Of a DNA stretch of 64,000 nt, positions 1 through 64,000 are shown in pieces. The position numbers and the translations under genes are program-made. Numbering within the stretch: the first letter of the stretch is position 1; each line of letters opens with the position of its first letter. Origin of the DNA: Fimbriimonas ginsengisoli Gsoil 348 (lineage in GTDB: Bacteria > Armatimonadota > Fimbriimonadia > Fimbriimonadales > Fimbriimonadaceae); contig NZ_CP007139.1 of the NCBI RefSeq assembly GCF_000724625.1, positions 2,604,001 through 2,668,000 on the forward strand. The letters are read 5' to 3'. The notes beneath the pieces are model-generated. The model made no database searches, was not told where the DNA came from, and was given only the letters and a program-made list of their open reading frames with translations.

Positions 1-151
1 CGGCGGTGGCTTCCCCGGCGGCGGTGGCTTCCCTGGAGGCCCTGGTGGGTTCGGAGGTCCTCGGGGGCCTGGTGGAATTCCCGGCGCTCCGGGCGGCGGT
101 GGCGCTCCTGGCACCATGTCGGGCTCGGTGGGTGGCAACGCAGGGAGATGA
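1..151 (+). CDS. C-terminal tail of a glycine/proline-rich protein (partial, 5' end outside window)
   Basis: The frame beginning at base 2 is open from the window edge and reads a GGGFPGG / GGPRGPGG low-complexity tail ending at TGA 149-151. Only about 49 residues are present, so the protein cannot be identified. It sits directly before a PilP-like lipoprotein and secretin genes, and pilus operons normally run pilM-N-O-P-Q, so a PilO-like or neighbouring pilus assembly protein is the likely identity (inference). The stop overlaps an ATG at 148 that opens the next frame. The same glycine-rich tail style recurs in the next three genes. Confidence 0.6.
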   Translation, partial: GGGFPGGGGFPGGPGGFGGPRGPGGIPGAPGGGGAPGTMSGSVGGNAGR

Positions 152-195
152 ACGAGCCTATGTTGACTCGTCGTAGAATAGAAAGAGACGTTCGG

Positions 196-897
196 ATGAA
201 TAAATCGCTTCAGATCCTTGCTTTGAGCGGAGTCCTGGTTGCCGTGGTCGGTTGCGGCGCTCCGGAGCCTCCTCTCGCCGCGCCGACGGTAACGCTTCCC
301 GCCGTCAAGGTTAATTTCTCGACGGAGGCCGGAGTGCCGCCCACGGACGGAGATCCGAAGATGAACTTGGTGGCGATTCGCCGCGCCGCCGCTCGATCGG
401 GCGGCGCTCGCTCCGACCCGTTCGCATTGCGACCGGACGAGCAGCAGTTCGAGAAAGAGCAGAACATGGAGCGGATGTTTGCCGAAAACGGTACCTTCCA
501 AGGCCCCCAGTTCGAGCCGAAGGACGCGGTCGTAGTGCCGCCTCCGGTGGTGGAGCCGCAGCCGTACCGTCGTTTGGCGGGAATCGTCGTCGGCGACTCC
601 GTTCTTGCGATCATCGACATGGGCAACGGCTCGACCGAGCTGATCCGGCCGGGAATGAAGGTCCCGGGCACGGAGTGGACGGTCGTCTCGATCGACGAGG
701 AAAAGGCAGTCCTCCGACGCGCCGGCAACCGGCTTCCGAAGCAGATTGTCGTACGGCTCGAGCTGCCGCCTGCCGGTATCGGCGGGAACAACGGCGCACC
801 GGCCGGTGGCGGCTTCAAAGGACCCGGCGGCGGCCCTGGACCGGGCGGCGGCGCCCCAGCGGACGTCGGTGGCGGTCTGGGCGGGAACGGCGGTTAG
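196..897 (+). CDS. PilP-like pilus assembly lipoprotein
   Basis: The frame is open from ATG 148, but the internal ATG at 196 gives a clean lipoprotein signal: MNK, a hydrophobic stretch, then lipobox VVGC with the acylated Cys at residue 20. I therefore prefer 196 (233 aa). Residues of about 125-185 form a compact beta-rich segment (YRRLAGIVVGDSVLAII and PGMKVPGTEWTVVSID) like the PilP/GspC homology domain, which links the inner-membrane pilus platform to the secretin. The C-terminus is a Gly/Pro-rich tail. Position just before the secretin genes supports the PilP role. The family call rests on context and domain style, not on a strong motif. Confidence 0.6.
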   Translation: MNKSLQILALSGVLVAVVGCGAPEPPLAAPTVTLPAVKVNFSTEAGVPPTDGDPKMNLVAIRRAAARSGGARSDPFALRPDEQQFEKEQNMERMFAENGTFQGPQFEPKDAVVVPPPVVEPQPYRRLAGIVVGDSVLAIIDMGNGSTELIRPGMKVPGTEWTVVSIDEEKAVLRRAGNRLPKQIVVRLELPPAGIGGNNGAPAGGGFKGPGGGPGPGGGAPADVGGGLGGNGG

Positions 898-970
898 ATT
901 TTCGTACAGAGATACAATTCGACCAAAACGTAAGGAGATTTCGGCCTTCTGAAGGTTCGGAGGTTTGAGA

Positions 971-1702
971 ATGAATAAAAGTTTAAAACTAGCCCTGAGC
1001 ACCGCTTTCGCGGTCTCCATGCTGAGCGCGCTGCCAACCATGGCATCCGCTCAGCAAGATATGGGATCCGTCATGAACAAAGTCGTCCCTTCGCTGGAAT
1101 ATCAGCAGGCCGACGTTCGGGAAGCTTTGCGCGCGCTCTTTAAGAACGTGCAAGGCGTGTCCTACACGATCGCTCCGGACGTTCAGGGTGTGATCACCGT
1201 GAACCTGAAGTCGGTCACGTTCGAGACGGCTCTCCAGAGCATCACCCGACAGGTCGAGGCGACCTACCGGGTCGAGGGTGGCGTGATCAACATCATCCAC
1301 CGCACGGTCGACACCAACAACGGCGTGCCTAGCGACGTGACGCCTCCGCCGGATACGAAGGGCAATAAGGTTATTCGCCGCATTCGGATTCGAGCTGCGG
1401 ACCCGCAGTTCATTGCTCTGCTCATCGGATCGGACAAGGGAAGCCAGAACTTCGTGCTTGCGCCTGAGCGAAGCACGATCGAAGGCGCGGCCCAGGCCGG
1501 TGGCGGTCAGGGCGGCGGCGGCCTCGGTGGCGGCGGCGGTCTCGGTGGCGGCGGCTTCGGTGGCGGCGGCATGGGCGGCGGCGGCTTCGGCGGCGGCGGC
1601 ATAGGTGGCGGCGGCATGGGCGGCGGCATGGGTGGACGCGGCGGCGGCGGCTTCGGCGGCGGCGGTGGCTTCGGTGGTGGCGGCGGCGGCTTCGGCCGAT
1701 AG
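971..1702 (+). CDS. Secreted STN-domain (secretin N-terminal-like) protein with glycine-rich tail
   Basis: The start at ATG 971 is preceded by GGAGG at 959-963; an in-frame TTG at 965 is less likely. A signal peptide ending ASAQQ is followed by one STN-type domain (about residues 35-115: YQQADVREALRALFKN, then GVITVNLKSVTFETAL). This fold is found at the N-terminus of PilQ/GspD secretins and TonB receptors. After a short linker (about residues 125-170) the rest is a GGGG/GGF/GGM low-complexity tail. There is no secretin channel domain, so it may be an accessory periplasmic ring or a split-off secretin N-domain. It is co-directional with the secretin 40 bases downstream. Confidence 0.65.
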   Translation: MNKSLKLALSTAFAVSMLSALPTMASAQQDMGSVMNKVVPSLEYQQADVREALRALFKNVQGVSYTIAPDVQGVITVNLKSVTFETALQSITRQVEATYRVEGGVINIIHRTVDTNNGVPSDVTPPPDTKGNKVIRRIRIRAADPQFIALLIGSDKGSQNFVLAPERSTIEGAAQAGGGQGGGGLGGGGGLGGGGFGGGGMGGGGFGGGGIGGGGMGGGMGGRGGGGFGGGGGFGGGGGGFGR

Positions 1703-1742
1703 TCGAAAGGATTCATAGGGAAGAGGGTTGAGGAGGAAAGAA

Positions 1743-3398
1743 ATGCGTTTGAGCTGGGCCAAGATGGCGCTTTTGACGGTGCTTACCGGGGTTGTGGTGG
1801 CGCCGCTAACGGCAGCCGTTGCACAGCAGACGTCCAATGAAGGGGTCAGGCTCGACCTGACCCTGAAGGACGCGGACATGATGCAGGCGACGAACATGCT
1901 GTTCGTCCGTGCGGGGATTTCGTTCGTCGTGGAGCCAAGCTCCGAACCGTACAAGAAGATCACTCTGAAGATCGACAACGTCACGGCTGAGGAGGCGGTG
2001 GGCTACATCTGCCAGGCGGCAGGGGCTTACTTCCGGCGCGACGAGAATGGTGTTTACATCATCAGCCAGCGAAAGCCTGCGGTTGTGGGACCGACGGCCC
2101 CGGCTGCGCCGACCAAGAAGCCGATGCTTCTTCGGCGCGTCAAGCTCCTGCGTGCGGATGCGCAGCAGGTCTACGACATGGTCATGTTCCGGATTCCGTT
2201 CGACTCCAATCGCGGATTCGAAGCTCTGAAGAAATTCACGAACTTCAATCAGCAGGATGCGAGCCGGATCTACGGTCCCAATGCGAATGTCCAAGCCCAA
2301 GGGCTCGGGCAGACGTTCGGGCCGGTGCAGGCCCAGAATCCGACGCGGAACTCCAATGCTCTAAGCGCCGCCGAGAGCGGCTCAGAGATTCCTCTTCCCG
2401 GTGAAGAAGCGGCCAACCAGATCGGCGGCGGTCGCGGCGGCGGCGCTGGCGGCTTTGGCGGCCAGGGCGGCGGTGGCGGACTTGGCGGCGGCGGCGGCCA
2501 GGGTGGCATCGGTGGCGGCGGCGGTCAGGGTAATGCCAACCTTACTGGCGGCCAAGGCCTCGTGCCCGAAGGGATCGACTTCATTTCTTACGACCCGACC
2601 GACAACAGCCTGGTCGTTCGAGGAGATGAGGATGCGATCAACACTCTGCAGGGTTACATCACGCTCTTTGACGTGGCGCCCCGGCAGGTGCAGATCAAGG
2701 TCGAGTTCATCACGACGACCCAGACGGTCGACCGCTCGTTCGGAACCGAGTTCCTGTATCAGCGCGGTTCGATCATCACCGGTACTCGCCCGGGATCGTT
2801 TGTAAGGACGGGAGATCCGATCTTCCTGAACTACGCGGTCGGCGATGTCACCGCCCGGCTCCGAACCTCTCTCACCGAGGGTAACGGTAAGGTTGTCAGC
2901 GCTCCGATTCTTCGGACGCTGAATAATCAGCCGGCGTCGATCACCAGCTCGATCTCGACAACGATCTTCATCAACAACACCGTTGTCTCCAACGGCGCGG
3001 TTGTGACCACGTCGAACCCGATCCCGCTCACGGCGACCACGCTCCTCGCGGTTGCTCCTCGTATCAACGACGACAACACGATCACGGTCTATCTGAGCCC
3101 TCAGATTCAGAACTTTGTCGGTTCGTCCCGTGGACCGAACGGCGAGCAGATTCCGAATACGGTCGTTCAGGCGATCTCGGTTGTCGCCCGCGTTCGAAAC
3201 AACGAGACGATCGTGCTGGGTGGTCTGACCCAGAAGAACGAGGACAACGGTTCTACCCGAGTCCCCGTCCTCAGCGAGCTCCCGATCATCGGACAGTTCT
3301 TCCGCTTCGGCACGAAGACCAAGACGAACAGCGAGCTCCTTATCTTCGTCACGCCGTCGATCGTCGACGACGAGACGCAGAACGCCGGCGGGCCATAG
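1743..3398 (+). CDS. pilQ: Type IV pilus / type II secretion secretin (PilQ-like)
   Basis: The start is ATG 1743 behind a perfect AGGAGG at 1731-1736; the frame also opens at TTG 1728. The 551-aa product has a signal peptide ending AAVAQQ and an N-terminal STN-like domain (LDLTLKDADMMQATNML). An internal Gly-rich loop follows (about residues 222-270), then an N1/NolW-type domain and the secretin channel domain. The channel carries the C-terminal signature VPVLSELPIIGQFFR followed by ELLIFVTPSIV. Secretins form the multimeric outer-membrane pore for pili or secreted proteins. The Gly-rich tract between periplasmic domain and channel is unusual. A 13-bp hairpin follows the gene. Confidence 0.85.
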   Translation: MRLSWAKMALLTVLTGVVVAPLTAAVAQQTSNEGVRLDLTLKDADMMQATNMLFVRAGISFVVEPSSEPYKKITLKIDNVTAEEAVGYICQAAGAYFRRDENGVYIISQRKPAVVGPTAPAAPTKKPMLLRRVKLLRADAQQVYDMVMFRIPFDSNRGFEALKKFTNFNQQDASRIYGPNANVQAQGLGQTFGPVQAQNPTRNSNALSAAESGSEIPLPGEEAANQIGGGRGGGAGGFGGQGGGGGLGGGGGQGGIGGGGGQGNANLTGGQGLVPEGIDFISYDPTDNSLVVRGDEDAINTLQGYITLFDVAPRQVQIKVEFITTTQTVDRSFGTEFLYQRGSIITGTRPGSFVRTGDPIFLNYAVGDVTARLRTSLTEGNGKVVSAPILRTLNNQPASITSSISTTIFINNTVVSNGAVVTTSNPIPLTATTLLAVAPRINDDNTITVYLSPQIQNFVGSSRGPNGEQIPNTVVQAISVVARVRNNETIVLGGLTQKNEDNGSTRVPVLSELPIIGQFFRFGTKTKTNSELLIFVTPSIVDDETQNAGGP

Positions 3399-3420
3399 TC
3401 TAAACTCGCTAGGTAAACCT

Positions 3421-3456
3421 CGAAAGCCCGGAGGCGCACGCGTCTCCGGGCTTTCG
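3421..3456 (+). terminator. Hairpin after the secretin gene
   Basis: Bases 3421-3433 (cgaaagcccggag) pair perfectly with 3444-3456 across a 10-base loop. No clear T-run follows, so it may be a weak or partial terminator between the pilus genes and aroK. Confidence 0.6.
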
Positions 3457-3518
3457 GCATCGTAGATGGGCTGTAAAATCAGAAGGTCTTCCAATTAGGA
3501 GGATCGAGACCGAACAAA

Positions 3519-4034
3519 ATGGACCGCTGCTGGATTTTGCTGGGGATGATGGGGGCGGGTAAGTCCTCTATCGGCCGTGCCCTGGCCGAGCTTTCCGGGC
3601 GAGAGTTCTTAGACACCGATCTCCTCATGCAGACCCGCCTTGGCCGCCCCATCCCCCAGATCTTTCAGATCTACGGCGAATCGACCTTCCGAGACCACGA
3701 GACGAGCATCCTCCGGAGCCTGGAGCCCCACGCGGCGGTACTCGCCACCGGCGGAGGAATCGTGTTACGCGAAGAGAATTGGAAGGAGCTCCGCCGGCTT
3801 GGGATCACCATCTTCCTCGACGCCTCGGTGGAGACCATTACCGACCGTCTTGCCAGAAGCAAAAAGAAACGCCCCCTTCTGCAGGTCGAGGATTGGCCCG
3901 AGCGGGTCGAATCGCTCCTTGAGCAAAGGCGCGAGCTGTATCGGCGGGCCGACATTACCGTCGCCGTCGACGACGTCGATCTCGAGCTCGGCGCCCAGCG
4001 CGTTTACGACGCTCTGCTGGGGGCGACCGCGTGA
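3519..4034 (+). CDS. aroK: Shikimate kinase
   Basis: This 171-aa protein has the family's usual length. Its P-loop is GMMGAGKS near the N-terminus, followed by the shikimate-binding FLDTD segment, the GGGIVLRE motif and the lid region with RPLL. It phosphorylates shikimate with ATP in the aromatic amino acid pathway. AGGAGG at 3497-3502 lies a rather long 16 bases before ATG 3519. Its TGA overlaps the GTG of aroB. The order secretin-aroK-aroB is also known from Proteobacteria (pilQ/hofQ-aroK-aroB). Confidence 0.95.
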   Translation: MDRCWILLGMMGAGKSSIGRALAELSGREFLDTDLLMQTRLGRPIPQIFQIYGESTFRDHETSILRSLEPHAAVLATGGGIVLREENWKELRRLGITIFLDASVETITDRLARSKKKRPLLQVEDWPERVESLLEQRRELYRRADITVAVDDVDLELGAQRVYDALLGATA

Positions 4035-5047
4035 CCATTCGGCACTCCTTCGGCTCGTACGAAATCGTCGACACGCCGTTGGAAGCGCTCTTGAACGCGC
4101 TACCCCCGTCCTCGTTCGTCATCACCGATCAGAACGTTCAGGCGGCCCTGTCCCTGCCCGATCTGCCCACGCTGGTTCTAGAGCCGGGGGAAGGGAATAA
4201 GTCGCTCGCCGTGTACGGGCGGTGTCTGGAATGGCTCGCCGGCGCGGGAGCCTCGCGCCGTTCTACCGTCGTCGCGCTCGGGGGCGGCGTCGTGGGGGAT
4301 TTGGCCGGGTTCGTCGCGGCGACCTACATGAGGGGAGTGCCTTTCGTTCAGATCCCCACTACTTTGCTGGCCCAGGTCGATTCTTCGGTCGGAGGCAAAG
4401 TGGGACTCGATCTCCAAGCCGGAAAGAATTTGGTCGGCGACTTCTATCCCCCGACCGAGGTCAGGCTGTGCGCCGAGGTTCTCGCCACCCTTCCGGAAAG
4501 GCAGTTCAATGCCGGGATGGCCGAAGTTTGGAAGTACGGCGCGATCATGGACGCGGATCTGTACGCCCGCCTGCGTCGGAGCCGGCTTCACGCCGGCCAT
4601 CCGTACCTTTCGGCCGTCGTCAAGCGGTGCATCGACCTCAAGGCGCATATCGTGGAGCACGACGAGTTTGAGACGACCGGTCTGCGCGCGATCCTAAATT
4701 TCGGCCACACGGTGGCGCACGCCATCGAGAGCTTGACCGGCTACGGGCCGGTTCTACACGGCGAGGCGGTGGCTATCGGAATGGTCGCCGAGGCGCGACT
4801 CGGAACCGAGCTGGGAATAACCCCGGCCGGTGTCGAAGAAAACTTAAGAGAATCGCTTACCGAAGCGGGACTTCCGACCGTCCATCCGTTGTTGAACGAT
4901 ACGGAAGCGATGTTACGCGCCATGCGTCGAGATAAAAAGGCGGTGGAAGGACGTCTTGCCTTTAGTCTGTTGACGCAGATCGGTAGATGTAAACTTGTCG
5001 AAGGGGTTCCGGAAACAAAGGTGCGCGACGCGCTTACCGAAAGATGA
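4031..5047 (+). CDS. aroB: 3-dehydroquinate synthase
   Basis: The 338-aa protein begins with GTG 4031, overlapping the aroK stop (GTGA). The NAD-binding and active-site block is clear: GGGVVGDLAGFVAATYMRG, then the IPTTLLAQVDSSVGGKVG segment. Zinc-ligand regions follow (a Glu near FNAGMAEVWKYG, then FGHTVAHAIE and HGEAVAIGM). It converts DAHP to 3-dehydroquinate, the second step of the shikimate pathway. It is slightly shorter than the usual ~350-360 aa but has all core motifs. Its stop overlaps the ATG of the next small gene (ATGA). Confidence 0.95.
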   Translation: MTIRHSFGSYEIVDTPLEALLNALPPSSFVITDQNVQAALSLPDLPTLVLEPGEGNKSLAVYGRCLEWLAGAGASRRSTVVALGGGVVGDLAGFVAATYMRGVPFVQIPTTLLAQVDSSVGGKVGLDLQAGKNLVGDFYPPTEVRLCAEVLATLPERQFNAGMAEVWKYGAIMDADLYARLRRSRLHAGHPYLSAVVKRCIDLKAHIVEHDEFETTGLRAILNFGHTVAHAIESLTGYGPVLHGEAVAIGMVAEARLGTELGITPAGVEENLRESLTEAGLPTVHPLLNDTEAMLRAMRRDKKAVEGRLAFSLLTQIGRCKLVEGVPETKVRDALTER

Positions 5048-5268
5048 AAAGATTGCGGACGGCATTGGCTTGGATAACGGTGGTCCTGCTGGCGGCTGGT
5101 TATGCCGCCAGCCAACTCATGTTTTTTCAAGGCCGTTCGCAGCCGTACGCGGAAGCCGTGGACCGGCCGCCGGTAGCCTATCTCGCCGGCGCTTTGCTGT
5201 TGGCGATCGTCGTCTTCGGCTTCATCCCGGATCGCGAGAGTGAGGATGCAGGGGCGGACGACTCGTGA
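5044..5268 (+). CDS. Small two-helix membrane protein
   Basis: This is a 74-aa protein with two hydrophobic segments: residues of about 6-28 (TALAWITVVLLAAGYAAS) and 46-62 (AYLAGALLLAIVVFGFI). A short loop separates them and an acidic tail follows. It is wedged between aroB and the PASTA kinase-like gene with 4-base overlaps on both sides, so it is translated as part of the operon. I do not recognise a family; position suggests a membrane partner of the next gene (inference). Confidence 0.7.
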   Translation: MKRLRTALAWITVVLLAAGYAASQLMFFQGRSQPYAEAVDRPPVAYLAGALLLAIVVFGFIPDRESEDAGADDS

Positions 5269-7052
5269 TCGGCTCTATTCTGCGAGGCCGATACGAGGTC
5301 ACCGGCCTCGTCTCGGATGGCCCTGTCTTTGCCTGTTACTCCGCCCGTGACCGGCAGGCGGGTAAGGATGTGGCGATCCGGGTCTTCAAGGCGCCGTTTT
5401 CGCGCGACACGGTCTTCGTGGAAACGGTGCGCGATACGGTGGCCAAATACCGCCCGCTTCAGAGCAGCCACATCGAGGCGCTGTTCGATGTGGAGCAAGA
5501 CGAGCAGAATGCCTTCATTGTCGGTGAACTCACCCGCGGGCCGTCGATGGCGGATCGCATCCGCAAGCTCGCTCCGTTCTCCATCCAAGTCTCGGTGGCG
5601 AGCGGAATTAGCCTCTGCGCGGCCCTGGATGGCCTTCACCGCGCCCGCGTGGCCCATGGCGACCTGAACCCCCAGAACGTAGCGGTCCTGGCAGACGGCG
5701 ACGTTAAGCTCCAAATGACGGGGATGTGGGAGGCTTACTCCGGCAGCGCCACCGCCGCCGCGATGGTCTTGCCCACCATGTCGCCTTATCTGGCGCCCGA
5801 GGTGAGCTCTGGAGCGATGCCGAGCCCGCGATCGGACGTGTACACCGTCGGCATTCTTCTGTTCGAGCTCCTCTCGGGAAGGCTGCCGTACTACGCGGAG
5901 ACCCCGGTCGCGATGGCGCTGCAACACGCAACCACGCCTACGCCAACGGTTCGCTCGATCAATCCCTCCGTCCCGTCGTTCTTGGACGAGGTCGTAAGAA
6001 AGGCGATGTCGAAGGACCCGCTCCTGCGCTATGCGGATGCGAACGAAATGATGACCGACCTAAAGGCTCAGCAAGACGCCCTTCGGTTCGGTAAGCAGCT
6101 CAACTGGCCGCTTCGAGCCTCTGCGACGGCAGCGGCCTCCACCGGCTCGCCGAAGCCGGGGAAACCGAAAGTCAAAGTCACCGCGCAACCTCAACGCGTC
6201 GCTCCCCGAATGTCCGCGATCCGGGGCGACGAAGAGGACGAACGCCCCCGTCGCGAACGGGCGGAGCGTGACGTACCGGTGTGGGTTCTCGTGGTTCTCA
6301 CCTTCATGGCGGCCGTAGCCCTCAGCTTGTTCGGAGTCTGGGTGCTGTTCAACCTCAATAAGCCGCGGACCGTGACGGTGCCGAACGTGAAGGGGCTGTC
6401 GGTGAACGAGGCAAGGGCGGTGCTGAAGGATAGCAAGCTTCAAATGCGCCTCGGCGGCAAGCAGCCGAACGACCGCGTCGAGATGGATCACGTCATCGAG
6501 GTCGATCCTCCGGCCGGGGAGAAAACTCGGGAAGGAGGAACGGTCTCGCTCATCGTGAGCTCGGGAAGCCGCTTCGTCGCGCTGCCCGACCTGCGCGGGA
6601 TGACGGTGGACAAGGCCAAAACCGTTCTCGGCAATCTCAACCTCGAAGTCGACGAAAACATTCAGCTTGCCCCCGATCCGGTGATGGCCGAGGGTACGGT
6701 TCTCCGGTCCATTCCGGGAGCGAAGGAGCGGGCCGATCACCAGACTCGTATCCGGCTCGTCGTGAGCTCGGGCAATGGAGGCGCCGCGCCTACCACGCCC
6801 ACGACCGTTCCGACGTTCAACTTTACGCTCCACCTGAAGCTGACCGATATCGTCACCACGACCCGCGTGCGTATTGAGATGACCGACGCCGACGACACCA
6901 AGACGATCCATGACGAGGATCACGAACCGGGCGACGCGTTCGATGTTCCGGCCACTGGCAAAGGGAAGGAAGCGACCTTTAAGTTCTTTTATGACGGCGC
7001 TGAGGTGAAGACGGTGAAGACGAACGAGAAAGGGGAGACGGTCCAGCCGTGA
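5265..7052 (+). CDS. PASTA-domain Ser/Thr kinase-like membrane protein, probable pseudokinase
   Basis: The 595-aa protein starts at GTG 5265. Residues of about 10-275 have the Ser/Thr kinase fold: HGDLNPQNV at 131-139 keeps the catalytic Asp133 and Asn138, and YLAPEV and SDVYTVGILLFELLSG are intact. Three hallmarks are changed: no GxGxxG loop, Arg39 replaces the VAIK lysine, and the DFG motif reads MTG at 151-153, losing the metal-binding Asp. A membrane helix (about 338-360, VWVLVVLTFMAAVALSLFGV) is followed by two PASTA repeats (about 370-500), which in PknB/PrkC relatives bind cell-wall fragments, then an unassigned C-terminal beta domain. It is likely a cell-wall sensor or scaffold with little or no kinase activity. 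Confidence 0.85.
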   Translation: MIGSILRGRYEVTGLVSDGPVFACYSARDRQAGKDVAIRVFKAPFSRDTVFVETVRDTVAKYRPLQSSHIEALFDVEQDEQNAFIVGELTRGPSMADRIRKLAPFSIQVSVASGISLCAALDGLHRARVAHGDLNPQNVAVLADGDVKLQMTGMWEAYSGSATAAAMVLPTMSPYLAPEVSSGAMPSPRSDVYTVGILLFELLSGRLPYYAETPVAMALQHATTPTPTVRSINPSVPSFLDEVVRKAMSKDPLLRYADANEMMTDLKAQQDALRFGKQLNWPLRASATAAASTGSPKPGKPKVKVTAQPQRVAPRMSAIRGDEEDERPRRERAERDVPVWVLVVLTFMAAVALSLFGVWVLFNLNKPRTVTVPNVKGLSVNEARAVLKDSKLQMRLGGKQPNDRVEMDHVIEVDPPAGEKTREGGTVSLIVSSGSRFVALPDLRGMTVDKAKTVLGNLNLEVDENIQLAPDPVMAEGTVLRSIPGAKERADHQTRIRLVVSSGNGGAAPTTPTTVPTFNFTLHLKLTDIVTTTRVRIEMTDADDTKTIHDEDHEPGDAFDVPATGKGKEATFKFFYDGAEVKTVKTNEKGETVQP

Positions 7053-7696
7053 AACACTCCCTCGCGCCGTCGATTCTCTCGTTCGACCTTACCAATCTGC
7101 ACGAATCCGTCCGCACGTTCCTCGCTGCCGGGGCCGGCATCGTCCACCTGGACGTGATGGACGGCCAATTCGTACCGCCGATCACCTTCGGCGATTCGTA
7201 TGTCCGGGCGCTTCGCTCCATCGTCCCGCAAGCATTCTTCGAGGCTCACCTCATGACGTTAAGCCCGGAGAGACACTTCGAGGCGTTCGCGGAGGCGGGA
7301 TGTGGGCGGATTCTCTTCCACGCCGAGGCCGGCGTTCACTCCTATCGCCACTGCCAGACCCTGCAGTCGATGGGTGTAGAGGCGGGAATCGCAATCAATC
7401 CGGGGACTCCGGTGGAGTCCGTCGTGGAGCTGCTCGACGTCGTCTCGCTTGTCCTCGTGATGACCGTAAACCCCGGCTGGGGTGGCCAATCGTTTATTTC
7501 CTCGGCCCTTGAAAAGGTCCGCCGCATTCGAGAGCTGCGACCGGAGCTGAATATCGAGGTCGACGGTGGGATCGACCCCAAGACGCTCCCGATCGCCCAA
7601 GCCGCCGGCGCCAATGTCTTCGTGGTGGGCAGCTACCTCGCGAAGGCGCCGGACCTTACGGCCGCGGTTCGAGGGCTCATGGAGCAAATGGGATGA
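7049..7696 (+). CDS. rpe: Ribulose-phosphate 3-epimerase
   Basis: The 215-aa protein starts at GTG 7049 inside the stop of the preceding gene. It shows all family landmarks of the TIM barrel: LAPSILSFD at the N-terminus, HLDVMDGQFVP (metal-binding His/Asp), MTVNPGWGGQSF, and EVDGGI near the C-terminus. It interconverts ribulose-5-P and xylulose-5-P in the pentose phosphate pathway. Linkage of a PASTA kinase-like gene with rpe is also known from Gram-positive bacteria, where prkC is followed by rsgA and rpe. Confidence 0.95.
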   Translation: MKHSLAPSILSFDLTNLHESVRTFLAAGAGIVHLDVMDGQFVPPITFGDSYVRALRSIVPQAFFEAHLMTLSPERHFEAFAEAGCGRILFHAEAGVHSYRHCQTLQSMGVEAGIAINPGTPVESVVELLDVVSLVLVMTVNPGWGGQSFISSALEKVRRIRELRPELNIEVDGGIDPKTLPIAQAAGANVFVVGSYLAKAPDLTAAVRGLMEQMG

Positions 7697-8013
7697 AGGC
7701 GCTGTCGACGAAGGCGGTCAAGCGGATTACAACCATCCTCGTCGTGTCCGCGTTCGTCTTCATGTTCGCGGGGCCTCGCGTCATCAAGCGCCCGCCTCAA
7801 ATGACGGCCAAGCGGTTCGCCGTCCGCTTATTCGTCTACAGCGGAGCGCTGGGCCTCTCCGCGGTCGGCGCTCTAGTCGGCGCCTTCGTGATCATGCGAC
7901 GCGAGCAGGCGGTGTATCGAGAGAAGGCGATGGAGAATATGCGGGCCCTCATCGAGGCGACCCGGCAGGACCGATTACAGAAGCAGGAAGATGGCGAAGA
8001 CTCCGACGCCTGA
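7693..8013 (+). CDS. Small two-helix membrane protein
   Basis: This 106-aa protein has two hydrophobic segments (about residues 12-29 and 46-68) and a charged, probably coiled C-terminus (REQAVYREKAMENMRALIEA, then an acidic end). It starts at an ATGA overlap with rpe and overlaps the start of ribD by 23 bases, so it is part of the coupled operon. No family is recognised. Confidence 0.7.
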   Translation: MKALSTKAVKRITTILVVSAFVFMFAGPRVIKRPPQMTAKRFAVRLFVYSGALGLSAVGALVGAFVIMRREQAVYREKAMENMRALIEATRQDRLQKQEDGEDSDA

Positions 8014-9007
8014 CGAGCGCCTGATGCGCCGGGCGATCGCCCTCTCTCGCCGCGGTTTCCCGGCTCCCAATCCGCACGTTGGGTGCGTCCTCGTCCGCGA
8101 CGGCGAGATCGTGGGGGAAGGGTATCACCACCATGCCGGCGCTCCTCATGCCGAAGCGGCCGCTCTTTCGGTAGCGGGCGAACGAGCGCGGGGCGCGGAC
8201 GCGTACGTGACCCTGGAGCCCTGCAATCATTTCGGGCGCACTCCGCCCTGTACCGACGCGCTTCTACGCGCGGGTGTCCGCCGAGTCGTGGCGGCATGCC
8301 CCGACCCGAACCCGGTGGCAAGCGGAGGTCTGGCACGACTTGCGGAGAACGGGGTCGCAACCGAAATCGGCTTGCTGCAGCAAGAGGCGGAAGCGGCTAA
8401 CTTCCGGTTTCTCAGCGCGATGCGGATGCGACGCCCACATGTCACGATCAAAGCTGCCGTCAGCCTCGATGGACGCATCGCCCTGCCGAGCGGCGAAAGT
8501 CAGTGGATCACAGGTCCGGCCGCCCGGCGAGAAGGGCATCGGCTGAGGGCGGAATGCGGCGCCGTGTTGGTAGGGCGGCGCACCGTCGAAATGGACGACC
8601 CGCAGTTGACCGCCCGGATACCGGGCGTGGTTAACCAACCTCTACGCATCGTCCTCGACCCCCGAGGGCGTCTCACCGGAAAGGAACGGGTCTTCGACGC
8701 CGCCGCTCCGACCAAGCACGTGACCGGTCCCGTCGACCTCAACGAGCTGCTGGTCGAGCTCTTCAACGACGGCGTGACGAGCCTTCTCGTCGAAGGTGGG
8801 GGAACGACGATCGCGGGCTTCGTTCGATCTCGGCTGGCCGACGCCGTCGAACTCTTTTTAGCCCCAAAGCTCCTCGGCGACGGTCCCTCCTGGCTCAACG
8901 GTCTCGATTTAGGAAACTTAGCGGAAGCGCCGTCGTTAGAAATAGATAGGATCAAGCGACTAGGGCCGGACTTGCGGCTCTCGGCGCATGTCCGGTACCG
9001 GTCGTAA
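7991..9007 (+). CDS. ribD: Bifunctional diaminohydroxyphosphoribosylaminopyrimidine deaminase / 5-amino-6-(5-phosphoribosylamino)uracil reductase
   Basis: The 338-aa protein carries out two steps of riboflavin synthesis. The N-terminal deaminase (about 1-145) has NPHVGCVLV, the zinc His and catalytic Glu in APHAEAAAL, and the zinc cysteines in LEPCNHFGRTPPC. The C-terminal reductase (about 150-338) has KAAVSLDGRIA, SQWITG and the VEGGGTTIAGF motif. It is a little shorter than typical RibD (~360 aa). The other rib genes are not in this window. It ends the coupled operon that began with aroK. Confidence 0.93.
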   Translation: MAKTPTPDERLMRRAIALSRRGFPAPNPHVGCVLVRDGEIVGEGYHHHAGAPHAEAAALSVAGERARGADAYVTLEPCNHFGRTPPCTDALLRAGVRRVVAACPDPNPVASGGLARLAENGVATEIGLLQQEAEAANFRFLSAMRMRRPHVTIKAAVSLDGRIALPSGESQWITGPAARREGHRLRAECGAVLVGRRTVEMDDPQLTARIPGVVNQPLRIVLDPRGRLTGKERVFDAAAPTKHVTGPVDLNELLVELFNDGVTSLLVEGGGTTIAGFVRSRLADAVELFLAPKLLGDGPSWLNGLDLGNLAEAPSLEIDRIKRLGPDLRLSAHVRYRS

Positions 9008-9064
9008 CTTCTTCCGCTGGAAAGCGTCGAAGCGATCAGAACCCGTTGGAGGGACCCGCTAAAA

Positions 9065-10135
9065 ATGTCCAAAATTACGCTCCGTTTCGCCGCGCTCAGC
9101 GCCTCGGTCCTGGCCTTCGCTATCCCCACGCTTAGTCAGGCCGGCACCATTTTTCTCGCTCGCGACACGGTCGTCCCGGTCATCATCGAGAATGATCTCA
9201 CGATGCGGGGCGCCCGGGAAGGGGACCGGTTTACCGCCCACGTGGACGGAGACCGCGACCTTCCCTTCCGCACTCGCCTGATCGGCCGAGTGGCGCGGGT
9301 AGAGCAAGACCACGGCGACCGGCATGCGTTTCTCGACCTCGAGTTCACCGACGTGATCCTTCCCGACGGCAGCCGCCATCCGATCGACGCCGTCCCGGTC
9401 TCGCTCGACCGGCGGTACGTGGATCGCCGAAGTGACGGCCGGATGGTGGTCAAGGAGGACGCGCGAAAGAAAGAGGGTTACGTCCTCGGCGGCACCGTCG
9501 GCGGATTCATCCTCGGCTCGATCATCCACAAGCAGGCGGAAGCGACCGTTTTGGGGACGCTTGCCGGGATCATCGCCGCCGAGACCGACAGGCGGAACGA
9601 CGGCAACACTGTCCTCCAGAAGGGACAACGGATCGGCGCGCTCATCGAGCGCGACAGCACCTTTGAAACGTACGACCGCCGCGGCCGCCGCGACCGTGGG
9701 TATGACGAGAACGACGATCGCTACGACCGCCGGCGGGACGAAAACTCTCGGAGAGACCGGTCCCGAGACGATCTGCCGCCGCGAGATCGCGAGATTGTCC
9801 TCGCCTACGACAATAAGGATCTCACGTTCAGCCGCGATGCGCGTCCCTATCGCGAGGGGGAAAGCGTTATGATCCCGCTCGAGGAAACGGTGAAGCAGCT
9901 CGGTTTTACTTTCGAACGAGGACGCACCAACGCGATCTACATCGAAGGCGAAGATTCTTCGCTGCGCTTGGAACAGGATTCCACGGAGGCGCGTCTCAAT
10001 GGGCGTAGGGTGACTCTTGCGACGTCCGTCATCGAAAAGGACGGCGTGCTTTACGCTCCGATCGAAATCCTCGCTTCTATTGCCCCCGGAAAAATCCTGG
10101 TCAACGGAAACCGAATCACCCCTCGGACGTTCTAA
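9065..10135 (+). CDS. Exported protein with C-terminal copper-amine-oxidase-N-like domain
   Basis: The 356-aa protein starts at ATG 9065 behind GGAGGG and has a signal peptide ending SQAGT. Residues of about 25-130 form a beta-rich domain with LTMRGAREGDRFTAHV. A glycine-rich hydrophobic stretch (about 139-180) and a very charged Arg/Asp linker (about 200-240, DRRGRRDRGYDEN style) follow. The last ~110 residues resemble the copper amine oxidase N-terminal 'stalk' domain found in many surface proteins (VMIPLEETVKQLGFTFE, later GVLYAPIEILA). It is likely periplasmic or surface-located; function unknown. A strong terminator follows. Confidence 0.7.
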   Translation: MSKITLRFAALSASVLAFAIPTLSQAGTIFLARDTVVPVIIENDLTMRGAREGDRFTAHVDGDRDLPFRTRLIGRVARVEQDHGDRHAFLDLEFTDVILPDGSRHPIDAVPVSLDRRYVDRRSDGRMVVKEDARKKEGYVLGGTVGGFILGSIIHKQAEATVLGTLAGIIAAETDRRNDGNTVLQKGQRIGALIERDSTFETYDRRGRRDRGYDENDDRYDRRRDENSRRDRSRDDLPPRDREIVLAYDNKDLTFSRDARPYREGESVMIPLEETVKQLGFTFERGRTNAIYIEGEDSSLRLEQDSTEARLNGRRVTLATSVIEKDGVLYAPIEILASIAPGKILVNGNRITPRTF

Positions 10136-10163
10136 CCCAAGAGGCTTACCTCCTCCCCCCAAA

Positions 10164-10199
10164 GCCCCGTCGCTAGCCCTCAGCGCGGGGCCCTTTTTT
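10164..10199 (+). terminator. Rho-independent terminator
   Basis: GCCCCG at 10164-10169 pairs with CGGGGC at 10186-10191, extended by an inner CGCT/AGCG pairing, and is followed by CCTTTTTT. It ends the plus-strand gene and sits between convergent genes, so it may act both ways. Confidence 0.8.
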
Positions 10200-10222
10200 G
10201 CCTCTTACCGCCTAGCTTTTCA

Positions 10223-12538
10223 TCAATTGCTAGCCGACGAAGCTCCGCCCTCTGGCCGCAACGCCAACCCACGCGTTCCTGCTTCCCCCAAACCGACAAG
10301 CACTACGGACCAGTTCTTCACGTCGCCATCGACTTTGGCTTCGTAGCGCTCTCCGGTGCGAGTCACCGAAACCGTACCGGCGATTCCGCCCGACATCGTC
10401 GGTACGACCGCGGTGGCGGTCACGCCGTCGTCTAACGCGAACACCTCGAAGGTCACGCCGTCGGCGAAATCGTAGTCCGGGCGTTGGTCGACGGCCCCGA
10501 CGGAGATGATCGAATTCGGCCGAACTAGCAGCGGTACCGACAGGAATCCGTGCGTCTCCCGCACCCACTTCGGCCCGACGATCTCCTCCCCTGAGAGGAA
10601 AGAGGTCCACCGCCCGGCGGGCACGTAGTACTCAACCTCGTGGTCGGAGAAGACTGGGGCCACGAGCAGCGACTCGCCGAGCATGTATTGCCGGTCCAGC
10701 GTGTGGGCGGCCGGGTCGGCGGGGAATTCGAGGAGCATCGCCCGCATCACGGGCATCCCCTGCTCGTGTGCCTCGACCGCGGCTCCGAATAGGTACGGCA
10801 TGAGCCGGCATTTGAGCTTGGTAAAGAAGCGAAGCGTGTCGCACGCCTCGTCGCTATACTGCCACGGCACCCGGAACGAGCCGCTGCCGTGGAGCCGGCT
10901 GTGGGAGGAGAGGAGGCCGAACGCCACCCACCGCTTGTACAGTGCCTCCGGCGGTAACCCCTCGAATCCGCCGATGTCGTGGCTCCAAAAGCCGAAGCCG
11001 GAGAGGCAGAGCGACAAGCCACCCCGAAGGCTTTCCGCCATTGCCTCGAAGTCCGACCAGCAGTCGCCACCCCAGTGGACCGGGAAGCACTGGCCGCCTA
11101 CCGTGGCCGACCGGGCGAAGAGCACCCCTTCTCCCGTCTTCTCCTTCAAGAGATCGAAGACGGCTTGGTTGTAAAGCTGGGTGTAGTAGTTGTGCATCCG
11201 GACCGGGTCGGAGCCATCGTGGTACGCCACGTCGGTCGGGATCCGCTCGCCGAAGTCGGTCTTCAGCGCATCGACGCCGATGTCGATCACCTCGGCGAGC
11301 TTGCCTTGGAACCACTTCGTAGCGGCGGGGTTGGTGAAGTCGACGATTCCCATCCCCGGCTGCCACATGTCCCATTGCCACACGTCGCCATTCGGCCGTT
11401 TCATCAGAAAGCCGCCCTTTTTGCCTTCCTCGAACAGCTTGGAGGCCTGGGCAATGTACGGGTTGATCCAAGTGCAGATCTTGAGGCCGCGAGCCTTGAG
11501 CCGCCGGAGCATGCCGGCGGGGTCCGGGAACATCGCCGGGTCCCATTCGAGATCCGTCCAGTGAAATGCCTTCATCCAGAAGCAGTCGTAGTGGAAGACA
11601 TGGAGTGGCAGGTCGCGATCCTCCATTCCTTGAATAAAGCTCGTGACGGTGGCTTCGTCGTAGTTCGTGGTGAACGATGTGGAGAGCCAGAGTCCGAACG
11701 ACCACGCGGGCGGCAACGCGGGGCGGCCAGTGAGCGCCGTGTACTTGCGCAGCACCTCTTTCGGCGTGGGGCCATAGATGACAAAGTACTCGAGCACATC
11801 GCCCGGCACGCTGAAGCTGACGCGCGAAGTCCGCTCGGTGCCCACCTCGAACGAGACCGGCCCTGGATCGTTGACGAAGACTCCGTACCCTCCGCTGGTT
11901 AGATAGAACGGAATGTTCTTATAGGCCTGCTCGGAGTTTGTCCCGCCGTCCTGGTTCCAGATGTCGACCGTCTGCCCGTTCTTGACGAACGCGGTGAACC
12001 GCTCCCCAAGCCCGTAGACGTTCTCGCCGACGCCAAGCAGAAGCTGGTCCTGGATGTACTTCTTATCTTCGTCGACCGTCATCAAGGCCGTCGACCGCCC
12101 CGGGCTCCGCGTAATCACCTTCCCATCGGCCACAAACTCGATCGCCCACCCAGTTTTTGGTACACGAACCGAAAGAGGGCCCGAAGTAAGAATGACCGCA
12201 TGAGCCCCCTCACCCTCCTCGGATGTATGTGCCGACGAGGGTGAGGGGGTTGGGGGTGAGGGAGTCCGGCCCTCGGCATCGGGAAACAGCTTGAAATGCG
12301 GCCCCCGATCGACTCCGCCCTCGAAGTGCGAAATCCGAACCCGGATCACTCCATCCATCGGGGCCGAGAGGCGAACTGTAAGAACCGGCCCACCGAGCGT
12401 ATCCCCCCGATGCCGGATGTTCGAGGTCGGCGCCAATACCGTAACCTCCTCCGCCCCCGCGCGAACCTCATACGCCTCCGCGGCATAAGCAGCCCGCACC
12501 CCCTTCCGCATCATCCAGTTCCCATCGGTGAACTTCAT
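10223..12538 (-). CDS. Glycoside hydrolase family 31 alpha-xylosidase (YicI-like)
   Basis: The 771-aa protein matches YicI of E. coli in length and order: a MKFTDGNW start, an N-terminal beta domain, the (beta/alpha)8 barrel and C-terminal beta domains. The nucleophile region reads ALKTDFGERIPTDV (Asp as in YicI), and FARSATVGGQCFPVHWGGD is the conserved substrate-pocket stretch. It removes alpha-xylosyl residues from xyloglucan-type oligosaccharides; there is no signal peptide, so it acts in the cytoplasm. About residues 92-112 are an extra Pro/Ser/Glu-rich segment encoded by an inserted palindromic repeat (12204-12264). A -10 box TATAAA lies 11 bases before ATG 12538. Confidence 0.9.
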   Translation of the reverse strand: MKFTDGNWMMRKGVRAAYAAEAYEVRAGAEEVTVLAPTSNIRHRGDTLGGPVLTVRLSAPMDGVIRVRISHFEGGVDRGPHFKLFPDAEGRTPSPPTPSPSSAHTSEEGEGAHAVILTSGPLSVRVPKTGWAIEFVADGKVITRSPGRSTALMTVDEDKKYIQDQLLLGVGENVYGLGERFTAFVKNGQTVDIWNQDGGTNSEQAYKNIPFYLTSGGYGVFVNDPGPVSFEVGTERTSRVSFSVPGDVLEYFVIYGPTPKEVLRKYTALTGRPALPPAWSFGLWLSTSFTTNYDEATVTSFIQGMEDRDLPLHVFHYDCFWMKAFHWTDLEWDPAMFPDPAGMLRRLKARGLKICTWINPYIAQASKLFEEGKKGGFLMKRPNGDVWQWDMWQPGMGIVDFTNPAATKWFQGKLAEVIDIGVDALKTDFGERIPTDVAYHDGSDPVRMHNYYTQLYNQAVFDLLKEKTGEGVLFARSATVGGQCFPVHWGGDCWSDFEAMAESLRGGLSLCLSGFGFWSHDIGGFEGLPPEALYKRWVAFGLLSSHSRLHGSGSFRVPWQYSDEACDTLRFFTKLKCRLMPYLFGAAVEAHEQGMPVMRAMLLEFPADPAAHTLDRQYMLGESLLVAPVFSDHEVEYYVPAGRWTSFLSGEEIVGPKWVRETHGFLSVPLLVRPNSIISVGAVDQRPDYDFADGVTFEVFALDDGVTATAVVPTMSGGIAGTVSVTRTGERYEAKVDGDVKNWSVVLVGLGEAGTRGLALRPEGGASSASN
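12204..12264. repeat. Palindromic repeat copy A, inside the GH31 gene
   Basis: Arms ccctcaccctcctcgg and ccgacgagggtgaggg form a long stem with one mismatch around an atgtatgtg loop, followed by a gggttgggggtgagg tail. A second copy with the same architecture and tail lies at 32388-32436. Here the repeat is in frame and adds a PSPPTPSPSSAHTSEEGEG-like segment to the enzyme. Confidence 0.75.
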
Positions 12539-12549
12539 CGCTGCGGGCT

Positions 12550-12576
12550 TTTATACCGGTATCGCGAATGAATCAA
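12550..12576 (-). promoter_or_regulatory. Promoter of the GH31 gene with overlapping palindrome
   Basis: On the minus strand, TTGATT (12576-12571) and TATAAA (12555-12550) are 15 bases apart, and ATG follows 11 bases after the -10 box, so the mRNA would be nearly leaderless. The perfect palindrome ATACCGGTAT at 12553-12562 overlaps the -10 box and could be an operator. Confidence 0.5.
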
Positions 12577-12718
12577 CTTGAATCAACCAACGGACGCTGA
12601 GGTGGCGTAGGCCTCGGCCTCAATTTGAGTTGAGATTTGCCCCGGTCCCGCGGCTTGGGCGAGCGCAACATCTAATCGGGAGCGCGAGTTATTCGGTTAT
12701 GCTCGAATAGGGAAGGAC

Positions 12719-13666
12719 GTGAAGGGGCATTTTGAGGATAAGGGGTTGGTGGGCGTTTATGATGCGGTGGGCGGCATCGAGGCGTTCAGGCGGATCTCTA
12801 AGCGGTTCCATCACAAGGTCGAATCCGACTCGAAGCTGATGGAGCTTTTCCCTAAGAACATGGTCGCCTTGGAAGAGCGGTTGGCGCTTTTCTTGACCGA
12901 ACGGACCGGTGGGGAAGCGGTTTATACGGGCGCACGGGGCAAGACCAGCATGATTTGCCGGCATGCCCACCTTGCCATCGGATCGGAGGAGGCAACTCGG
13001 TGGTTGGCGCACATGAAGGCCGCACTTGAAGAGGAAGGGGTCAGCGACGCAATTTCGACCCAACTGCTGTCGAACCTGACCGAGCTCGCCGCAACGTTGG
13101 CCGATCCGCTGGTTCATTTATACGGCCTCCCCATCGCCGCCTTGCGCGAGAAACTAGAGGAAGATCCATCGCTAGCAAAGTTGAATGACCATGGCCGGAA
13201 TCTGATCTGCGCGGCCGCGATCTCCTGGGATGTTCCCCGCCTTCGCTTGCTGCTGGAGTTCGGCGCCGAAATAGAAACGAGTGATACGGGCGGACACAAT
13301 CCCCTCTATCGAGTTGCCAACGGTAGCGGCAACGAGGCGGACGGGCGGGCGGCGCTGGAGTTGTTGATTGCTCACGGTGCGAACGTGAATCAGGTCACCG
13401 GCGTAGGCGGCATGACTCCGCTCCACATGTCGGCCCGGCGAGGAACCGTGGCCATCGCGGAGGCCCTGTTGGAAGCGGGAGCAAATATCGAAGCCCGAGA
13501 CTCGAACGGAGAGACTCCGCTGCGCCGGGCCGTGAATTGCGGAAAAGAGGACGTGGTCCGGCTTCTCGTCGCCCATGGCGCGGATCCTCTAAGCCGAGAC
13601 CGCTTCGGCCGCACCGTAGTCGAGGCCGCCCGCTCCGAACGCCTTCGGAACCTTCTCCAAGGTTGA
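12719..13666 (+). CDS. Truncated globin fused to ankyrin repeats
   Basis: The 315-aa protein starts at GTG 12719 with GGGAAGG just upstream. Residues of about 10-125 match the truncated haemoglobin family: VGGIEAFRRISKRFHHKV, FLTERTGG, then Tyr69, Met78 and a likely proximal haem ligand His82 in MICRHAHL. Residues of about 155-312 hold four ankyrin repeats (GRNLICAAAISWDVPRLRLL, GMTPLHMSARRG, GETPLRRAVNCGKEDVVRLL and others). Truncated globins bind O2 or NO; ankyrin repeats bind protein partners. The fusion suggests an O2/NO-dependent interaction module (inference). No signal peptide is seen. Confidence 0.85.
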   Translation: MKGHFEDKGLVGVYDAVGGIEAFRRISKRFHHKVESDSKLMELFPKNMVALEERLALFLTERTGGEAVYTGARGKTSMICRHAHLAIGSEEATRWLAHMKAALEEEGVSDAISTQLLSNLTELAATLADPLVHLYGLPIAALREKLEEDPSLAKLNDHGRNLICAAAISWDVPRLRLLLEFGAEIETSDTGGHNPLYRVANGSGNEADGRAALELLIAHGANVNQVTGVGGMTPLHMSARRGTVAIAEALLEAGANIEARDSNGETPLRRAVNCGKEDVVRLLVAHGADPLSRDRFGRTVVEAARSERLRNLLQG

Positions 13667-13732
13667 GGCTGAGATCTTGAGTGCAAAGGACTCACTAGTC
13701 CTTGACTTCCTCTTGCCGACGTCTGCGTCCGA

Positions 13733-13738
13733 TACAAT
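13733..13738 (+). promoter_or_regulatory. -10 box of the BTAD regulator gene
   Basis: TACAAT lies 9 bases before the ATG at 13748. The TTGACT at 13702 is too far (25 bases) to be a standard -35. The geometry suggests a leaderless or near-leaderless transcript. Confidence 0.45.
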
Positions 13739-13747
13739 GAGGCAGAC

Positions 13748-16678
13748 ATGTCAACGACGTGGCGGATCCGGCAGTTTGGGTCCGTCGCGATCGAAGGACC
13801 GGCGTTCGACGCGGGGAGGAGCACCCTCTTTAGCACGCAACGCTCAGCGAAAATCCTCTCCCTTCTCGCCCTAGTGCGCAACGGCCAAATGCGTCGCGAG
13901 GATCTTGCCGACGCCCTGTGGCCAGATGACTTTTACGATGCGACTCGATTGCGGCTTCGAAAGGAACTTTCGCGGCTACGGCAAGCCTTAGGGCCAGCGG
14001 CAGACGCCCTCGAGGGCGATTCGGACACGATCGGCCTCAAACTCTCTGCGTTTACGACCGACCTCCAACTTCTTCGTCGGAGCCTCGAACTAACTCAAGG
14101 CGACTCTTCGAGAGAGGTTCGCCTGCGTGAAGCGGCCGAGGCGGCCGATGGCCCATTCCTTCCGGGTTGGGAAGACCCCTGGGTGGTTGCGGAGCGCCAC
14201 GCCGCCGAGGGTCTGAAATGCCAAGTATTGGTGGCGCTCGCACAAATTCTCCTCGATAAAGGCAGTCCGGAGGAGGCGTTGTCGACGATCGGCTTCGTGA
14301 TCGAGAACGATCCGGGCCAGGAGGCAGCGCGGCTCGTCGCGGTTCGAGCCCATGCCGCACTTGGCACTCCGGCCAGCGCGGTGACGGAGTTCCAAAGCAT
14401 GAAGCGGGCCATGCGCAAACAGAACGTTGGCTCGCCTTCGGTAGAGGCGGAGGCGCTGTTCACGCAGGTTCAGGAAGGAAGTTTGAAGCCGTTCGAAACG
14501 CCGCGGCTACCCACCCTGACTGCCCCCCTCGATCGCTTTTTCGGTCGGCTCGACGAAATGGTGACGATTGCAAAGCACCTCGCTCCAGATGGGGACGGGC
14601 GGCTCATGAGCCTTGTTGGTCCTGGAGGGATGGGGAAGACACGGCTTTCCCGCGAAGCGGCCTTAGGCCTGAGCGGCGCGTATCGAGGCAACGTCGCCTT
14701 CGTCTCCCTCGCGGGTTCGCCATCGCCAGAGTCCGCGGCCGCGACGCTGCTGGCTCAATTGGGTTGGCAGGGGGCCGCGACCGCGGAGCCGGCCGCGGTC
14801 GTCGCCGCGTCGCTACCTCCAGGCCCTTGTCTCCTCGTGATGGACAACCTGGAGCACCTGATGCCCCAATCCGCTGAATTAGTGCGGCAACTCTTGGAAG
14901 CGTGCCCTTCGCTTAGAATCCTTGCCACGTCGCGGCAGTCGCTTCGCATCGCGGGCGAGCGAATCCTTGCCCTCGGGCCCCTGGGCGAAGAAGCCGGCGC
15001 CATGCTCGCGGACCTTGCTCGCTGGGAGCGTCCGGAACTTCAAAACGACCCCGACCTTGCCGAGCTCGCGCGTAGGCTGGACGGCATCCCGCTCGCTCTC
15101 CGCTTGGCGGCTCCCCGGTTGCGCCTGCTCGGGCCAAGAGCATTGCTCGAGCGCCTTGGAGATCGATTCAGGCTGCTGCAAGGCGGAGCCAACGACCTGC
15201 CAGAGCGTCATCGATCGCTTCGGGCCGCCTTCGATGGCAGCTTCGAGGCATTGGGGGACCGTGAGCGAAGGGCTCTGATTCAGATGTCCCCCTTCCGAGG
15301 CGGCTGGACCTTAAGCCAAGTCGAGCGCGTTTTGCCTCGGGACGACGCGCTGGAGGCGATGGAAGCGCTGGTAGATGCCTCGTTCGTGTCGGTCGACGAT
15401 CGCGGATCGACCATGCGATTCACGATGTTAGAAACTGTGCGCGAATACGTAACGTCGCGCGAGGAGACCGGCGAAGCCCGGATCGCCTTTGTCCGAGCGA
15501 TGGCGTCCGAAATCAGCGAGCTTTTGCCCGACACGCTAACTCCCCGCCGACTATCGTTGCTCGAAACTCTGGATGCCGAGTCCGACAATCTGCACCTTGC
15601 CGTCGAACTCGGGATTCAGAACGATCCGGATTCGGTGCAGAAGATTCTCTCGCGGCTATGGATCTACGACACCACCCGGGGTCGACACGCCGAGCTAGAG
15701 CGCCTCTATCGAGACTTCGACCTCGTGTGTCCCTTAACGGAACTTGATGCGGCGGCGGAATTTGGCAAGGGGATGGCTCTGGCGGGGCTCAACCGGATGC
15801 GGCAGGCGACGGAGTCGTTCGCAAAGGCCGCCAAAGACTACCAATTGAGTGGAGACTTTGCCAACGCGGCGCTCGTTGAAGCGATGCGCCTGGTCACGGC
15901 TCGCCACGTCCTGCGGACCCCCTTCGACGATGTGCTTGTCCAACTCCAGCCTCTGGCGGCGCAAGCGGGTGAGGTTCCCGCGGTCGCCGGCCGATTTGCC
16001 ATGCTCGAGGGGGATCTGCTGTTTTTCGGCGGACGGCTTCAGGAGGCGGCGTCCCGAATTGACGAGGCGATCGCCATCGCCGAGGCGTTGGGGGACGAAG
16101 TGGGCTTGGTGGCCGCCGTCCACTATCGAGGCTTCGTCTCAATTGAGCTGGGCGAGCACGCCGCCACCAAGCGTTCGCTGGTACGTATTGCGCCAACCGT
16201 CGATCGTCTCAGCGACCCACGTCGGAGGGGAGTTCAGCAGGAGCTTTTAGGTAAGGCAGCGATAGGATTGGGCTTCCTCCCCGAAGCGCTCGCGAATTTC
16301 CAGCAGGCCCGTGCCGAGTGGTCGCGACTTAGGAACGCCTACCAATTGGCGGACCAAGACAACTCCATTGCGCGGACGCTGCTCGCTCTCGGCCGGGCTG
16401 ACGAGGCAAAGGCGGCCGCCCACGAGGCATTCCGGGCATGGAGCTCGTACGACGATTTCCGCGGCATATCGACCTCCCTCCACACCCTGGCAGCCATTCG
16501 ACTCGAACAGAGGGATCTCATCGGCGCCGGCAAGGCTCTATCCTCTGCCCGAGGGCTGGCCAAGGAGCAAGGAATCGAATTTTCCCACCTCGAATCCGCT
16601 TATCTCGACGGTCTCACCCGGCGCGTCGACTCCACTCCTGGCACGACCGACGATCTAGGAGCGCTCTTCGATAGCTAG
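13748..16678 (+). CDS. BTAD/NB-ARC/TPR transcriptional regulator (AfsR/SARP-like)
   Basis: This is a 976-aa, multi-domain STAND-type regulator. Residues of about 5-90 are an OmpR-like winged helix (ILSLLALVRNGQMRREDLADALW). About 95-245 is the helical BTAD domain. About 275-520 is an NB-ARC-type ATPase with P-loop GPGGMGKT near residue 293, Walker B LLVMDNLEHL and the sensor motif ATSRQSLRIAGE. About 600-960 consists of TPR-like helical repeats. Such proteins act as ligand- and ATP-switched transcription activators. It is a single gene, with its targets unknown; the next genes encode secreted paralogues and could be regulated (inference). Confidence 0.88.
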   Translation: MSTTWRIRQFGSVAIEGPAFDAGRSTLFSTQRSAKILSLLALVRNGQMRREDLADALWPDDFYDATRLRLRKELSRLRQALGPAADALEGDSDTIGLKLSAFTTDLQLLRRSLELTQGDSSREVRLREAAEAADGPFLPGWEDPWVVAERHAAEGLKCQVLVALAQILLDKGSPEEALSTIGFVIENDPGQEAARLVAVRAHAALGTPASAVTEFQSMKRAMRKQNVGSPSVEAEALFTQVQEGSLKPFETPRLPTLTAPLDRFFGRLDEMVTIAKHLAPDGDGRLMSLVGPGGMGKTRLSREAALGLSGAYRGNVAFVSLAGSPSPESAAATLLAQLGWQGAATAEPAAVVAASLPPGPCLLVMDNLEHLMPQSAELVRQLLEACPSLRILATSRQSLRIAGERILALGPLGEEAGAMLADLARWERPELQNDPDLAELARRLDGIPLALRLAAPRLRLLGPRALLERLGDRFRLLQGGANDLPERHRSLRAAFDGSFEALGDRERRALIQMSPFRGGWTLSQVERVLPRDDALEAMEALVDASFVSVDDRGSTMRFTMLETVREYVTSREETGEARIAFVRAMASEISELLPDTLTPRRLSLLETLDAESDNLHLAVELGIQNDPDSVQKILSRLWIYDTTRGRHAELERLYRDFDLVCPLTELDAAAEFGKGMALAGLNRMRQATESFAKAAKDYQLSGDFANAALVEAMRLVTARHVLRTPFDDVLVQLQPLAAQAGEVPAVAGRFAMLEGDLLFFGGRLQEAASRIDEAIAIAEALGDEVGLVAAVHYRGFVSIELGEHAATKRSLVRIAPTVDRLSDPRRRGVQQELLGKAAIGLGFLPEALANFQQARAEWSRLRNAYQLADQDNSIARTLLALGRADEAKAAAHEAFRAWSSYDDFRGISTSLHTLAAIRLEQRDLIGAGKALSSARGLAKEQGIEFSHLESAYLDGLTRRVDSTPGTTDDLGALFDS

Positions 16679-16854
16679 CGGTTTAGCCGGGACTTTCGGC
16701 GCGCCCGCGGGGCTCTTGTGACGGATCGAGGCTGATTCGGTGACAAACCGATCCCGCCGCTGTGACAACCACTTGCGCCTCTGAGAAGGCCGGTGGGCCG
16801 TGCAAACATCCTCTTACTCCGGACCGATTGGGTCCACGGAAAGAGAGATTCCTT

Positions 16855-17814
16855 ATGAACGTTTGCACTGTCGCCCGCCTTGCTTTGACCGGATTCACCG
16901 CCCTTGGCGCCCTCGGATTCGCCACCGCCCAAGCTCCTCACATGGCTCTGATTTCAGATGCGGGGGGCTCGTACAACGGGAGCGTGATTCACAAGATCAA
17001 CGCCGAAACCGGGCAATACCTCGGCTCGTTCGGCGCCGGCATCCTGAAACATGCGGGGCCCCTCGCGATCCAACGCGCCGGCACCACGGTTGTGGTGGCA
17101 GACGACGATGGGCTCAAGCGATTCAGTGTCGTCAGCGGAAAATACCTTGGGCTTCTTGTACCCAAAGACAAGATCTATCCGGGAAAGGCGGCCGCAATCG
17201 GTTACGACTTCGGGGGCGGAGTCAACTTTGTCGAACAAACGGCGGCGGCTGCTTACCGAGTTCGTCGATATACCGACTTTTACGCGGACGGCCGACTCTT
17301 CTTTTTCTCGGAAATCTATCACAAAGGAACCTTTGCGAGCACCGTCTCCGTGGGACCGCGCCTGTCGTACCTCATCGAGGTTCTCCATGGCGATCTCGCC
17401 TCTACGATCGGCGATCTTTACAACATGGCTCCGACGCTCAACCAGCTCAAGATCCCGCCGATCTACTACGCCACAACCCCGCAAGCTTTTCGGGACGCCG
17501 GAGACTTTCGAGCCTGGTACGGATCGTTCCTTCGGGTGTTGCCAAGTGGTGAAATTCGGCTGGGGCAAGGCGATCTGAACGCCGGCGGGCATGTTGGCTG
17601 GCTAGGTTATGGCCGCTTCTTGGGCGCCGCCGAGTGCTCCAGCTTCAATATGGTGGCCGGCGAAGTGACGATGGCGACCGAGGTGAACCCGGTCAAGGTG
17701 AACCTCTACAACTTTATTGACCTACCGGTCATCACGCTCCAGCCGAAGGCGACGATCGAGTCCTACTTCGTCCACGGCAGCCTTTCCGGCGTCGCGACCT
17801 ACCGCCAACCCTAA
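16855..17814 (+). CDS. Secreted protein of unknown function, paralogue 1
   Basis: I chose ATG 16855 because it starts a signal peptide (MNVCTVARLALTGF, ending ATAQA) and follows GGAAAGAGAG; the frame is open further upstream but that part looks non-coding. The mature protein (about 295 aa) has short repeats of the type VVVADDDGLKRFSVVSGKYLG, suggesting a beta-propeller-like fold. It shares its opening pattern (LISDAGG, SVIHKINAETGQYLGS) and its C-terminal block (FLRVLPSGEIRLGQGDL) with the next gene, so the two are tandem duplicates. Function is not recognised. Confidence 0.75.
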   Translation: MNVCTVARLALTGFTALGALGFATAQAPHMALISDAGGSYNGSVIHKINAETGQYLGSFGAGILKHAGPLAIQRAGTTVVVADDDGLKRFSVVSGKYLGLLVPKDKIYPGKAAAIGYDFGGGVNFVEQTAAAAYRVRRYTDFYADGRLFFFSEIYHKGTFASTVSVGPRLSYLIEVLHGDLASTIGDLYNMAPTLNQLKIPPIYYATTPQAFRDAGDFRAWYGSFLRVLPSGEIRLGQGDLNAGGHVGWLGYGRFLGAAECSSFNMVAGEVTMATEVNPVKVNLYNFIDLPVITLQPKATIESYFVHGSLSGVATYRQP

Positions 17815-17860
17815 TCGGAACGATCCGTCGTTTCAGCCCAGCTCAAGGAGACCAATTTTC

Positions 17861-18838
17861 ATGAACTTTCGCATCGCTCTCACGTCCCTAGCCGCCTTCG
17901 CAACCTTCGCCACCGCCTTGGCCGACCCTGGCATTCTGACCCTGGTGTCCGACTCGGGTGACCTGACGGGAGTCAGCGTCATTCATCGCATCGACTCCGA
18001 AACGGGAGCGTACCAAGGTTCGATCGGCGGCCTCTACCTAAACCACGCCGGCGCGATTGCTTGCAGCACCGAGTATTACAACGTGAAAACCGTCAACAAG
18101 CGGGTTTACGTCGCTGACGACACTGGCATCAAAAACTTCAATGTCGCCACCGGCATGTACAACGGAATGATCCCTTACAACGGTCAGGGAAAGGCGATCG
18201 CGATGTGTTTCGGCACCTGCCGGGTGACCGCCGGAAACGACTATCTCTCCGACCCCGACCTCCTCGTCGTGTTCCAAACCGACGCGCTTCATTACAAGCT
18301 CCGCCGGTACGACGCCCTGACCGGAGCCCTGCTGACCGAGTCGGCGCCGGTCACCGCGCTGCTCACCGGTCCGGTTTCGATCTCATGCTCTTTGGGCGAT
18401 ATCGATGTTATGTATGGGGCGGGCGCAACCAGTTGCGACGATATCTTTAGCGGCAACACCGTTCATCTGACGAAGCCGGTTCTGACTTCTCATACAGCCA
18501 TTTACGCGATGGATACCGGCGATTACCGGTCGTCCATGGGTCCCTTCCTGCGTGTTTTGGGGAACGGGGAGCTGAGAAGTGGCATCGGGCACTTAAACGG
18601 CGGCATCCACTTGGGCTGGCTGGCTCCGGGCAAGTACGTCGGAACGATTTCGGGAAGCGAGTTCCACCGAACCGAGGTAATAACGAACGTGAACTCGATG
18701 CTGGTAACTCTGACCGGATTCTACGCCGCCGGCAGCTACATCTCGCAAAGCACCTATCCCCTTTACGCGGCATTCAAGCACGGAACTCTGCGCGGCATCG
18801 CCCACTACGGAGATCCGAAGCTCTACAACGTCTGGTGA
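17861..18838 (+). CDS. Secreted protein of unknown function, paralogue 2
   Basis: ATG 17861 follows AAGGAG at 17845-17850 and opens a signal peptide (MNFRIALTSLAAFA, ending TALADP). The 325-aa product parallels the preceding gene: LTLVSDSGDLTGVSVIHRID, VYVADDTGIKNFNVATG, then FLRVLGNGELRSGIGHL and HLGWLAPGKYVG. It has extra cysteines (for example AMCFGTCRV) not seen in paralogue 1. It may be an extracellular or periplasmic binding protein; function is not recognised. A 12-bp hairpin follows. Confidence 0.75.
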   Translation: MNFRIALTSLAAFATFATALADPGILTLVSDSGDLTGVSVIHRIDSETGAYQGSIGGLYLNHAGAIACSTEYYNVKTVNKRVYVADDTGIKNFNVATGMYNGMIPYNGQGKAIAMCFGTCRVTAGNDYLSDPDLLVVFQTDALHYKLRRYDALTGALLTESAPVTALLTGPVSISCSLGDIDVMYGAGATSCDDIFSGNTVHLTKPVLTSHTAIYAMDTGDYRSSMGPFLRVLGNGELRSGIGHLNGGIHLGWLAPGKYVGTISGSEFHRTEVITNVNSMLVTLTGFYAAGSYISQSTYPLYAAFKHGTLRGIAHYGDPKLYNVW

Positions 18839-18873
18839 GAACCGGGGCTTTACGGCCTCACTAAGATTGGGGC

Positions 18874-18904
18874 GTCGGAGAGGCTGGGTATCAGCCTCTC
18901 CGAC
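18874..18904 (+). terminator. Hairpin after the secreted paralogue pair
   Basis: gtcggagaggct (18874-18885) pairs perfectly with agcctctccgac (18893-18904) across a 7-base loop. No T-run follows, so termination strength is uncertain. Confidence 0.6.
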
Positions 18905-19057
18905 TCACAAATATGTCTAGGTGGACCACCGGTCGAACTACGATGACTACGCTTTCTGGGCTTCGCCGGTGAAAAGCGCGAAGGGCTTCGCGCACTCCCA
19001 AAGCGCTTCGCGCCTGAAAACCCTTTCGCGCGGTAGAACCGTAGAAGGACGTAAGCG

Positions 19058-19954
19058 ATGCCAAACCATTCGATTCACCATGTCACGGCGGTGACCGCTC
19101 ATATCGGGCAGAACCTGCAGTTCTACACCGGCGTCCTCGGCCTGAGGCTCGTCAAGAAGAGCGTAAACCAAGACGACGTCAGCGCTTATCACCTGTTCTA
19201 TGCGGACGCGGTCGGTACGCCGGGGACGGACATGACGTTCTTCGATTGGCCCAGCGCGGGCTCGAATCTTCCAGGCCCCGGCACGGTGGCCCTTACCGTT
19301 TTTCGAGTGCCACAAGGCTCGCTCGATTTCTGGCACGACCGGCTCGAAGCGGCCTCCGCGTTCCCGCATCTCGGCGAGGGACATCTTCTGTTCAACGATC
19401 CAGAAGGGCAGCGGCTGGAGTTGGTTGAAGACAAGCGCTCTAGCGACGCCGTTCCGTGGACCAGCGAGGTGCCAGAAGAAAAAGCGATCCGCGGCATCCT
19501 CGGAGTAGATATCGAGAGCGCCCGGCCAGAGAGCACGGCCAAGGTGCTGACCGACATTCTGGGTTACAAGCGGCTCTCCAGCGGGTATTTCGAAACCGAC
19601 GACGAAGCGGCACGAGTCCGCCTGGTCGTGTCGGGGGCCAATCGGCTGGGTCGCGTGGGCGCGGGCGGAGTGCACCACGTCGCGTTCCGCGTAAAAGACG
19701 ACGAGGAGCTGCTCGCGATGCAGGCGAAGGTCGAGGCCGCCGGCATTTCCACCTCGGGCTACATCGACCGGTTCTATTTCCACTCCCTTTACTTCCGTGA
19801 GCCGGGCGGCATCCTGTTCGAGCTCGCGACGGAAGGTCCTGGTTTCGCCAGCGACGAGAGCATGGAGGAGTTGGGCAAACATCTCGCCCTCCCCCCATTC
19901 CTGGAGAATCGTCGCGACGAGATCGAGTCGGGGCTAAAGCCGCTGCCGACGTAG
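19058..19954 (+). CDS. VOC-superfamily ring-cleaving dioxygenase / glyoxalase-type protein
   Basis: The 298-aa protein has two vicinal-oxygen-chelate halves. The first starts IHHVTAVTAHIGQNLQFYTG and carries LGLRLVKKSVNQDD, typical of the MhqO/MhqA hydroquinone dioxygenase group. The second has GGVHHVAFRVKDDEELL and ends with GGILFELATEGPGF, giving the His/His/Glu metal site. It probably opens or detoxifies a quinol-like compound using a bound metal. Start ATG 19058 has GAAGGA upstream. It stands alone between a terminator and the TPM gene. Confidence 0.8.
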   Translation: MPNHSIHHVTAVTAHIGQNLQFYTGVLGLRLVKKSVNQDDVSAYHLFYADAVGTPGTDMTFFDWPSAGSNLPGPGTVALTVFRVPQGSLDFWHDRLEAASAFPHLGEGHLLFNDPEGQRLELVEDKRSSDAVPWTSEVPEEKAIRGILGVDIESARPESTAKVLTDILGYKRLSSGYFETDDEAARVRLVVSGANRLGRVGAGGVHHVAFRVKDDEELLAMQAKVEAAGISTSGYIDRFYFHSLYFREPGGILFELATEGPGFASDESMEELGKHLALPPFLENRRDEIESGLKPLPT

Positions 19955-19982
19955 CGCTTCAACCTAACTCGCGGCCCCTTCG

Positions 19983-19988
19983 TATACT
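19983..19988 (+). promoter_or_regulatory. -10 box of the TPM gene
   Basis: A consensus-like TATACT ends 6 bases before the GTG at 19995. There is no room for a Shine-Dalgarno in a normal leader, which points to leaderless initiation. Confidence 0.55.
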
Positions 19989-19994
19989 GAGTTC

Positions 19995-20918
19995 GTGAAG
20001 CGCATCGCAGTCTTGCTTGGGTTCCTGCTCGTCGTGGCGGCCGGTGCGCAGACATACCCGGCTCGGCCGGATGGTAGCTTCGTCGCCGACGGCGCGGGTC
20101 TCCTCAAAGAGCCGGACAAGGCGGACATCACGCTTCGCTCGCGATCCGTGCTCAAGACGACAGGAGCCCCGATCGTGGTGGCGACGGTTCCATCGCTCGC
20201 CTCCGTCGGCGCCCAGGCCATCGGCATCGAGGCATACGCTCATAAGCTTTTCGACACCTGGGGCATCGGGTCGAAGCATGCCAACCACGGAATTTTGCTG
20301 CTCGTAGCGAAAGACGATCACAAGGCGAGAATCGAGCTTGGCAAAGACTGGGAGCACCGATACGATCCGGACTCGCATCGGATTATGGTGGGGACGATCA
20401 TCCCCAGGTTCAAGCAAGGCGACTACTCGGCGGGAATCCGGGATGGCGTGCGCGATCTAGATAACATGCTCCGGACTGCCGCCGCGGAGACCCCCGGGTC
20501 GGCCGCTCCGGCAATGGTGGACTACCAGGAAGGCGAGTCGAGCGACGATTCATCATCGTCGATAGGCAGTTTCGCGGCCGGGTTTGGCGGCGTGATGCTT
20601 ATATTCTTTGGGATATTCGCGATTGTCTTCATCTCGGTCATCATCACCTTTGTAAACCGGATGCGGGGAATAAGTGGCCCCTTGGATTGGACCCGGCCTC
20701 GCCGCTACGGCGCCCCGTACGACTCGACGACCAACGTCTGGATCGATCCCGGTACGAACCCCGGTTATACGAACCCTTCCGACATCGGCATCGCCAGCTC
20801 CTACGATTCCTCGTCGAGCAGTTCGACTTACGATTCCAGCAGCTCCAGCTCCTCCGACTCCGGCGGCGGCTTCGACTCCGGCAGCAGCGGCGGCGGTGGC
20901 GATAGCGGTTCCTGGTAG
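19995..20918 (+). CDS. TPM-domain (YgcG-like) membrane protein with Ser/Gly-rich tail
   Basis: The 307-aa protein has a signal peptide (MKRIAVLLGFLLVVAAGAQ), then a TPM domain at about 25-165 (FVADGAGLLKEPDKADI, HGILLLVAKDDHKARIELGK, IIPRFKQGDYSAGIRDGV). A membrane helix follows at about 196-218. The C-terminal tail of Ser, Asp and Gly (SSSSSTYDSSSSSSSDSGGG) is typical of YgcG-type proteins. TPM proteins act in the envelope or, in plastids, in photosystem repair. Its exact role here is unknown. The next gene starts 6 bases after its stop. Confidence 0.8.
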   Translation: MKRIAVLLGFLLVVAAGAQTYPARPDGSFVADGAGLLKEPDKADITLRSRSVLKTTGAPIVVATVPSLASVGAQAIGIEAYAHKLFDTWGIGSKHANHGILLLVAKDDHKARIELGKDWEHRYDPDSHRIMVGTIIPRFKQGDYSAGIRDGVRDLDNMLRTAAAETPGSAAPAMVDYQEGESSDDSSSSIGSFAAGFGGVMLIFFGIFAIVFISVIITFVNRMRGISGPLDWTRPRRYGAPYDSTTNVWIDPGTNPGYTNPSDIGIASSYDSSSSSSTYDSSSSSSSDSGGGFDSGSSGGGGDSGSW

Positions 20919-20924
20919 CGGTCC

Positions 20925-22229
20925 ATGCTCGCACCCCTTCTCGTCGCGGCGCTCTTGCTGGGGCAAGCCGCCGGAAAACCGGACCCTATGACCGAAGCGT
21001 TTCAAGCGGTACGGACCCGCGGTAGCGCGCTCCACGCCCTTAAGATCATGGAGGATCATTGGGCGGCCACCGGGAAGGACGACTTCAGCAGCCAAACGTT
21101 GGGGTGGTTCTACTCGTTCCTAGGCGAAACGCAGAAGGCGAACGAGGTCTTTCCGAAGTACCAGGATCGGAACGCCAAGCCGCCCATCGACGAGCTCGAT
21201 GCCTGCCGTTCGGTCGACGCCGTGGAGGCGGTCGTCCGAGAGGCTAAGCGGCATCAGGTCCTGATGATCAACGAGATGCACCATGTGCCTCAGGTCCGCA
21301 CCTTTATCCTGGCCGTCATGCGCCGCTTGCGGAGCGAGGGGTACCGCTACTACGCGGCGGAGACTTTCCAGAATTACGAGCCGCTCATCTTATCCGGTCA
21401 CGCAAGGTTCGATACGGGCCGCTACACGCTGGAACCTCTTTTCGGGCAAATCGTGCGCGAAATGCTTATGGTCGGCTACCAACCGGTGGCTTACGAAAGC
21501 ACGATATACGTCCCGTCCGATACCGATGCCCAGGCGATCGCCCGACGAGAAACGGAGGAGGCGCACAACCTGATCGCGAAGGTCTTTCACCGAAATCCGA
21601 GGGCGCGAGTGCTCGTTCACGCCGGAGGGAGCCATATCTACAAGGCCAGCGACTCCGTCGGCAATCGCTGGATGGCCGCTCGGCTGATCGAAGAAACCGG
21701 CCTCGACGTCTTCACGGTCGACACCGCCGACATGCGGGAAGAGTCTCCGTCGGAGAACGCTTGGGCTTCTTACGACCACGTCATGGCGAGGCACCGTCCA
21801 AAATCGCCGATCGCCTTGCGGCGTCCGGACGGAACCTATTGGACTGGCGGCTGGGCGAAGAATGCCGTCGATTTGCAGGTCTTCTTTCCGCGAACCGAGC
21901 TCGTTCATGGACGCCCGAATTGGATTACTTGGGAAACCGGTAGGCGCCTGATTCCGATTCCCTTTAAGGCTCCCGATCCCGCGCTGCGCTATCTCGCCGA
22001 GGCCTCTGTGGTGGGGGAGCCGGAAGACGCGATTCCGGTAGATCGAGTCGTCATATGGCCCGGAAAGCCAATCCCGTACCTCGCTCTGCCACCGGGCCAG
22101 TACGAGATTCGGTTCTACGACGAGGAGGGAAGGGTTGCCGCTCCTATGCGTCGATGCATTTCCGTCGACAATCGGAAACTATTGGGCGGTACACCAAAAG
22201 CGACAGAAACCGCTAAGATACGGCCATAG
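20925..22229 (+). CDS. Secreted ChaN/EreA/TraB-like protein of unknown function
   Basis: The 434-aa protein has a short signal peptide (MLAPLLVAALLLGQAAG). The central ~250 residues have an arrangement reminiscent of the ChaN / erythromycin esterase / TraB fold group: VLMINEMHHVPQVRTFI (a Glu-x2-His pair), YRYYAAETF, then RVLVHAGGSHIYK with another His. This is pattern recognition, not a firm assignment. The C-terminal part (about 285-434) is an extra beta-rich domain. It follows the TPM gene closely and may share its transcript. Confidence 0.55.
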   Translation: MLAPLLVAALLLGQAAGKPDPMTEAFQAVRTRGSALHALKIMEDHWAATGKDDFSSQTLGWFYSFLGETQKANEVFPKYQDRNAKPPIDELDACRSVDAVEAVVREAKRHQVLMINEMHHVPQVRTFILAVMRRLRSEGYRYYAAETFQNYEPLILSGHARFDTGRYTLEPLFGQIVREMLMVGYQPVAYESTIYVPSDTDAQAIARRETEEAHNLIAKVFHRNPRARVLVHAGGSHIYKASDSVGNRWMAARLIEETGLDVFTVDTADMREESPSENAWASYDHVMARHRPKSPIALRRPDGTYWTGGWAKNAVDLQVFFPRTELVHGRPNWITWETGRRLIPIPFKAPDPALRYLAEASVVGEPEDAIPVDRVVIWPGKPIPYLALPPGQYEIRFYDEEGRVAAPMRRCISVDNRKLLGGTPKATETAKIRP

Positions 22230-22297
22230 GCTGGGTGCGTGAGCGCCGGCCGATTCCAATTATCTGAGGGTTCATTATCTTTAGCTTCAAGCAACCA

Positions 22298-23554
22298 TTG
22301 CTTCTGGCCGTATTCGCGGCGTCGGGAGCCTTTGCTCAATCCACTCCTTTAGCCATTACGGGAGTCAAAATCGAGATCGGCGACGGCCGCGTCATCGCTA
22401 ACGGCAACATCGTCATTCAGAACGGCAAGATCGTTGCCGTCGGCGAAGGGGTCGCCATTCCCAGTGGCGCCACCACGATCGATGGAAAGGGCGTCGTCGT
22501 CTACCCTGGCTTCATCGATGCCTACACCACGGAAGGGCTGAAACTACCAAGCCCGCCCACCGGCGGCACGCCGCCGAGCAACCGCGACACCGCGCCCGCC
22601 TCAATGTGGCACGGAAACCCGAAAGGGATGCGGCCCGACATCGTCGCCTCCAAGTGTCTGGATCTGAAAGGAAAGCTGAGCGACAATTACGCCCAGGGAA
22701 TCACGACTGCACTTCTCTCCGGCGGCTCCGGCTCCGTCCGCGGCATCGCGACCGTCATCGATTACATCGAAGAGGGAAGCATCCTGGTCCCCAGCGCCGC
22801 CGGGGAACTCTCCTTTCGAGGCGGGGGCGGCGGAGGAGGCGCGGCCGGCGGATACCCCGGCACCCTCTTCGGCACGGTGGCAACCCTTAGGCAGGAACTC
22901 GCCGACGCGCAGTATTACGCTGCGCAAAAGTCGCCGAAGAAAGACGATGGGCTCGAGAACCTTCGCCCGCTCGTGGCTGGCCGGATTCCAGCCCTCTTCG
23001 CGGTAAGCACCGCCCGAGAGATCAGCCGAGCCGCGCGCATCGCCGACGAATTCAACCTCCGCTTCATCGTCACCGGTGGCGGCGAGGCATACCGAAGCAT
23101 CGATCTTCTGAAGAAGAAGAATGCCGCGGTAATCCTTTCGCCCGACCTCGGCTACGAGCCGAGCGTTAAGGTGGAAGATGCTCCGGACGCAACCCCGCAA
23201 GAAGTCTTGGACGAGCGGCACGCCACCTGGGTGGAGAAGACCCACAACGCTAAGGCCCTGTCCGAGGCCGGCATCCCCATCGCCTTCTCCACCGGCGGAT
23301 CGGGCCTCGGCGACTTCCTGGCCAACGTCCGCAAAACGATCGGCGCCGGTCTCCCCCGCGAAGCCGCGCTGAAAGCGCTCACCTCCGACTCCGCCAAGAT
23401 CCTCGGGATTTCCGATCGAGTCGGCACCATCGAAGTGGGCAAGCTGGCCAACCTCGTCATCATGACCGGCGACTTTGCCGACGAAAAGAGCCAGGTCTCC
23501 TCGGTTCTCGTGGAAGGGAAGAAGTTCGACCTCAAGAAGGGAGGCAAGAAATGA
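22298..23554 (+). CDS. Amidohydrolase-family protein lacking the HxH metal motif
   Basis: The product is an imidazolonepropionase/prolidase-like amidohydrolase of about 420 aa with a signal sequence (LLAVFAASGAFAQ). It has the beta-sandwich lead-in (GVKIEIGDGRVIANGNIVIQ) and the C-terminal GTIEVGKLANLVIMTGDF. Where catalytic relatives read GxxDxHxH, this reads GFIDAYTTEGL, so the first metal ligands are lost. The start is doubtful: the frame has a stop at 22265, and the only standard start (TTG 22298) lacks a ribosome site and cuts the signal peptide. An ATT (22274) or ATC (22277) after GAGGG would give an N-terminus with a lysine and a full signal peptide. It overlaps the next gene by ATGA. 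Confidence 0.75.
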   Translation: MLLAVFAASGAFAQSTPLAITGVKIEIGDGRVIANGNIVIQNGKIVAVGEGVAIPSGATTIDGKGVVVYPGFIDAYTTEGLKLPSPPTGGTPPSNRDTAPASMWHGNPKGMRPDIVASKCLDLKGKLSDNYAQGITTALLSGGSGSVRGIATVIDYIEEGSILVPSAAGELSFRGGGGGGGAAGGYPGTLFGTVATLRQELADAQYYAAQKSPKKDDGLENLRPLVAGRIPALFAVSTAREISRAARIADEFNLRFIVTGGGEAYRSIDLLKKKNAAVILSPDLGYEPSVKVEDAPDATPQEVLDERHATWVEKTHNAKALSEAGIPIAFSTGGSGLGDFLANVRKTIGAGLPREAALKALTSDSAKILGISDRVGTIEVGKLANLVIMTGDFADEKSQVSSVLVEGKKFDLKKGGKK

Positions 23555-26187
23555 GCATCCAACGAATGATCGGTCTCCTGTTCGTCGTCCCTGCCCTCGC
23601 GGCCGCCCAAACGAGCCCTCCGACCAAGTTCCCGGTCGAAACGAACACCATGCGAAAGTCGCTGCCCAAAACCGGCGGCGATGTGTTCATCAAGAACGGC
23701 AAACTCCTCACGGCGTCGCACGGCACCCTCGAGGGAACGAGCATCCTCGTCCGCCACGGCAAGATCGCGTCCATCGGCAAAGACCTCGTCGCTCCGGAAG
23801 GGATAACCGTGATCGACGCCACCGGAAAGGTCGTCTCGCCCGGCATCGTTGATGCGCACGTCCACCGAGGAATCGACTCCACCAACGAGGGGACCGACGC
23901 CATCGTAGGCGAGGTCCGGATTCTGGACGTCCTTAACCCCGACGCCAAGACGATCTGGCAAGCCGCCGCCAGCGGAGAGACCACCGGCATGATCCTGCAC
24001 GGCAGCGCCAACCCGATCGGCGGGCAGAGTCAGGTCATCAAGTTCAAGTACGGCCGCTCCGTGGACGACATCCTCTTCCCCGGCGCGCCCAGGATGATTA
24101 AGTTCGCCCTGGGTGAGAACGTCACCCGCTCCGGCAATCAGCAATCGACCCGCTTCCCGCACACCCGCCTCGGCGTCGAAGCGGTCTACCGCCGCGCCTT
24201 CACCCAGGCGCGCGACTACATGAAGAAGTGGGACGCCTACGACGCCGCTCGATTGACTGATCGAAACGCCGTCGCGCCTCAGCGCGACCTCCGGCTGGAG
24301 ACGTTGGCCGATATTCTTCGCCGAAAGATCTGGGTTCAGTGTCACTCGTACCGCGCCTCCGAGATCCTGATGATGGTGCGCCTCAGCCAGGAATTCGGAT
24401 TCAAGATCGGCGCGATGCAACACGCCCTGGAGTCGTACAAGATCGCTCCCGAGCTTGCGAAGGCAGGGGTCGGCGTCTCGATTTTCGAAGACGACTGGGC
24501 CGGAAAGCTGGAGCTGTACGACTGCATCCCCTACGCCGCCGCCATCCTCACCAAGGCGGGCGCCAACGTTTCCATCAACACTGACGGCGTCTCCGGCACC
24601 ACTGCGCTGATTCTGGACGCGGCCAAAACGATGCGGTATGGCGGCCTCACGGAGGACCAGGCGCTTCGCCTCGTCACGATGAATCCGGCCAGGGAACTCG
24701 GCGTCGATACCCGCGTCGGCAGCTTGGACATCGGCAAAGATGCCGATATCGTGGTGTGGGATGGCCACCCGCTCAGCACTTACTCGCGGGTGAATACCAC
24801 GCTGATCGATGGCGAAGTCTTCTTTCAGCGTCGCGACGCATTCGGGGTCGACAAGTCTTCGATCACCAAAACAAAGCTCGATCCGTTCACGTACGTTGCC
24901 AGCCCGGCCGTGCCCAAGTTAGGCAACGTCTATGCCATCGTAGGCGCCACGATCCATCCGGTGCTCGGCCCCACGATCTCGAACGGCATCGTGTTGCTCG
25001 AGGACGGGAAGATCAAGGCGGTTGGGAACCAGGTCATGGTTCCTAAGAACGCGATCGTGGTCGACGCCCGAAAGATGCACGTCTATCCGGGGTTCATCGA
25101 TGCCGGTACGACAATCGGTCTCTCGGAGTTCGGGCAAGTGGGCCAGGCGAGCGATGCGCGCGAGTTCGGCACCAACCAGCCCGACCTCGTCGCCCTAACC
25201 GCCGTCCAATCCTGGAGCGAGCATTTGGCGACCACGCGTTGCGTGGGAGTTACGTCGGTCTTCACCTGCCCCCGGGGCGGCACCGTGTCGGGACAGGGCT
25301 CCGTCATCAACACGGCCGGTTGGACGAACGAGTTGATGGGCGTCAAACCCAAAGCCGCCCTCTGCCTCAACTGGCCGGGTGGTGGCGGCGGATTTAGCGA
25401 CGTCGATATCGACACCGTTGGCGACAACGACGGAGACGGCTCCGGTTCGGACAAGAACGACAATATGGGCGGAGGCGGTCAAGGGTTCGGAGGCGGTGGC
25501 GACGGCACCACGTCGGACGACATCAAGACTTACTTCGACAAGGCGGTCAAGTACGGGAAGGCCCACGACGTCGCGGACCTCTCGTTGGAGGCGATGCAGC
25601 CTTACATTAGCGGTCAGCTCCCGGTCTTCATCCGAGTACGCGACCGCGCGGGAATCATCGCGGTGGTCGAGTTCGTGAAGAAATATAAACTGAAGGCGGT
25701 CGTCGTCGACGCGCCGGAATCCTGGAAAGAGGCCAAGCTGCTGGCCGATAACCACATTCCAGTCATCCTCTCCGCCGCCGGCAAGACGACGTTGAGCGCC
25801 AATACGACGACCAACGACTGGGACCCGTACGACACGCCCTACGCCACTCCGGCTCTCCTGAAGCGAGCGGGCGTCAAGTTCTGCTTCATGAGCGACAGCT
25901 ACGCGGACGCGAAGAACCTCCCCGAACGGGTCGGTGAATCGTGCGCCTACGGCCTCTCGCGCGAAGACGCGGTTCGCGCTCTAACCCTCTCCGCCGCCGA
26001 GATCCTCGGTGTTTCCGACAAACTCGGCAGCATCACCCCAGGCAAGACCGGAAACCTCGTCATCACCGACGGCGATCCGTTCGAGATGACAAGCAACATC
26101 CGCTATGTCTTCGTCGATGGCAAGCCAGTCAGGCTGGAAAGTAAATTCACGCGACTCCGCGATATGTACCTTCAGCGAGTGCAGTAG
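23551..26187 (+). CDS. Tandem two-domain amidohydrolase, secreted
   Basis: The 878-aa protein has a signal peptide (MSIQRMIGLLFVVPALAAAQ) and two amidohydrolase units in one chain. Unit 1 (about 45-430) keeps the metal site: GIVDAHVHRG, WVQCHSYRAS, a later QHALE His and SINTDG with the catalytic Asp. Unit 2 (about 445-878) repeats the fold but reads GFIDAGTTIGL at the HxH position and has a Gly-rich insert near residue 630, so it looks non-catalytic. It is translationally coupled to the preceding HxH-less amidohydrolase; together they may form one periplasmic enzyme. The substrate cannot be told from sequence. Confidence 0.8.
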   Translation: MSIQRMIGLLFVVPALAAAQTSPPTKFPVETNTMRKSLPKTGGDVFIKNGKLLTASHGTLEGTSILVRHGKIASIGKDLVAPEGITVIDATGKVVSPGIVDAHVHRGIDSTNEGTDAIVGEVRILDVLNPDAKTIWQAAASGETTGMILHGSANPIGGQSQVIKFKYGRSVDDILFPGAPRMIKFALGENVTRSGNQQSTRFPHTRLGVEAVYRRAFTQARDYMKKWDAYDAARLTDRNAVAPQRDLRLETLADILRRKIWVQCHSYRASEILMMVRLSQEFGFKIGAMQHALESYKIAPELAKAGVGVSIFEDDWAGKLELYDCIPYAAAILTKAGANVSINTDGVSGTTALILDAAKTMRYGGLTEDQALRLVTMNPARELGVDTRVGSLDIGKDADIVVWDGHPLSTYSRVNTTLIDGEVFFQRRDAFGVDKSSITKTKLDPFTYVASPAVPKLGNVYAIVGATIHPVLGPTISNGIVLLEDGKIKAVGNQVMVPKNAIVVDARKMHVYPGFIDAGTTIGLSEFGQVGQASDAREFGTNQPDLVALTAVQSWSEHLATTRCVGVTSVFTCPRGGTVSGQGSVINTAGWTNELMGVKPKAALCLNWPGGGGGFSDVDIDTVGDNDGDGSGSDKNDNMGGGGQGFGGGGDGTTSDDIKTYFDKAVKYGKAHDVADLSLEAMQPYISGQLPVFIRVRDRAGIIAVVEFVKKYKLKAVVVDAPESWKEAKLLADNHIPVILSAAGKTTLSANTTTNDWDPYDTPYATPALLKRAGVKFCFMSDSYADAKNLPERVGESCAYGLSREDAVRALTLSAAEILGVSDKLGSITPGKTGNLVITDGDPFEMTSNIRYVFVDGKPVRLESKFTRLRDMYLQRVQ

Positions 26188-26203
26188 CGACCGATCCGCC
26201 TTA

Positions 26204-26231
26204 GCAGAGCGCGACCCTAGTCGCGCTCTGC
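26204..26231. terminator. Hairpin between convergent amidohydrolase and pdxT genes
   Basis: gcagagcgcgac (26204-26215) pairs perfectly with gtcgcgctctgc (26220-26231) across a 4-base loop. Lying between convergent genes, it probably terminates both, though no T-run is visible. Confidence 0.6.
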
Positions 26232-26254
26232 CGGCGCGGGACCAAGTCTCGAGC

Positions 26255-26818
26255 TTACAACGACAGGAAGTATCGGTGCAGCCGCCTGTCGTCGGTGAGT
26301 TCGGGGTGGAACGAAGTTCCAAGAAGGTTCCCCTGCCGTACCGCGACGACCTGGCCTTCGTAGCGCCCTAGCTCGGCGACCCCCTCGCCCAGGCGGGTTA
26401 CGACGGGCGCTCGGATGAAGACGCCGCAAACGGGCTCGTCCAAACCGTGAAGCGGGACGGCGTCTTCGAACGAGTGCACCTGAGCGCCGAAGGCGTTCCG
26501 GCGGACGTCGATGTCGAGCAGGCCGAGGGTGTACTGATCGGAGCGGTTCTCGACGTTCTCACACATGAGGATCATCCCCATGCAGGTGCCCCACATCGGC
26601 ATCCCTTCGGCGGCCCGCTGCTGTAACGCGTCGCCAAGCCCGAATCTCGCCATTAAGAGCCCGACGGTGGTGCTCTCACCGCCCGGAATAATGAGCCGGT
26701 CCGCCTTCGCGAGATCTTCACGAGAACGAACCTCGACCACATCCACGCCCCCCACGGAGTGAAGCGCTTCGATATGTTTCTCGAAGTCGCCCTGAATCGC
26801 GACCACGCCGACGGTCAT
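26255..26818 (-). CDS. pdxT: Pyridoxal 5'-phosphate synthase glutaminase subunit
   Basis: The 187-aa protein starts at MTVGVVAIQGDFEKH (ATG 26818); the longer upstream frame has no homology-like sequence. Class I glutaminase landmarks are clear: IIPGGEST, the nucleophile Cys in GTCMGMI, and the His-x-Glu pair in GTSFHPELTDD. PdxT supplies ammonia to PdxS for PLP synthesis; pdxS is not in this window, although the two are often adjacent. TAAACT sits 7 bases before the ATG, again suggesting a leaderless transcript. Confidence 0.92.
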   Translation of the reverse strand: MTVGVVAIQGDFEKHIEALHSVGGVDVVEVRSREDLAKADRLIIPGGESTTVGLLMARFGLGDALQQRAAEGMPMWGTCMGMILMCENVENRSDQYTLGLLDIDVRRNAFGAQVHSFEDAVPLHGLDEPVCGVFIRAPVVTRLGEGVAELGRYEGQVVAVRQGNLLGTSFHPELTDDRRLHRYFLSL

Positions 26819-26825
26819 GCCCGGC

Positions 26826-26831
26826 AGTTTA
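26826..26831 (-). promoter_or_regulatory. -10 box of pdxT
   Basis: On the minus strand TAAACT ends 7 bases before ATG 26818, the same geometry as at 12550, 13733 and 19983. No -35 was identified. Confidence 0.4.
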
Positions 26832-27016
26832 CAGCCTACGTCGGAGCATTCAGAGCGTTGCGCCGAACGCAATGCGGTGGCATCGAATCCGACCCCGGAG
26901 GGGTCTTCAGAAATTAGCCCGGCGGTCGCTCCCGCGACCCCGGGTTGGCGATCCCTAAAGGCGGGTGCCCCTCCCTCGCGAAGCCAGGCTCCTCGAAAAG
27001 CTGTCACGATAAGGGC

Positions 27017-27958
27017 GTGATCGACGTCATCGGGGTTCCGTTTGACCTTTGCGGGTCGCGGCCGGGGTGCGCGCTAGGGCCGGCGGCGGTGCGATATGCG
27101 GGGCTGGTCGAAACACTCCAAGGGATCGGGCTGGAGGTGCGCGACTGCGGCGATATGCCGGCGATGCGACCTGAAACCGACGAGGACGGGATGCGTAACT
27201 TCCCACCCCTTTTGGAGACGGTCCGCGGGCTGCGGAAAGCGGTCTACAAGACGTATCTGGAAGGAAATCTGCCGATCGTCGTCGGTGGTGAGCACACGGT
27301 CGTCGCCGGCGCGGTCGCCGCCGCGCTTCAGTTTCACGGCGAAGATGTCGCGGTTCTCTGGATCGATGCGCACGCCGACGCGAACACCCCTGGCTCCTCC
27401 GCGAGCGGAAATTTACATGGAATGCCGATCGCCGCGCTCGCCGGGCTGCCGAGTGGGACGGAGGGGAAGGTCGACGAAGAGTGGAACGCCCTTCAGGAAG
27501 CGCTTGGCTCCGGGCCACGGCTTAGCCTGAACCGAACCGCCTGGTACGCACTACGCGATGTCGACCCGCCGGAGGTTCCGCAATTGCAAGGGCTCGCGCT
27601 GACGATGCACGACATCGACCGCCACGGCGTGGTCAACACGATGCACACCCTCGATCGTTGGCTTCGCACGATCGGAGCGAGCCACCTGTGGATCTCCTTC
27701 GACGTCGACGCGCTCGACCCGATCTTGGCGCCGGGGACCGGAACCGCGGTTCGCGGCGGGCTGACTTACCGGGAAGCGCATCTCTGCGCCGAGCTGCTGT
27801 TCGAAATGATGGCGGCGTCCGATTGCCCTTACCGTCTGGCCGGGGTGGACGTGGTGGAGACGAACCCGCTCGTCGACGCCAATAACGCGACGGCGGTCAT
27901 GGTCGTCGAGTGGTTTGCCTCTCTCTTCGGCAAAACGATTCTGGGGTCGCGCCGATGA
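27017..27958 (+). CDS. rocF: Arginase
   Basis: GTG 27017 gives an N-terminus VIDVIGVPFDLCGSRPG, which fits the family start; the frame is open 24 codons further but that part is unrelated. The 313-aa enzyme has the two-manganese site motifs VGGEHTV, WIDAHADANTP and SFDVDALDP, and the arginine-binding SASGNLHGMP and PGTGTAVRGGLTYREA. It converts arginine to ornithine and urea. Agmatinase-type relatives are less likely because the SxxGNxHGMP arginase signature is present. It overlaps the next gene by ATGA. Confidence 0.88.
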   Translation: MIDVIGVPFDLCGSRPGCALGPAAVRYAGLVETLQGIGLEVRDCGDMPAMRPETDEDGMRNFPPLLETVRGLRKAVYKTYLEGNLPIVVGGEHTVVAGAVAAALQFHGEDVAVLWIDAHADANTPGSSASGNLHGMPIAALAGLPSGTEGKVDEEWNALQEALGSGPRLSLNRTAWYALRDVDPPEVPQLQGLALTMHDIDRHGVVNTMHTLDRWLRTIGASHLWISFDVDALDPILAPGTGTAVRGGLTYREAHLCAELLFEMMAASDCPYRLAGVDVVETNPLVDANNATAVMVVEWFASLFGKTILGSRR

Positions 27959-28914
27959 GCCTTGAAGTGGGGCGGCGGGTGCTCAGGCAAGAAGCCGAGG
28001 CGGTGCAAACGCTGGCGGACCAGCTAGGCGACTCGTTCTCTGAAGCGGTGGAGTGGGTTCTCGGCTGCACCGGCCGGGTATTGACCTGCGGCATCGGCAA
28101 ATCGGGTCACATCGCCAGGAAGACCGCAGGGACGCTGAGCTCCACCGGCACCCCTAGCGGATTTCTCCAGGCGGCGGAAGCGGTCCATGGCGACCTCGGC
28201 ATGGTCACCGGCGGCGACGTCGTGATTCTCTACAGCCACAGCGGGGAGACGGACGAGCTCGTGAGGCTTTTCCCACCGCTTCGGTCGATCGGCGCCCGTA
28301 CGATCCTCGTTACCGGACGGCCGAAGAGTAGCGCGGGGCGGCTCGCCGACCTTGTTTTGGAGACCCATGTTGGCGAGGAGGCTTGCCCGAATAACCTCGC
28401 CCCCACGACCAGCACCACCGTTATGCTCGCCCTCAGCGACGCCCTCGCGCTCGCGGTGATGGAACGGCGCGGGTTCAGTCCGGACGATTTTGCCCGTTTC
28501 CATCCGAGCGGCGCGCTCGGAAAACGGTTGACGCTGACGGTGGCCGATGTGATGCGTCCGGCGGCTGAGATTGGAAGGGTCGGCCCGGGCGACTCGATCT
28601 TGGAAGTGATCCGAACGATGACGGAGGCACACGTCGGCGCGGCTTGCGTTGTGGAGGAGGGGCTTCTCAGAGGAATTGTCAGCGAAAGCGACCTTCGGCG
28701 GCACTTGCTGAAGGATCCGGGGCGTATGGACGTTCCGGCCGCCCAGATCATGAACTCCAACGCCGCTACGATAACACCCGACCTGCTGGCGATGGAGGCA
28801 TTGGAGGCGTTTCAGAATTATCCGGTCAAGATCGGCGAAATGCCGGTGGTGCTCGAAGACCGCCTCATCGGCCTCTTAGTTCTCAAAGACCTGCTGCGAA
28901 GCGGGATCGTCTAA
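27955..28914 (+). CDS. kdsD: Arabinose-5-phosphate isomerase (KdsD/GutQ family)
   Basis: From ATG 27955 (overlapping the arginase stop) the product is 319 aa. The SIS sugar-isomerase domain (about 1-190) shows TCGIGKSGHIARKTAGTLSS, ILYSHSGETDEL and HPSGALGKRL, and two CBS domains follow (about 205-319, ending MPVVLEDRLIGLLVLKDLL). It isomerises ribulose-5-P to arabinose-5-P, the entry to Kdo synthesis, which would imply an LPS-type outer membrane if Kdo is made here. No other kds genes are in the window. The next gene starts 4 bases later. Confidence 0.9.
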   Translation: MSLEVGRRVLRQEAEAVQTLADQLGDSFSEAVEWVLGCTGRVLTCGIGKSGHIARKTAGTLSSTGTPSGFLQAAEAVHGDLGMVTGGDVVILYSHSGETDELVRLFPPLRSIGARTILVTGRPKSSAGRLADLVLETHVGEEACPNNLAPTTSTTVMLALSDALALAVMERRGFSPDDFARFHPSGALGKRLTLTVADVMRPAAEIGRVGPGDSILEVIRTMTEAHVGAACVVEEGLLRGIVSESDLRRHLLKDPGRMDVPAAQIMNSNAATITPDLLAMEALEAFQNYPVKIGEMPVVLEDRLIGLLVLKDLLRSGIV

Positions 28915-28917
28915 CCC

Positions 28918-30630
28918 ATGGTGTTCCTTCCCCTTCTGCTCCTACGCCAAGCCGACTCCCCGGACGCATTCCTTCAGAAGCTCGCCGCCGCGGTGCGGGA
29001 TAAAGATAGGGAGGCGATCGCCCAGGCGTTCGACAACAAGGCGGGGTCGAGCTACCTGTTCGAAATGGCCAAGAGTCGGGGTGGATTGCAGAAGCTGAAG
29101 GTCGGGATGCTCCCGGCGCCGCCCGGGTGGACGGGCTACGGACGGTACTGGGTGGTCTTCCACACCTTTCAGGATCTGGAGGACTACCACGATCCGGTTT
29201 ACCGAGTGATCGAAACGCCGGGAGGGCTCCGTCTCGGTTCGGAGGTTTCGGAGGCGGATAGCGGCGGCTGGCGGATCCGCAAAGTGAGCCATCGAACCGT
29301 GCTCTCTCCCGAGGAGTCCCGCGCCGACATTTCGGTCCAGCTCGACCTGACGGTGGGCAGTGCGCAGCGGGCACCGGTGTTTCGGCTTAACGAGGTGTAC
29401 CAATTTTCGCCCGGCCGAGCGGTGACGGCGGACGACCGGCACATTGCCCGGCCGCACGATGGGCGGTTACTGCGGGTCGGGAGCCTGCTGATTCCGTGGA
29501 CAAGCCACCCGGCGGACAGCTATCGCTTCAACTATGGCGCAACCCTGCCGGTAGGCGATCGTGAAGACAGTGTTTCAGCGAAGGCGGCCTATCTCACCTC
29601 GTGGTGGATCCCATCGTTGGCTCGGCTGCCGTTTCCGGTCGACGCCGTCATCGACGCGCCGGCATCGTGGACGGTAAGGGCGGAAGGGGAGCGGGGGGCG
29701 GTGGAGAGGCACGGTAATCGGAAAGTCAGCCACTTCCGGTGTGACCTGCCGATCAGCTATCCGAAGGTGATGGGCGGCCTCTATACGAAAGTTGCCGAGC
29801 AAAAAGCGGGCGGCCAGTTGTTCACCGTTTACCAACTCGAACCGATCAAGCGGGACGTGGCGGCCAAGGATCTCCAGAACATGGTCAACGCCGCCGAGTT
29901 CTACCGACGGAACCTGGGACCGCTCCCGTTCAATGGGTACGAGTGCTACGATTCGGCGACCTACTACGGAATCGAGAGCTACAGCCATACCTTCCTTAAG
30001 AAAGGGATCACCACCTGGGCGGTCAGCCACGAGATGGGGCACAGCTATTTTGGCGGCTTGGCGCCATGCGCTTACGTGCACGATAGCTGGAACGAGGGGG
30101 TCACGCAGTACATCGACTCCATCGCCTACCAAAACAACGCCGACCGCTCATTGGAGAACGGGTTGAAGACAGTGAGCGTCCCGGTTCCGCTGTCGCAGAT
30201 GCCGGTCGCTTGGTCGTATGGAAACACCACCTACTATCGCGGCGCGTACGTGCTGAAGATGCTGGAAACGGAGATCGGCCGTGATAACGTCCTCGCCGCG
30301 TTGAAGGCGATCGCCTTTGGACGCCGAGGGATGGACACTCGGTGGGACGATTTACGCGCGTACTTCGAACGAGCGTCGGGCAAGCCGCTCGACTGGTTCT
30401 GGCGTCAATGGATCGACGGCGCTACGTTCCCCACTCTGTCGGTGGTGGCTAACTCCAATGGCAAGGTTACGGTGCAGCAATCGGGCACGCCTCATCCGTT
30501 CCGCCTCCGGTTCGCGGTGATTCAAAACGGTCAGAAGAAGGTGGTCGAGTTGCACGAGTCGGAAGCCACCTTTGCCGCCGACGGTCCGACGATCGACGTG
30601 TTTCCGTATGCGTTGGCGAAGATGCGGTGA
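28918..30630 (+). CDS. M1-like (gluzincin) metallopeptidase, exported
   Basis: The 570-aa protein has a short hydrophobic N-terminus (MVFLPLLLLRQADS). The zinc site is His371-Glu372-x2-His375 in SHEMGHSYFGG, followed by the third ligand Glu393 in SWNEGVTQY. There are 17 residues between His375 and Glu393, where classic M1 enzymes have 18. The M1 exopeptidase GxMEN motif is replaced by YGIES, so N-terminal amine recognition may differ. The C-terminal helical part contains FERASGKPLDWFWRQWIDG, typical of M1 relatives. It is probably a periplasmic aminopeptidase or endopeptidase. Confidence 0.8.
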   Translation: MVFLPLLLLRQADSPDAFLQKLAAAVRDKDREAIAQAFDNKAGSSYLFEMAKSRGGLQKLKVGMLPAPPGWTGYGRYWVVFHTFQDLEDYHDPVYRVIETPGGLRLGSEVSEADSGGWRIRKVSHRTVLSPEESRADISVQLDLTVGSAQRAPVFRLNEVYQFSPGRAVTADDRHIARPHDGRLLRVGSLLIPWTSHPADSYRFNYGATLPVGDREDSVSAKAAYLTSWWIPSLARLPFPVDAVIDAPASWTVRAEGERGAVERHGNRKVSHFRCDLPISYPKVMGGLYTKVAEQKAGGQLFTVYQLEPIKRDVAAKDLQNMVNAAEFYRRNLGPLPFNGYECYDSATYYGIESYSHTFLKKGITTWAVSHEMGHSYFGGLAPCAYVHDSWNEGVTQYIDSIAYQNNADRSLENGLKTVSVPVPLSQMPVAWSYGNTTYYRGAYVLKMLETEIGRDNVLAALKAIAFGRRGMDTRWDDLRAYFERASGKPLDWFWRQWIDGATFPTLSVVANSNGKVTVQQSGTPHPFRLRFAVIQNGQKKVVELHESEATFAADGPTIDVFPYALAKMR

Positions 30631-30716
30631 GTGAAACTCAGCGCCCCGGACTCGCCGTTTGGCAGGGGCCGACCATGGGTCGGTCATCACCAACGGAAGG
30701 GGATCGGTGGGGAGCG

Positions 30717-31820
30717 CTATGGGAACACGACGACGCCGCGCCCACCCTGCCCGCCGAGCATGTCGGCGTAGGCTTCGTTGATCTCCTCCAGTAGATACGT
30801 CCGGCTGATAAGGCGGTCGAGGTCCAGTTGGCCGTGCCGGTACATTTCGGCATATAAGGGGAAGTCGCGTGGGGCGTGCGAGGTGCCGTAATACGAGCCC
30901 ATGACGGTCTTTTCTTGCCGGGTTAGAACGGCGCCGGGGAGATTTGTCGCGCTTCCCATGGGGGAAATCCCGGAGAAGACGACGGTTCCGCCGGGCCGAA
31001 CCGCCTCTAGGCACTGCTCTTGGACGGAGGGGATTCCGACGGCTTCGAAAACGAAGTCGGCGCCTCGGCCTTCGGTCATGGACTGGATGGCGGCCACCAC
31101 TCCCGGTCCGGCGGTCAATCCGTCGGTCGCTCCGAAACCGCGGGCGAAAGTGAGCTTTTCTTCCGAGACGTCGACGGCGATAATCCGGGCGGCTCCCGCG
31201 ACCCGGGCGCCCATGATGGTGCTGAGGCCGACGCCGCCCGCTCCGAACACGGCGACCGAGCTTCCGGCCGGGACCTTGGCGGTATTTAGGACGGATCCGA
31301 CTCCGGTGGTGACCGCGCACCCGATTACTGCCGCGATCGGGAAGGGAAGCTCTTTGGGCATGGGGACGCAGCACTCCTGCGGCACCACGGCGTGTTCGGC
31401 GAAGCAGGCGAGGGCGCTGAAATGGTAGACAGGCTCGCCGTTTTGCGATAAACGGGTGGTGTCGTCGAGCATCGTCCCGGCCCAGATCGGCTCCACGTAG
31501 GCGGCGCAGAGGCTGGGGCGGCCGTGTTGGCAGTAGAAACATTCGCCGCAGTTTGGCGCCCAGTTGAGGGCGACGTGGTCACCGACGGAAACTGCGCCGA
31601 CCCGTTCGCCGATGGCCTCGACGACTCCCGCTCCCTCATGTCCCGGCACGGCGGGGAGCGGGTGCTGGGTGGCGCCGGTCATCAGATGCCAATCGCTATG
31701 GCAGACTCCAACCGCTCGAATGCGAACCAGGACTTCGCCGGCACGGGGCGACTCCAAGTCCAGCGTCTCTACGGAGAACGGGACTCCCGCCGATCGAAAT
31801 ACCGCCGCCTTAATCTTCAT
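30717..31820 (-). CDS. Zinc-dependent alcohol dehydrogenase (class III-like MDR family)
   Basis: This 367-aa medium-chain dehydrogenase has catalytic-zinc residues in VGVCHSDWHL and GHEGAGVVEAIG, and the four structural-zinc cysteines in CGECFYCQHGRPSLC. Its Rossmann motif is VAVFGAGGVGLSTIMGA. It resembles the S-(hydroxymethyl)glutathione / aryl-alcohol dehydrogenase group and oxidises an alcohol with NAD(P). It stands alone, convergent with the peptidase gene, and lies just downstream of the rpsR terminator. Confidence 0.88.
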   Translation of the reverse strand: MKIKAAVFRSAGVPFSVETLDLESPRAGEVLVRIRAVGVCHSDWHLMTGATQHPLPAVPGHEGAGVVEAIGERVGAVSVGDHVALNWAPNCGECFYCQHGRPSLCAAYVEPIWAGTMLDDTTRLSQNGEPVYHFSALACFAEHAVVPQECCVPMPKELPFPIAAVIGCAVTTGVGSVLNTAKVPAGSSVAVFGAGGVGLSTIMGARVAGAARIIAVDVSEEKLTFARGFGATDGLTAGPGVVAAIQSMTEGRGADFVFEAVGIPSVQEQCLEAVRPGGTVVFSGISPMGSATNLPGAVLTRQEKTVMGSYYGTSHAPRDFPLYAEMYRHGQLDLDRLISRTYLLEEINEAYADMLGGQGGRGVVVFP

Positions 31821-31849
31821 TGCTTGTCCATCAACTCAAAAACAAAAAA

Positions 31850-31876
31850 GCCCGAACGTCGAATCGACGTTCGGGC
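31850..31876 (-). terminator. Rho-independent terminator of rpsR
   Basis: gcccgaacgtcg (31850-31861) and cgacgttcgggc (31865-31876) form a perfect 12-bp stem with a 3-base loop. On the minus strand it is followed by a T-run (TTTTTTGTTTTT), a textbook terminator. Confidence 0.92.
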
Positions 31877-31894
31877 TCTTCATACACCGCCGCT

Positions 31895-32323
31895 TTACGC
31901 TTCGGCGTTCTCGGCGGGGGCCGCCGGAGCTTGCGCTTGGGCGTTCATGTCGTCGCGGCGAGGACCGCGCTCGCGGCGGGGGCCGTACTCGCGGCGATCG
32001 CTGCCCATCTCGGTGACCACGAACGGCAGGAGGGCCATTTCGCGGGCGCGGCGGATTTGCTCGGCGATCATGCGCTGCTGCTTGGCGGTGTTTCCGCTCT
32101 GGCGGCTCGGCAGGATCTTGCCGCGATCGTTGAGGAAGCGGCGGAGGATGTTAACCTCTTTGTAATCGACATAGTCGATTTTGTTCGTGGTGAGGTAGCT
32201 CACCTTACGGCGACGCTTCCCCTTAAACCGACCGCCGCCCTCAGGCGCGTCCTTGTCGGCTCGAGGAAAGCCTCCCCCGGGCTGGCCATCTGCGCGGGGC
32301 GTTCTGCTGGTCTCTTCGCTCAT
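31895..32323 (-). CDS. rpsR: 30S ribosomal protein S18
   Basis: The 142-aa protein starts at ATG 32323; the open frame upstream is not homologous. The S18 core is about residues 38-105 (RRRKVSYLTTNKIDYVDYK, RFLNDRGKILPSRQSG, QQRMIAEQIRRAREMALLPF). Both ends are extended: a Gly/Arg-rich N-terminus and a disordered C-terminus (RRERGPRRDD, then Ala-rich). Typical S18 is ~75-90 aa. The usual neighbours rpsF, ssb and rplI are absent. It has its own promoter and terminator. Confidence 0.93.
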   Translation of the reverse strand: MSEETSRTPRADGQPGGGFPRADKDAPEGGGRFKGKRRRKVSYLTTNKIDYVDYKEVNILRRFLNDRGKILPSRQSGNTAKQQRMIAEQIRRAREMALLPFVVTEMGSDRREYGPRRERGPRRDDMNAQAQAPAAPAENAEA

Positions 32324-32368
32324 GCTCGTTAAATTCCAAATCGGGCCCTTGCCCGAGGTGACTGAGGA

Positions 32369-32374
32369 GTATAG
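32369..32374 (-). promoter_or_regulatory. -10 box of rpsR with leader hairpin
   Basis: TATACT on the minus strand lies about 45 bases before the rpsR ATG. The leader contains a small hairpin (tcgggc/gcccga, 32341-32356), a possible site for ribosomal-protein feedback (inference). Confidence 0.45.
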
Positions 32375-32387
32375 CACATCCTCCGGA

Positions 32388-32436
32388 GCCCCCTCCTCGT
32401 CGATGTTTGTGCGATGAGGAGGGGGTTGGGGGTGGA
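32388..32436. repeat. Palindromic repeat copy B
   Basis: Stem ccccctcctcgtcg / cgatgaggaggggg (one mismatch) with loop atgtttgtg and a gttgggggtgg tail. It matches the architecture of copy A at 12204-12264. Here it is intergenic, upstream of the rpsR promoter. Confidence 0.75.
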
Positions 32437-32469
32437 GAAATCCCGCCCGTAGCGTCGACGTCCCCGCCG

Positions 32470-32533
32470 ATGATCTTGCTATACCTGCGGTACAGCAGCG
32501 GCAGAGCAGGAGCTCTGCGGTCCGCAAGATCAT
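32470..32533. repeat. Nested 64-bp palindrome at the 3' end of a lipoprotein gene
   Basis: ATGATCTTGC (32470-32479) pairs with GCAAGATCAT (32524-32533), and inside it gcagagc (32501-32507) pairs with gctctgc (32512-32518). The right arm covers the stop codon of the minus-strand lipoprotein gene. It could be its terminator or a repeat-derived element. Confidence 0.55.
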
Positions 32534-33105
32534 TGACCTTCGGTGCTTTCCGGCGGCACGGTTCCGCCTAGAAGCTTTATCGCGTCCTCCATGGCATCCA
32601 GCGCATCTGAAATCGCGCCGTCGGCTTCGTCGAGGGCGGCCGCTTCCTTGGGTGGGGGTTTGCTTTCGATGAGGTCGCCGACGGTGTCGGACGCGTCACG
32701 GAGCTCGCGGATTGCGTCGATCCCCTCTTCCACCCATTTCGCCCGCTGTTTTTCGCTCGCCGCCTGATCTTGCCGGACTTGCTGCTGCTCCGGCGGTTGC
32801 GCCATGTCCACGAGGGTTCTTCCGGTACTGTCGAGACCGTCGAGGGCGTTGAGCAGCGCTTCTTTTGTGTCTCCGCCGACGGTGCCTGGCAGCGGCCGAA
32901 GCGCGGCGACGGCGTCGTTCAGGTTGTCAGAGGCGGTGCTGAACTGGAACGCGGCGGCGTGAAGTTGTTCGTAGAGCTTTTGTGCGGGATCCGCGGCGAC
33001 CATCGCCGTCCCGGCGCTCGGCGGCGAGGCGGGGGTCACGGCTGCCGTACCCCGCGAGCACCCGCTCGCGATCAAGACTGCTCCAAGCCAACCGATCGAT
33101 CGCAC
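32530..33105 (-). CDS. Putative lipoprotein, helical
   Basis: The 191-aa product starts at GTG 33105 and has a lipoprotein signal with lipobox IASGC near residue 16. The mature part is predicted to be mostly helical, rich in Ala/Glu/Asp (LYEQLHAAAFQFSTASDNLN, EEGIDAIRELRDASDTVGDL). No known family is recognised. It is transcribed toward rpsR but separated from it by two palindromic elements, so co-transcription is uncertain. Confidence 0.65.
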   Translation of the reverse strand: MRSIGWLGAVLIASGCSRGTAAVTPASPPSAGTAMVAADPAQKLYEQLHAAAFQFSTASDNLNDAVAALRPLPGTVGGDTKEALLNALDGLDSTGRTLVDMAQPPEQQQVRQDQAASEKQRAKWVEEGIDAIRELRDASDTVGDLIESKPPPKEAAALDEADGAISDALDAMEDAIKLLGGTVPPESTEGQ

Positions 33106-33177
33106 ATGTGGAGCCTACCTAGGCGGAGCCCCCGCGACGGACGAGCCGCAAACGGTTGAGGAATTACGCTGACAGCA

Positions 33178-33320
33178 TTTGATTCGCCCGTAGCCCAGGG
33201 ATTAGGGTCATTGACAAATTAGGTTTCATTCCCCTTATCTGATTTCGCTCGTAGCCCGTGGCTTTAACCGCGGTTCAAGGTCTCTCTGGGGACAAACCCC
33301 CGGGCTACGGGCGAATCAAA
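33178..33320. repeat. 143-bp element with 19-bp perfect terminal inverted repeats
   Basis: The 404-base gap between the lipoprotein gene and the TPR gene contains tttgattcgcccgtagccc (33178-33196) and its exact inverse at 33302-33320. A third, direct, imperfect copy (gatttcgctcgtagccc) starts at 33241. There is no ORF inside. It looks like a MITE/REP-type non-coding repeat. I see nothing else clear in the gap apart from the start of the next gene's leader. Confidence 0.7.
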
Positions 33321-33509
33321 CGAGGGAAGCTTGAACATGGCTTTTCGCTGACGGGAAAAGGGGTTCGTCTGCTGGGAGCCGATGCTACAGGGCGCATTAG
33401 ACGACGCTTCCGCAGACTCTGATCCGAAGAAAAGACCTATCCTTTAAAAACCGTTCGGAATGACTGCCCGTTTTCATCCGTCATACTCCGTTGTATAGGT
33501 TTCGCGATA

Positions 33510-35360
33510 ATGAACGTCCTTCTCGCCACCGCTATCCTGTCGCTCCTCTCCCCCCAAAAGGGCACCGTTCAGGTGAAAGTCAATGCCCAGAACGGGCTTG
33601 TCATTACCGGAGAGCACACCTTCCGAGTCACCGTCGTCGCTAATAACGCCGTCACCGGCGTCGAGTTTTACGTCGGTAGCGAGCTACGCGACAAGGACAC
33701 GAGCACGCCCTACGAGTTCACCATCGACAGCCTTGCCGAAACCGACGGAAATCTCAAGCTCCGTTTCAAGGCGTTCACCACCGAGGGTGAATCGGGAGAA
33801 GCCGCGGTCACCGTCAAGATCGATAACGCGCTCGGCAAGGGACTCGATTTCCACATTCAGAAGGGAACCGAGGCGCTCCAAGATTCGAAGTTCGACGACG
33901 CCATCACCGCCGGCCGGATCGCGCTCCGCATCGATCCCAAGTCGAACGCCGCTCGCATCATCGTAGCCCGCGGCTATCTCGGCAAGGGAACGTTCGATAA
34001 GGCGCAGAAGTTTGCCGAGGACGCGGTATCCGACGATCCGAACAACCAAAGCGCGGCCGACCTTCTCTCCTCGATCAAGCTTCGCCAGGCGTTCACCACC
34101 ATGAGCCGGTCGAGTGATCGAAAGGAGACGCTTGCGACCATCAAAGACGCATTCAAGAGCGCCGTCGATACCCGCCGCAAGTTTGTGGACTCCCAATTCG
34201 ACAAGCTGAGCGCTCCCGATGACGCCCACTTGATCTCTTATGCCGACGCCGCCCTCTCTGCGGACCGGTATTCGGCGGCTCTCGCCGTCTTGGAGCCGGC
34301 GTTCCGAAAGGACAACCGCCGTACGGACGTGGGTAACCGGATCGCCTACGCTCAGATGCGTCTCGGCCGCTATGCCGACGCACTGAACACTCTCAACGAC
34401 GTCAAGAAGTACGGTTCCGCTGACGCGTTTACCTATGCGGGTTTGGCCGTTCTGTTTGCCGAGGCGGGCAACGTGGATGCCTCGGACGCGGCGCTGAAGG
34501 ATGCGCTCGTGACGAGCTCGGATGACCCCGCCGTGCTTAGCGCTCAGGCGTACGTCGCACTGAAATTCGTCCGTCACCGCGTCATCGACAAGAGCACGCT
34601 GCTGCTGAACTACGACGACATCGGAGGCGCCGACACCGCTTCGCGAACCGAGTCCCGCAAGACGATGCGGAGCGCGCTCGATCAGCTTGAGAAGGGGACC
34701 GGACAGCGATCGACCGTCAGCTTCTTCGCCAGCGCACTTAACAACAAGCTTGAGGAGTTTGGTCGGGGCGAGACCTACTTCGAGCGCGCCGTCCTGGACG
34801 ATCCGCTCAATGTAGATGCCTACGTAGAGCAGGGGAACCGTTCGCTGGGCCTCGCGTTGAACGGCAAGCCGAGCGCGGACGAGATGGATCAGCGGCTGGA
34901 AACGGCTCGCGCCTACTTCGAGACCGCCCTCACCGCCCGGCCCGATTCCGCTCAGGCGCTCTCCGGCCTTTCCCTCGTCGCCCTGATGCAGAGGAAGTTC
35001 GACGAGTCGCTGAGCCTGGGCGAGGCTGCCAGTCACGCCGCTCCGACCTACGCCGCCGCCCAGGCGGTTCTGGGCGCGGTCTACTCCAGCGTCTCCGGCG
35101 CCAAGCGGCTGCAGGCGGATAATATCCGCAAGCAGAACAAGACCGGGGGAACGACGAACGAGGAGCGCCAAGCGAACGAGGTTCAGGCCCGCGAACTGGA
35201 GCACGACGCCATCGTCCTCGCTACCAAGGCGCGCGATACGGTAGTCCAAGCCGCCAAGCTCGACCCGCGCCTAGAAGGCCAAGACATCACCAAGCCCCGC
35301 GCCGCTTGGCGATACCTCTACACCGGTGGCCGAGTTCCGACTCTGCCGCAGCCCCGCTAG
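33510..35360 (+). CDS. Exported Ig-like / TPR repeat protein
   Basis: The 616-aa protein has a short hydrophobic N-terminus (MNVLLATAILSLLSPQ) and a bacterial Ig-like domain at about 20-108 (FRVTVVANNAVTGVEFYVGS, STPYEFTIDSL). TPR-type helical repeats make up the rest (GTEALQDSKFDDAITAGRIA, ARGYLGKGTFDKAQKFAEDA, EFGRGETYFERAVLDDPLNV and others). Such proteins scaffold envelope complexes. Function is unknown. A TATAGGTT sequence lies about 8 bases before the ATG and could be a leaderless-type -10. A strong hairpin follows the stop. Confidence 0.75.
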   Translation: MNVLLATAILSLLSPQKGTVQVKVNAQNGLVITGEHTFRVTVVANNAVTGVEFYVGSELRDKDTSTPYEFTIDSLAETDGNLKLRFKAFTTEGESGEAAVTVKIDNALGKGLDFHIQKGTEALQDSKFDDAITAGRIALRIDPKSNAARIIVARGYLGKGTFDKAQKFAEDAVSDDPNNQSAADLLSSIKLRQAFTTMSRSSDRKETLATIKDAFKSAVDTRRKFVDSQFDKLSAPDDAHLISYADAALSADRYSAALAVLEPAFRKDNRRTDVGNRIAYAQMRLGRYADALNTLNDVKKYGSADAFTYAGLAVLFAEAGNVDASDAALKDALVTSSDDPAVLSAQAYVALKFVRHRVIDKSTLLLNYDDIGGADTASRTESRKTMRSALDQLEKGTGQRSTVSFFASALNNKLEEFGRGETYFERAVLDDPLNVDAYVEQGNRSLGLALNGKPSADEMDQRLETARAYFETALTARPDSAQALSGLSLVALMQRKFDESLSLGEAASHAAPTYAAAQAVLGAVYSSVSGAKRLQADNIRKQNKTGGTTNEERQANEVQARELEHDAIVLATKARDTVVQAAKLDPRLEGQDITKPRAAWRYLYTGGRVPTLPQPR

Positions 35361-35394
35361 CCCCGGACCGCCGCTCTCCAGAGCGGCCCCTCCC

Positions 35395-35417
35395 GCCTCC
35401 GAACCCCGTTCGGAGGC
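35395..35417 (+). terminator. Terminator after the TPR gene
   Basis: gcctccgaac (35395-35404) pairs perfectly with gttcggaggc (35408-35417) over a 3-base loop, followed by tttctc. Confidence 0.75.
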
Positions 35418-35633
35418 TTTCTCATCCGTGGCACGGGCGGCTCGCCCGTGGGTATCGGGGGCGGCCCCGCCCCTGAAAAGAAGGCCAAGAAGAGGCGTTA
35501 CACTTTATCTCGGGAACTGGGGCCGGTCCGGTTTCCCTTGACCTCGAACTCTACGCGCGTCGGCAGTCCCTGGGCGGTATCGACGAAGATCATCATTGGG
35601 CATGCCTGCTCGATCCGCAGCCAGTTCGACCCC

Positions 35634-37325
35634 CTACGTCACCTTGATGAATGGCCGGCTGGGGACGGCTTTGCCTTTGATCCAGCCTTCGAGAATTAGG
35701 GATTCGATTCCTTCGATCGTGAGCAGGGCGGCGTCTTGAGGGGGGATGCCGTCTTCTCGGATCATGGCGTTGACGCAGTCCTCAAGGATCAGGATGCTGT
35801 CCATGTTGCGCTTCATCGCTTTGAGGAGGTGCTTGAAGACGTCGACGATCGGCAGCACTTTGGGACCGCGTTTGAGGCATGGAATGGGGACGACTCGCCC
35901 TTCGAGATAGCGGACGAACTTTCCTTCGGTCGCTCCGTCGAGATTCAAGCGCCAGAAATTTGTCTTCGTCAGCTCCCATTCGGGGGCAGCGGCGCCCATT
36001 TCGACGGCGAGCAGCTTAAGGCCAGAGACCCGGTACGTGAGGGCGGCGGCGACACCGGGTTCATCCACGGTGAAGCCTCCGGTGGCGAGCCACTGGAATG
36101 CCGACTCGGGGGTGAGGGTGAGTCCCGCCGTCTCCGCTATTTCTTGGCAGTACTCCTTCAGGTCGGTGAACTGGCTGTTGGAGGTGTACCAAAAGTCGGC
36201 GAACTGCATGTGGTGTCGAATCTGCTGGCGGTGGCCATCTTCGTACTCCTGCTTCAACCATTCCGGATCTTGTTCGTTTCGATCTAACTCGAGAATGGTA
36301 AAAGCCACCTTGCGTGCGCCGGTGTGGGCCAACGTCATGCCGGCGGAGAGGATCGGGTCGGCGAAGCCGCAGGAATCGCCGGCCAAGAACCAATTTTCGC
36401 CAGCGAGGCGCTTGGCGAGGAAGTTCCAATCCTTGGTGGCAAACAGGCCGTCTTCGGGCGTCGCGGTTTCCAGAAGGCGAGATATGAGCGGCTCGGTGGC
36501 GATGGCTTCTTCGTAAAGCTGCTCGGTGGTTTTGCCGCTTGTCTTGTAGTAGCTAGCCGGCAGTACCAGTCCGACGGAAGTGCGGGTCGGCGTAATCGGG
36601 ATGAACCACATCCAGCCCCAATCTAGGCTCATGATCTGGATCCGCGTTCCCCCGTTTCCGATGGTGACCGCCCAGGTCGCGTCTTGCCAATACTTCCAAA
36701 CCGCGATGTTTCGGAGGGCGGTGGGAGCCTCGATCTCGATGCCGAGGGCCCGCCGCAGGATCCCGATATCGCCGGATGCGTCGACGTAGTAACGTGCCTT
36801 GATCAGGCCATCGCTCCCGACTTGCTCCGTCACGTCTGGATCTTGGGAGACAACGCTCAGTCCGGTAATCCGATCGCCCTCGTGAAGCACCTGAGCGACT
36901 TTGGTTTGCTCAAAAACGCGGCAGCCAAGGGACTGCGCGTGGTCGAGTAGCACCTTGTCGTAGATGGATCGGTCGACCTGGAACGCGGTTTTCCTCCGCT
37001 GATCGACGAATTTCGCCGGGCGGGCTTCTTCGCGAAACTTCTCGTGGTGGAGAAAGTCGGTCTCCCAGTAGTCCTTCTTGGCGCCCCATTTGAAAGTGGC
37101 GCCGATCTTGATCGGGAATCCGGCGGCTTCGACCTTATCCCAAACGCCCATCTCGTCGAGGATCGCGGAGATTGCGGGGAGGTGGCTCTCGCCGACGTGG
37201 TCGCGAGGGAACTGTTCCCGCTCGACGATGGTGACATCGAGGGATGGGTTGTACTTCTTGAGGAAGGTCGCCACCGTCGTACCCGCGGGACCCCCTCCGA
37301 TGATGGCGACGTCGGTTTCTAACAT
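35634..37325 (-). CDS. FAD-dependent halogenase-like oxidoreductase, copy 1
   Basis: I place the start at ATG 37325 (MLETDVAIIGGGPAG, 563 aa); it overlaps the stop of the upstream sulfotransferase gene. The FAD-binding GGGPAG is followed by EREQFPRDHVGES, and WMWFIP matches the WxWxIP motif of flavin-dependent halogenases. GDSCGFADPILSAGMTLAH is the second FAD region. Enzymes of this group chlorinate or brominate aromatic or carrier-bound substrates, but some family members are oxidases. Copy 2 at 39192-40940 is clearly paralogous. The C-terminal 200 residues are specific to this branch. Confidence 0.78.
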   Translation of the reverse strand: MLETDVAIIGGGPAGTTVATFLKKYNPSLDVTIVEREQFPRDHVGESHLPAISAILDEMGVWDKVEAAGFPIKIGATFKWGAKKDYWETDFLHHEKFREEARPAKFVDQRRKTAFQVDRSIYDKVLLDHAQSLGCRVFEQTKVAQVLHEGDRITGLSVVSQDPDVTEQVGSDGLIKARYYVDASGDIGILRRALGIEIEAPTALRNIAVWKYWQDATWAVTIGNGGTRIQIMSLDWGWMWFIPITPTRTSVGLVLPASYYKTSGKTTEQLYEEAIATEPLISRLLETATPEDGLFATKDWNFLAKRLAGENWFLAGDSCGFADPILSAGMTLAHTGARKVAFTILELDRNEQDPEWLKQEYEDGHRQQIRHHMQFADFWYTSNSQFTDLKEYCQEIAETAGLTLTPESAFQWLATGGFTVDEPGVAAALTYRVSGLKLLAVEMGAAAPEWELTKTNFWRLNLDGATEGKFVRYLEGRVVPIPCLKRGPKVLPIVDVFKHLLKAMKRNMDSILILEDCVNAMIREDGIPPQDAALLTIEGIESLILEGWIKGKAVPSRPFIKVT

Positions 37326-39181
37326 TTCATTTCCGAGGTTTTGGGAAGCAGCTCCCCGAAGGGACCCAGCCATGGCTCATATTTCTTCCACGTCTCTAGG
37401 GAAGATCGGTAAATCGGTTGCCGCACCTGCCAGACGCTGGGGGTCACTACCGAGCGTTGATTTTGGTGGGGGCTCAAACAGGCATCATCCCACGGAAGCC
37501 CCAGGAAGTCAATCGTCTTTCGGATCACCTGTTCTGCATCAGAGACAAGGTCTGAGTAGTCGATTTCCAGCAGCGCTTCCGGTGGGAGCACGCTCCTCCA
37601 GTGGTCCATCACGCGCAGGTACTCGCGATAGGCGAACACGATGTTTTCGGGGACATGCGCGAACTCGGTCATCACTCGGTTCGGCGTGAAATAGATGGAA
37701 AGGCAGTTATCGACCGGGTGCCGGCGGATGTGGACGATCTTGGCCCTGGGAAATACCGAGTGAATGATTCCCAGTCCAGCGTAGTTCACGGGCATTTTGT
37801 CCACGACGTGCCGATTGCCGGGGGCCAATCTGGTGAGGATCGCGAGGTACCGATCGGCAAGCTTCGACATCCCCTCCGGCGAATGCTTGGCGCCATCGAC
37901 GGCGAGAGGCCAGTTGTTCACCCAAAATGGCTGCTCTCCTCCGGCTCCCACCTCGGGATGGCTGGAGAGGATCTGCTCGACGAGGGTGGTGCCCGAGCGC
38001 ATCATGCCGACGACGAAAATCGGTACGTCGCTCGCCGAACCGGCCGTCTTCATCCGCGCCAATTCGGGGGCGGTGAAACGGTGGATCGTCCGGTCAACCC
38101 GGTCGGTATATTCCGCGAAGTCGAATAGACGTCCGTGGAATCTCAGATCGGCCTCGATGTCATTCGCGATCCGGTAGTTCTCCATCGACGCCTGGTAGTC
38201 GCCGAGGTCTCCGTGGGCTTTTCCCAAACCATAGCGAAGAAAGCTATGATCGCGCGGCGTTAAGCGGGCGTCGTCGGCGAGCGCCGTCATCCGCTCGAGG
38301 AGGGAGCGATCTTCATCGACCACTCGCTTTCCGTTCACAAGGGCGAAGTAGGGATAACCTTGCGACGGATCGACGGCGATGGCGTTTTGAAAGCAGCCGA
38401 TCGCCTCATCGAGCCGGCCCAAACCTTGCAGGGCGGTTCCGAGTCGAGCCATCGTGGGGGCATCCTTAGATCCACTCTCGGCGGCTTTCCTCAATAGTTG
38501 CTCGGCCTCGGCAGCCCGATTCTCTTCCTGCAGAATGCGGCCTAGCAGGAGTTGGGTTGATGGAGAGTTGGGCGCAACCTCCAAGGCTCGGCGAGCGCAG
38601 GCTACGGCGCCCAGGGCGTTGCCTTGAGTCATGAGATACGACGCAAGGTGTTCAAAATTTTGGGCGGAGGGGGGCATCGCCCCCAGGACTTGGGCGAGTA
38701 GCCTCTCCGCCTCTTCGTCCCGACCTTGCAGATGGAGGCAGAGGCTGAGCTGAAACTGCACGGGAGGGGCGCCGCCGGACAAATGGACGCTGCGCCGAAG
38801 TAGCTCCTCCGCTTCCGGTAGTCGGCGGAGATCCATAAGGCACCTTCCCAACTGGGCAAGGGCTTGGGCATCGTTTGGATTCAACAGCAACGCCGCCTGG
38901 ACGGATTCGGCGGCTTCGGCGACGAATCCTAGCCGGTGCAGCGCCACCGATTGCCAAAAGGGGGCATGAAAGGAGCCGGGGTCGGCCTCCCGCACCTGTC
39001 GCAGCCAACCAACCGCGGCTGTTGGATCACCGACCTTTGCTTCGATAACGCCGAGAAGCAGTTTGGCCTGGATAGATTGTTCGTCCATCTCCAGTGCCTG
39101 TTGCGCCAAGGCGGTGGCTCGCTTGAGGTCACCCTTTGCATGGGCGGCGCCGGCTTCGCGAAGCAATTGGTCTACGGTCAC
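37319..39181 (-). CDS. TPR-repeat sulfotransferase
   Basis: The 620-aa protein starts at GTG 39181. Residues of about 1-300 are TPR repeats (AKGDLKRATALAQQALEMDE and several more). Residues of about 380-610 form a PAPS-dependent sulfotransferase: FVVGMMRSGTTLVEQILSSH is the 5'-phosphosulfate loop and VHIRRHPVDNCLSIYF the 3'-phosphate site. It resembles bacterial proteins related to tyrosyl-protein sulfotransferases. Sandwiched between two halogenase-like genes, it may sulfate the same metabolite or a peptide (inference). Confidence 0.85.
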   Translation of the reverse strand: MTVDQLLREAGAAHAKGDLKRATALAQQALEMDEQSIQAKLLLGVIEAKVGDPTAAVGWLRQVREADPGSFHAPFWQSVALHRLGFVAEAAESVQAALLLNPNDAQALAQLGRCLMDLRRLPEAEELLRRSVHLSGGAPPVQFQLSLCLHLQGRDEEAERLLAQVLGAMPPSAQNFEHLASYLMTQGNALGAVACARRALEVAPNSPSTQLLLGRILQEENRAAEAEQLLRKAAESGSKDAPTMARLGTALQGLGRLDEAIGCFQNAIAVDPSQGYPYFALVNGKRVVDEDRSLLERMTALADDARLTPRDHSFLRYGLGKAHGDLGDYQASMENYRIANDIEADLRFHGRLFDFAEYTDRVDRTIHRFTAPELARMKTAGSASDVPIFVVGMMRSGTTLVEQILSSHPEVGAGGEQPFWVNNWPLAVDGAKHSPEGMSKLADRYLAILTRLAPGNRHVVDKMPVNYAGLGIIHSVFPRAKIVHIRRHPVDNCLSIYFTPNRVMTEFAHVPENIVFAYREYLRVMDHWRSVLPPEALLEIDYSDLVSDAEQVIRKTIDFLGLPWDDACLSPHQNQRSVVTPSVWQVRQPIYRSSLETWKKYEPWLGPFGELLPKTSEMKC

Positions 39182-39191
39182 GACAATCCCC

Positions 39192-40940
39192 TCAACCCTC
39201 GATCGCCGCCGCCATTCTGACCATCGGGTCTTCGGTGTCGCGGTTCCAGTCGATGTTTGGAGTGCGGGGAATGTCTTCGGGGCGGAGGAGCGGCTGATCG
39301 GGTGAGTAGACGCCGGAGATCCAGCCGTCTTTCAGCAACACTTCCAACGCTTCCAATCCACTGAGGGCGACGATCGGCCCCATTTTGGCGCTGACATCCC
39401 GAAGCGCCCGGATGATGGGGCCCAGCTTCGTTTCCCTCTGCAAGATTTCCAGGATGACGCGGAAACCGCCCGAGACGGGGATTTCCAAATCGCCCTTGCG
39501 GAGGGTGCGGCCCTGCCGGATTCGACCGCCTTCGTAGATCGGCGTCTTACCGGGCACCACGTCCTCGATATTGAGATCGAATACGTTGACTTTGGTGATC
39601 TGCCACTCGGACTCGCTGTTGAAGAGCATCCCCTCGATGTTCTTGATCTGCTCGATGGAATGGCCGGCGAGTCCGGCCCCCGCCGTCTCCAGAGAAACGA
39701 AGCCGCCGGTGCCGATCCACTGCCAGGCGGATTCGGCGCTCATGTTGAGCCCTGCCCCGCGAGCGATTTCGCTGGTGTATTCGACCAGCTCCGAGAAGTG
39801 GCGATTTCCGGAATACCAGTAGTTGGCGAACTGAATGTGTTGGTAGACCCGTTGCCGCTGGCGCTTTTCGAAGGCGAGACGCATCCATTCGGCATCAACT
39901 TCGCCCCGATCGAGCTCCGCAATGGTATAAGCGCATTCCTTGGCGCCAACCATGGCGATGGTAATCCCGGCGGAAAGGATCGGATCTGCAAAACCGGCGG
40001 CCTCGCCGACCAAAAACCAGTTTGGTCCGGCCATCTGGCGAGCCAAAAAGGACCAGTCGCGGGTGGCGCGGACCTCTCCGTCACGTTTGGCGGCGGCGGT
40101 TAGGGCGGCGATGCGCGGTTCCGACCTCACCGCTTCCGCGTACAGTTCCTCTGGTCGTTTCCCGCACTGCTTGTAATAATCGGCGGGACACACCAAGCCG
40201 ATCGAGGTACGGGTGGAAGTTACCGGAATGAACCAGATCCACCCATATCCGAGGCTCATGATCTGAATTCGGGTAGCCCCCGCGCCGATCGTCACGGCCC
40301 AGTCGGCATCTTCCCAATAATCCCAGAAGGCGATGTTTCGCAGCGCGTTGGGCTCTTCGGTTTCAATGCCCAGGCCGCGCCGGAGGATTCCCGCGTTTCC
40401 GGACGCGTCGACGTAGAACCGGGCGGTCAACTTGGAGCCATCGGAGAGCTCCAACTCCTTCACGGCGCCATCGGTAGCTTCCACGCGCGTGACCGCCACC
40501 CCTTCCCGGACGACACAGCCGAGCTCCGCGGAGTGGTCTAGAAGAATCTTATCGAACGGACCGCGCTCCACCTGCCAGGTGCTCCGCATGCGCCAGCCTT
40601 CGTACTTGCCAGGGCGCTTTTCGAGGGGATTTACTTCGGCGGTCTCCAGAAGGTTGAAATCCCAAAGATCGTCGGAGGAGCCCCAGCGGTACGTCGCGCC
40701 GATCTTGATCGGAAAGTTGGCGGCTTCGATCTTGTCCCAGGCGCCGATCTCATCGAGGATTCGGCCGGTGGTGGGGAGCAGGCTCTCGCCGATGTGGTCC
40801 CGGGGGAAAACTTCTCGCTCGAGAATGAGAACGCTGAGGTGGGGCGCGTGCTTTTTGAGCATGGAGCCGACCGTGGACCCGGCCGGTCCGCCACCTACGA
40901 TAACGACGTCGAATGCTTCCTGCATCGGTGAAGAACCCAT
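39192..40940 (-). CDS. FAD-dependent halogenase-like oxidoreductase, copy 2
   Basis: The 582-aa protein shares order and motifs with copy 1: DVVIVGGGPAGSTV, PRDHIGESLLPTTGRILDE, WIWFIP (WxWxIP) and GEAAGFADPILSAGITIA. Two starts are possible, ATG 40940 or ATG 40925; neither has a strong ribosome site. A terminator-like hairpin at 40952-40976 sits just upstream, so expression may depend on read-through. It leads a three-gene minus-strand unit: halogenase-like, sulfotransferase, halogenase-like. Confidence 0.78.
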   Translation of the reverse strand: MGSSPMQEAFDVVIVGGGPAGSTVGSMLKKHAPHLSVLILEREVFPRDHIGESLLPTTGRILDEIGAWDKIEAANFPIKIGATYRWGSSDDLWDFNLLETAEVNPLEKRPGKYEGWRMRSTWQVERGPFDKILLDHSAELGCVVREGVAVTRVEATDGAVKELELSDGSKLTARFYVDASGNAGILRRGLGIETEEPNALRNIAFWDYWEDADWAVTIGAGATRIQIMSLGYGWIWFIPVTSTRTSIGLVCPADYYKQCGKRPEELYAEAVRSEPRIAALTAAAKRDGEVRATRDWSFLARQMAGPNWFLVGEAAGFADPILSAGITIAMVGAKECAYTIAELDRGEVDAEWMRLAFEKRQRQRVYQHIQFANYWYSGNRHFSELVEYTSEIARGAGLNMSAESAWQWIGTGGFVSLETAGAGLAGHSIEQIKNIEGMLFNSESEWQITKVNVFDLNIEDVVPGKTPIYEGGRIRQGRTLRKGDLEIPVSGGFRVILEILQRETKLGPIIRALRDVSAKMGPIVALSGLEALEVLLKDGWISGVYSPDQPLLRPEDIPRTPNIDWNRDTEDPMVRMAAAIEG

Positions 40941-40951
40941 ATATAAATAAG

Positions 40952-40976
40952 GCCGGACCCTTTAACAGGGTCCGGC
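40952..40976 (-). terminator. Hairpin between the lipoprotein gene and halogenase-like copy 2
   Basis: gccggaccct (40952-40961) pairs with agggtccggc (40967-40976). On the minus strand it is followed by CTTATTTATAT. It ends the upstream lipoprotein transcript but lies only 11 bases before the next start codon, so it could also act as an attenuator. Confidence 0.75.
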
Positions 40977-40991
40977 TTCGGCAAATGCCGG

Positions 40992-41228
40992 TTACTTTCC
41001 TCCGGGCGCCGCGCCCGGTTGTCCGCCCGGTTGTCCGGCCGGATTACCCGCGGGTTGCTTGGCCCCGCGAGGCTTCTTGCTCATGCTCTCAAGGCTTGGA
41101 GGCCCGCCGAGCATTTCGTGCATCTTCTTCTCATCGGGTTGCGAAGGGGAAGAGCCGCAGCCGGCTCCCATCGCCCCAATGAGAAGGAGGCTGGCGAGCC
41201 CCGCCCAAAGGTTTACCGGCTTTATCAT
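40992..41228 (-). CDS. Small lipoprotein
   Basis: A 78-aa protein with a positively charged N-terminus, hydrophobic segment and lipobox MGAGC near residue 24. The mature part is Pro/Gly/Gln-rich (QPAGNPAGQPGGQPGAAPGG) and unstructured. It overlaps the pseudopilin stop by 4 bases and so is co-translated with it. No family is recognised. Confidence 0.7.
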   Translation of the reverse strand: MIKPVNLWAGLASLLLIGAMGAGCGSSPSQPDEKKMHEMLGGPPSLESMSKKPRGAKQPAGNPAGQPGGQPGAAPGGK

Positions 41229-42151
41229 GATCCCTTCGGCCAGAAAGCCTTGATGGCCTTGTCCGCGCCTCCGTTGATCGGGATTGTGGTGCCCATCAAC
41301 TGTCGGTAGGGTGTGGACTTGACGTGGCCGTCCGTACCTGCCCAGATGGTAAGTCCGGTTGGTTCCTGGGTCGGCGTTCCGCCGGGCCAGGGGTACGTGC
41401 CGATGACCTTACCGTCGTTGTCCCTTGCGCGGGCAAGCGGGCCGCTCGTTACGAGGTTACAGCCGTACGTATTGAAGCCACAGGAGCCCCAATAGAGGTC
41501 GAAGCTGTCCGCGTTATCCTGCTGCCACATGAAGTCCCAGTTACCGGACTGAGCGATCATGACCTGATCTGCCGGACTGGCGACCGCCGTGGTAGAAAGC
41601 GAGGGGGTGCCTCCCGCTTTATAGCCATAGGCCGACCAGATGATTCCACCGGAGGAGTTGGTTACGCCGCCGATGCCGTCGTAGTGCCAAATCTGTCCGC
41701 CGGTCATGGCGGCGCCGGTGGAGGAAGAACCAAACGTGTAGTTGCTGAAGCTGCCGTCGGTGGCCGCTTGCTGCGGTCCCATGCCCCAAAGGCCATAGAT
41801 GGCAAAGGCGGTGCCGGCGCCTTCGTCATTGGAGTTTTGGAGGATGCTAGGACCGGTCGGGTCGAGCAGAACGCCCCATGACTTCATGTACGGCTGCTGC
41901 AGATACGAGAAGGGGAGTGCGTGCCAGTTGCTGTCGTATTCGACGACCGGCGAGAAGTTATCGTCGCTGTCGCCAGCGTACATGAGTTGGCCGAGCGCCA
42001 TCTGCTTCGCGCCGCTGATTGCGACGGATGTCTTTGCCGCTCGTTTGGCTTGAGCGAAGACAGGGAACAGAATGGCCGCAAGGATAGCAATGATTGCAAT
42101 TACAACTAGAAGTTCGATGAGCGTAAAGCCACGTCGCTTACATTTTTTCAT
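41225..42151 (-). CDS. Prepilin-like protein with type IV pilin leader
   Basis: ATG 42151 follows GGAGAACGTC and gives MKKCKRRG followed by FTLIELLVVIAIIAILAAI, a class III (type IV pilin) signal cleaved before the Phe, with Glu at position 5 of the mature protein. The 308-aa product continues LFPVFAQAKRAAKTSVAISG and ends with a GTDGHVKSTPYR block, a pattern common in the DUF1559-like pseudopilins of Planctomycetes and Armatimonadota. It is probably surface-exposed. It lies 13 bases downstream of the regulator gene, in the same operon. Confidence 0.82.
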   Translation of the reverse strand: MKKCKRRGFTLIELLVVIAIIAILAAILFPVFAQAKRAAKTSVAISGAKQMALGQLMYAGDSDDNFSPVVEYDSNWHALPFSYLQQPYMKSWGVLLDPTGPSILQNSNDEGAGTAFAIYGLWGMGPQQAATDGSFSNYTFGSSSTGAAMTGGQIWHYDGIGGVTNSSGGIIWSAYGYKAGGTPSLSTTAVASPADQVMIAQSGNWDFMWQQDNADSFDLYWGSCGFNTYGCNLVTSGPLARARDNDGKVIGTYPWPGGTPTQEPTGLTIWAGTDGHVKSTPYRQLMGTTIPINGGADKAIKAFWPKGS

Positions 42152-42164
42152 GACGTTCTCCAAA

Positions 42165-43331
42165 TTACGGGGTGTCTACAAGGACGGAAATCGATCGCGG
42201 TTCTGCGGTTGAACCCGCGATCATGAGTGGCGCATCGAGCAGCACATGCCGGAACGTTCCACCGAAGCTCGCTTTTGATCGCTCACAAAGCAGTTCGGTG
42301 GCAAGTTGGCCGATGCGCTCAAACGATTGACAGCACGTGGTGAGGAACCCCCCGCCAGGAACCCACCGGAGCAAGCCGTCAAAACCTAAGAGAGAGATGT
42401 CCCCAGGCACGGAAATGCCCCGGGACTGCAGCGCGGCATGTACCTGCAGCGCTACGTGGTCGTTGATTCCCACGATCGCCGTGGGAGGTTCGGGAAGACT
42501 GAGTAATTCGTCCAGGGCCGCTTCGACCCCTTCCGGCTCATCGACCATGTCTTGGAACACCAGCTCCGGATCGAATGGGATGCGGGCATCGTTCAGCGCG
42601 CGCCGGTAACCCGCTTCGCGGGCGAGCACGCTGGATACGGCATCGTTATTCGTAATCAGGGCGATCCTTCGGTGTCCGAGATCGGCCAGGTGTTTCACGC
42701 TCTGACGCGCGGCCGCTTCGTTATCGGAACCGACGAAGTCGGCTTCGAACCCCTTCGGCGGCAGCCGGTCGACGAAAACCATGGGGATGCCGGCGGCCCT
42801 CACCTTTTCGAGGGCGTGCCGGTTGCGTTCGGTGCCTAGGTACCACAGGATGGTCCCGATCGCATGGGGATCCTCGGCGAGTTCAAGCAGGTATCGCTCT
42901 TCGGCCTCAAGGCAACCCTCCCAATCGCGTCCGCTCGGTACGTTGGCCACGACGAGTCGGATGTCTCTCGGCAAGTCGGCGGACTGAATTCCTTTGAGAA
43001 TCGAGGATGCGCAGTAGTCGCCCGCATTTGGCCACAACCAAATGGCGATATCCCCGTGCCCTTCCGCCCTTCGCAACGCGCCCGCTTCCGCCGTCTCGTT
43101 GGCGGTTCGAATTCCTGGATTCCGCACGATGGGGCGGCAATTGGGCTTGCAAAGCAACAAGCCCTCCGCCTCCAATTTGCGGATGGCGCTTCGGACGATG
43201 ACTCGGCTGACGTGAAACGTCTTCGCGAGGTCTCTTTCTCCGGGCAACCCTCGTCCGACCGGCAAATCGCCGCGTCGTATCCGGTCCCGCAAACCGTCGA
43301 TCACCGCCATGACCAGGGGCGACTCATGCAT
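42165..43331 (-). CDS. GntR-type HTH fused to LacI-type sensor domain transcriptional regulator
   Basis: The 388-aa regulator has an N-terminal GntR winged helix (about 5-70: IRRGDLPVGRGLPGERDLAK, then SRVIVRSAIRKLEAEGLL) and a C-terminal LacI/periplasmic-binding-like domain (about 95-370: HRRIALITNNDAVSSVLARE, IVGINDHVALQVHAAL, DISLLGFDGLLRW). This layout is that of AraR-type sugar-responsive repressors. It heads an operon with a pseudopilin and a lipoprotein, which it may control. TTAGGAG precedes ATG 43331. Confidence 0.88.
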   Translation of the reverse strand: MHESPLVMAVIDGLRDRIRRGDLPVGRGLPGERDLAKTFHVSRVIVRSAIRKLEAEGLLLCKPNCRPIVRNPGIRTANETAEAGALRRAEGHGDIAIWLWPNAGDYCASSILKGIQSADLPRDIRLVVANVPSGRDWEGCLEAEERYLLELAEDPHAIGTILWYLGTERNRHALEKVRAAGIPMVFVDRLPPKGFEADFVGSDNEAAARQSVKHLADLGHRRIALITNNDAVSSVLAREAGYRRALNDARIPFDPELVFQDMVDEPEGVEAALDELLSLPEPPTAIVGINDHVALQVHAALQSRGISVPGDISLLGFDGLLRWVPGGGFLTTCCQSFERIGQLATELLCERSKASFGGTFRHVLLDAPLMIAGSTAEPRSISVLVDTP

Positions 43332-43559
43332 ACGAACCGAAGCTCCTAACGCAGATATATTTTGGCGGGGCCACTAGAAACAGATTGTAACACAAGTGGA
43401 CCGCAAATGCCAAAGCAGACCGAAGGCCCAAAAACGACCCAAACGAGTCCACCGCGGCAGTCGAGTGCGATTCTTAGGGAAGGCACTGCGTCGTCCACCT
43501 CTGAGGTATATTTGATCGCCGGTCCGGCCCCCACGGACCTTCAAAACGGCAAAAAACGT

Positions 43560-43600
43560 CGGGGCGTGGCGCAGTTTGGTAGCGCGCTTCCATGGGGTGG
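43560..43600 (+). pseudogene. 5' half of a tRNA-Pro(GGG) gene, truncated at the island edge
   Basis: Bases 43560-43600 read as the first half of a tRNA: acceptor strand CGGGGCG, TG, D-arm GCGC-AGTTTGGTA-GCGC, then CTTCC and anticodon loop ATGGGGT (anticodon GGG), followed by GG. After that the sequence departs from tRNA: no GGAAG closing the anticodon stem, no valid T-arm and no CGCCCCG acceptor strand follow. It lies exactly where the accessory region starts, so it is probably the remains of an integration site. Confidence 0.6.
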
Positions 43601-43927
43601 GCTCCTGCCCTTCGACCCCCATTTCTTACCCTTTCCAGGTTCAAACCGCGCATTTCCACAGGTTAGGGATATGCGGCTCGACTTCACCCTGGGTGAGTGG
43701 TCCTCGACTGCTATTCTACACTCGTTGAAAGTCCGTCGGTTGTTACCAGTGTCGAACTTTATCGTTTGTCCCGTAGGAGCCATCGCCTTTGTATCTGGCT
43801 GAACGCTGGTGTTTCAGAGTCCTCGCAGAATATCGCCACTGACAACCATTTTGCTGTACTAACGCCTGTTATACTTGCGATCATCGCGCCATGGGCGTGC
43901 ACTTCCTTCTGGTCCGTGTATTTTATC

Positions 43928-46387
43928 GTGGCAAAGATTAAGGACATTCTCATTTGCCAAAACAAATCAGCGCAGATCGAATTAGCGAGGCGCGTCGTTC
44001 TTTCGCAAAACCTCGGTCCCTTCGGAATCTGGTCGTGGCTCGCTGATTCGCTGAGAGAGTTGCCGAGACGCTCTTGGACTCGAGAAGCTCACAAACGACT
44101 CTGGGATGGTGGGCTGTTGACAATTGACAGCACCCCTGCGAACCCTGGTTCGGTCGCTGACTACAGCAGCCGGATCATCTCAGCGGGGCTTCAGGTTAAC
44201 AAGCGGGTCGCAATACTCTTCCCGAAAGGAACGGATCATGGCAGCATTGTGCCGGATGTTGCGGTTTCCTGGTGCTTGGAACCGAAAGAGTTCAAGTTGA
44301 CGAACCGAGTCCTGCTTGTCAGCGGCCGAGCTGGCGCTCACAGGCCACTAAGACATGCGCAGGTGGGAGCACTTGCGCTAGCGAGTGTATTGGACATACA
44401 CGCCAATGATGCCAATGCCACCCTGAACCTGGCCGGGCGTGCTTCACAACTTCCGACAGTTATCTACACTTCACGCCCGTCAAACCTGAGGAGTCTACTG
44501 AATGATGTACAGCCAGATGTGGTCATTCTTGACTTGTGCGCGACGGATCGACAGCCCTGGGTTGTGTCGGCCATGGCCGATTTGCGAACGTTTAAGAACC
44601 CTGTCGCCCTATGGACAGATAACCCCTTCGTCTACGTGTTGGCGGGTTCAACCGAATGGCTTCGCTTTCGCTGGGACTCGGGAAAGCCAGCAGATGAGAC
44701 GGATGTGGAACCCCTGAGGCTGAGGTCACTCATCGCCCAGCAGGGAACTACATCCCTGAACTCACTGATCGTTCCGACGCTCAGCAATTCAGCGGAAGCG
44801 ATGATGAGAGATGCGACCATCGATCTTGTTCGAGCAAGGGTGGAGCTTAATGGGGCGTTGGCCCAGGAAGCAGCATCCCTGCTCGCCAGATTTGTCCGCG
44901 CGATGAGTCGGTTATCGATACCTGTTGCTGAGTTTGATGATCTCTCCAGCACCCACTGGGGTGTTGCTTCACTGACTGCTCTCAGTGACGAAGTTGAGAA
45001 CTATTTCAAGTATTGGACAGATTCACCCCTGCCGCTGACCCGTGCGCGAGAGGCAGCGCAGGAGGCTTTTCGCCTACTGCGAAGAGACGGACCCGCCTTG
45101 GGCAAAGCGCTTACCAACCACATCTTGGAAGGGAGAGAGCCCCGGCAGGTTCTTTTTCCTTCCCGTTCGCAGGCAGCACTGTTTCGAAAACATTTCGCAA
45201 GCGAGTACGGACTCCAGCAGGGTGCTCCTCTGCTCCCCCTGTCGCCGGATGAGTTGGGAACTTTGGAAATCGAAGGGCAGCTTCTCGTTGTCGGTTTGCC
45301 CTATCCCGACTTCTTCTTCAAAGCACCTCAAGTTCTTTTAACGGACCGGATTGAGGTACTCCACCATGAATTTGAGGTCAAACTCGCCGACTGGGTCTTT
45401 AACACTTCGGTAGAGATGTGTGCGCCATCTACAGAAGAAAATGTCCATGCCGTGGCACAACTCCTCGGCAAAACAGAGCCGATTATTGGGCCACAAAGCC
45501 AGTCCAGAATCGTGCGAACGCCTGCAACGTTTGTTACCCCCCAAGGGACAAAGGAGTCTCAAGCAATGCAATTGAACTTGCCAAGCCAGATAGACGCTTG
45601 GGCCAGTCTTCTAAGCCAAGAGGAGCTCGATGCCGAAGGAATGGAAAGCGAACCGTTGGAACGCGGAGGTACTTGGACTTCCGCTGCGGTCGAAATACGG
45701 TTTTCCGATCGCACATGGGTCTTCCTCGATGAGTGCGGTCCCGTTCAAGTCGTTACAAGTAGCAGAATGGAGCAGCGTCCCGCAAGAGACTTGGTTGCCG
45801 GTGATCAAATCATGCTCATCAATGGTCAGAAGCGACAAGATCAATTTTCGATGCTGCTGACTAGACTCCACGCCGTTAGCGGTGTTTCCGTTTACGTTGA
45901 TCTCGTCAATAGGTGGCGGAGCGAAATCGGTGAACTGTACCATCGACACTGGGTCGCCCAGGGGTTGGGAACCAACGAGTTACTCTGTAAGCTCAGGTCC
46001 CTGGGCACAAGCGTCACAACGGCTGATACGGTTCGAAACTGGATTCGTGGCTGGCATACACCGCAAGACCGCCAAGACATCTGGAGAGTCGCAGTCGCTC
46101 TCGAAATGCCATTCACGACCCAGCACCACCGGGCCATAGCAAAGGCTGCCACGGAGATCGCCAACGTTCACCGACAAGTGTCTCGGCAGATTAACCTTTG
46201 GCTGGAATGGCGATTGAGCGATCCCCTAAGAGCAAGGTCCGCGATGAATGCAGAGATTCTCCCCGATCTAGGGATTTCTCTTGCAGATTTCTATGACGCC
46301 GTTGTGATACTCGACATCGAAGAAATCCAACTCCTTGACCGTCCGGTTCCGGGGAGTCTAATTGGAAGGAGACAAGGCTTACTATGA
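43928..46387 (+). CDS. drmE: DISARM-associated protein DrmE (class 2 type)
   Basis: The frame is open from GTG 43697, but the first ~77 codons look non-coding; GTG 43928 (VAKIKDILICQNK) gives 819 aa, a plausible DrmE length. No strong ribosome site marks the start. I assign it by position: it is directly upstream of, and overlaps by ATGA, a drmA-drmB-drmC set, as in class 2 DISARM. Visible features are a Rossmann-like stretch (TVIYTSRPSNLRSL, DVVILDLCATDR), and a C-terminal helical region. The molecular function of DrmE is not established. Base composition is less GC-rich than in the upstream genes. Confidence 0.7.
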   Translation: MAKIKDILICQNKSAQIELARRVVLSQNLGPFGIWSWLADSLRELPRRSWTREAHKRLWDGGLLTIDSTPANPGSVADYSSRIISAGLQVNKRVAILFPKGTDHGSIVPDVAVSWCLEPKEFKLTNRVLLVSGRAGAHRPLRHAQVGALALASVLDIHANDANATLNLAGRASQLPTVIYTSRPSNLRSLLNDVQPDVVILDLCATDRQPWVVSAMADLRTFKNPVALWTDNPFVYVLAGSTEWLRFRWDSGKPADETDVEPLRLRSLIAQQGTTSLNSLIVPTLSNSAEAMMRDATIDLVRARVELNGALAQEAASLLARFVRAMSRLSIPVAEFDDLSSTHWGVASLTALSDEVENYFKYWTDSPLPLTRAREAAQEAFRLLRRDGPALGKALTNHILEGREPRQVLFPSRSQAALFRKHFASEYGLQQGAPLLPLSPDELGTLEIEGQLLVVGLPYPDFFFKAPQVLLTDRIEVLHHEFEVKLADWVFNTSVEMCAPSTEENVHAVAQLLGKTEPIIGPQSQSRIVRTPATFVTPQGTKESQAMQLNLPSQIDAWASLLSQEELDAEGMESEPLERGGTWTSAAVEIRFSDRTWVFLDECGPVQVVTSSRMEQRPARDLVAGDQIMLINGQKRQDQFSMLLTRLHAVSGVSVYVDLVNRWRSEIGELYHRHWVAQGLGTNELLCKLRSLGTSVTTADTVRNWIRGWHTPQDRQDIWRVAVALEMPFTTQHHRAIAKAATEIANVHRQVSRQINLWLEWRLSDPLRARSAMNAEILPDLGISLADFYDAVVILDIEEIQLLDRPVPGSLIGRRQGLL

Positions 46388-49300
46388 GTAGCCAAGCGTT
46401 ACCAACTGAAGTTCAGAATCAACTTGAATTAGCTTCCGCACTCATTGAGTACGTGGTTGCAGAAGCATCGGGCCGTTCCGAGACTGTTTGCTTCGGGGAC
46501 TTCCCAAGGAATCAATACTTCATCGGTAGTCTCCGACCCACTCCCTTGGCTCCCGATGCGACTCGCTGGCTTTCAGACCTAAAGCAAAAAATGTCCCCGG
46601 TTGCTGCAGGCTTGGACGCGCTGGTCAAGATACCCAGTGACCACTCAATAGAGGTTTGGGCAACGATCAGTTGGAACGTCTACTACCGAGTCCGTCCATC
46701 GTATGAAGAACAACAAACCTTTCAAGATCCAATCCGCAGGGACGATGAGGACAACGACGATGACTCGGTCGGGTCTCCACCCCCGCCTTCACAACCTAAC
46801 ACAAGGCAGCGGGAGCGGCCGGTACCCAAATTCAAGAAATTGAATTGCTCGGCATCTGGTCCATTAGTCTTGCAAAGCCATGAAAGCGGGATAAGTGTCG
46901 AAGCTGGTGGCGTAAATACCGCCATTAACGCGGAGCTGGCGAGGGTTGGCGCTATACGTGACGCAGACCCTGACTTGTTCCGAGTGGGTCCAAGGCCGGA
47001 CCCTGAGTTACCAAACAAGCTCGGAGCAGCAGACATGGTTAGCGACCAGGCCTATAGACGATATTGGGCTAATTTGCCGGACCTGGCGATTACACCATGG
47101 GCTATCCGCGTTGACGTCTCCTGCGAACCTTCTCCTGAGCACATTGAACATGGCCGGCTGGTAGTGGATATCGTCAATGTCACTCCGATCTCCGAGAAAG
47201 ACCAGGTTCACGAGCCGTTCATATTCGACACACGCTTGCAACTCGAATTCCCATCAGGCTGTCTGGCTCCATTTCGCCTAGTCTCTGCTCCGAAGGACTT
47301 TCGAGAAAATCCACGTATGTTTGGCCGGGGCCGCAACTGCGCGGTCGAACATGCTGACGACACCCTTTCTACCACCCACACGCCGATGTACATGCAGGGC
47401 CGTTACGTCACAAGGGAAACGCCCGAAGCACTTACTTGTGAGCTTGCAACAGATCCGTTTCCCACATTGGAGAAACTAGAAGTGGCAATGTCCTCCTACG
47501 AATTGGCGTGGGATCAAGCGCTGTCCGAATTCAGACTCGACCCAGCATGGGATGATGAACAAGAATTGGCCTTTATGAAGGACCGAGCACTCTACTTCGA
47601 TGAGGTAAGTCGCTTCAAACACGGCCTCAACCTATTGCGAACAAATGCAGATGTTGCATACGCTTTCACGCTCATGAATCGCGCTTTCGAGCGCAATGCA
47701 CTAAGAGCCTGGAGACTTATGCAGATTGTCTTTATCGTTACCCAACTCCCGGGACTCGTTGCCGAAGATCCGATGGATCAGGAAAGGGAAACAGTTGACA
47801 TAATCTACTTCCCAACTGGGGGCGGAAAAACCGAAGCTTACCTTGCCGCAGTAGTTTTCTCATGCTTCTGGGATAGATTGCGAGGGAAGATTGCAGGTGT
47901 CACGGCTTGGGCTCGATTTCCTCTTCGCCTCCTTACTGCACAGCAGTTGCAGCGTTTTGCAAACATCATTTGCTGTGCCGACCTAGTGCGAAAAGCCGAA
48001 CCGGATATTAGGCTCTCGGGGAGTAATGTAGACGGTTTTGCGGTCGGCTATTACGTTGGCTCTGGCGGAACACCGAATTCCATCCAGTCGGCCACGGCGT
48101 CGAACTCCGGATCGGGGCTACCTTGGGCTCAAGCGCAGGACCCAACGTTCATTCAGAAGTTCAAACGAATCGCAGTCTGCCCGGCGTGCCGCACGAGAAC
48201 CGTGATCGTGGAATTCGACCACGTCGCCGTAGTTCTCCGCCACAAATGTGTAAATGAATCGTGCGCGTTTTCAGAAGGAATACTTCCAATATACGTTGTC
48301 GATAACGACCTTTATCGTTATCTCCCAAGTGTTATGGTCGGCACTCTCGACAAACTCGCGCAAATAGGTATAGCACGAAAATTTGGAATGATTTTAGGCA
48401 GTGTCGATGGCAGGTGCCCCACTCATGGGTACTACAACGGCAAATGTTGCCAAGATGGCTGCCGCGAAACTCTATCGAAAGTGAAGCCTGTGGGCCTGTC
48501 CGGTCCTTCCCTCTTTGTTCAAGATGAACTGCATTTGCTGCGCGAGGGTTTAGGAACCTTCGACTCCCATTATGAGACGCTATTCCAGCTACTTCTGAAC
48601 GAAGCTGGTACGAAGATGCCGATCAAGATACTAGCTTCCTCAGCCACGATTGAGCAGTTTGAGAGGCAAGTCAACCAGCTGTATGCCAGAAGCAAGGCCA
48701 GAGTATTTCCCGGCCCAGGTCCGAAGAAGGGCCACTCGTTTTACGCAACAACTCTGAACTACCCACAAAGGCTCTACGTCGGAGTGTTACCCCACAACAA
48801 GACTCTTCTAAACGCGTTGTTTAAGTTGACTGAGTCGTACGTGCGCGGCTTGGGAACGCTACGCGGGAGATATCACACAGGACCAACCTTTACCGACGTT
48901 TCCACCCTCTACTCGTCTTGTGCGCATTACTTCTTGGCCAATCCTGACTTAGACGCTTTTAAGACTGACTTACGGGATCATGTCAGCCCAGCGCTAGTTA
49001 AGGATGGTTTCCCGCAGCCCACGACGTATACACTGACTGGAGGCACGTCTGCAGACGACGTAAGTGGAACCTTGGAGGCACTTGAGAGAAGCTCAGCCGT
49101 GTCAGACCCTGTTCAGTTCGTGTTGGCCACCAATACGATAAGCCACGGAGTCGACATTGACAGGTTGAACTGGATGTTCTTCTTTGGGATGCCTCGTCAG
49201 ACTGCCGAGTATATCCAAGCGTCGAGTCGAGTGGGAAGGGCATACATTGGTGTTGTCTTCACATGCTTCAACCCTACCAGGGAGCGAGACCAAAGCCATT

Positions 49301-49791
49301 ATCACTACTTCGCTAAGCAACACGAATTCCTCGGCAAACTCGTTGAACCTGTGCCAGTAAATAGATGGTCGAAATTCTCTCTCGACCGTACTTTGCCGGG
49401 TGCCATCAATGCGATGTTGCTACACCAGCAGTCCCAGAAACTGAGAAGTGACCGCAGGAATCTAGTCTATATTCTCGACAATGTCAAAGCCATGTTTGCC
49501 AGCGGCGAACTGAGCGAAGCAGAAGTTGAATCAGGCGTACTGACGGCGTATTTGGGGCCTCAAAACAACCTTGGGGACCCAGCATTCCGAGCTAGACTGC
49601 AGCAACGCTGCAAAGCCATTATATTTGACCAGATCGAGACGAGTGTTCGGCCGGTCACGTTCGTGAGCGATGCCATGACACCTAGTCCCATGAGGAGCCT
49701 TCGTGAAGTTGACGAGCCTGTGTCCATACGACTGAATTCGGCGGGCTTAAGTTGGAGTAGGGTTGCACGTGCAAAGGGCGGTGGAGCGTAG
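46384..49791 (+). CDS. drmA: DISARM helicase DrmA
   Basis: The 1135-aa protein is an SF2-type helicase: Walker A in YFPTGGGKTEAYLAA near residue 480, DELH box in FVQDELHLL near 714, motif III LASSATIEQFERQ near 753, and C-terminal motifs LATNTISHGVDIDRL and YIQASSRVGRA near 945. Between Walker A and DELH there is a ~230-residue insert with zinc-type cysteines (CPACRTRT ... CVNESC). The N-terminal ~450 residues are typical of the long DrmA proteins. In DISARM, DrmA and DrmB form a complex that acts on invading DNA. It overlaps drmB by one base. Confidence 0.88.
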   Translation: MSSQALPTEVQNQLELASALIEYVVAEASGRSETVCFGDFPRNQYFIGSLRPTPLAPDATRWLSDLKQKMSPVAAGLDALVKIPSDHSIEVWATISWNVYYRVRPSYEEQQTFQDPIRRDDEDNDDDSVGSPPPPSQPNTRQRERPVPKFKKLNCSASGPLVLQSHESGISVEAGGVNTAINAELARVGAIRDADPDLFRVGPRPDPELPNKLGAADMVSDQAYRRYWANLPDLAITPWAIRVDVSCEPSPEHIEHGRLVVDIVNVTPISEKDQVHEPFIFDTRLQLEFPSGCLAPFRLVSAPKDFRENPRMFGRGRNCAVEHADDTLSTTHTPMYMQGRYVTRETPEALTCELATDPFPTLEKLEVAMSSYELAWDQALSEFRLDPAWDDEQELAFMKDRALYFDEVSRFKHGLNLLRTNADVAYAFTLMNRAFERNALRAWRLMQIVFIVTQLPGLVAEDPMDQERETVDIIYFPTGGGKTEAYLAAVVFSCFWDRLRGKIAGVTAWARFPLRLLTAQQLQRFANIICCADLVRKAEPDIRLSGSNVDGFAVGYYVGSGGTPNSIQSATASNSGSGLPWAQAQDPTFIQKFKRIAVCPACRTRTVIVEFDHVAVVLRHKCVNESCAFSEGILPIYVVDNDLYRYLPSVMVGTLDKLAQIGIARKFGMILGSVDGRCPTHGYYNGKCCQDGCRETLSKVKPVGLSGPSLFVQDELHLLREGLGTFDSHYETLFQLLLNEAGTKMPIKILASSATIEQFERQVNQLYARSKARVFPGPGPKKGHSFYATTLNYPQRLYVGVLPHNKTLLNALFKLTESYVRGLGTLRGRYHTGPTFTDVSTLYSSCAHYFLANPDLDAFKTDLRDHVSPALVKDGFPQPTTYTLTGGTSADDVSGTLEALERSSAVSDPVQFVLATNTISHGVDIDRLNWMFFFGMPRQTAEYIQASSRVGRAYIGVVFTCFNPTRERDQSHYHYFAKQHEFLGKLVEPVPVNRWSKFSLDRTLPGAINAMLLHQQSQKLRSDRRNLVYILDNVKAMFASGELSEAEVESGVLTAYLGPQNNLGDPAFRARLQQRCKAIIFDQIETSVRPVTFVSDAMTPSPMRSLREVDEPVSIRLNSAGLSWSRVARAKGGGA

Positions 49792-51656
49792 TGGCGATGG
49801 AAGTTGGTAAGCGGCAGATTCTATTTCAATACTTGCCTGGAAAGGTGTTCGATCATCGTGATGGAGTAATCGCGCGCGTCCGTTCAATTGTGGGCAGGGA
49901 GCACAAAGACGTTACGCCCAGCCTGCTACTGCAATCCATTCGTGAGCATGCATCCAGCTGGCCCGCCGACATGCGCACAAACTTGCCGGACCAACACCTA
50001 AACGACCTCAGCCAGTTCGTCTTTCTAGACCCGCTCGAATTAGAAGCCGAGCTATTTCCGCTCGTCTTCTGGTGCAATAACGATAGCTGCGCGCACGTTC
50101 GAGTAGTCAACGAAGACACAGTACCCAGGACGGCAAAGTGCACGAGATGCTCGGTCGGCGAAGCTATTCAAATGCCGTTTGTGCTGATGCACGCTTGTGG
50201 TCGGCTCGAAGCTTGGAATCCTCCTCAGTGCGGTACATGTAGATCAAGGGCCGATCTTGCTCTTCAGCGAAGAGGCAAGCTTCTGGGAAGCAACTCCCGC
50301 TGGTGGTGTCTGCGTTGCCAGGTAGCTGTTACCCCCCTCACGCCGAGATGTTCATGCGGTTGGTCGAACCCTGCAGATGGCATTTCGCCGATGATGCAGT
50401 ACGAACTATATCGCGCCGGTCGAACCATGTACCCGCAAACTGTAACTGCGGTCAATCAACCAAACAGATCGGAGGAGACAACGAAATTACTGGCCACCGA
50501 TGGTTGGGCAGCAGCGGCGACTTCAATCCATCTGGGCTTGGACCAGATTCGTGGAATGTCCCTCAACGAATGGTGCCGCCAAAGGCGAGCGGTTGACGGC
50601 GACGGAGCAGCAGCAACTGCAGAAATCAGCACGGAGGAACTAAATGCTTTAATGAATCAGCTTATGCGAGGTGAGATCACGCCGGCGCAGATGCAGGAAC
50701 GGGTTACTCAGGCTAGACAGTCCGCAAGTTCTAGCCAAGTTGCTCTTTCACGAGCGAATTTGGAAGCCGCTATTTACAACGCGATCAACTTGGATTCTCC
50801 AGCAATAGCAAGCGTTGGGCGTGAAATGTTGGAGTCAGTATTCCTCTCGGAAGCTACCCGAGTAGGAACTGAACAGGGGGACTCCAACGGCACCTCTATT
50901 GAAAGACTGCTGGCCAAAATGGGAATTGCCGAAGTTTCAGTTGTGACAGACTTCCCCGTGACTACTGCAGTTTATGGCTTTACGCGGGGAGCCCCAGGTC
51001 AGAAAGCCAAGCTCAACCCATTTCCTCGCGACACTCATTACGGAAGAATTCCAGTTTACACGGACGTCGTGGAGGCGGATGCATTAATTGTAACGCTCAA
51101 TCCCAATATGATTGTACAGTGGCTCGAATCACTTGGCTACAGTTGTACTTTGCCCGGTGCCTCTTCTCCGGAGGTCTCAGCGAAGGGATATTTCCTAAAC
51201 CTATTTGATGGTGTTGATCTTCGGGAAACAATCGGGGCAGGAGCGCCAGAGGCAAGATTAGTATTTGGAGCACTGCACTCGTTATCACATATCTCGATTA
51301 GGCAGGCCGCATTACTGTCCGGTCTTGATGTCACTAGTATGTCCGAGTATTTGCTGCCTCGATCCCTCTCCTATGCCATATTTTGCAACCATCGATTTGG
51401 AGCAACTATTGGTGCCTTGGTATCGCTCTTTGACCAATCTCTTGAGATCTGGCTAGAGTCCATCAGAGAAAATAGAGGTTGTGTTTACGATCCTGTTTGT
51501 ACGTCGCAAGGAGGGGTTTGCCATTCCTGTTGCCACCTAGCCGAGACTAGTTGCAGGTTCTTTAACCTCAACTTAGCGCGTCCCATGCTTTTTGGTGGTC
51601 ATGACCGTGAACTCGGCAATGTTTCTCGCGGATATTTGCAGTTTTCAGAGGAATGA
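49791..51656 (+). CDS. drmB: DISARM protein DrmB (DUF1998)
   Basis: The 621-aa protein starts at GTG 49791, overlapping the drmA stop (TAGTG). The N-terminal half has paired cysteines (CGRLEAWNPPQCGTC, WWCLRCQVAV, PRCSCGW). The C-terminal half is a DUF1998 domain ending in a cysteine cluster (DPVCTSQGGVCHSCCHLAE, then TSCRFFN). DrmB partners the DrmA helicase in all known DISARM systems. It overlaps drmC by 4 bases, completing one translationally coupled unit. Confidence 0.88.
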   Translation: MAMEVGKRQILFQYLPGKVFDHRDGVIARVRSIVGREHKDVTPSLLLQSIREHASSWPADMRTNLPDQHLNDLSQFVFLDPLELEAELFPLVFWCNNDSCAHVRVVNEDTVPRTAKCTRCSVGEAIQMPFVLMHACGRLEAWNPPQCGTCRSRADLALQRRGKLLGSNSRWWCLRCQVAVTPLTPRCSCGWSNPADGISPMMQYELYRAGRTMYPQTVTAVNQPNRSEETTKLLATDGWAAAATSIHLGLDQIRGMSLNEWCRQRRAVDGDGAAATAEISTEELNALMNQLMRGEITPAQMQERVTQARQSASSSQVALSRANLEAAIYNAINLDSPAIASVGREMLESVFLSEATRVGTEQGDSNGTSIERLLAKMGIAEVSVVTDFPVTTAVYGFTRGAPGQKAKLNPFPRDTHYGRIPVYTDVVEADALIVTLNPNMIVQWLESLGYSCTLPGASSPEVSAKGYFLNLFDGVDLRETIGAGAPEARLVFGALHSLSHISIRQAALLSGLDVTSMSEYLLPRSLSYAIFCNHRFGATIGALVSLFDQSLEIWLESIRENRGCVYDPVCTSQGGVCHSCCHLAETSCRFFNLNLARPMLFGGHDRELGNVSRGYLQFSEE

Positions 51657-52180
51657 ACGATTCAACTGTGCTGGTTACGACATTGCCGGACCAGCTACTA
51701 TGTGGGACCGAGTTTGATGTCCGGCGAACTGCTGGGGTGCTCGTTCAACTTGTTACGGAAGCCAAAGAGGAGCTTCTCATTGCCTCTCCCTTCATCACCG
51801 CGGATGATGAGTATATGGGTGGGGAGAGCATGTATCAGTCCTTGGTAGCAGCGACAAAAAGAGGTGTTAAGCTTATCTGCTTCCTCTCGACCAGTGGCGC
51901 AAAGGACGTGCTGTCCAATGGGCTTCACCGTGAACTACATAACCTAACGCTCTTCGAGCCTAGCAGTGCACTTGCTGCTGAGAAGCGCATGGGTTCGCAC
52001 GCAAAAGTGGTGATTGCAGACTCAATGAGTGCCTACATTGGGAGTGCCAATTTCACCTATCCTGGCCTGCACTCCCAGTTGGAGATCGGAGTACACGTCC
52101 ACGGGGATATCGCTCGGGAGTGCAGGTGCCTCTGGAACATAGTTCAGGCGAACGGCTACTTCCAGCAAGTCTTCCCTTAG
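51653..52180 (+). CDS. drmC: DISARM phospholipase D-like protein DrmC
   Basis: The 175-aa protein has one HKD motif: His116-x-Lys118-x4-Asp123 in SHAKVVIADS, followed by GSANFTYPG, the PLD/nuclease active-site signature. Upstream is a typical PLD beta-alpha stretch (ELLIASPFITADDEYMGG). Single-motif PLD proteins work as dimers. DrmC is reported to be dispensable for protection in some DISARM systems. It is somewhat short for the family. Its stop overlaps that of the convergent GNAT-ABC gene (TTAG). Confidence 0.85.
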   Translation: MNDSTVLVTTLPDQLLCGTEFDVRRTAGVLVQLVTEAKEELLIASPFITADDEYMGGESMYQSLVAATKRGVKLICFLSTSGAKDVLSNGLHRELHNLTLFEPSSALAAEKRMGSHAKVVIADSMSAYIGSANFTYPGLHSQLEIGVHVHGDIARECRCLWNIVQANGYFQQVFP

Positions 52181-54735
52181 TTTGCGTTATCTCTAGCGTG
52201 TCGCATCAGTGCAATTCTTATCCCTATTTGCCTTCGAAGAGTTCCCATAGTCCAGTCCTGCCCGATCCCAGAAAGCTCCGCAGTTAATCGAGAAACTCTC
52301 ACCTCGTCTTGAGATTCTGGCCACTCCAATATGTCAGTTGTCAAACGATGATACAGCAGGTCGTTATCTGACAAATACTTGTGTGGAGAAAGATCGGCTT
52401 CTTTAGCCTCTTCGAGTGCCGCCCCTACGCCACTAAAGAAGCGTAGTATTGGATCTGGGTTTGGTCTTCCCCCGGATACCAACCTCAGTCGAATGTCGGG
52501 GGCAAGCGCAGCCGCAATCCGAGTCGCGTCTGCGGCGGCGACAATTAAGGTGGCTCCACGCAGACGGGCTAACTTGGCTATCCCGGATGCTACCATCACT
52601 GAGGTTAATGGATCGAGGAACGCGCAGAATTCGTCCGCAACCCAGACGCTCTTCCCCGACGCGACGAGCATTGCAGCCGCGACTCGATATCGTTGGCCAT
52701 GCGAGAGTTGGTTCCGCTTTTTAAGATAGACTTTCGCTTCTGAGATGCCAGCCGAATTAAGGTACATGCATGCGTCGCGTGTACTCGCATCAATCAGGTC
52801 GATGACTGCTAAGTGTTCATTGAAATTTAGGTCTAGGTTGGCAACCTCATTGCCTAGAGCGGCAGGCGTGATCGTGCCTGAGTGGATCTGTGTCTTGCCA
52901 AACAGGCTTTCCAAAAGGGTTGACTTTCCGCTACCGCTCGCCCCTTCAAGTAGAACTATGGAGCCTGGTGGGATATCAAGGGAGAAGTCTTCTATTACGC
53001 AATTTGAGTCGGAATCTTCGTCGAGGCCGAAAGCCGACACAATCTCCAGTTCTCTCGTGCTGTTCGTCGAGCGGGACAGCTTGACTTTCACTGAGCGGAG
53101 TGTGTCGTGGACAGAACTAATGCGGAGTAGTTCGTTTTCCTTCAAGCTTCCATGCTGTTCACTAAGGAAGTTCGATAGTGCCGATTGAAACAGGTCAATC
53201 GTCTGCGATAGCGTTGAACGGGAGGCATGGAGAGCCTCTAAGGTTCTTGCGAGGTCGTTTGCAACTCCGATTATGGAATCGGAGAGAGCCGATGACTGAT
53301 CATAGGCTAAACCGACCTGACACTTGTATTCGCTGATCGCCTGGGAGACAGCCCCGGCAAGCGCGGAGTAGGCCCCCATGTGGGAATCGTTATCGACAGC
53401 CACTTCATCAGGAATTCTTCTTAGCGCCTGATGAATTCGAGTGATTTCATTATGTAAGGGAACCAAGTCTTGGTTAAGTCCGAGTGAACTCGATGAGAGC
53501 CTGGGAATATGAGCGGATACAATGTGTCCAATAGTTGCACGGCAGAATCGAATGAGGGGAGGCTGTACTTGAGCGCAAGAAGCTTCTTCAGAAGCCACTG
53601 CAACGTGAGCTAGCTGTATTCGGTCGTAAACTGCTATTGGACAACCTGATAAGGGAACAGCGTAATATGGTTTCGGAGAAGATGCTTTCATTTTCATCCG
53701 GTCGAGACTCGATCTCCAGTGCCCTGATCCCATCTGATGATCCAGTTTGTCTTTCGGTGTGATGAGAACCTCTTCTCTGCCTGAGGTCTCACCAAGGAGG
53801 AGCATGCCGCCCTTTTGGAACAGCGGATGTAAGCGGCTCATCTCCGCGACAGTCTCTAGGAGCACTGGCTTCTTTCCGGCTGCATTCCAGTGTAATTCTG
53901 CATATGACCTCGCAGCCTCTACTAGTAAGCGTCCCGTGCCGATCCCTCGGAACTCTGGGTGCACGACAACGCGGGCAATTCGCACAACGCGGTCGACATG
54001 CGCGAGTCTTCCGATGCTATCCCATTCGAAAAGCCTGTCTCTTGGAGTTGTAAGGAGAGGGGGGGAATTAAGCATGACGTAACCGATGGCTCCATTGAAT
54101 GGACGCTTCGTGTGCTCGTCAAGCAGTCGTAAGATGAGGGCAGTAGACCTGCCCCACATATTTAAGGTTCGATAGTGAAATTTATTAAGCCATCTGACGG
54201 CGTCGTAATCGGAGGCAGAAACAACCTCTGCACAACAGAGGCAGAGTGAAGTCCCATTAGCGACCGGCATGACGGAAGTATTCCGAAAGTATGGTTTGAG
54301 AATTGCGGTGGCGAGTTCGCCAAACCCGTTGCAGAGGAGCTTGCTCACCTGGGGTTCGTCGTCTTCGTTTATTACGAGGTAATCCCTGTTTGCCAGACTC
54401 GGTTCTTGCTCGGAAGTGTCCTTCTGAAACAAGTATGAAAATCGAGACAAAGTAATTGTCTTGAGCTGTTTGGAGCCCGAAACGGACCTTAAAGTCAAGA
54501 GTTTGCCCGTCGATTTGGCCCGCACGTCTATCAATTCCCACGCTTCTGGATAGCATTCGGCTATCTTCTCGCTGCTCCATGGAGCAGCGTTGGAGGAGAA
54601 GTTTGACTTGGGCACTCCGTATATTGTAGCGAGTCTGCTGGGAGATTGAGCCCGGACGACTGGTCGTTTGCCCCGACTGCTCATCGCGTTTGGAGAAGGT
54701 GTTCGGGCTCGCAGTGGAGCCCGAACAAACTGCAA
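52177..54735 (-). CDS. GNAT acetyltransferase - ABC ATPase fusion protein (COG2401-like)
   Basis: The 852-aa protein joins unusual modules. About residues 30-150 are an unassigned N-terminal domain. About 150-325 is a GNAT domain with the acetyl-CoA loop in RIARVVVHPEFRGIGTGRLL. About 330-570 is a helical linker. About 580-800 is an ABC ATPase with Walker A LLEGASGSGKST (~600), signature LSHGQ (~675) and Walker B SVWVADEFCAFLDP (~695). There are no membrane segments, so it is soluble. The start is uncertain: TTG 54735 directly follows the ArdC stop; ATG 54684 is an alternative. Function is unknown; context suggests defence or counter-defence. Confidence 0.85.
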   Translation of the reverse strand: MQFVRAPLRARTPSPNAMSSRGKRPVVRAQSPSRLATIYGVPKSNFSSNAAPWSSEKIAECYPEAWELIDVRAKSTGKLLTLRSVSGSKQLKTITLSRFSYLFQKDTSEQEPSLANRDYLVINEDDEPQVSKLLCNGFGELATAILKPYFRNTSVMPVANGTSLCLCCAEVVSASDYDAVRWLNKFHYRTLNMWGRSTALILRLLDEHTKRPFNGAIGYVMLNSPPLLTTPRDRLFEWDSIGRLAHVDRVVRIARVVVHPEFRGIGTGRLLVEAARSYAELHWNAAGKKPVLLETVAEMSRLHPLFQKGGMLLLGETSGREEVLITPKDKLDHQMGSGHWRSSLDRMKMKASSPKPYYAVPLSGCPIAVYDRIQLAHVAVASEEASCAQVQPPLIRFCRATIGHIVSAHIPRLSSSSLGLNQDLVPLHNEITRIHQALRRIPDEVAVDNDSHMGAYSALAGAVSQAISEYKCQVGLAYDQSSALSDSIIGVANDLARTLEALHASRSTLSQTIDLFQSALSNFLSEQHGSLKENELLRISSVHDTLRSVKVKLSRSTNSTRELEIVSAFGLDEDSDSNCVIEDFSLDIPPGSIVLLEGASGSGKSTLLESLFGKTQIHSGTITPAALGNEVANLDLNFNEHLAVIDLIDASTRDACMYLNSAGISEAKVYLKKRNQLSHGQRYRVAAAMLVASGKSVWVADEFCAFLDPLTSVMVASGIAKLARLRGATLIVAAADATRIAAALAPDIRLRLVSGGRPNPDPILRFFSGVGAALEEAKEADLSPHKYLSDNDLLYHRLTTDILEWPESQDEVRVSRLTAELSGIGQDWTMGTLRRQIGIRIALMRHARDNAN

Positions 54736-55557
54736 TTATAGGATGTAGGTCAACATATCGCAAGCAGCATGCTGCACGAGCGTAAGTGACTGTGCGAGCA
54801 GTTTCTCGTCGCCACCGTAGAGCCGGATGTAGTCCCAACTCGCGGTCCGGTTTTCGAGACCGCAGGCCTGGGTGACGACGTAGGCAACGGCCTCGGCTTC
54901 CACCTCGCGGATCTGCCTTGTCGTCTCGATGCGGCGTGGTCCTCGGTGGAGTAGTTCATGGGCCAATTCGTGGGCAAGCACTGAGAGCTCCTCTGCCGGT
55001 TCCAAACCGCGTAGAATCGTGATCGCCTGTCCGTGGCTGAGCCCAAGGGCTCCACCCAGGTTGTCCGCGTAAGCGAGGCCGATATGCTTCTCTCGCACGA
55101 GGTCCCTCAGGCGGGTGAGATAGCAGCCAACTTGTCCCGATGTCTTTCCGAGAGTGGGTAGAGGTTCCCCTTCCGTCTGCTCAGCATCGAACACGTAGAC
55201 CGTTACAAACCGCGTGACGATCTTGGGCGCGTCCTTTCGGTCGGCGTCCTCGTCCTCCGGGAGTTCGTCCGGCCGTGGACGTCGCATGGATGGTGCGAGA
55301 ATGGCAATGCCCTTCTCACCCTTCTTCACCCATCGTCCCAACTCTTTCCAACGGTTGAAGCCCGCCACTTGGGTAGCTTCCGGCCGCTGGCAGAGGATCA
55401 GGAGACAGTTATGGAAGGAGTACCGGTGGAACCGGGACATTACGTCGAGGTAGCGGGTCAGTTCGTCGCTGTTGCCGCTGGCGAGCGCCTCAGAGAGGCG
55501 AGTAAGGGCAGATGCCGCAAGGGTCGCGGCTTTGTCGTTGGTTGCAGTAATGGACAC
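54736..55557 (-). CDS. ArdC-like antirestriction protein (ssDNA-binding/metallopeptidase)
   Basis: The 273-aa protein starts at GTG 55557 with GAGGAGG 5 bases upstream. The N-terminal half matches the ArdC N-domain: RFHRYSFHNCLLILCQRP, ATQVAGFNRWKELGRWV, KKGEKGIAILAP. The C-terminal half is a zincin with LAHELAHELLHRG (about 193-205) and a downstream VEAEAVAYVV Glu. ArdC proteins protect incoming plasmid DNA from restriction. Here it lies in an operon with the GNAT-ABC gene and faces a DISARM cassette. The zinc motif is intact. Confidence 0.88.
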   Translation of the reverse strand: MSITATNDKAATLAASALTRLSEALASGNSDELTRYLDVMSRFHRYSFHNCLLILCQRPEATQVAGFNRWKELGRWVKKGEKGIAILAPSMRRPRPDELPEDEDADRKDAPKIVTRFVTVYVFDAEQTEGEPLPTLGKTSGQVGCYLTRLRDLVREKHIGLAYADNLGGALGLSHGQAITILRGLEPAEELSVLAHELAHELLHRGPRRIETTRQIREVEAEAVAYVVTQACGLENRTASWDYIRLYGGDEKLLAQSLTLVQHAACDMLTYIL

Positions 55558-56051
55558 GTGGTCCCTCCTCGGGAGCCGTCAAGGACTCCGCGCCGAAAGA
55601 GCGCCTTGAGGTCATCGAGGAAGGGCATGTCGGTACCTGCACGGGCATGGAAAAAGGTGGCGGTGGGCACCAGCAGCGAAGGTTGATGTCTGATCGCGGA
55701 AAAGCGGAAGGAAGGGGCCCCAGGGGTAGGGCCAGCCACCGCTAGGAGAAAGAGTCGGGTGGTCCGTCCTCGGGTCCCAAGGAGGACGGCCTGTGGCTGA
55801 GTCTTACGCCTGGGGAGGGAATTCCGCTCGGAGCGTCAGGCAGCAGACGAGCGTGGAAATTAGCCGATCAGCCAGGGCCGAGCATCATAGGGAAGAAGCG
55901 TAACGAGGAACGAGTGGAGCGTATGACCGGATGCCGGTCCGGTCTCGATTGAGGCCAAAATCAGTCATCTTGCCGTAAGTCCGAGAACCGCCACCAGCGT
56001 GTTCTCGAATTACAATCCCCGCAGAAGGATCTTGAGAACGTATTCTAAGCG
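55558..56051. other. Intergenic region between ardC-like gene and endonuclease gene
   Basis: Roughly 490 bases without a convincing gene. A minus-strand frame overlapping the ArdC start (MPFLDDLKALFRRG from 55628) could be a short leader peptide but has no support beyond being open. An 8-bp hairpin (ccgtcctc/gaggacgg, 55764-55789) is present. The leaders of both divergent genes must lie here. Confidence 0.4.
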
Positions 56052-57158
56052 GTGCCCAAGAAGCAGCCAATTCGTAGCACCATCAAGGACAAGGGCCTGA
56101 ACACTCGGAAGGGACGAATGGTCGAGCAACTGGCCGCTCGGCTCCTTCGGATTGGCGGCATAGACGTGGAGACACGCGTCATGCTCCCCCCAGCAGGTGG
56201 TACCGGTGGGAGACGCGAGATCGACATCTTAATCCGCATTCGGTTGCCGGGGGGCAATGAAGCACTTTATGCCGTGGAGTGCAAGAACGAAAAGAAGCCG
56301 ATCGAAGCGGAATACATCGACGCCTTCTACGGAAAGTTGACTTATCTCGGTATTCCGGCTGAGAACGGCATCTTTGTCTCGCGAAGTACGTACCGTCGCG
56401 GAGCCGTTGAAAGAGCCGCAGCGGCTAGTGTTCGACTCCTTCGATTGACCGGGCTAAAGGATGACGGGCTGACGGCTATGGTATTGGAGGCGATCCAGTC
56501 GGTCGTCTACCTCCTCGCAGATATAGAAGAAATGACTGTCTCTACATCTTCCAATGACGGGGGCCCGCTCTTCTGCACGGAAGACGGCTCCTATGCCGGG
56601 AATCTGATGGACTTAGTACACCGGGCATGGGCTCAAGGGGGAATCCCGAGGGTTTTGGGCCAACACGAAGTTGTATTAGCGGTCCCGCCCCACTGGCGTT
56701 CGCGCACAGCCGGGGAGCCAGCCGAGGTGTTTGAAGCTTCGGCAAAGGTCAAAGTGATTGGTGTCGTCTATACAGTTGTGGGCGAGGCGACTACCCACAC
56801 ACTAACAGACCATGGCACTGGAGTTGTCCAGCGAGGCGAAATCCAAGCACGGTGGGATGAGACTAAGCACCGTATTGTCTTGGCGTCCTTCGGATCGTCC
56901 GATGAGTTGGAGCGCCATTTGCAGGGGTTGCGCGGGCTAATCCACGTGGTGGCCCGCAATGTGCCGATGCCGCGTATTAACGTCCGTTCAGATTGGGGGA
57001 GGCTCTACTGGCCGCCCAGCGACCAAGTCTTGAGCACAATTGTGAATAGGTTTGACCAAGGACTGCCTATCGGTCAACCGCAAGACGACTTTGAGGGGAC
57101 TGTGTTCGACCGGGTATTTGATCCAGTCGCGGCTGCGTATGTCGCCCGCTTCCACTAG
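56052..57158 (+). CDS. PD-(D/E)XK (Mrr-like) restriction endonuclease-family protein
   Basis: The 368-aa protein starts at GTG 56052. The N-terminal third is a restriction-endonuclease-like fold: VEQLAARLLRIGG (Glu25), RREIDILI (Asp58) and YAVECKNEKKPI (Glu76-x-Lys78), the complete catalytic set. This is followed by FYGKLTYLGIPAENGIFVS and RGAVERAAAASVRL, typical of Mrr-type sequences. The remaining ~230 residues, probably a target-recognition or regulatory part, are not recognised. No methyltransferase gene is adjacent, so it could be a modification-dependent nuclease or an element-protection enzyme. Confidence 0.78.
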   Translation: MPKKQPIRSTIKDKGLNTRKGRMVEQLAARLLRIGGIDVETRVMLPPAGGTGGRREIDILIRIRLPGGNEALYAVECKNEKKPIEAEYIDAFYGKLTYLGIPAENGIFVSRSTYRRGAVERAAAASVRLLRLTGLKDDGLTAMVLEAIQSVVYLLADIEEMTVSTSSNDGGPLFCTEDGSYAGNLMDLVHRAWAQGGIPRVLGQHEVVLAVPPHWRSRTAGEPAEVFEASAKVKVIGVVYTVVGEATTHTLTDHGTGVVQRGEIQARWDETKHRIVLASFGSSDELERHLQGLRGLIHVVARNVPMPRINVRSDWGRLYWPPSDQVLSTIVNRFDQGLPIGQPQDDFEGTVFDRVFDPVAAAYVARFH

Positions 57159-57820
57159 GTTACCAAGATGGGCCTTCTCCGACTATCGTGTCGCAAGGGC
57201 TCCACGTAAGTCAGATTCATAATCAGCGAATATCATGCGGAGCGGAGAAGAGAGGGAGGGGATGTTCGTGCCCCGGAAGAGACTCTTCTGATATTCGGAA
57301 TTATGATATCTGCAGGACCGACTTTCGAATAGGTGCGCCGACCGTGAGCGAAGCGAACTTCAGGTCACGTGCCGAAGGCTCCATATCCTGAGGGTTCATG
57401 GATTGGTTAAGCGTTTGGGCTCCGCCACGGGCCCGCCTATGTGCGTCGTCAGGCGCACGTTCCGCCGACCGGAGGTTATCTGAAAACGCACCCCGGGGTC
57501 GCAAAAATGACCCCTCCCCCCGGTTTCCTGGCGTATGTATTCTGAAAGTGCGGGGGCGGGCGTCCCGTGCCTTGCATGGAGAGCTATCCAGCCCTTCGAA
57601 ACTAAACTTTGAACTTCAGTGGCTCAAAGTGATTGCTTGGAGCGTGAAAGCCGAAGTCGTGCGCGCCCAACTGGTGGAAGGTCCCGAGCGAGTGGGACTG
57701 ATAAAAGGATGGTGAGTGATGGCTAAACACGTGACCGTGATGCCAAGTCGCGGCACGAACCGTGTGGGTCGCATTGTCTCCAAAGCCATGGTCGAATCCC
57801 TTTCCGTGTAGTAGATCCAT
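57159..57820. other. Gene-poor region with possible short ORF and hairpin
   Basis: About 660 bases without a convincing gene. A 30-codon plus-strand ORF at 57719-57811 (MAKHVTVMPSRGTNRVG...) follows GGTGAG and could be real. A frame ending at 57715 (ELQWLKVIAWSVKAEVVRAQ near its end) directly precedes it. The hairpin ggggtc/gacccc (57495-57514) has a loop gcaaaaat. A decayed gene or non-coding RNA is possible. Confidence 0.35.
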
Positions 57821-58744
57821 TTAATCGAGCTCCTTCAGCGCCGTTCGCGCCGGTCCAAGTGATTGGTTCATTGAGAGTGCCTGTATCCATGCTTGGCGGG
57901 CCTCCTCGGGCCGACGCTGCAAGATGAAGAGGACACCTTGGGAATACAGAAGGTCGGCTTGTTGCCAGCGAACCTGGGCCGCTGCCGACTGCTCCCCGTG
58001 CTCCTCGCCCACCCACTTGCCGACGTAGCTTCCCACCAACGTTCCGGCTCCGGGCATAAGCAAAGTCCCGATGACGGCACCGGCAAGCGCTCCGCCTGTC
58101 TGAGCCCCGCTGCGGTGGGACCTCTCCGTGTCGGTGGTCTTGACGAGTCCGGCACGTAGCGAAGCCTCCGCCGCGTTGAACTCTTGTTTGAAGAGGTCTC
58201 GGCAGAAATCATCCAGGACGGAGACATGACTCCGACAACCGCTGCACCTTCCGGACGCTCCGCAATCCAAACATGGGTAAGACTCGGCCCCGACGATGCC
58301 GTATCCGTCACACCTCCGGCACACGCTATCGCCTGCGCACTGCGGACACGAATTGATGGCGACGGCAACACCACGTACCCGCACCTCACGTTGTCGAGGG
58401 GCTTGTAGTCGGGTGGGACACGGTGTACGCGTCGCGACTTCGCCGGCGTCCGCGGCGGTCATCGAGAACTCGAAGACCTGGGCACCCACCTGCAACACAT
58501 CACCAGGTCTAATGAGACCGCTCGCCACTCTTCGCGAGTTCAAGAACGTTCCGTTTGTGCTGGAAAGGTCTACGACTTGCCATCCGTGCGAAGTCGTCTC
58601 GATCCTCGCGTGTCTCCGACTCATCAGGACGTCGTCAGGAAAGGGCATGTCGGTACCCGTGTCCCGGCCAATGGTGATTATCTTGTCGCCAATGCTACGT
58701 GACCGGCCTTGGCTCCACTGCATCCGCAGGTATTCCGAACTCAT
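57821..58744 (-). CDS. FHA domain / DnaJ-type zinc finger / glycine-zipper protein
   Basis: I start at ATG 58744 (MSSEYLRMQWSQGRS), which overlaps the stop of the upstream gene (ATGA); the much longer open frame upstream is a shadow of that gene. In the 307-aa product an FHA domain occupies about 18-95 (GRDTGTD, SRRHARI, SSTNGTFLN: phosphothreonine-binding residues intact). About 125-170 is a CxxC/CxxCxGxG zinc-finger array (CPQCAG, CRRCDGYG, CLDCGASG). A glycine zipper (GGALAGAVIGTLLMPGAG) can insert in membranes, and a short TPR-like end follows. It is probably a phosphorylation-responsive envelope or stress protein. Confidence 0.78.
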   Translation of the reverse strand: MSSEYLRMQWSQGRSRSIGDKIITIGRDTGTDMPFPDDVLMSRRHARIETTSHGWQVVDLSSTNGTFLNSRRVASGLIRPGDVLQVGAQVFEFSMTAADAGEVATRTPCPTRLQAPRQREVRVRGVAVAINSCPQCAGDSVCRRCDGYGIVGAESYPCLDCGASGRCSGCRSHVSVLDDFCRDLFKQEFNAAEASLRAGLVKTTDTERSHRSGAQTGGALAGAVIGTLLMPGAGTLVGSYVGKWVGEEHGEQSAAAQVRWQQADLLYSQGVLFILQRRPEEARQAWIQALSMNQSLGPARTALKELD

Positions 58745-59178
58745 CTTCCGAGCATCCCCGACGTGATTACGGCCACGACGACCGCCGCCGCGACCAGCCC
58801 CCAAAGCAGCATTCCTTCCACCACGGTCGCAAGCCCTGCCCACCGTCCTTCGGGCCATAGGGCACCCTTGACCGCCCAGCCGACTCCAAGGAGCAAGCAT
58901 GGGCACGCAATGCAAAGGACCGCGTACCAGCCCGCAAAGCCTGACCGCAGAGTGCTTCGAATTCCTCGCTCTCGGTGAACGTAGGCGTCGGTCCCGAACC
59001 ACAGGACGGAATGCCAGCTTCTCGGGCGGGAATACGTCGGCATGGCTTGTATGGGGATAGGGACGGCTTGTGGGGGCGACGTTCCGGGCCTGCTGCTTCC
59101 ACATTGGAAGCACATGGGCGAATGCGCGAGCACGTTCGTGCCGCACCGCGAACAAACCCAATACTGCGTGCTAACCAT
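58741..59178 (-). CDS. Zinc-ribbon membrane protein
   Basis: The 145-aa protein starts at ATG 59178 with an N-terminal zinc ribbon (WVCSRCGTNVLAHSPMCFQC), a Pro-rich linker and two hydrophobic segments (about 81-102 and 118-140). It overlaps the FHA gene by 4 bases, so the two are co-translated and may work together at the membrane. No specific family is recognised. Confidence 0.75.
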   Translation of the reverse strand: MVSTQYWVCSRCGTNVLAHSPMCFQCGSSRPGTSPPQAVPIPIQAMPTYSRPRSWHSVLWFGTDAYVHRERGIRSTLRSGFAGWYAVLCIACPCLLLGVGWAVKGALWPEGRWAGLATVVEGMLLWGLVAAAVVVAVITSGMLGR

Positions 59179-59263
59179 GGAATCTCGTGCCCCATCTCAG
59201 GCGGCTCATCCAGATAGGATACGCGATTGAACTCTATTTGGGTTCAGCTCTTAAGTCATTTTC

Positions 59264-59542
59264 GTGGAATTGAGGCGCTCGCGACTCTTCCTTCAATCTC
59301 CGCTTAACGACCGCCTGCAGCAGTTCATTCTCCAGTCGCGCCAAAAGGCCGGAATGTCTCAACGGGAACTCGCATCGAAGCTCGGCGTTCGCCAAACGAT
59401 GGTCGCGAGAATCGAGCAAGGAAATCGCTCGGTCGATCTGGGAGAGTTCGTCGCAATATGTCGGCTCCTGGGTGAAAACCCTTCCGAGGTGCTTACGTCG
59501 CTTCTCAGTCATGATCCATCGGCTGCCGACGCTAAGGAGTGA
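59264..59542 (+). CDS. XRE-family HTH regulator
   Basis: The 92-aa protein starts at GTG 59264 and has a classic XRE helix-turn-helix at about 22-76 (SQRELASKLGVRQTMVARIE, then DLGEFVAICRLLGENPSEVL). It is divergent from the zinc-ribbon gene, and inverted repeats in the region downstream (59738-59761) could be its operator. It probably represses element genes, as in many phages and ICEs. Confidence 0.85.
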   Translation: MELRRSRLFLQSPLNDRLQQFILQSRQKAGMSQRELASKLGVRQTMVARIEQGNRSVDLGEFVAICRLLGENPSEVLTSLLSHDPSAADAKE

Positions 59543-59737
59543 TTTCTCGAATGGGCAGGCTTCCTGTGACCCAGTCTCCAAAATAAATACGAGTGAAACG
59601 GCACTCAACCCCGGCTCAGCATGGGGTTAGCGGTGCATCTCCCAGGTTGGCAGGATGACACGTATCGGTCATTGTTTGACCTCTCTTGGGCAACCAACGG
59701 GAGGGCCCAATAAGCCATATTCTGCTAATTCAATCAA

Positions 59738-59761
59738 AAGTATTTCATTCTCGAAATACTT
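59738..59761. promoter_or_regulatory. Interrupted palindrome, operator candidate
   Basis: AAGTATTTC and GAAATACTT are perfect inverse copies separated by ATTCTC. The size and spacing fit an XRE/Cro-type dimer site; the XRE gene ends 195 bases upstream. Confidence 0.5.
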
Positions 59762-59957
59762 CTATGGCGGCGCCCGGGACGGCGCTACGGAGCCTGATGG
59801 TTTGGAGCTTGTCGAACCCTAACGCCCTTAGGCCACCCGGCTAGACGCTCCTCTCCTGCAGGCGCTCTCCCAGTTCGGGGACCTGAATCCCATGGCCCAG
59901 GCCGTAGGACAGTAAGTCGGTCCCTGCACTAATCGCTGGACTTTCCCGTGCAGATTA

Positions 59958-59969
59958 GGAGAATTCTCC
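59958..59969. promoter_or_regulatory. Palindrome upstream of the small HTH gene
   Basis: GGAGAATTCTCC is a perfect 12-bp palindrome about 85 bases before ATG 60055 and could be a second regulator site. Confidence 0.4.
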
Positions 59970-60054
59970 AAATTTTCCAGATCGATGTACATACATTGGC
60001 TCCCACCTGCATAGCTCTATTTGTGAACCGGAACAATCCGGCCAAGGAGTCAAC

Positions 60055-60246
60055 ATGGAGCAACACATCATTATTGAAAATACGCCACGGCATCGGAAGC
60101 GGCTGTCGCCTATCCGGCAGAAAGCGCTGCAGATCCTGCGTTCCGAAGGTATGACCCAGCCGGAAGTGGCGGAGGCGCTGAGCGTTTCCGACCGCTGCGT
60201 GCGTACCTACGAGCGACTGTTCAAGATTGTAAAGGGGGGTGCGTAA
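60055..60246 (+). CDS. Small helix-turn-helix protein
   Basis: A 63-aa protein preceded by AAGGAG. Residues of about 17-57 form a sigma-r4/resolvase-type HTH (LSPIRQKALQILRSEGMTQP, then EVAEALSVSDRCVRTYERLF). Its TAA overlaps the ATG of the next gene (TAATG), so it is co-translated. It may be a recombination-directionality or replication-control factor (inference). Confidence 0.7.
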   Translation: MEQHIIIENTPRHRKRLSPIRQKALQILRSEGMTQPEVAEALSVSDRCVRTYERLFKIVKGGA

Positions 60247-60881
60247 TGGAGTGCCTCTCCGAGTTCGACGTAGGCCAGGTGATACGTGCTCATAGGGCGG
60301 CGACCAACGCGGTTGTGGCGGTTCCACCCGGTTACTTTGACCAAGCTGCCCCAGCCACTCCCAAGCCCTGGGTGATGGAAAAGGGCAGGTTCGCCGGAAA
60401 GAGCATCGACACCTTGCCTGGCGACTATCTGACCTACATTGCCCAATTCAAGGGCGGTCGCAACCTAGACGCCCATTTTGCAAGGATGGAGCTGGAACGG
60501 AGGGCAGAGGCATGGCGGCTCGAATTGGAGCGCACGAAGTCGTTAGCAGATGAGCACACCGAAGCCAAGCCTTCTGAGACTACGTGGATGCAGCATGTCG
60601 TCATCATGCAGCCCGTCCTGGACCTAAATAGGTTCGACGAGATTCAGGTGACGCTAAAGGACAACTACGCGGAGTTGCCCGACGGTCGGCGCATTCCGAA
60701 GAGCAAGTTCATCCCCATCGGACGTGTGAAGATGCCATTCGGCCAACACAAGGGGAAGCGTATTGAAGAAGTGGGGGAGCCATACCTCCGGTGGATGGTC
60801 AAGGAGATGATCAAGCGAGGGGGCATCGTGCGAACTGTCGAGCGCTACCTGGAAGATCTAAAGGCGGCCCGCAATGCTTAA
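60246..60881 (+). CDS. Protein with ExoX-C/DUF3820-like motifs
   Basis: In this 211-aa protein a motif typical of DUF3820 and the ExoX C-terminus (FGQHKGKRIEEVGEPYLRWM, about 167-186) is clear. A weaker version lies near the N-terminus (KGRFAGKSIDTLPGDYLTYI). The middle (about 75-150) is charged and helical. Such motifs occur in DNA-processing proteins of phages and plasmids. It lies between the HTH gene and the polymerase gene, overlapping the latter by 8 bases, so the three form one unit. Confidence 0.65.
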   Translation: MECLSEFDVGQVIRAHRAATNAVVAVPPGYFDQAAPATPKPWVMEKGRFAGKSIDTLPGDYLTYIAQFKGGRNLDAHFARMELERRAEAWRLELERTKSLADEHTEAKPSETTWMQHVVIMQPVLDLNRFDEIQVTLKDNYAELPDGRRIPKSKFIPIGRVKMPFGQHKGKRIEEVGEPYLRWMVKEMIKRGGIVRTVERYLEDLKAARNA

Positions 60882-62493
60882 GCGTCGGCCGCTTTACTTC
60901 ACTTCCGACTTCTTGATCGAACTCGACCGTGAAGTCAAGCAATCGGGAGGATACGCCCCTGGGCAAGCCCGTATGAAGCGAGCTTTAAACGTCCTATTAG
61001 GGAGCGTGGTGAAGGCCGACAACTACGGCATCTTCTTTGGTGAGAGCGTCGTTCGGTACATCTACGGTTGGAGCGAGAAGTCCAAGCGACCATCTGCAAA
61101 AAAGCTAGCTACGGAGCTTCAGGAGAAACTAGGCTTCCAGTTCAGCGTTGTTCCGAGCCGATTGGCAGATCCTGAAAAGGGGATCCCTGGCCGGGCCACG
61201 GAACTCGTCATTGTCAGCCGCCCTGAATGGCTGGAAAAGATCGAGTACGAGGATCTCAAGAGTCAGGACGACTTGTTCGACTATGCCACCGGGCAGCGAC
61301 TGGACAGGGATGCGCTTAGGTCAGATCTTCTCAAGGCTGCCAGAGAAAGAACGAATCCGAACGCGCGTGACGAGATACAGCGTCAGATCGAACTCCTCAA
61401 CCGGCAGCCACTGGAAGAGTTTCTCCCTTTGCTTCGCGGGATGCCTGAGGCCGTTAAAGCGGTCGCAGCGATTAAGAATCCAGAGGGGCGAAGAGCGGCA
61501 GTCATTCGACTCCGCGGGACGAGATCGTACCCCCAGCCATTCTACTTCGCAGCACACAACAGCGACCGCGCTTACGCTATTGGAGAAAATCTCCTGTACC
61601 TGCACGAGCCGGTTCGGCGTTGCCTGGTAGATGCACATCCCGAGTTGGCCGAGTACGACATCCCAAAGGCGCAACTACGCATCGCAGCCACCGCGTTGGA
61701 CCTTCAACTGCTTCGGGAGGCCCTGGAGACGAGTGTGGACTTCTGGGAGGACACTTTTACGTCGAAGCTCGGCGGCGATGGTTACGACGCTAAGCGTCTT
61801 GCGAAGTCATCGTCATACGGACCGCTTTACGGCTCCAGCATGACCCAGACGAGGTTTCGGTTGATCTATGGGGAGGACGCTGCGAGGAAGAGGAAGAGGG
61901 GAGAACCTCTACGTCGGCAAATCGATCCAGCGGCGGCTGATGCCGTCCTGAAAAGCGAGGTGCTTCAAGAGCTGTTCCAGGCATCAAAGGAAGCAATTGA
62001 CAGTCTTAGGAGCGGGGGCCACATTATGAACGGCTGGGACGAGCCGGTCGGTATCGACCTATCACAGGGCCGGCATGCGGCGCAGGCCCGCTCAAGGCTA
62101 GCCGCAGCCTTTCAAAGTTACGAGGTCCGTGCATTGTTGGCTGCGGGGCAGTTCGCTAAGCTCTGGCTTCATGACGGCCTCTGGTGCGGCCCGGAGCACC
62201 GGGAACTCGTCGAGGAGTTGGTAGAGGATGAGTGCAAGAGGATGAACTTGCCTGAGATTCGAGGCGGCGGTGCCTCCGCACTCGTCGCTCTCCCCGAACC
62301 TGAGGGTCTAAACAGTGCTCCCGTGCCGGGCCCCCTGTTTAGACCCCCACATTTTGGGGTGAGTGACAAATGTGGGGGTCTAAATAGGTCCGTGGAAAGC
62401 GATGAGGGTGCAGCTCCTTCGCAAATCGAACGGTTCGAACACCTTTGGGCTGAGCTCTGGGGGGCGCAACACGGGGAGCCTGTGTGTGCATGA
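60874..62493 (+). CDS. Divergent family A DNA polymerase-like protein, no exonuclease domain
   Basis: In the 539-aa protein the three polymerase motifs sit with canonical spacing. Motif A: Asp262 ... Gln267-Leu-Arg269 in YDIPKAQLRIAA (Pol I reads DYSQIELR). Motif B/O-helix: Lys307, Lys311, Tyr315-Gly316, Tyr319-Gly320 in KRLAKSSSYGPLYG (Pol I R754, K758, F762-G763, Y766-G767). Motif C: His433-Asp434 in LWLHDGLW, where Pol I has HDE, so the Glu is replaced by Gly435. The ~260 residues before motif A are enough only for a thumb. Tyr at the 762 position is as in T7 polymerase. It is likely a plasmid/phage replicase or repair polymerase. Inverted repeats lie in its 3' part. Confidence 0.72.
   Translation: MLKRRPLYFTSDFLIELDREVKQSGGYAPGQARMKRALNVLLGSVVKADNYGIFFGESVVRYIYGWSEKSKRPSAKKLATELQEKLGFQFSVVPSRLADPEKGIPGRATELVIVSRPEWLEKIEYEDLKSQDDLFDYATGQRLDRDALRSDLLKAARERTNPNARDEIQRQIELLNRQPLEEFLPLLRGMPEAVKAVAAIKNPEGRRAAVIRLRGTRSYPQPFYFAAHNSDRAYAIGENLLYLHEPVRRCLVDAHPELAEYDIPKAQLRIAATALDLQLLREALETSVDFWEDTFTSKLGGDGYDAKRLAKSSSYGPLYGSSMTQTRFRLIYGEDAARKRKRGEPLRRQIDPAAADAVLKSEVLQELFQASKEAIDSLRSGGHIMNGWDEPVGIDLSQGRHAAQARSRLAAAFQSYEVRALLAAGQFAKLWLHDGLWCGPEHRELVEELVEDECKRMNLPEIRGGGASALVALPEPEGLNSAPVPGPLFRPPHFGVSDKCGGLNRSVESDEGAAPSQIERFEHLWAELWGAQHGEPVCA
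62304..62384. repeat. GGGTCTAAA inverted-repeat cluster inside the polymerase gene
   Basis: Three copies: gggtctaaaca (62304-62314), its exact inverse tgtttagaccc (62336-62346), and a third at 62376-62384. The last two are part of a perfect 17-bp inverted repeat, tttagacccccacattt (62338-62354) and 62368-62384. They fall in the coding sequence after motif C. They could be an origin/iteron region or an inserted palindromic element. Confidence 0.7.
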
Positions 62494-62731
62494 ACGCGGG
62501 TGCTGATTCTTTCGTTTACGTTATGCCGCCGCCTTGGGGAGGAGCAATACTCAATATTGTCGCTCAGGGGGGGACTGTGCTGATTCGCGGCTTCGGCTCG
62601 AAGACTTCGAGAACGAAATTCTCTAGGAGTATCCACAGCTGATGACCATGTGGACAGCCGCCGGGGGTCTCGCAAAGCTAGCTTCTTTCCGCTCCCTATC
62701 CGTAGGGGGGTATGTGAGTTTGCCTTGTAAG
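62494..62731. other. Gap after the polymerase gene with DnaA-box-like sequence
   Basis: About 240 bases between convergent genes. GTATCCACA at 62629-62637 differs by one base from the DnaA-box TTATCCACA, and TGTGGAC follows 10 bases later in the opposite sense. Close to a polymerase gene this could belong to a replication origin, but one box is weak evidence. Confidence 0.35.
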
Positions 62732-64000
62732 TCAAGCACGGGGAGGTCGGCCAGTGCTCCTTCCAGAGTTGTGCTCGGGCCCTGCCAAGTTCAGGGTGAT
62801 TTCGTTGAGCCGGTTTACTGACTCTTGGCGGGAGAGCGAATCGAATCGGCCTCGCCATGCGGACTCGCCCTCTGCTCGGTAGAGCCACTCACCTTGCGGT
62901 CTTAGCTTACGTCGAATCCTCCCGATGCGGCCAAGCGTAGCCTCCCCTTGCATCGCCCAGACTCCAAGCTCTTCGGGATCTTCCTTAGCGATATCGGTGA
63001 CGACTTCCAAGCAGAACCGAACTCCACCAACCTTGACCTCCATCTTCGGGTCGAAGCGCCGGAACGGATAGGGCAGGAATGGGTCCTTCTTCCCCACCTT
63101 TCCTAGGGTTCGTTCGTTGCGACGTGTCGGCTTCTTGGGCTGCAGCCCGACTAGCTCTGCCGTTTTACGAAGACCGCCAAGTGCCGTGACTGCCCTCGCC
63201 AGGTCATGTCGTTCCAGCTCAACGAGCTCGTCTCGGTCCGGGAGAATCTTCGGGTGGCCGTTCAGATACGCGAGCCTCTTCATCTCCCTCTTAAGTGAAG
63301 GATTGTCTACCCAGTATCCGGCTCGGAGCCAACGGTGTGTCGCCTTGGCCGCATGGTAATAGCCTCCGTGGTGATTCTCTATGGCTTTGTGAAGGTCCGG
63401 CCGCTTTGCTTTCCGGAGTTCTCGCTCCGTCGGCATCGCTCCGTAGGGCAGGTCGGGAAGACCGATCCACCCTGCATCGGCATCGGCCTCGTCGGGCTCC
63501 CAATCGAGGACCTTCAGTTCCCACTCCATATTGGTCGGCTCCTTCAGATATGCCACTTGGATAGGGAGCTCGAGGAGGGCTGCTGTAGCCGCATATCCGC
63601 CTCGCGCTAGGAACGCTTCGGCAAGTAACCTATGCTTATCTTGCAGCTGAGCAAAGGTTGGAAGGTACTTAATGCGGAGGCGCTTTGCCCATATCTCGGC
63701 CTCGACGCGCAGATTATCCAGCGAGTCAAAGTAACTTAATTCAACCTTGCGGCCATAGGTTCGCGTTGGGGGGAACACAGAGCAGATCCCTCCAACACGC
63801 AATAGGCCATTGTAGAGTTCTTGGTGCGACGCAAGATCAGCATAAGAAGGAATTGGAGGCTCTTTATCTTCTTCATCTGCCCCATCGTCCGGTGACCCTT
63901 GTTCCTCTGCCTGTGTTTCCTCTTCGGTCGGCTCGGCCCCCTCCGCGCTCATGAAGAGCCGTTCAATCTCATCCTCCAAGTTCTGTGGCTGATCGTAGTA
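62732..64000 (-). CDS. Unknown protein with repeated DL..AI..HGG helical motifs (partial, 5' end may lie outside window)
   Basis: The frame is open to the window edge; a TTG at 63979 is the first possible start, but the gene may begin further upstream. At least 415 residues are visible. After an acidic N-terminal region, a motif of the form P-x4-L...L..A...HGG...AA..L recurs: FLARGGYAATAALLEL, DLHKAIENHHGGYYHAAKA, and DLARAVTALGGLRKTAELVGL. The C-terminal part (about 315-415) is basic. I do not recognise a family. It faces the polymerase gene and may be part of the same element. Confidence 0.6.
   Translation of the reverse strand, partial: YYDQPQNLEDEIERLFMSAEGAEPTEEETQAEEQGSPDDGADEEDKEPPIPSYADLASHQELYNGLLRVGGICSVFPPTRTYGRKVELSYFDSLDNLRVEAEIWAKRLRIKYLPTFAQLQDKHRLLAEAFLARGGYAATAALLELPIQVAYLKEPTNMEWELKVLDWEPDEADADAGWIGLPDLPYGAMPTERELRKAKRPDLHKAIENHHGGYYHAAKATHRWLRAGYWVDNPSLKREMKRLAYLNGHPKILPDRDELVELERHDLARAVTALGGLRKTAELVGLQPKKPTRRNERTLGKVGKKDPFLPYPFRRFDPKMEVKVGGVRFCLEVVTDIAKEDPEELGVWAMQGEATLGRIGRIRRKLRPQGEWLYRAEGESAWRGRFDSLSRQESVNRLNEITLNLAGPEHNSGRSTGRPPRA

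Follow-up and report, generated by a model that had tools for sequence, protein, structure and literature searches.

Two flavoenzymes of the flavin-dependent halogenase group (FMO-A and FMO-B) and a TPR-sulfotransferase (ST), encoded in a 64,000-nucleotide stretch of the Fimbriimonas ginsengisoli Gsoil 348 genome (the window), are part of a conserved unit that also encodes a prepilin-like protein, and both enzyme families are linked to pilins far above chance. We propose, at a probability of roughly 0.35, that these enzymes oxidize or halogenate and sulfate the co-encoded pilin-like protein, which we infer to be their substrate. The literature searched contained no description of a pilin-linked halogenase-like family in Armatimonadota, and the main text of the F. 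ginsengisoli genome paper contains no word beginning "halogen."

Three enzyme genes belong to a conserved pilin-containing unit

The unit is ordered GntR-type regulator, prepilin-like protein, small lipoprotein, FMO-A, ST, and FMO-B, and in the ORF listing the three enzyme genes lie head to tail on the minus strand. Its features are as follows:

42165–43331, minus strand: GntR-type regulator with a periplasmic-binding-protein-like sensor domain (PF00392 and PF13377)
41225–42163, minus strand: prepilin-like protein with an N-terminal methylation motif (PF07963), candidate enzyme substrate
40992–41228, minus strand: small lipoprotein ORF, 78 aa, with a lipobox-like ...GAGC, overlapping the pilin stop
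40952–40976, minus strand: strong terminator-like hairpin (10 pairs, 8 of them G-C) between the lipoprotein and FMO-A
39192–40940, minus strand: FMO-A, halogenase-group flavoenzyme, 582 aa, with Lys79 and W234-x-W236-x-I238-P239
39306–39584, minus strand: segment within FMO-A (from predicted models and fold comparison, without sequence support)
37319–39181, minus strand: ST, TPR-sulfotransferase, 620 aa, GTG start
37484–38023, minus strand: sulfotransferase domain of ST, residues 387–566 (PF13469, 139.8 bits)
35634–37325, minus strand: FMO-B, halogenase-group flavoenzyme (longest frame 35634–37373)

For FMO-B, the ATG at 37325, which overlaps the ST stop, is a likelier start than the frame opening at 37373. 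The ORFs, matches to PF04820 and PF13469, and motifs bear out an earlier note on this DNA, which described two flavoenzymes with an FAD motif, GES, and WxWxIP flanking a TPR-sulfotransferase on one strand. The interval it gave, 35634–40940, captures the three enzyme genes and leaves out the rest of the unit, which extends upstream through 40952–43331.

Four congeners keep the orthologs of FMO-A, ST, and FMO-B together, and a fifth has them in a rearranged form in which the pilin lies at the opposite side; this co-occurrence rules out a chance arrangement. In the four congeners' units, amino acid identities are 65–72% for FMO-A, 71–78% for FMO-B, and 45–51% for ST. The pilin orthologs, at 65–82% (62–80% beyond residue 70), are at least as conserved as the enzymes, and the GntR-type gene is retained in the orthologous units of genomes G019, G005, G017, and G004 at 52–61% identity.

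FMO-A and FMO-B group with flavin-dependent halogenases

Sequence and predicted fold together place FMO-A and FMO-B in the flavin-dependent halogenase group. Both match the Trp_halogenase family (PF04820) at 114–116 bits, against a cut-off of 21, and carry the motifs GGGPAG, GESxLP, FPIKIGA, and GWxWFIP. A profile of the FMO family scores the halogenases FasV, PltA, CmlS, and CndH at 249, 246, 219, and 218 bits, respectively, compared with 44 and 36 bits for FixC and QhpG, and a predicted-fold search gives the same grouping. Lys79 is invariant in 91 sequences and occupies the same alignment column as a lysine of PltA, FasV, Mpy16, ChlB4, and CmlS, which we take to be the catalytic lysine of halogenases. 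Among 109 family members, FPxKxG is present in 108, WxWxIP in 105, and the motifs are intact in 104. In a quick tree that contained no non-halogenase, and neither QhpG nor LodB, the FMOs form their own clade (support 99), with long reference branches. The FMOs have in common with CmlS, CndH, FasV, PltA, Mpy16, and ChlB4 an FAD domain, the catalytic-Lys and WxWxIP motifs, and a predicted fold, and with CmlS a C-terminal domain as well; unlike these halogenases, they are multicopy, pilin-linked, and without biosynthetic core genes nearby. The curated CmlS model (NF033113) scores them at 181.2 and 180.6 bits, below its cut-off of 900.

Placement with non-halogenating oxidoreductases, the outcome that the earlier note regarded as fatal to its halogenase-like assignment, finds no support in the profile scores or fold search. 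Since both enzymes fall with FasV, PltA, CmlS, and CndH and retain the lysine and WxWxIP motifs, that assignment survives. The group does border on flavoproteins that modify protein tryptophan (QhpG, LodB, and GoxB), which have a related fold and whose genes likewise adjoin a protein that could be a substrate, although here profile scores are far lower and curated cut-offs are not reached. QhpG is structurally similar to CmlS, but the reaction it carries out is the dihydroxylation of a peptidyl Trp (PMC7876137). Like QhpG, the FMOs could hydroxylate, and not halogenate, aromatics that are peptidyl or carrier-bound, a reading compatible with a pilin substrate. They do score on the QhpG model (NF049967; 115.8 and 135.4 bits, below the cut-off of 240) and on that for LodB (82–97 bits, below 400), and the genome has no match to the common flavin reductase family PF01613, the one such family searched, which 13 of 14 control genomes contain. 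Given the near-universal halogenase motifs and the gap between QhpG and the halogenases on the family profile, we consider this reading somewhat unlikely.

Predicted fold of the FMO C-terminal domain

By fold only, the C-terminal domain of the FMOs appears similar to RiPP recognition elements (RREs). The leading VIA rows of the fold comparison are proteins with RREs, at Z scores of 6.1–4.9, short of the value of 8 below which the tool advises caution; the regions matched are presumably the RREs themselves. The predicted models have extra strands on both sides of the domain, and the C-terminal domain of QhpG is weakly similar to it (Z 2.8). RREs are PqqD-like domains, and a sequence match to PqqD was found in none of 91 family members. 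CmlS, which has a similar domain, is not known to act on a RiPP. The FMO loci also differ from RRE-bearing RiPP systems in having no identified short precursor peptide; a search for one surfaced only lipoprotein ORFs. Similar small lipoproteins follow pilins both with and without an FMO, and we rejected them as FMO-specific precursors on that ground.

A TPR-sulfotransferase and a PAPS supply in the genome

ST combines a TPR array with a Sulfotransfer_3 domain (PF13469) and is assigned by family as a sulfotransferase. The motif [RKG][ST]GT[TSN], the 5'-phosphosulfate loop, is present in 69 of 69 STs. Seven of ten solved relatives of the domain are protein-tyrosine sulfotransferases (TPSTs), at weak E-values of 1e-7 to 6e-5 (the best also given as 8e-8). 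ST and TPST1/TPST2 have in common a sulfotransferase domain with an RSGTTL motif, whereas ST carries the TPR array in front and has no visible membrane segment; in that alignment, the conserved catalytic Glu position of TPST is one column off. Neither the FMOs nor ST has a hydrophobic N-terminus, and all look cytoplasmic.

PAPS supply is encoded in the genome, whose sole APS kinase sits in a cysD-cysNC-pilin-ST locus. The two sulfotransferase models return only three STs from this genome, and every one is pilin-linked.

FMOs and STs occur in many copies, mostly near pilin genes

FMO matches number nine in this genome and up to 18 in one genome, and they occur in 27 of 61 genomes, with family members also in Phycisphaerae; STs (E 1e-40 or better) occur in 11 of 61 genomes, with at least 21 matches in one. 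These copies are spread singly, with pilins, and their number across genomes rules out a one-off pathway at 35634–40940. In this genome, 6 of 7 FMO loci have a pilin no farther than 5 kb away (P 0.00015), and all three STs have one within 3 kb (P 0.0016), as tested with 84 of 97 pilin matches. The same holds in five relatives, where a pilin lies within 3 kb of 34 of 55 FMOs (5.9 expected) and 31 of 40 STs (4.4 expected), with FMOs of one unit counted separately and genes less than 3 kb from a locus end dropped. When neighboring genes are counted instead, a pilin stands no more than four genes away from 59 of 68 STs and 74 of 110 FMOs; the other 36 FMOs have none in that range. FMO contexts cover the loci of most listed FMO matches, and ST contexts cover 40 regions among the ST matches listed plus STs inside FMO loci. 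Genes were called with a simple ORF caller and labeled by thresholds of our own choosing; because these thresholds varied, counts differ between analyses.

These distributions bear on the earlier note's central suggestion, a compact pathway to a halogenated, sulfated small molecule. In such a scheme, the FMOs would halogenate a phenolic or pyrrolic compound that ST sulfates, and the pilin cassette would provide regulation or surface context only. The closest characterized relatives of the FMOs (FasV, PltA, Mpy16, CmlS, and CndH) are halogenases that act in natural-product pathways, and the halogenase motifs are intact in nearly all family members. In keeping with the note, no PKS or NRPS domain was detected with Pfam in 34 scanned window proteins (a subset of the window ORFs), and this counts against the scheme. 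No scaffold-making enzyme was found; the enzymes belong to a GntR-pilin-lipoprotein cassette and recur across the genus in many pilin-associated copies; and STs mostly occur without an FMO (23 of 68 have one within four genes). We regard the small-molecule pathway as unlikely.

Pilin-lipoprotein cassettes have other neighbors as well. Across 40 loci of this genome containing 50 pilins, they are found next to GH4, GH2, GH30, and GH44 proteins and other genes, and many include a GntR gene. FMO cassettes, for their part, adjoin GH16 and a glucoamylase-like protein. The pilin may therefore be part of a module for sugar uptake or attachment. These neighbors, together with the sugar-type sensor domain of the regulator, would fit a role in modifying or detoxifying aromatics during plant or polysaccharide breakdown, in which the regulator, pilin, and lipoprotein sense or bind a carbohydrate-like ligand, the FMOs oxidize or halogenate released phenolics, and ST sulfates them. 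Yet no hydrolase or transporter gene lies between those for FMO-A, ST, and FMO-B, the cysD-cysNC-pilin-ST loci have no hydrolase among their labeled genes, and the pilin of the unit shows strong conservation between species. This role seems to us quite improbable.

The pilin-like protein as candidate substrate

In our preferred reading, in which the pilin-like protein is modified by the co-encoded enzymes, the FMOs, with flavin reduced by a separate reductase, would act on aromatic side chains (Trp or Tyr), oxidizing or halogenating them, and hydroxyls would be sulfated by ST using PAPS. Modification would precede export of the pilin, and the protein substrate may be held by the RRE-like domain at the C-terminus of the FMOs and by the TPR array in ST.

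Pilin composition was examined with these residues in mind. The first comparisons were confounded by genome and were redone with 70 more loci. In five ST-rich genomes, Tyr makes up 6.38% of ST-linked pilins (n = 19) compared with 4.80% of others (n = 66; P 0.003). When the set is thinned so that each cluster and class contributes a single pilin, the values are 5.82% (n = 13) and 4.54% (n = 91; P 0.004), an enrichment suggestive of Tyr sulfation. Seven residues were tested, and Thr is likewise raised. FMO-linked pilins show no Trp or Tyr enrichment and are instead low in Glu and Arg, and the window's own pilin is not Tyr-rich. FMO and pilin distances correlate; the correlation is lost once near-orthologs are removed, leaving seven units.

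Pointing toward the pilin as substrate are the linkage statistics, pilin conservation, the APS kinase in a pilin-ST locus, the pilin linkage of all STs, the Tyr content of ST-linked pilins, the TPST relatives, the RRE-like fold, and the QhpG precedent (PMC7876137). Pointing away from it are the cassettes beside glycoside hydrolases, the composition of FMO-linked pilins and the raised Thr, the cytoplasmic appearance of the enzymes whereas pilin passengers are exported, the hairpin that parts the lipoprotein from FMO-A, the missing PF01613 reductase, the FMOs with no pilin within four genes, the RRE-like matches below Z 8 without sequence support, and the lost distance correlation.

Were pilins the substrates, the flavin-dependent halogenases would gain a protein-directed branch, and many candidate bacterial protein sulfotransferases would be added, each assigned a specific partner. 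A broader version is rather doubtful: throughout the genus, each pilin-like surface protein would have its own modifying enzymes, with halogenase-fold FMOs bearing a peptide-binding-like domain to oxidize or halogenate its aromatic residues and TPR-sulfotransferases to sulfate it, the PAPS coming from genes at that locus. Protein halogenation or oxidation and sulfation would then constitute a surface-coat program in bacteria. Even with a small-molecule substrate, the FMOs would constitute a large pilin-linked halogenase-like family in Armatimonadota, with members in Phycisphaerae.

Putative regulatory signals in the unit

The hairpin at 40952–40976 is a possible attenuator. The region contains 12 terminator-like sites compared with 9.1 in shuffles; what is notable about this hairpin is therefore the strength of its stem alone. 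Upstream of the regulator, a sigma-70-like site lies at 43413–43384, one of three such sites compared with 2.3 in shuffles.

Halogenase-group flavoenzymes flank a sulfotransferase

An earlier note on this DNA proposed that two flavoenzymes flank a TPR-sulfotransferase on one strand, and the positions and translations of the open reading frames bear this out. The three genes lie within the window (positions 2604001-2668000 of the host genome, a single contig of 5,231,762 bases):

35634-37325, minus strand, flavoenzyme FMO-B
37319-39181, minus strand, TPR-sulfotransferase ST
39192-40940, minus strand, flavoenzyme FMO-A

The FMO-A stop and ST start are separated by 10 bases, whereas FMO-B probably starts at a site overlapping the stop of ST. 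On the same strand, 5' of FMO-A, are a lipoprotein open reading frame, a prepilin-like protein (pilin), and a GntR-type regulator.

FMO-A and FMO-B are halogenase-group flavoenzymes, and ST is a sulfotransferase. Both flavoenzymes matched Trp_halogenase (Pfam), and phmmer placed PltA, FasV (8zop), Mpy16 (5buk), ChlB4, CmlS, and CndH as their top solved relatives (protein names for entries 8zop, 5buk, and 3e1t follow the Foldseek listing of the FMO-A model). Across 91 aligned family members, Lys79, W234, W236, and I238 (FMO-A numbering) are invariant and P239 is at least 90% conserved; the profile of this alignment scored the halogenases named above at 218-249 bits, and the uncharacterized 3nix, FixC, and QhpG at 174, 44, and 36 bits, respectively. 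For the AlphaFold2 model of FMO-A (pLDDT 88), CmlS was the top Foldseek match (573 alignment columns) and CndH the top VIA-align row (Z 43.8, rmsd 2.0, 377 residues), with QhpG at rank 26 (Z 32.2). A quick tree, which had no outgroup and long reference branches, contained a branch with support 99 splitting 31 family members from six characterized halogenases; FMO-A and FMO-B fell in separate subclades, each with a close relative from the congener G019.

The FMO C-terminal domain is predicted to be RRE-like (RiPP recognition element, PqqD-like) in fold and is at most a candidate member of that class, because no VIA row reached Z 8, the top Foldseek match, CmlS, had E 6e-3, and sequence searches for RRE/PqqD-type relatives gave no match. 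Leading VIA rows were TbtB (Z 6.1), NisB (5.4 and 5.0), TbiB1 (5.0), TigE (4.9), and ThcOx (4.9), followed by PqqD (4.4), PbtF (4.4), CteB (3.9), McbB (3.6), and LynD (3.6); the halogenase CmlS scored 3.6 and QhpG 2.8. We take the matched regions of TbtB, NisB, PqqD, and the others to be RREs. Non-RRE company among the rows comprised NO66, lysine methyltransferases, and two carbamoyltransferases (GdmN and NovN). The RRE-defining study puts false positives at ~75% of 100 Foldseek candidates inspected (PMC12710340).

ST combines a TPR array with Sulfotransfer_3 (Pfam). Its sulfotransferase domain alone matched 10 solved sequences, comprising seven protein-tyrosine sulfotransferases, two polyketide-pathway sulfotransferases, and one labelled just sulfotransferase. 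ST matches (E 1e-40 or better) occurred in 11/61 genomes, one genus throughout; five genomes were rich in them (at least 14-21 each, with 21 candidates scored), and FMO matches also peaked there (12-18 each). At one ST locus, an M50-family peptidase lies immediately 5' of the TPR-sulfotransferase (L041:14608-15453).

The usual partner is a pilin-like protein

The usual partner of FMO and ST enzymes is a pilin-like protein, and modifying this partner seems their most likely use. The host genome holds 97 pilin-like matches; the F. ginsengisoli genome paper gives 79 PulG-type genes (PMC4072686). Pilins lie within 5 kb of 6/7 host FMO loci (P 0.00015 versus random positions) and within 3 kb of 3/3 host STs (P 0.0016). 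The linkage excess in five relatives is six- to seven-fold. The P values are optimistic because the host test and the test in relatives both assume evenly spread pilins or free positions and real pilins cluster. Orthologues of the whole unit were found in four congeners, with ST inverted in G004; in a further congener, G012, the pilin is on the far side.

Table. Identity (per cent) of unit proteins in congener genomes to those of the window
Protein, G019, G005, G017, G004
Pilin, 81, 82, 65, 79
FMO-A, 72, 72, 65, 72
FMO-B, 78, 74, 71, 71
ST, 51, 50, 49, 45
GntR, 52, 53, 53, 61

For PAPS supply, the genome has a single APS kinase domain, which lies inside a cysD-cysNC-pilin-ST locus (L130). The cysD of this locus is one of three PF01507 matches; we infer that the other two are assimilatory cysH and cysD. 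Genome-wide, two Pfam sulfotransferase models matched the three pilin-linked STs only. Six loci in six genomes place cysD or cysN near pilin and ST (cysN in five), with variable gene order and strand.

Tyr is higher in ST-linked pilins (ST among the two genes next downstream) than in unlinked ones when the comparison is kept within the five ST-rich genomes, and again after thinning, and Thr is likewise raised; the same comparison, covering seven residues with uncorrected P values, showed no rise in Trp. The next enzyme after the window pilin is an FMO, not an ST, and the Tyr content of this pilin is not high.

A surface programme tied to sugars or phenols fits too, since pilin cassettes of like kind adjoin glycoside hydrolases. 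At host loci L115-L154, cassettes of pilin and small lipoprotein, many with a GntR gene, lie near GH4, GH2, GH30, and GH44 proteins and beside sugar-transporter-like genes, which suggests that the cassette is a general carbohydrate-related module.

Neighbouring genes

Seven FMO loci (L037, L047, L050, L061, L064, L072, L076) carry a sodium/hydrogen-exchanger-type protein close to FMO; these form a cluster of seven, with the domain assigned by Pfam on the L037 member. A DUF1501-type protein adjoins the FMO gene in L034 (a Phycisphaerae contig) and L047 (a congener). Other features of the window are:

43697-52180, plus strand, DISARM-like defence set DrmE, DrmA, DrmB, DrmC (PADLOC and Pfam models)
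52177-54735, minus strand, 852 aa protein with an ABC-type ATPase domain
31895-32533, minus strand, ribosomal protein S18 in a 212 aa frame

The DISARM-like set immediately adjoins the GntR gene in divergent orientation, and the ATPase protein opposite it has weak matches to MADS components. The S18 domain begins at residue 106, and the long N-terminal extension may reflect an annotated start too far upstream.

Follow-up and report, generated by a model that had tools for sequence, protein, structure and literature searches.

A displaced 5' half of tRNA-Pro(GGG) very probably marks the left end of an integrated island in Fimbriimonas ginsengisoli

Two copies of tRNA-Pro(GGG) and the segment between them

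In the window analysed here, a stretch of 64,000 nucleotides of the Fimbriimonas ginsengisoli Gsoil 348 genome (positions 2,604,001 to 2,668,000), bases 1-41 of tRNA-Pro(GGG) lie at 43560-43600 with 0 mismatches (Table 1). The match is cut two bases past the seven-base anticodon loop, and the DNA from 43601 onwards is unrelated; there the GC content drops from about 62% in the left flank to 55%. Both the cut and the change of sequence had been recognised in the original prediction, which was made from the window alone. Its author missed a complete copy of the gene because the window stops 1.4 kb short of it.

In fact, the match starts 2 bases before the tRNA, at 43558, and forms an exact 43-bp repeat with genome 2669407-2669449 (window-equivalent 65407-65449; E = 2.2e-15 against the entire 5.23-Mb single-contig genome). 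There stands a complete tRNA-Pro(GGG) of 77 bases (genome 2669409-2669485, + strand; L003:2409-2485), 21.8 kb from the half and beyond the window end. It is recognised by ARAGORN and by a permissive covariance-model search (57.8 bits) and is the only intact GGG copy found in the genome; the other tRNA-Pro matched, at 4395311-4395387, has the anticodon UGG. When the segment between the repeats is removed in silico, a continuous 77-base tRNA gene results between both flanks. The half itself drew no call from ARAGORN or from the Rfam/covariance-model search, as expected of something that is only half a tRNA, and the negative under Rfam default filters carries no weight because identical intact genes elsewhere are missed as well.

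With those default filters, the Rfam tRNA model missed tRNA-Pro(GGG) in several genomes (L003:2409-2485, L041 and L043), and automatic annotation may overlook such genes. An inverted repeat adjacent to the gene was considered as the cause and ruled out, since identical genes without the repeat are missed too.

The segment between the copies is 21,849 bp long and ends at window-equivalent 65449 (genome 2669449), where the right flank has a GC content of 59%. At its right end, inside the island, lies a tyrosine-type integrase of 310 aa (PF00589, E = 2.9e-29) in one intact frame, 97 bp from the intact tRNA and oriented away from it, with the catalytic residues R159, K184, H248, R251, H274 and Y283 all present. 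The left part holds consecutive DrmE-, DrmA-, DrmB- and DrmC-like genes, all of which score below the NCBIfam cut-offs. Our criterion for DISARM was the presence of DrmA, DrmB and DrmC together, plus a DNA methyltransferase; the island genes that were scanned include no such methyltransferase, and the DrmC-like gene, at 175 aa, is short. After the Drm genes come an ABC-ATPase/GNAT protein, an ArdC/IrrE-like protein, a Mrr-type nuclease, an FHA-domain protein and unknowns. The segment 43601-65449 is recognisable from its sequence as a mobile island with a DISARM-like gene set, and its anatomy follows the standard plan of tRNA-integrated islands with one exception: here the 5' half has been displaced in place of the 3' half.

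Since the complete gene stands 21.8 kb away, with an intact tyrosine integrase beside it and inside the accessory region, the half is very probably attL, the scar of an insertion into tRNA-Pro(GGG). The original prediction had placed the left edge of an accessory region here and named integration at a tRNA as the cause. The direct repeats at both ends, the integrase within and the lower GC bear out the first of these claims; the complete gene and the integrase at the far end bear out the second. The missing 3' half and an integrase, which it had advised looking for past base 64000, are both there, the 3' half as part of the one intact tRNA-Pro(GGG).

A comparison aimed at the empty site showed no synteny between the neighbouring genes and those of relatives within 1.5 kb in the genus, nor was an empty site seen directly. 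In G074, the nearest GntR homologue (62%) lies on a different contig from the tRNA-Pro. Integrases in viral contigs are distant (35% or less), and no informative tRNA junction appeared among the contigs examined.

Table 1. Features at and near the left end of the island (window positions)
Feature	Position	Strand	Evidence
TATATT box, candidate -10 element of the displaced host tRNA promoter	43507..43512	+	GGTATATT box present ahead of the island-borne copy as well
Displaced 5' half of tRNA-Pro(GGG) (bases 1-41 plus two leader bases), very probably attL	43558..43600	+	100% identical to genome 2669407-2669449
Segment of the half that matches tRNA bases 29-41 in the anticodon stem-loop; inferred site of the crossover	43588..43600	+	Block overlap with G027
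In-window part of the island	43601..64000		Flanked by direct repeats; contains the integrase; GC lower than in the flanks
AGGTTCAAA, candidate arm-type integrase site, island left end	43637..43645	+	Exact motif enriched at related island ends
DrmE-, DrmA-, DrmB- and DrmC-like genes (DISARM-like cargo)	43697..52180	+	Pfam DrmE_C and helicase domains; PADLOC DrmE/DrmA/DrmB/DrmC

The crossover region and related islands

The closest relative of the integrase is that of G027 (56% identity, tree support 100/100). This sister enzyme uses the same tRNA gene, but there bases 29-77 are duplicated and a 3' half is left behind. The blocks duplicated here (genome G000, bases 1-41) and in G027 (bases 29-77) overlap at 29-41 only, that is, in the anticodon stem-loop, and this is why we place the crossover there; on this comparison of sequences the exact exchange would fall within bases 29-41. 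The anticodon stem-loop is described as a usual site of such integrases in passages of two published accounts (PMC4383910, PMC8371274).

Among the family genomes compared, the present one alone has a 5' half at tRNA-Pro(GGG); 3' fragments starting at base 30 or 31 of this gene are found in G062, G074, G071, G069, G012, G018, G043 and G055. The 5'-displaced layout recurs in G028, in a tRNA-Arg(CCT), where the half again ends two bases beyond the loop. The displaced copies of G017 (Lys) and G070 (Val) run from base 4 to the end of the tRNA and differ only in the first three bases and the upstream region. These copies look like an intermediate between the 3' and 5' types, an attP with both halves, either of which could later be lost, in what we infer to be the order of events.

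Two further arrangements were seen in these genomes. At G012:C16:52914-70707 (L067, L068), an intact tRNA-Pro(GGG) is followed by three successive 3' halves (bases 30-77), as expected for a tandem array of islands, and after the last 3' half by another incomplete copy, whose anticodon arm is altered. Tandem units of about 80-93 bp occur at L067:2760-2914 (G012), L070:4021-4185 (G043), L069:7445-7530 (G018) and L071:6935-7150 and L072:3530-3640 (G055); each has tRNA bases 1-26, a hairpin TCCCGA..TCGGGA that replaces the anticodon arm, and then AGGTCGC. In G012 the promoter is repeated in each unit.

What is directly observed is a duplication of 43 bp, an intact tRNA, an integrase that retains its catalytic residues, and the island boundaries. 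From these we envision that a tyrosine integrase recombining in the anticodon stem-loop put the 21.8-kb island into the host tRNA-Pro(GGG). The circular element would have carried tRNA bases 1-41 together with its own upstream DNA. At the left end, integration would have left the displaced promoter and 5' half of the host; at the right end, it would have joined the 5' half of the element to the 3' half of the host, so that a single complete tRNA gene stands beside the integrase. The restored tRNA would then be transcribed from island DNA. The likely origin would be a 3'-displaced ancestor whose right arm gained a 5' half and a promoter and whose left 3' half was then lost, a direction of change read from few islands and an only partly resolved tree.

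Could the half instead be a decayed tandem copy of the tRNA that was already in place, the island having entered between this copy and the real gene by another route? Tandem units resembling the 5' part of the tRNA do lie just upstream of tRNA-Pro genes in the relatives G012, G018, G043 and G055, but their anticodon arm is changed, whereas the half is identical to the gene through base 41. Moreover, the half ends where an anticodon-type integrase should set the boundary, as it does in G028, and the far end of the island carries an intact integrase of the appropriate kind. We therefore hold this explanation to be very unlikely. Less credible still is the idea, put forward in the original prediction, that an unusual integration or a later deletion split the tRNA, with tRNA-Pro(GGG) consequently missing or put together from fragments: it agrees with a 5' half that gives way to unrelated DNA at 43601, and it is refuted by the complete gene at the other, right end of the island, with a 5' half that the element would have supplied. 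A chance match to tRNA, in keeping with the missing tRNA or Rfam call at the half itself, has a practically negligible probability given that 43 of 43 bases agree with the genuine gene elsewhere in this genome (E = 2.2e-15).

Upstream regions, inverted tRNA halves and an end motif

If the half is the attL of an integrated island, the element, being of the 5' type, needs a host-like upstream region of its own. In fact, the GGTATATT box lies upstream of both tRNA copies, and the upstream regions align over 46 columns with a score reached in 2 of 2000 shuffles, which points to such a host-like tRNA upstream region on the element itself. We count against this model that the best candidate promoter of the restored tRNA lies 65 bp upstream of the gene, with an inverted tRNA segment in between. 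At the left end, the candidate displaced host promoter faces the DrmE-like gene, and the DISARM-like genes are about 100 bp downstream; no intrinsic terminator was found on that strand between this promoter and the DrmE-like gene. To judge from this arrangement, the displaced host promoter may drive the DISARM-like genes once the island is integrated. In ICEKp1, an integrase gene is driven by a tRNA promoter (PMC13023037).

The inverted segment corresponds to tRNA bases 43-76 (window-equivalent 65354-65387; L003:2354-2387; 97%) and lies 21 bp upstream of the intact gene. In G028, bases 38-63 of the tRNA-Arg are inverted 16 bp upstream of the intact gene (G028:C9:98156-98180), and in the 3'-type islands of G027 (G027:C1:89103-89127) and G030 (G030:C25:32890-32920) an inverted 5' half is found 80-86 bp downstream. 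Wherever present (4 of 11 related islands), the inverted copy is always of the host-derived half and on the island side of the rebuilt gene. The local scores are 63 here and 36, 40 and 57 in G028, G027 and G030, each reached in 0 of 200 shuffles; among the flanks of tRNA genes outside recognised island loci there were none (0 of 95, top score 23). G017 has a weaker inverted trace, with a score of 23.

Because the copy in G030 takes in the host leader too, it has the appearance of host DNA duplicated in inverted orientation as far as the crossover. Beyond the inverted half, the DNA is weakly similar to host downstream DNA in the present genome (57 of 2000 shuffles reach the score) and more clearly similar to host upstream DNA in G030 (6 of 2000). 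Flipping of the element through an inverted second core was also considered and ruled out, as the inverted copies here and in G028 and G030 lack a kept core.

In this genome and in G028 the inverted T-loop reads TTCAA, against TTCGA in the tRNA, and resembles AGGTTCAAA, which is itself similar to the tRNA T-loop sequence. Across 16 related islands, exact copies of this motif number 13 in the outer 300 bp and 6 in the 167 kb of interior sequence, a 38-fold enrichment at the ends; we regard the motif as a candidate arm site of the integrase. A transcript from the TATATT box of the island is predicted to fold so that the inverted segment pairs with the 3' half of the tRNA. It is conceivable, at a rather low probability, that the inverted half is a working part of the attachment region and not a relic, either as a T-loop-derived integrase arm site or by pairing with the restored tRNA transcript. 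If the pairing is true, the element would affect the restored tRNA only while it is integrated.

Known systems and the meaning of the layout

The Islander database, in the passages of its account compared here, counts 3919 islands in total, of which 3760 have a 3' tDNA fragment and 159 a 5' one (PMC4383910). As had been anticipated, it is usually the 3' half that is displaced and less often the 5' half; the 5'-displaced layout is known but uncommon, the rarer of two known ways of sparing the target. In the same passages, an island is defined by a complete tRNA gene and a fragment in the same orientation that flank it (a 5' fragment upstream), a tyrosine integrase inside, a length of 2-200 kb and a fragment that reaches the tRNA end, and further by excision to a circle and an empty site in related strains. 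Here, the fragment (43560-43600) and the gene (2669409-2669485) are both on the + strand, an integrase lies between them, the length is 21,849 bp and the fragment covers bases 1-41; as to the empty site, relatives in the genus offered no synteny. The island shares with the 5'-fragment islands of Islander the displaced 5' fragment upstream in the same orientation, a tyrosine integrase of its own and an anticodon-centred site. It differs in having, next to the rebuilt gene, an inverted copy of the other half, a feature that those passages do not mention (PMC4383910).

Integrases of the archaeal (Thermococcales) pTN3 type use the 5' half of a tRNA-Leu with 41 bp shared, and the gene is rebuilt away from its original promoter (PMC5495485; PMC8371274). 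The same is seen here, with a common block of 43 bp; unlike in pTN3, where integration cuts the integrase gene in two, the integrase here is whole. The island is thus not a member of the pTN3 family, since its integrase is one intact frame beside the junction. With the common 3'-half islands, such as that of G027, it shares the integrase clade, the target gene and the crossover region, but there the 3' half is displaced and the tRNA keeps its own promoter. In the tRNA-dependent lysogeny of mycobacteriophages (PMC10865867), a tyrosine integrase likewise acts at a tRNA gene and departs from plain restoration of the 3' half; there, however, the target tRNA is left unrestored and the phage supplies an entire tRNA gene at another place, whereas here the gene is rebuilt at the junction.

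What appeared to be a broken tRNA gene thus becomes an island boundary that is mapped with precision. For its 5' half and upstream region, the sole tRNA-Pro(GGG) found in this genome now relies on the DNA of a mobile element. If the displaced promoter drives the defence genes, their expression would be tied to integration. Because its closest relative uses the same gene in the opposite, 3'-displaced way, this group of integrases offers a natural series for studying how an element switches which half of its target it carries.
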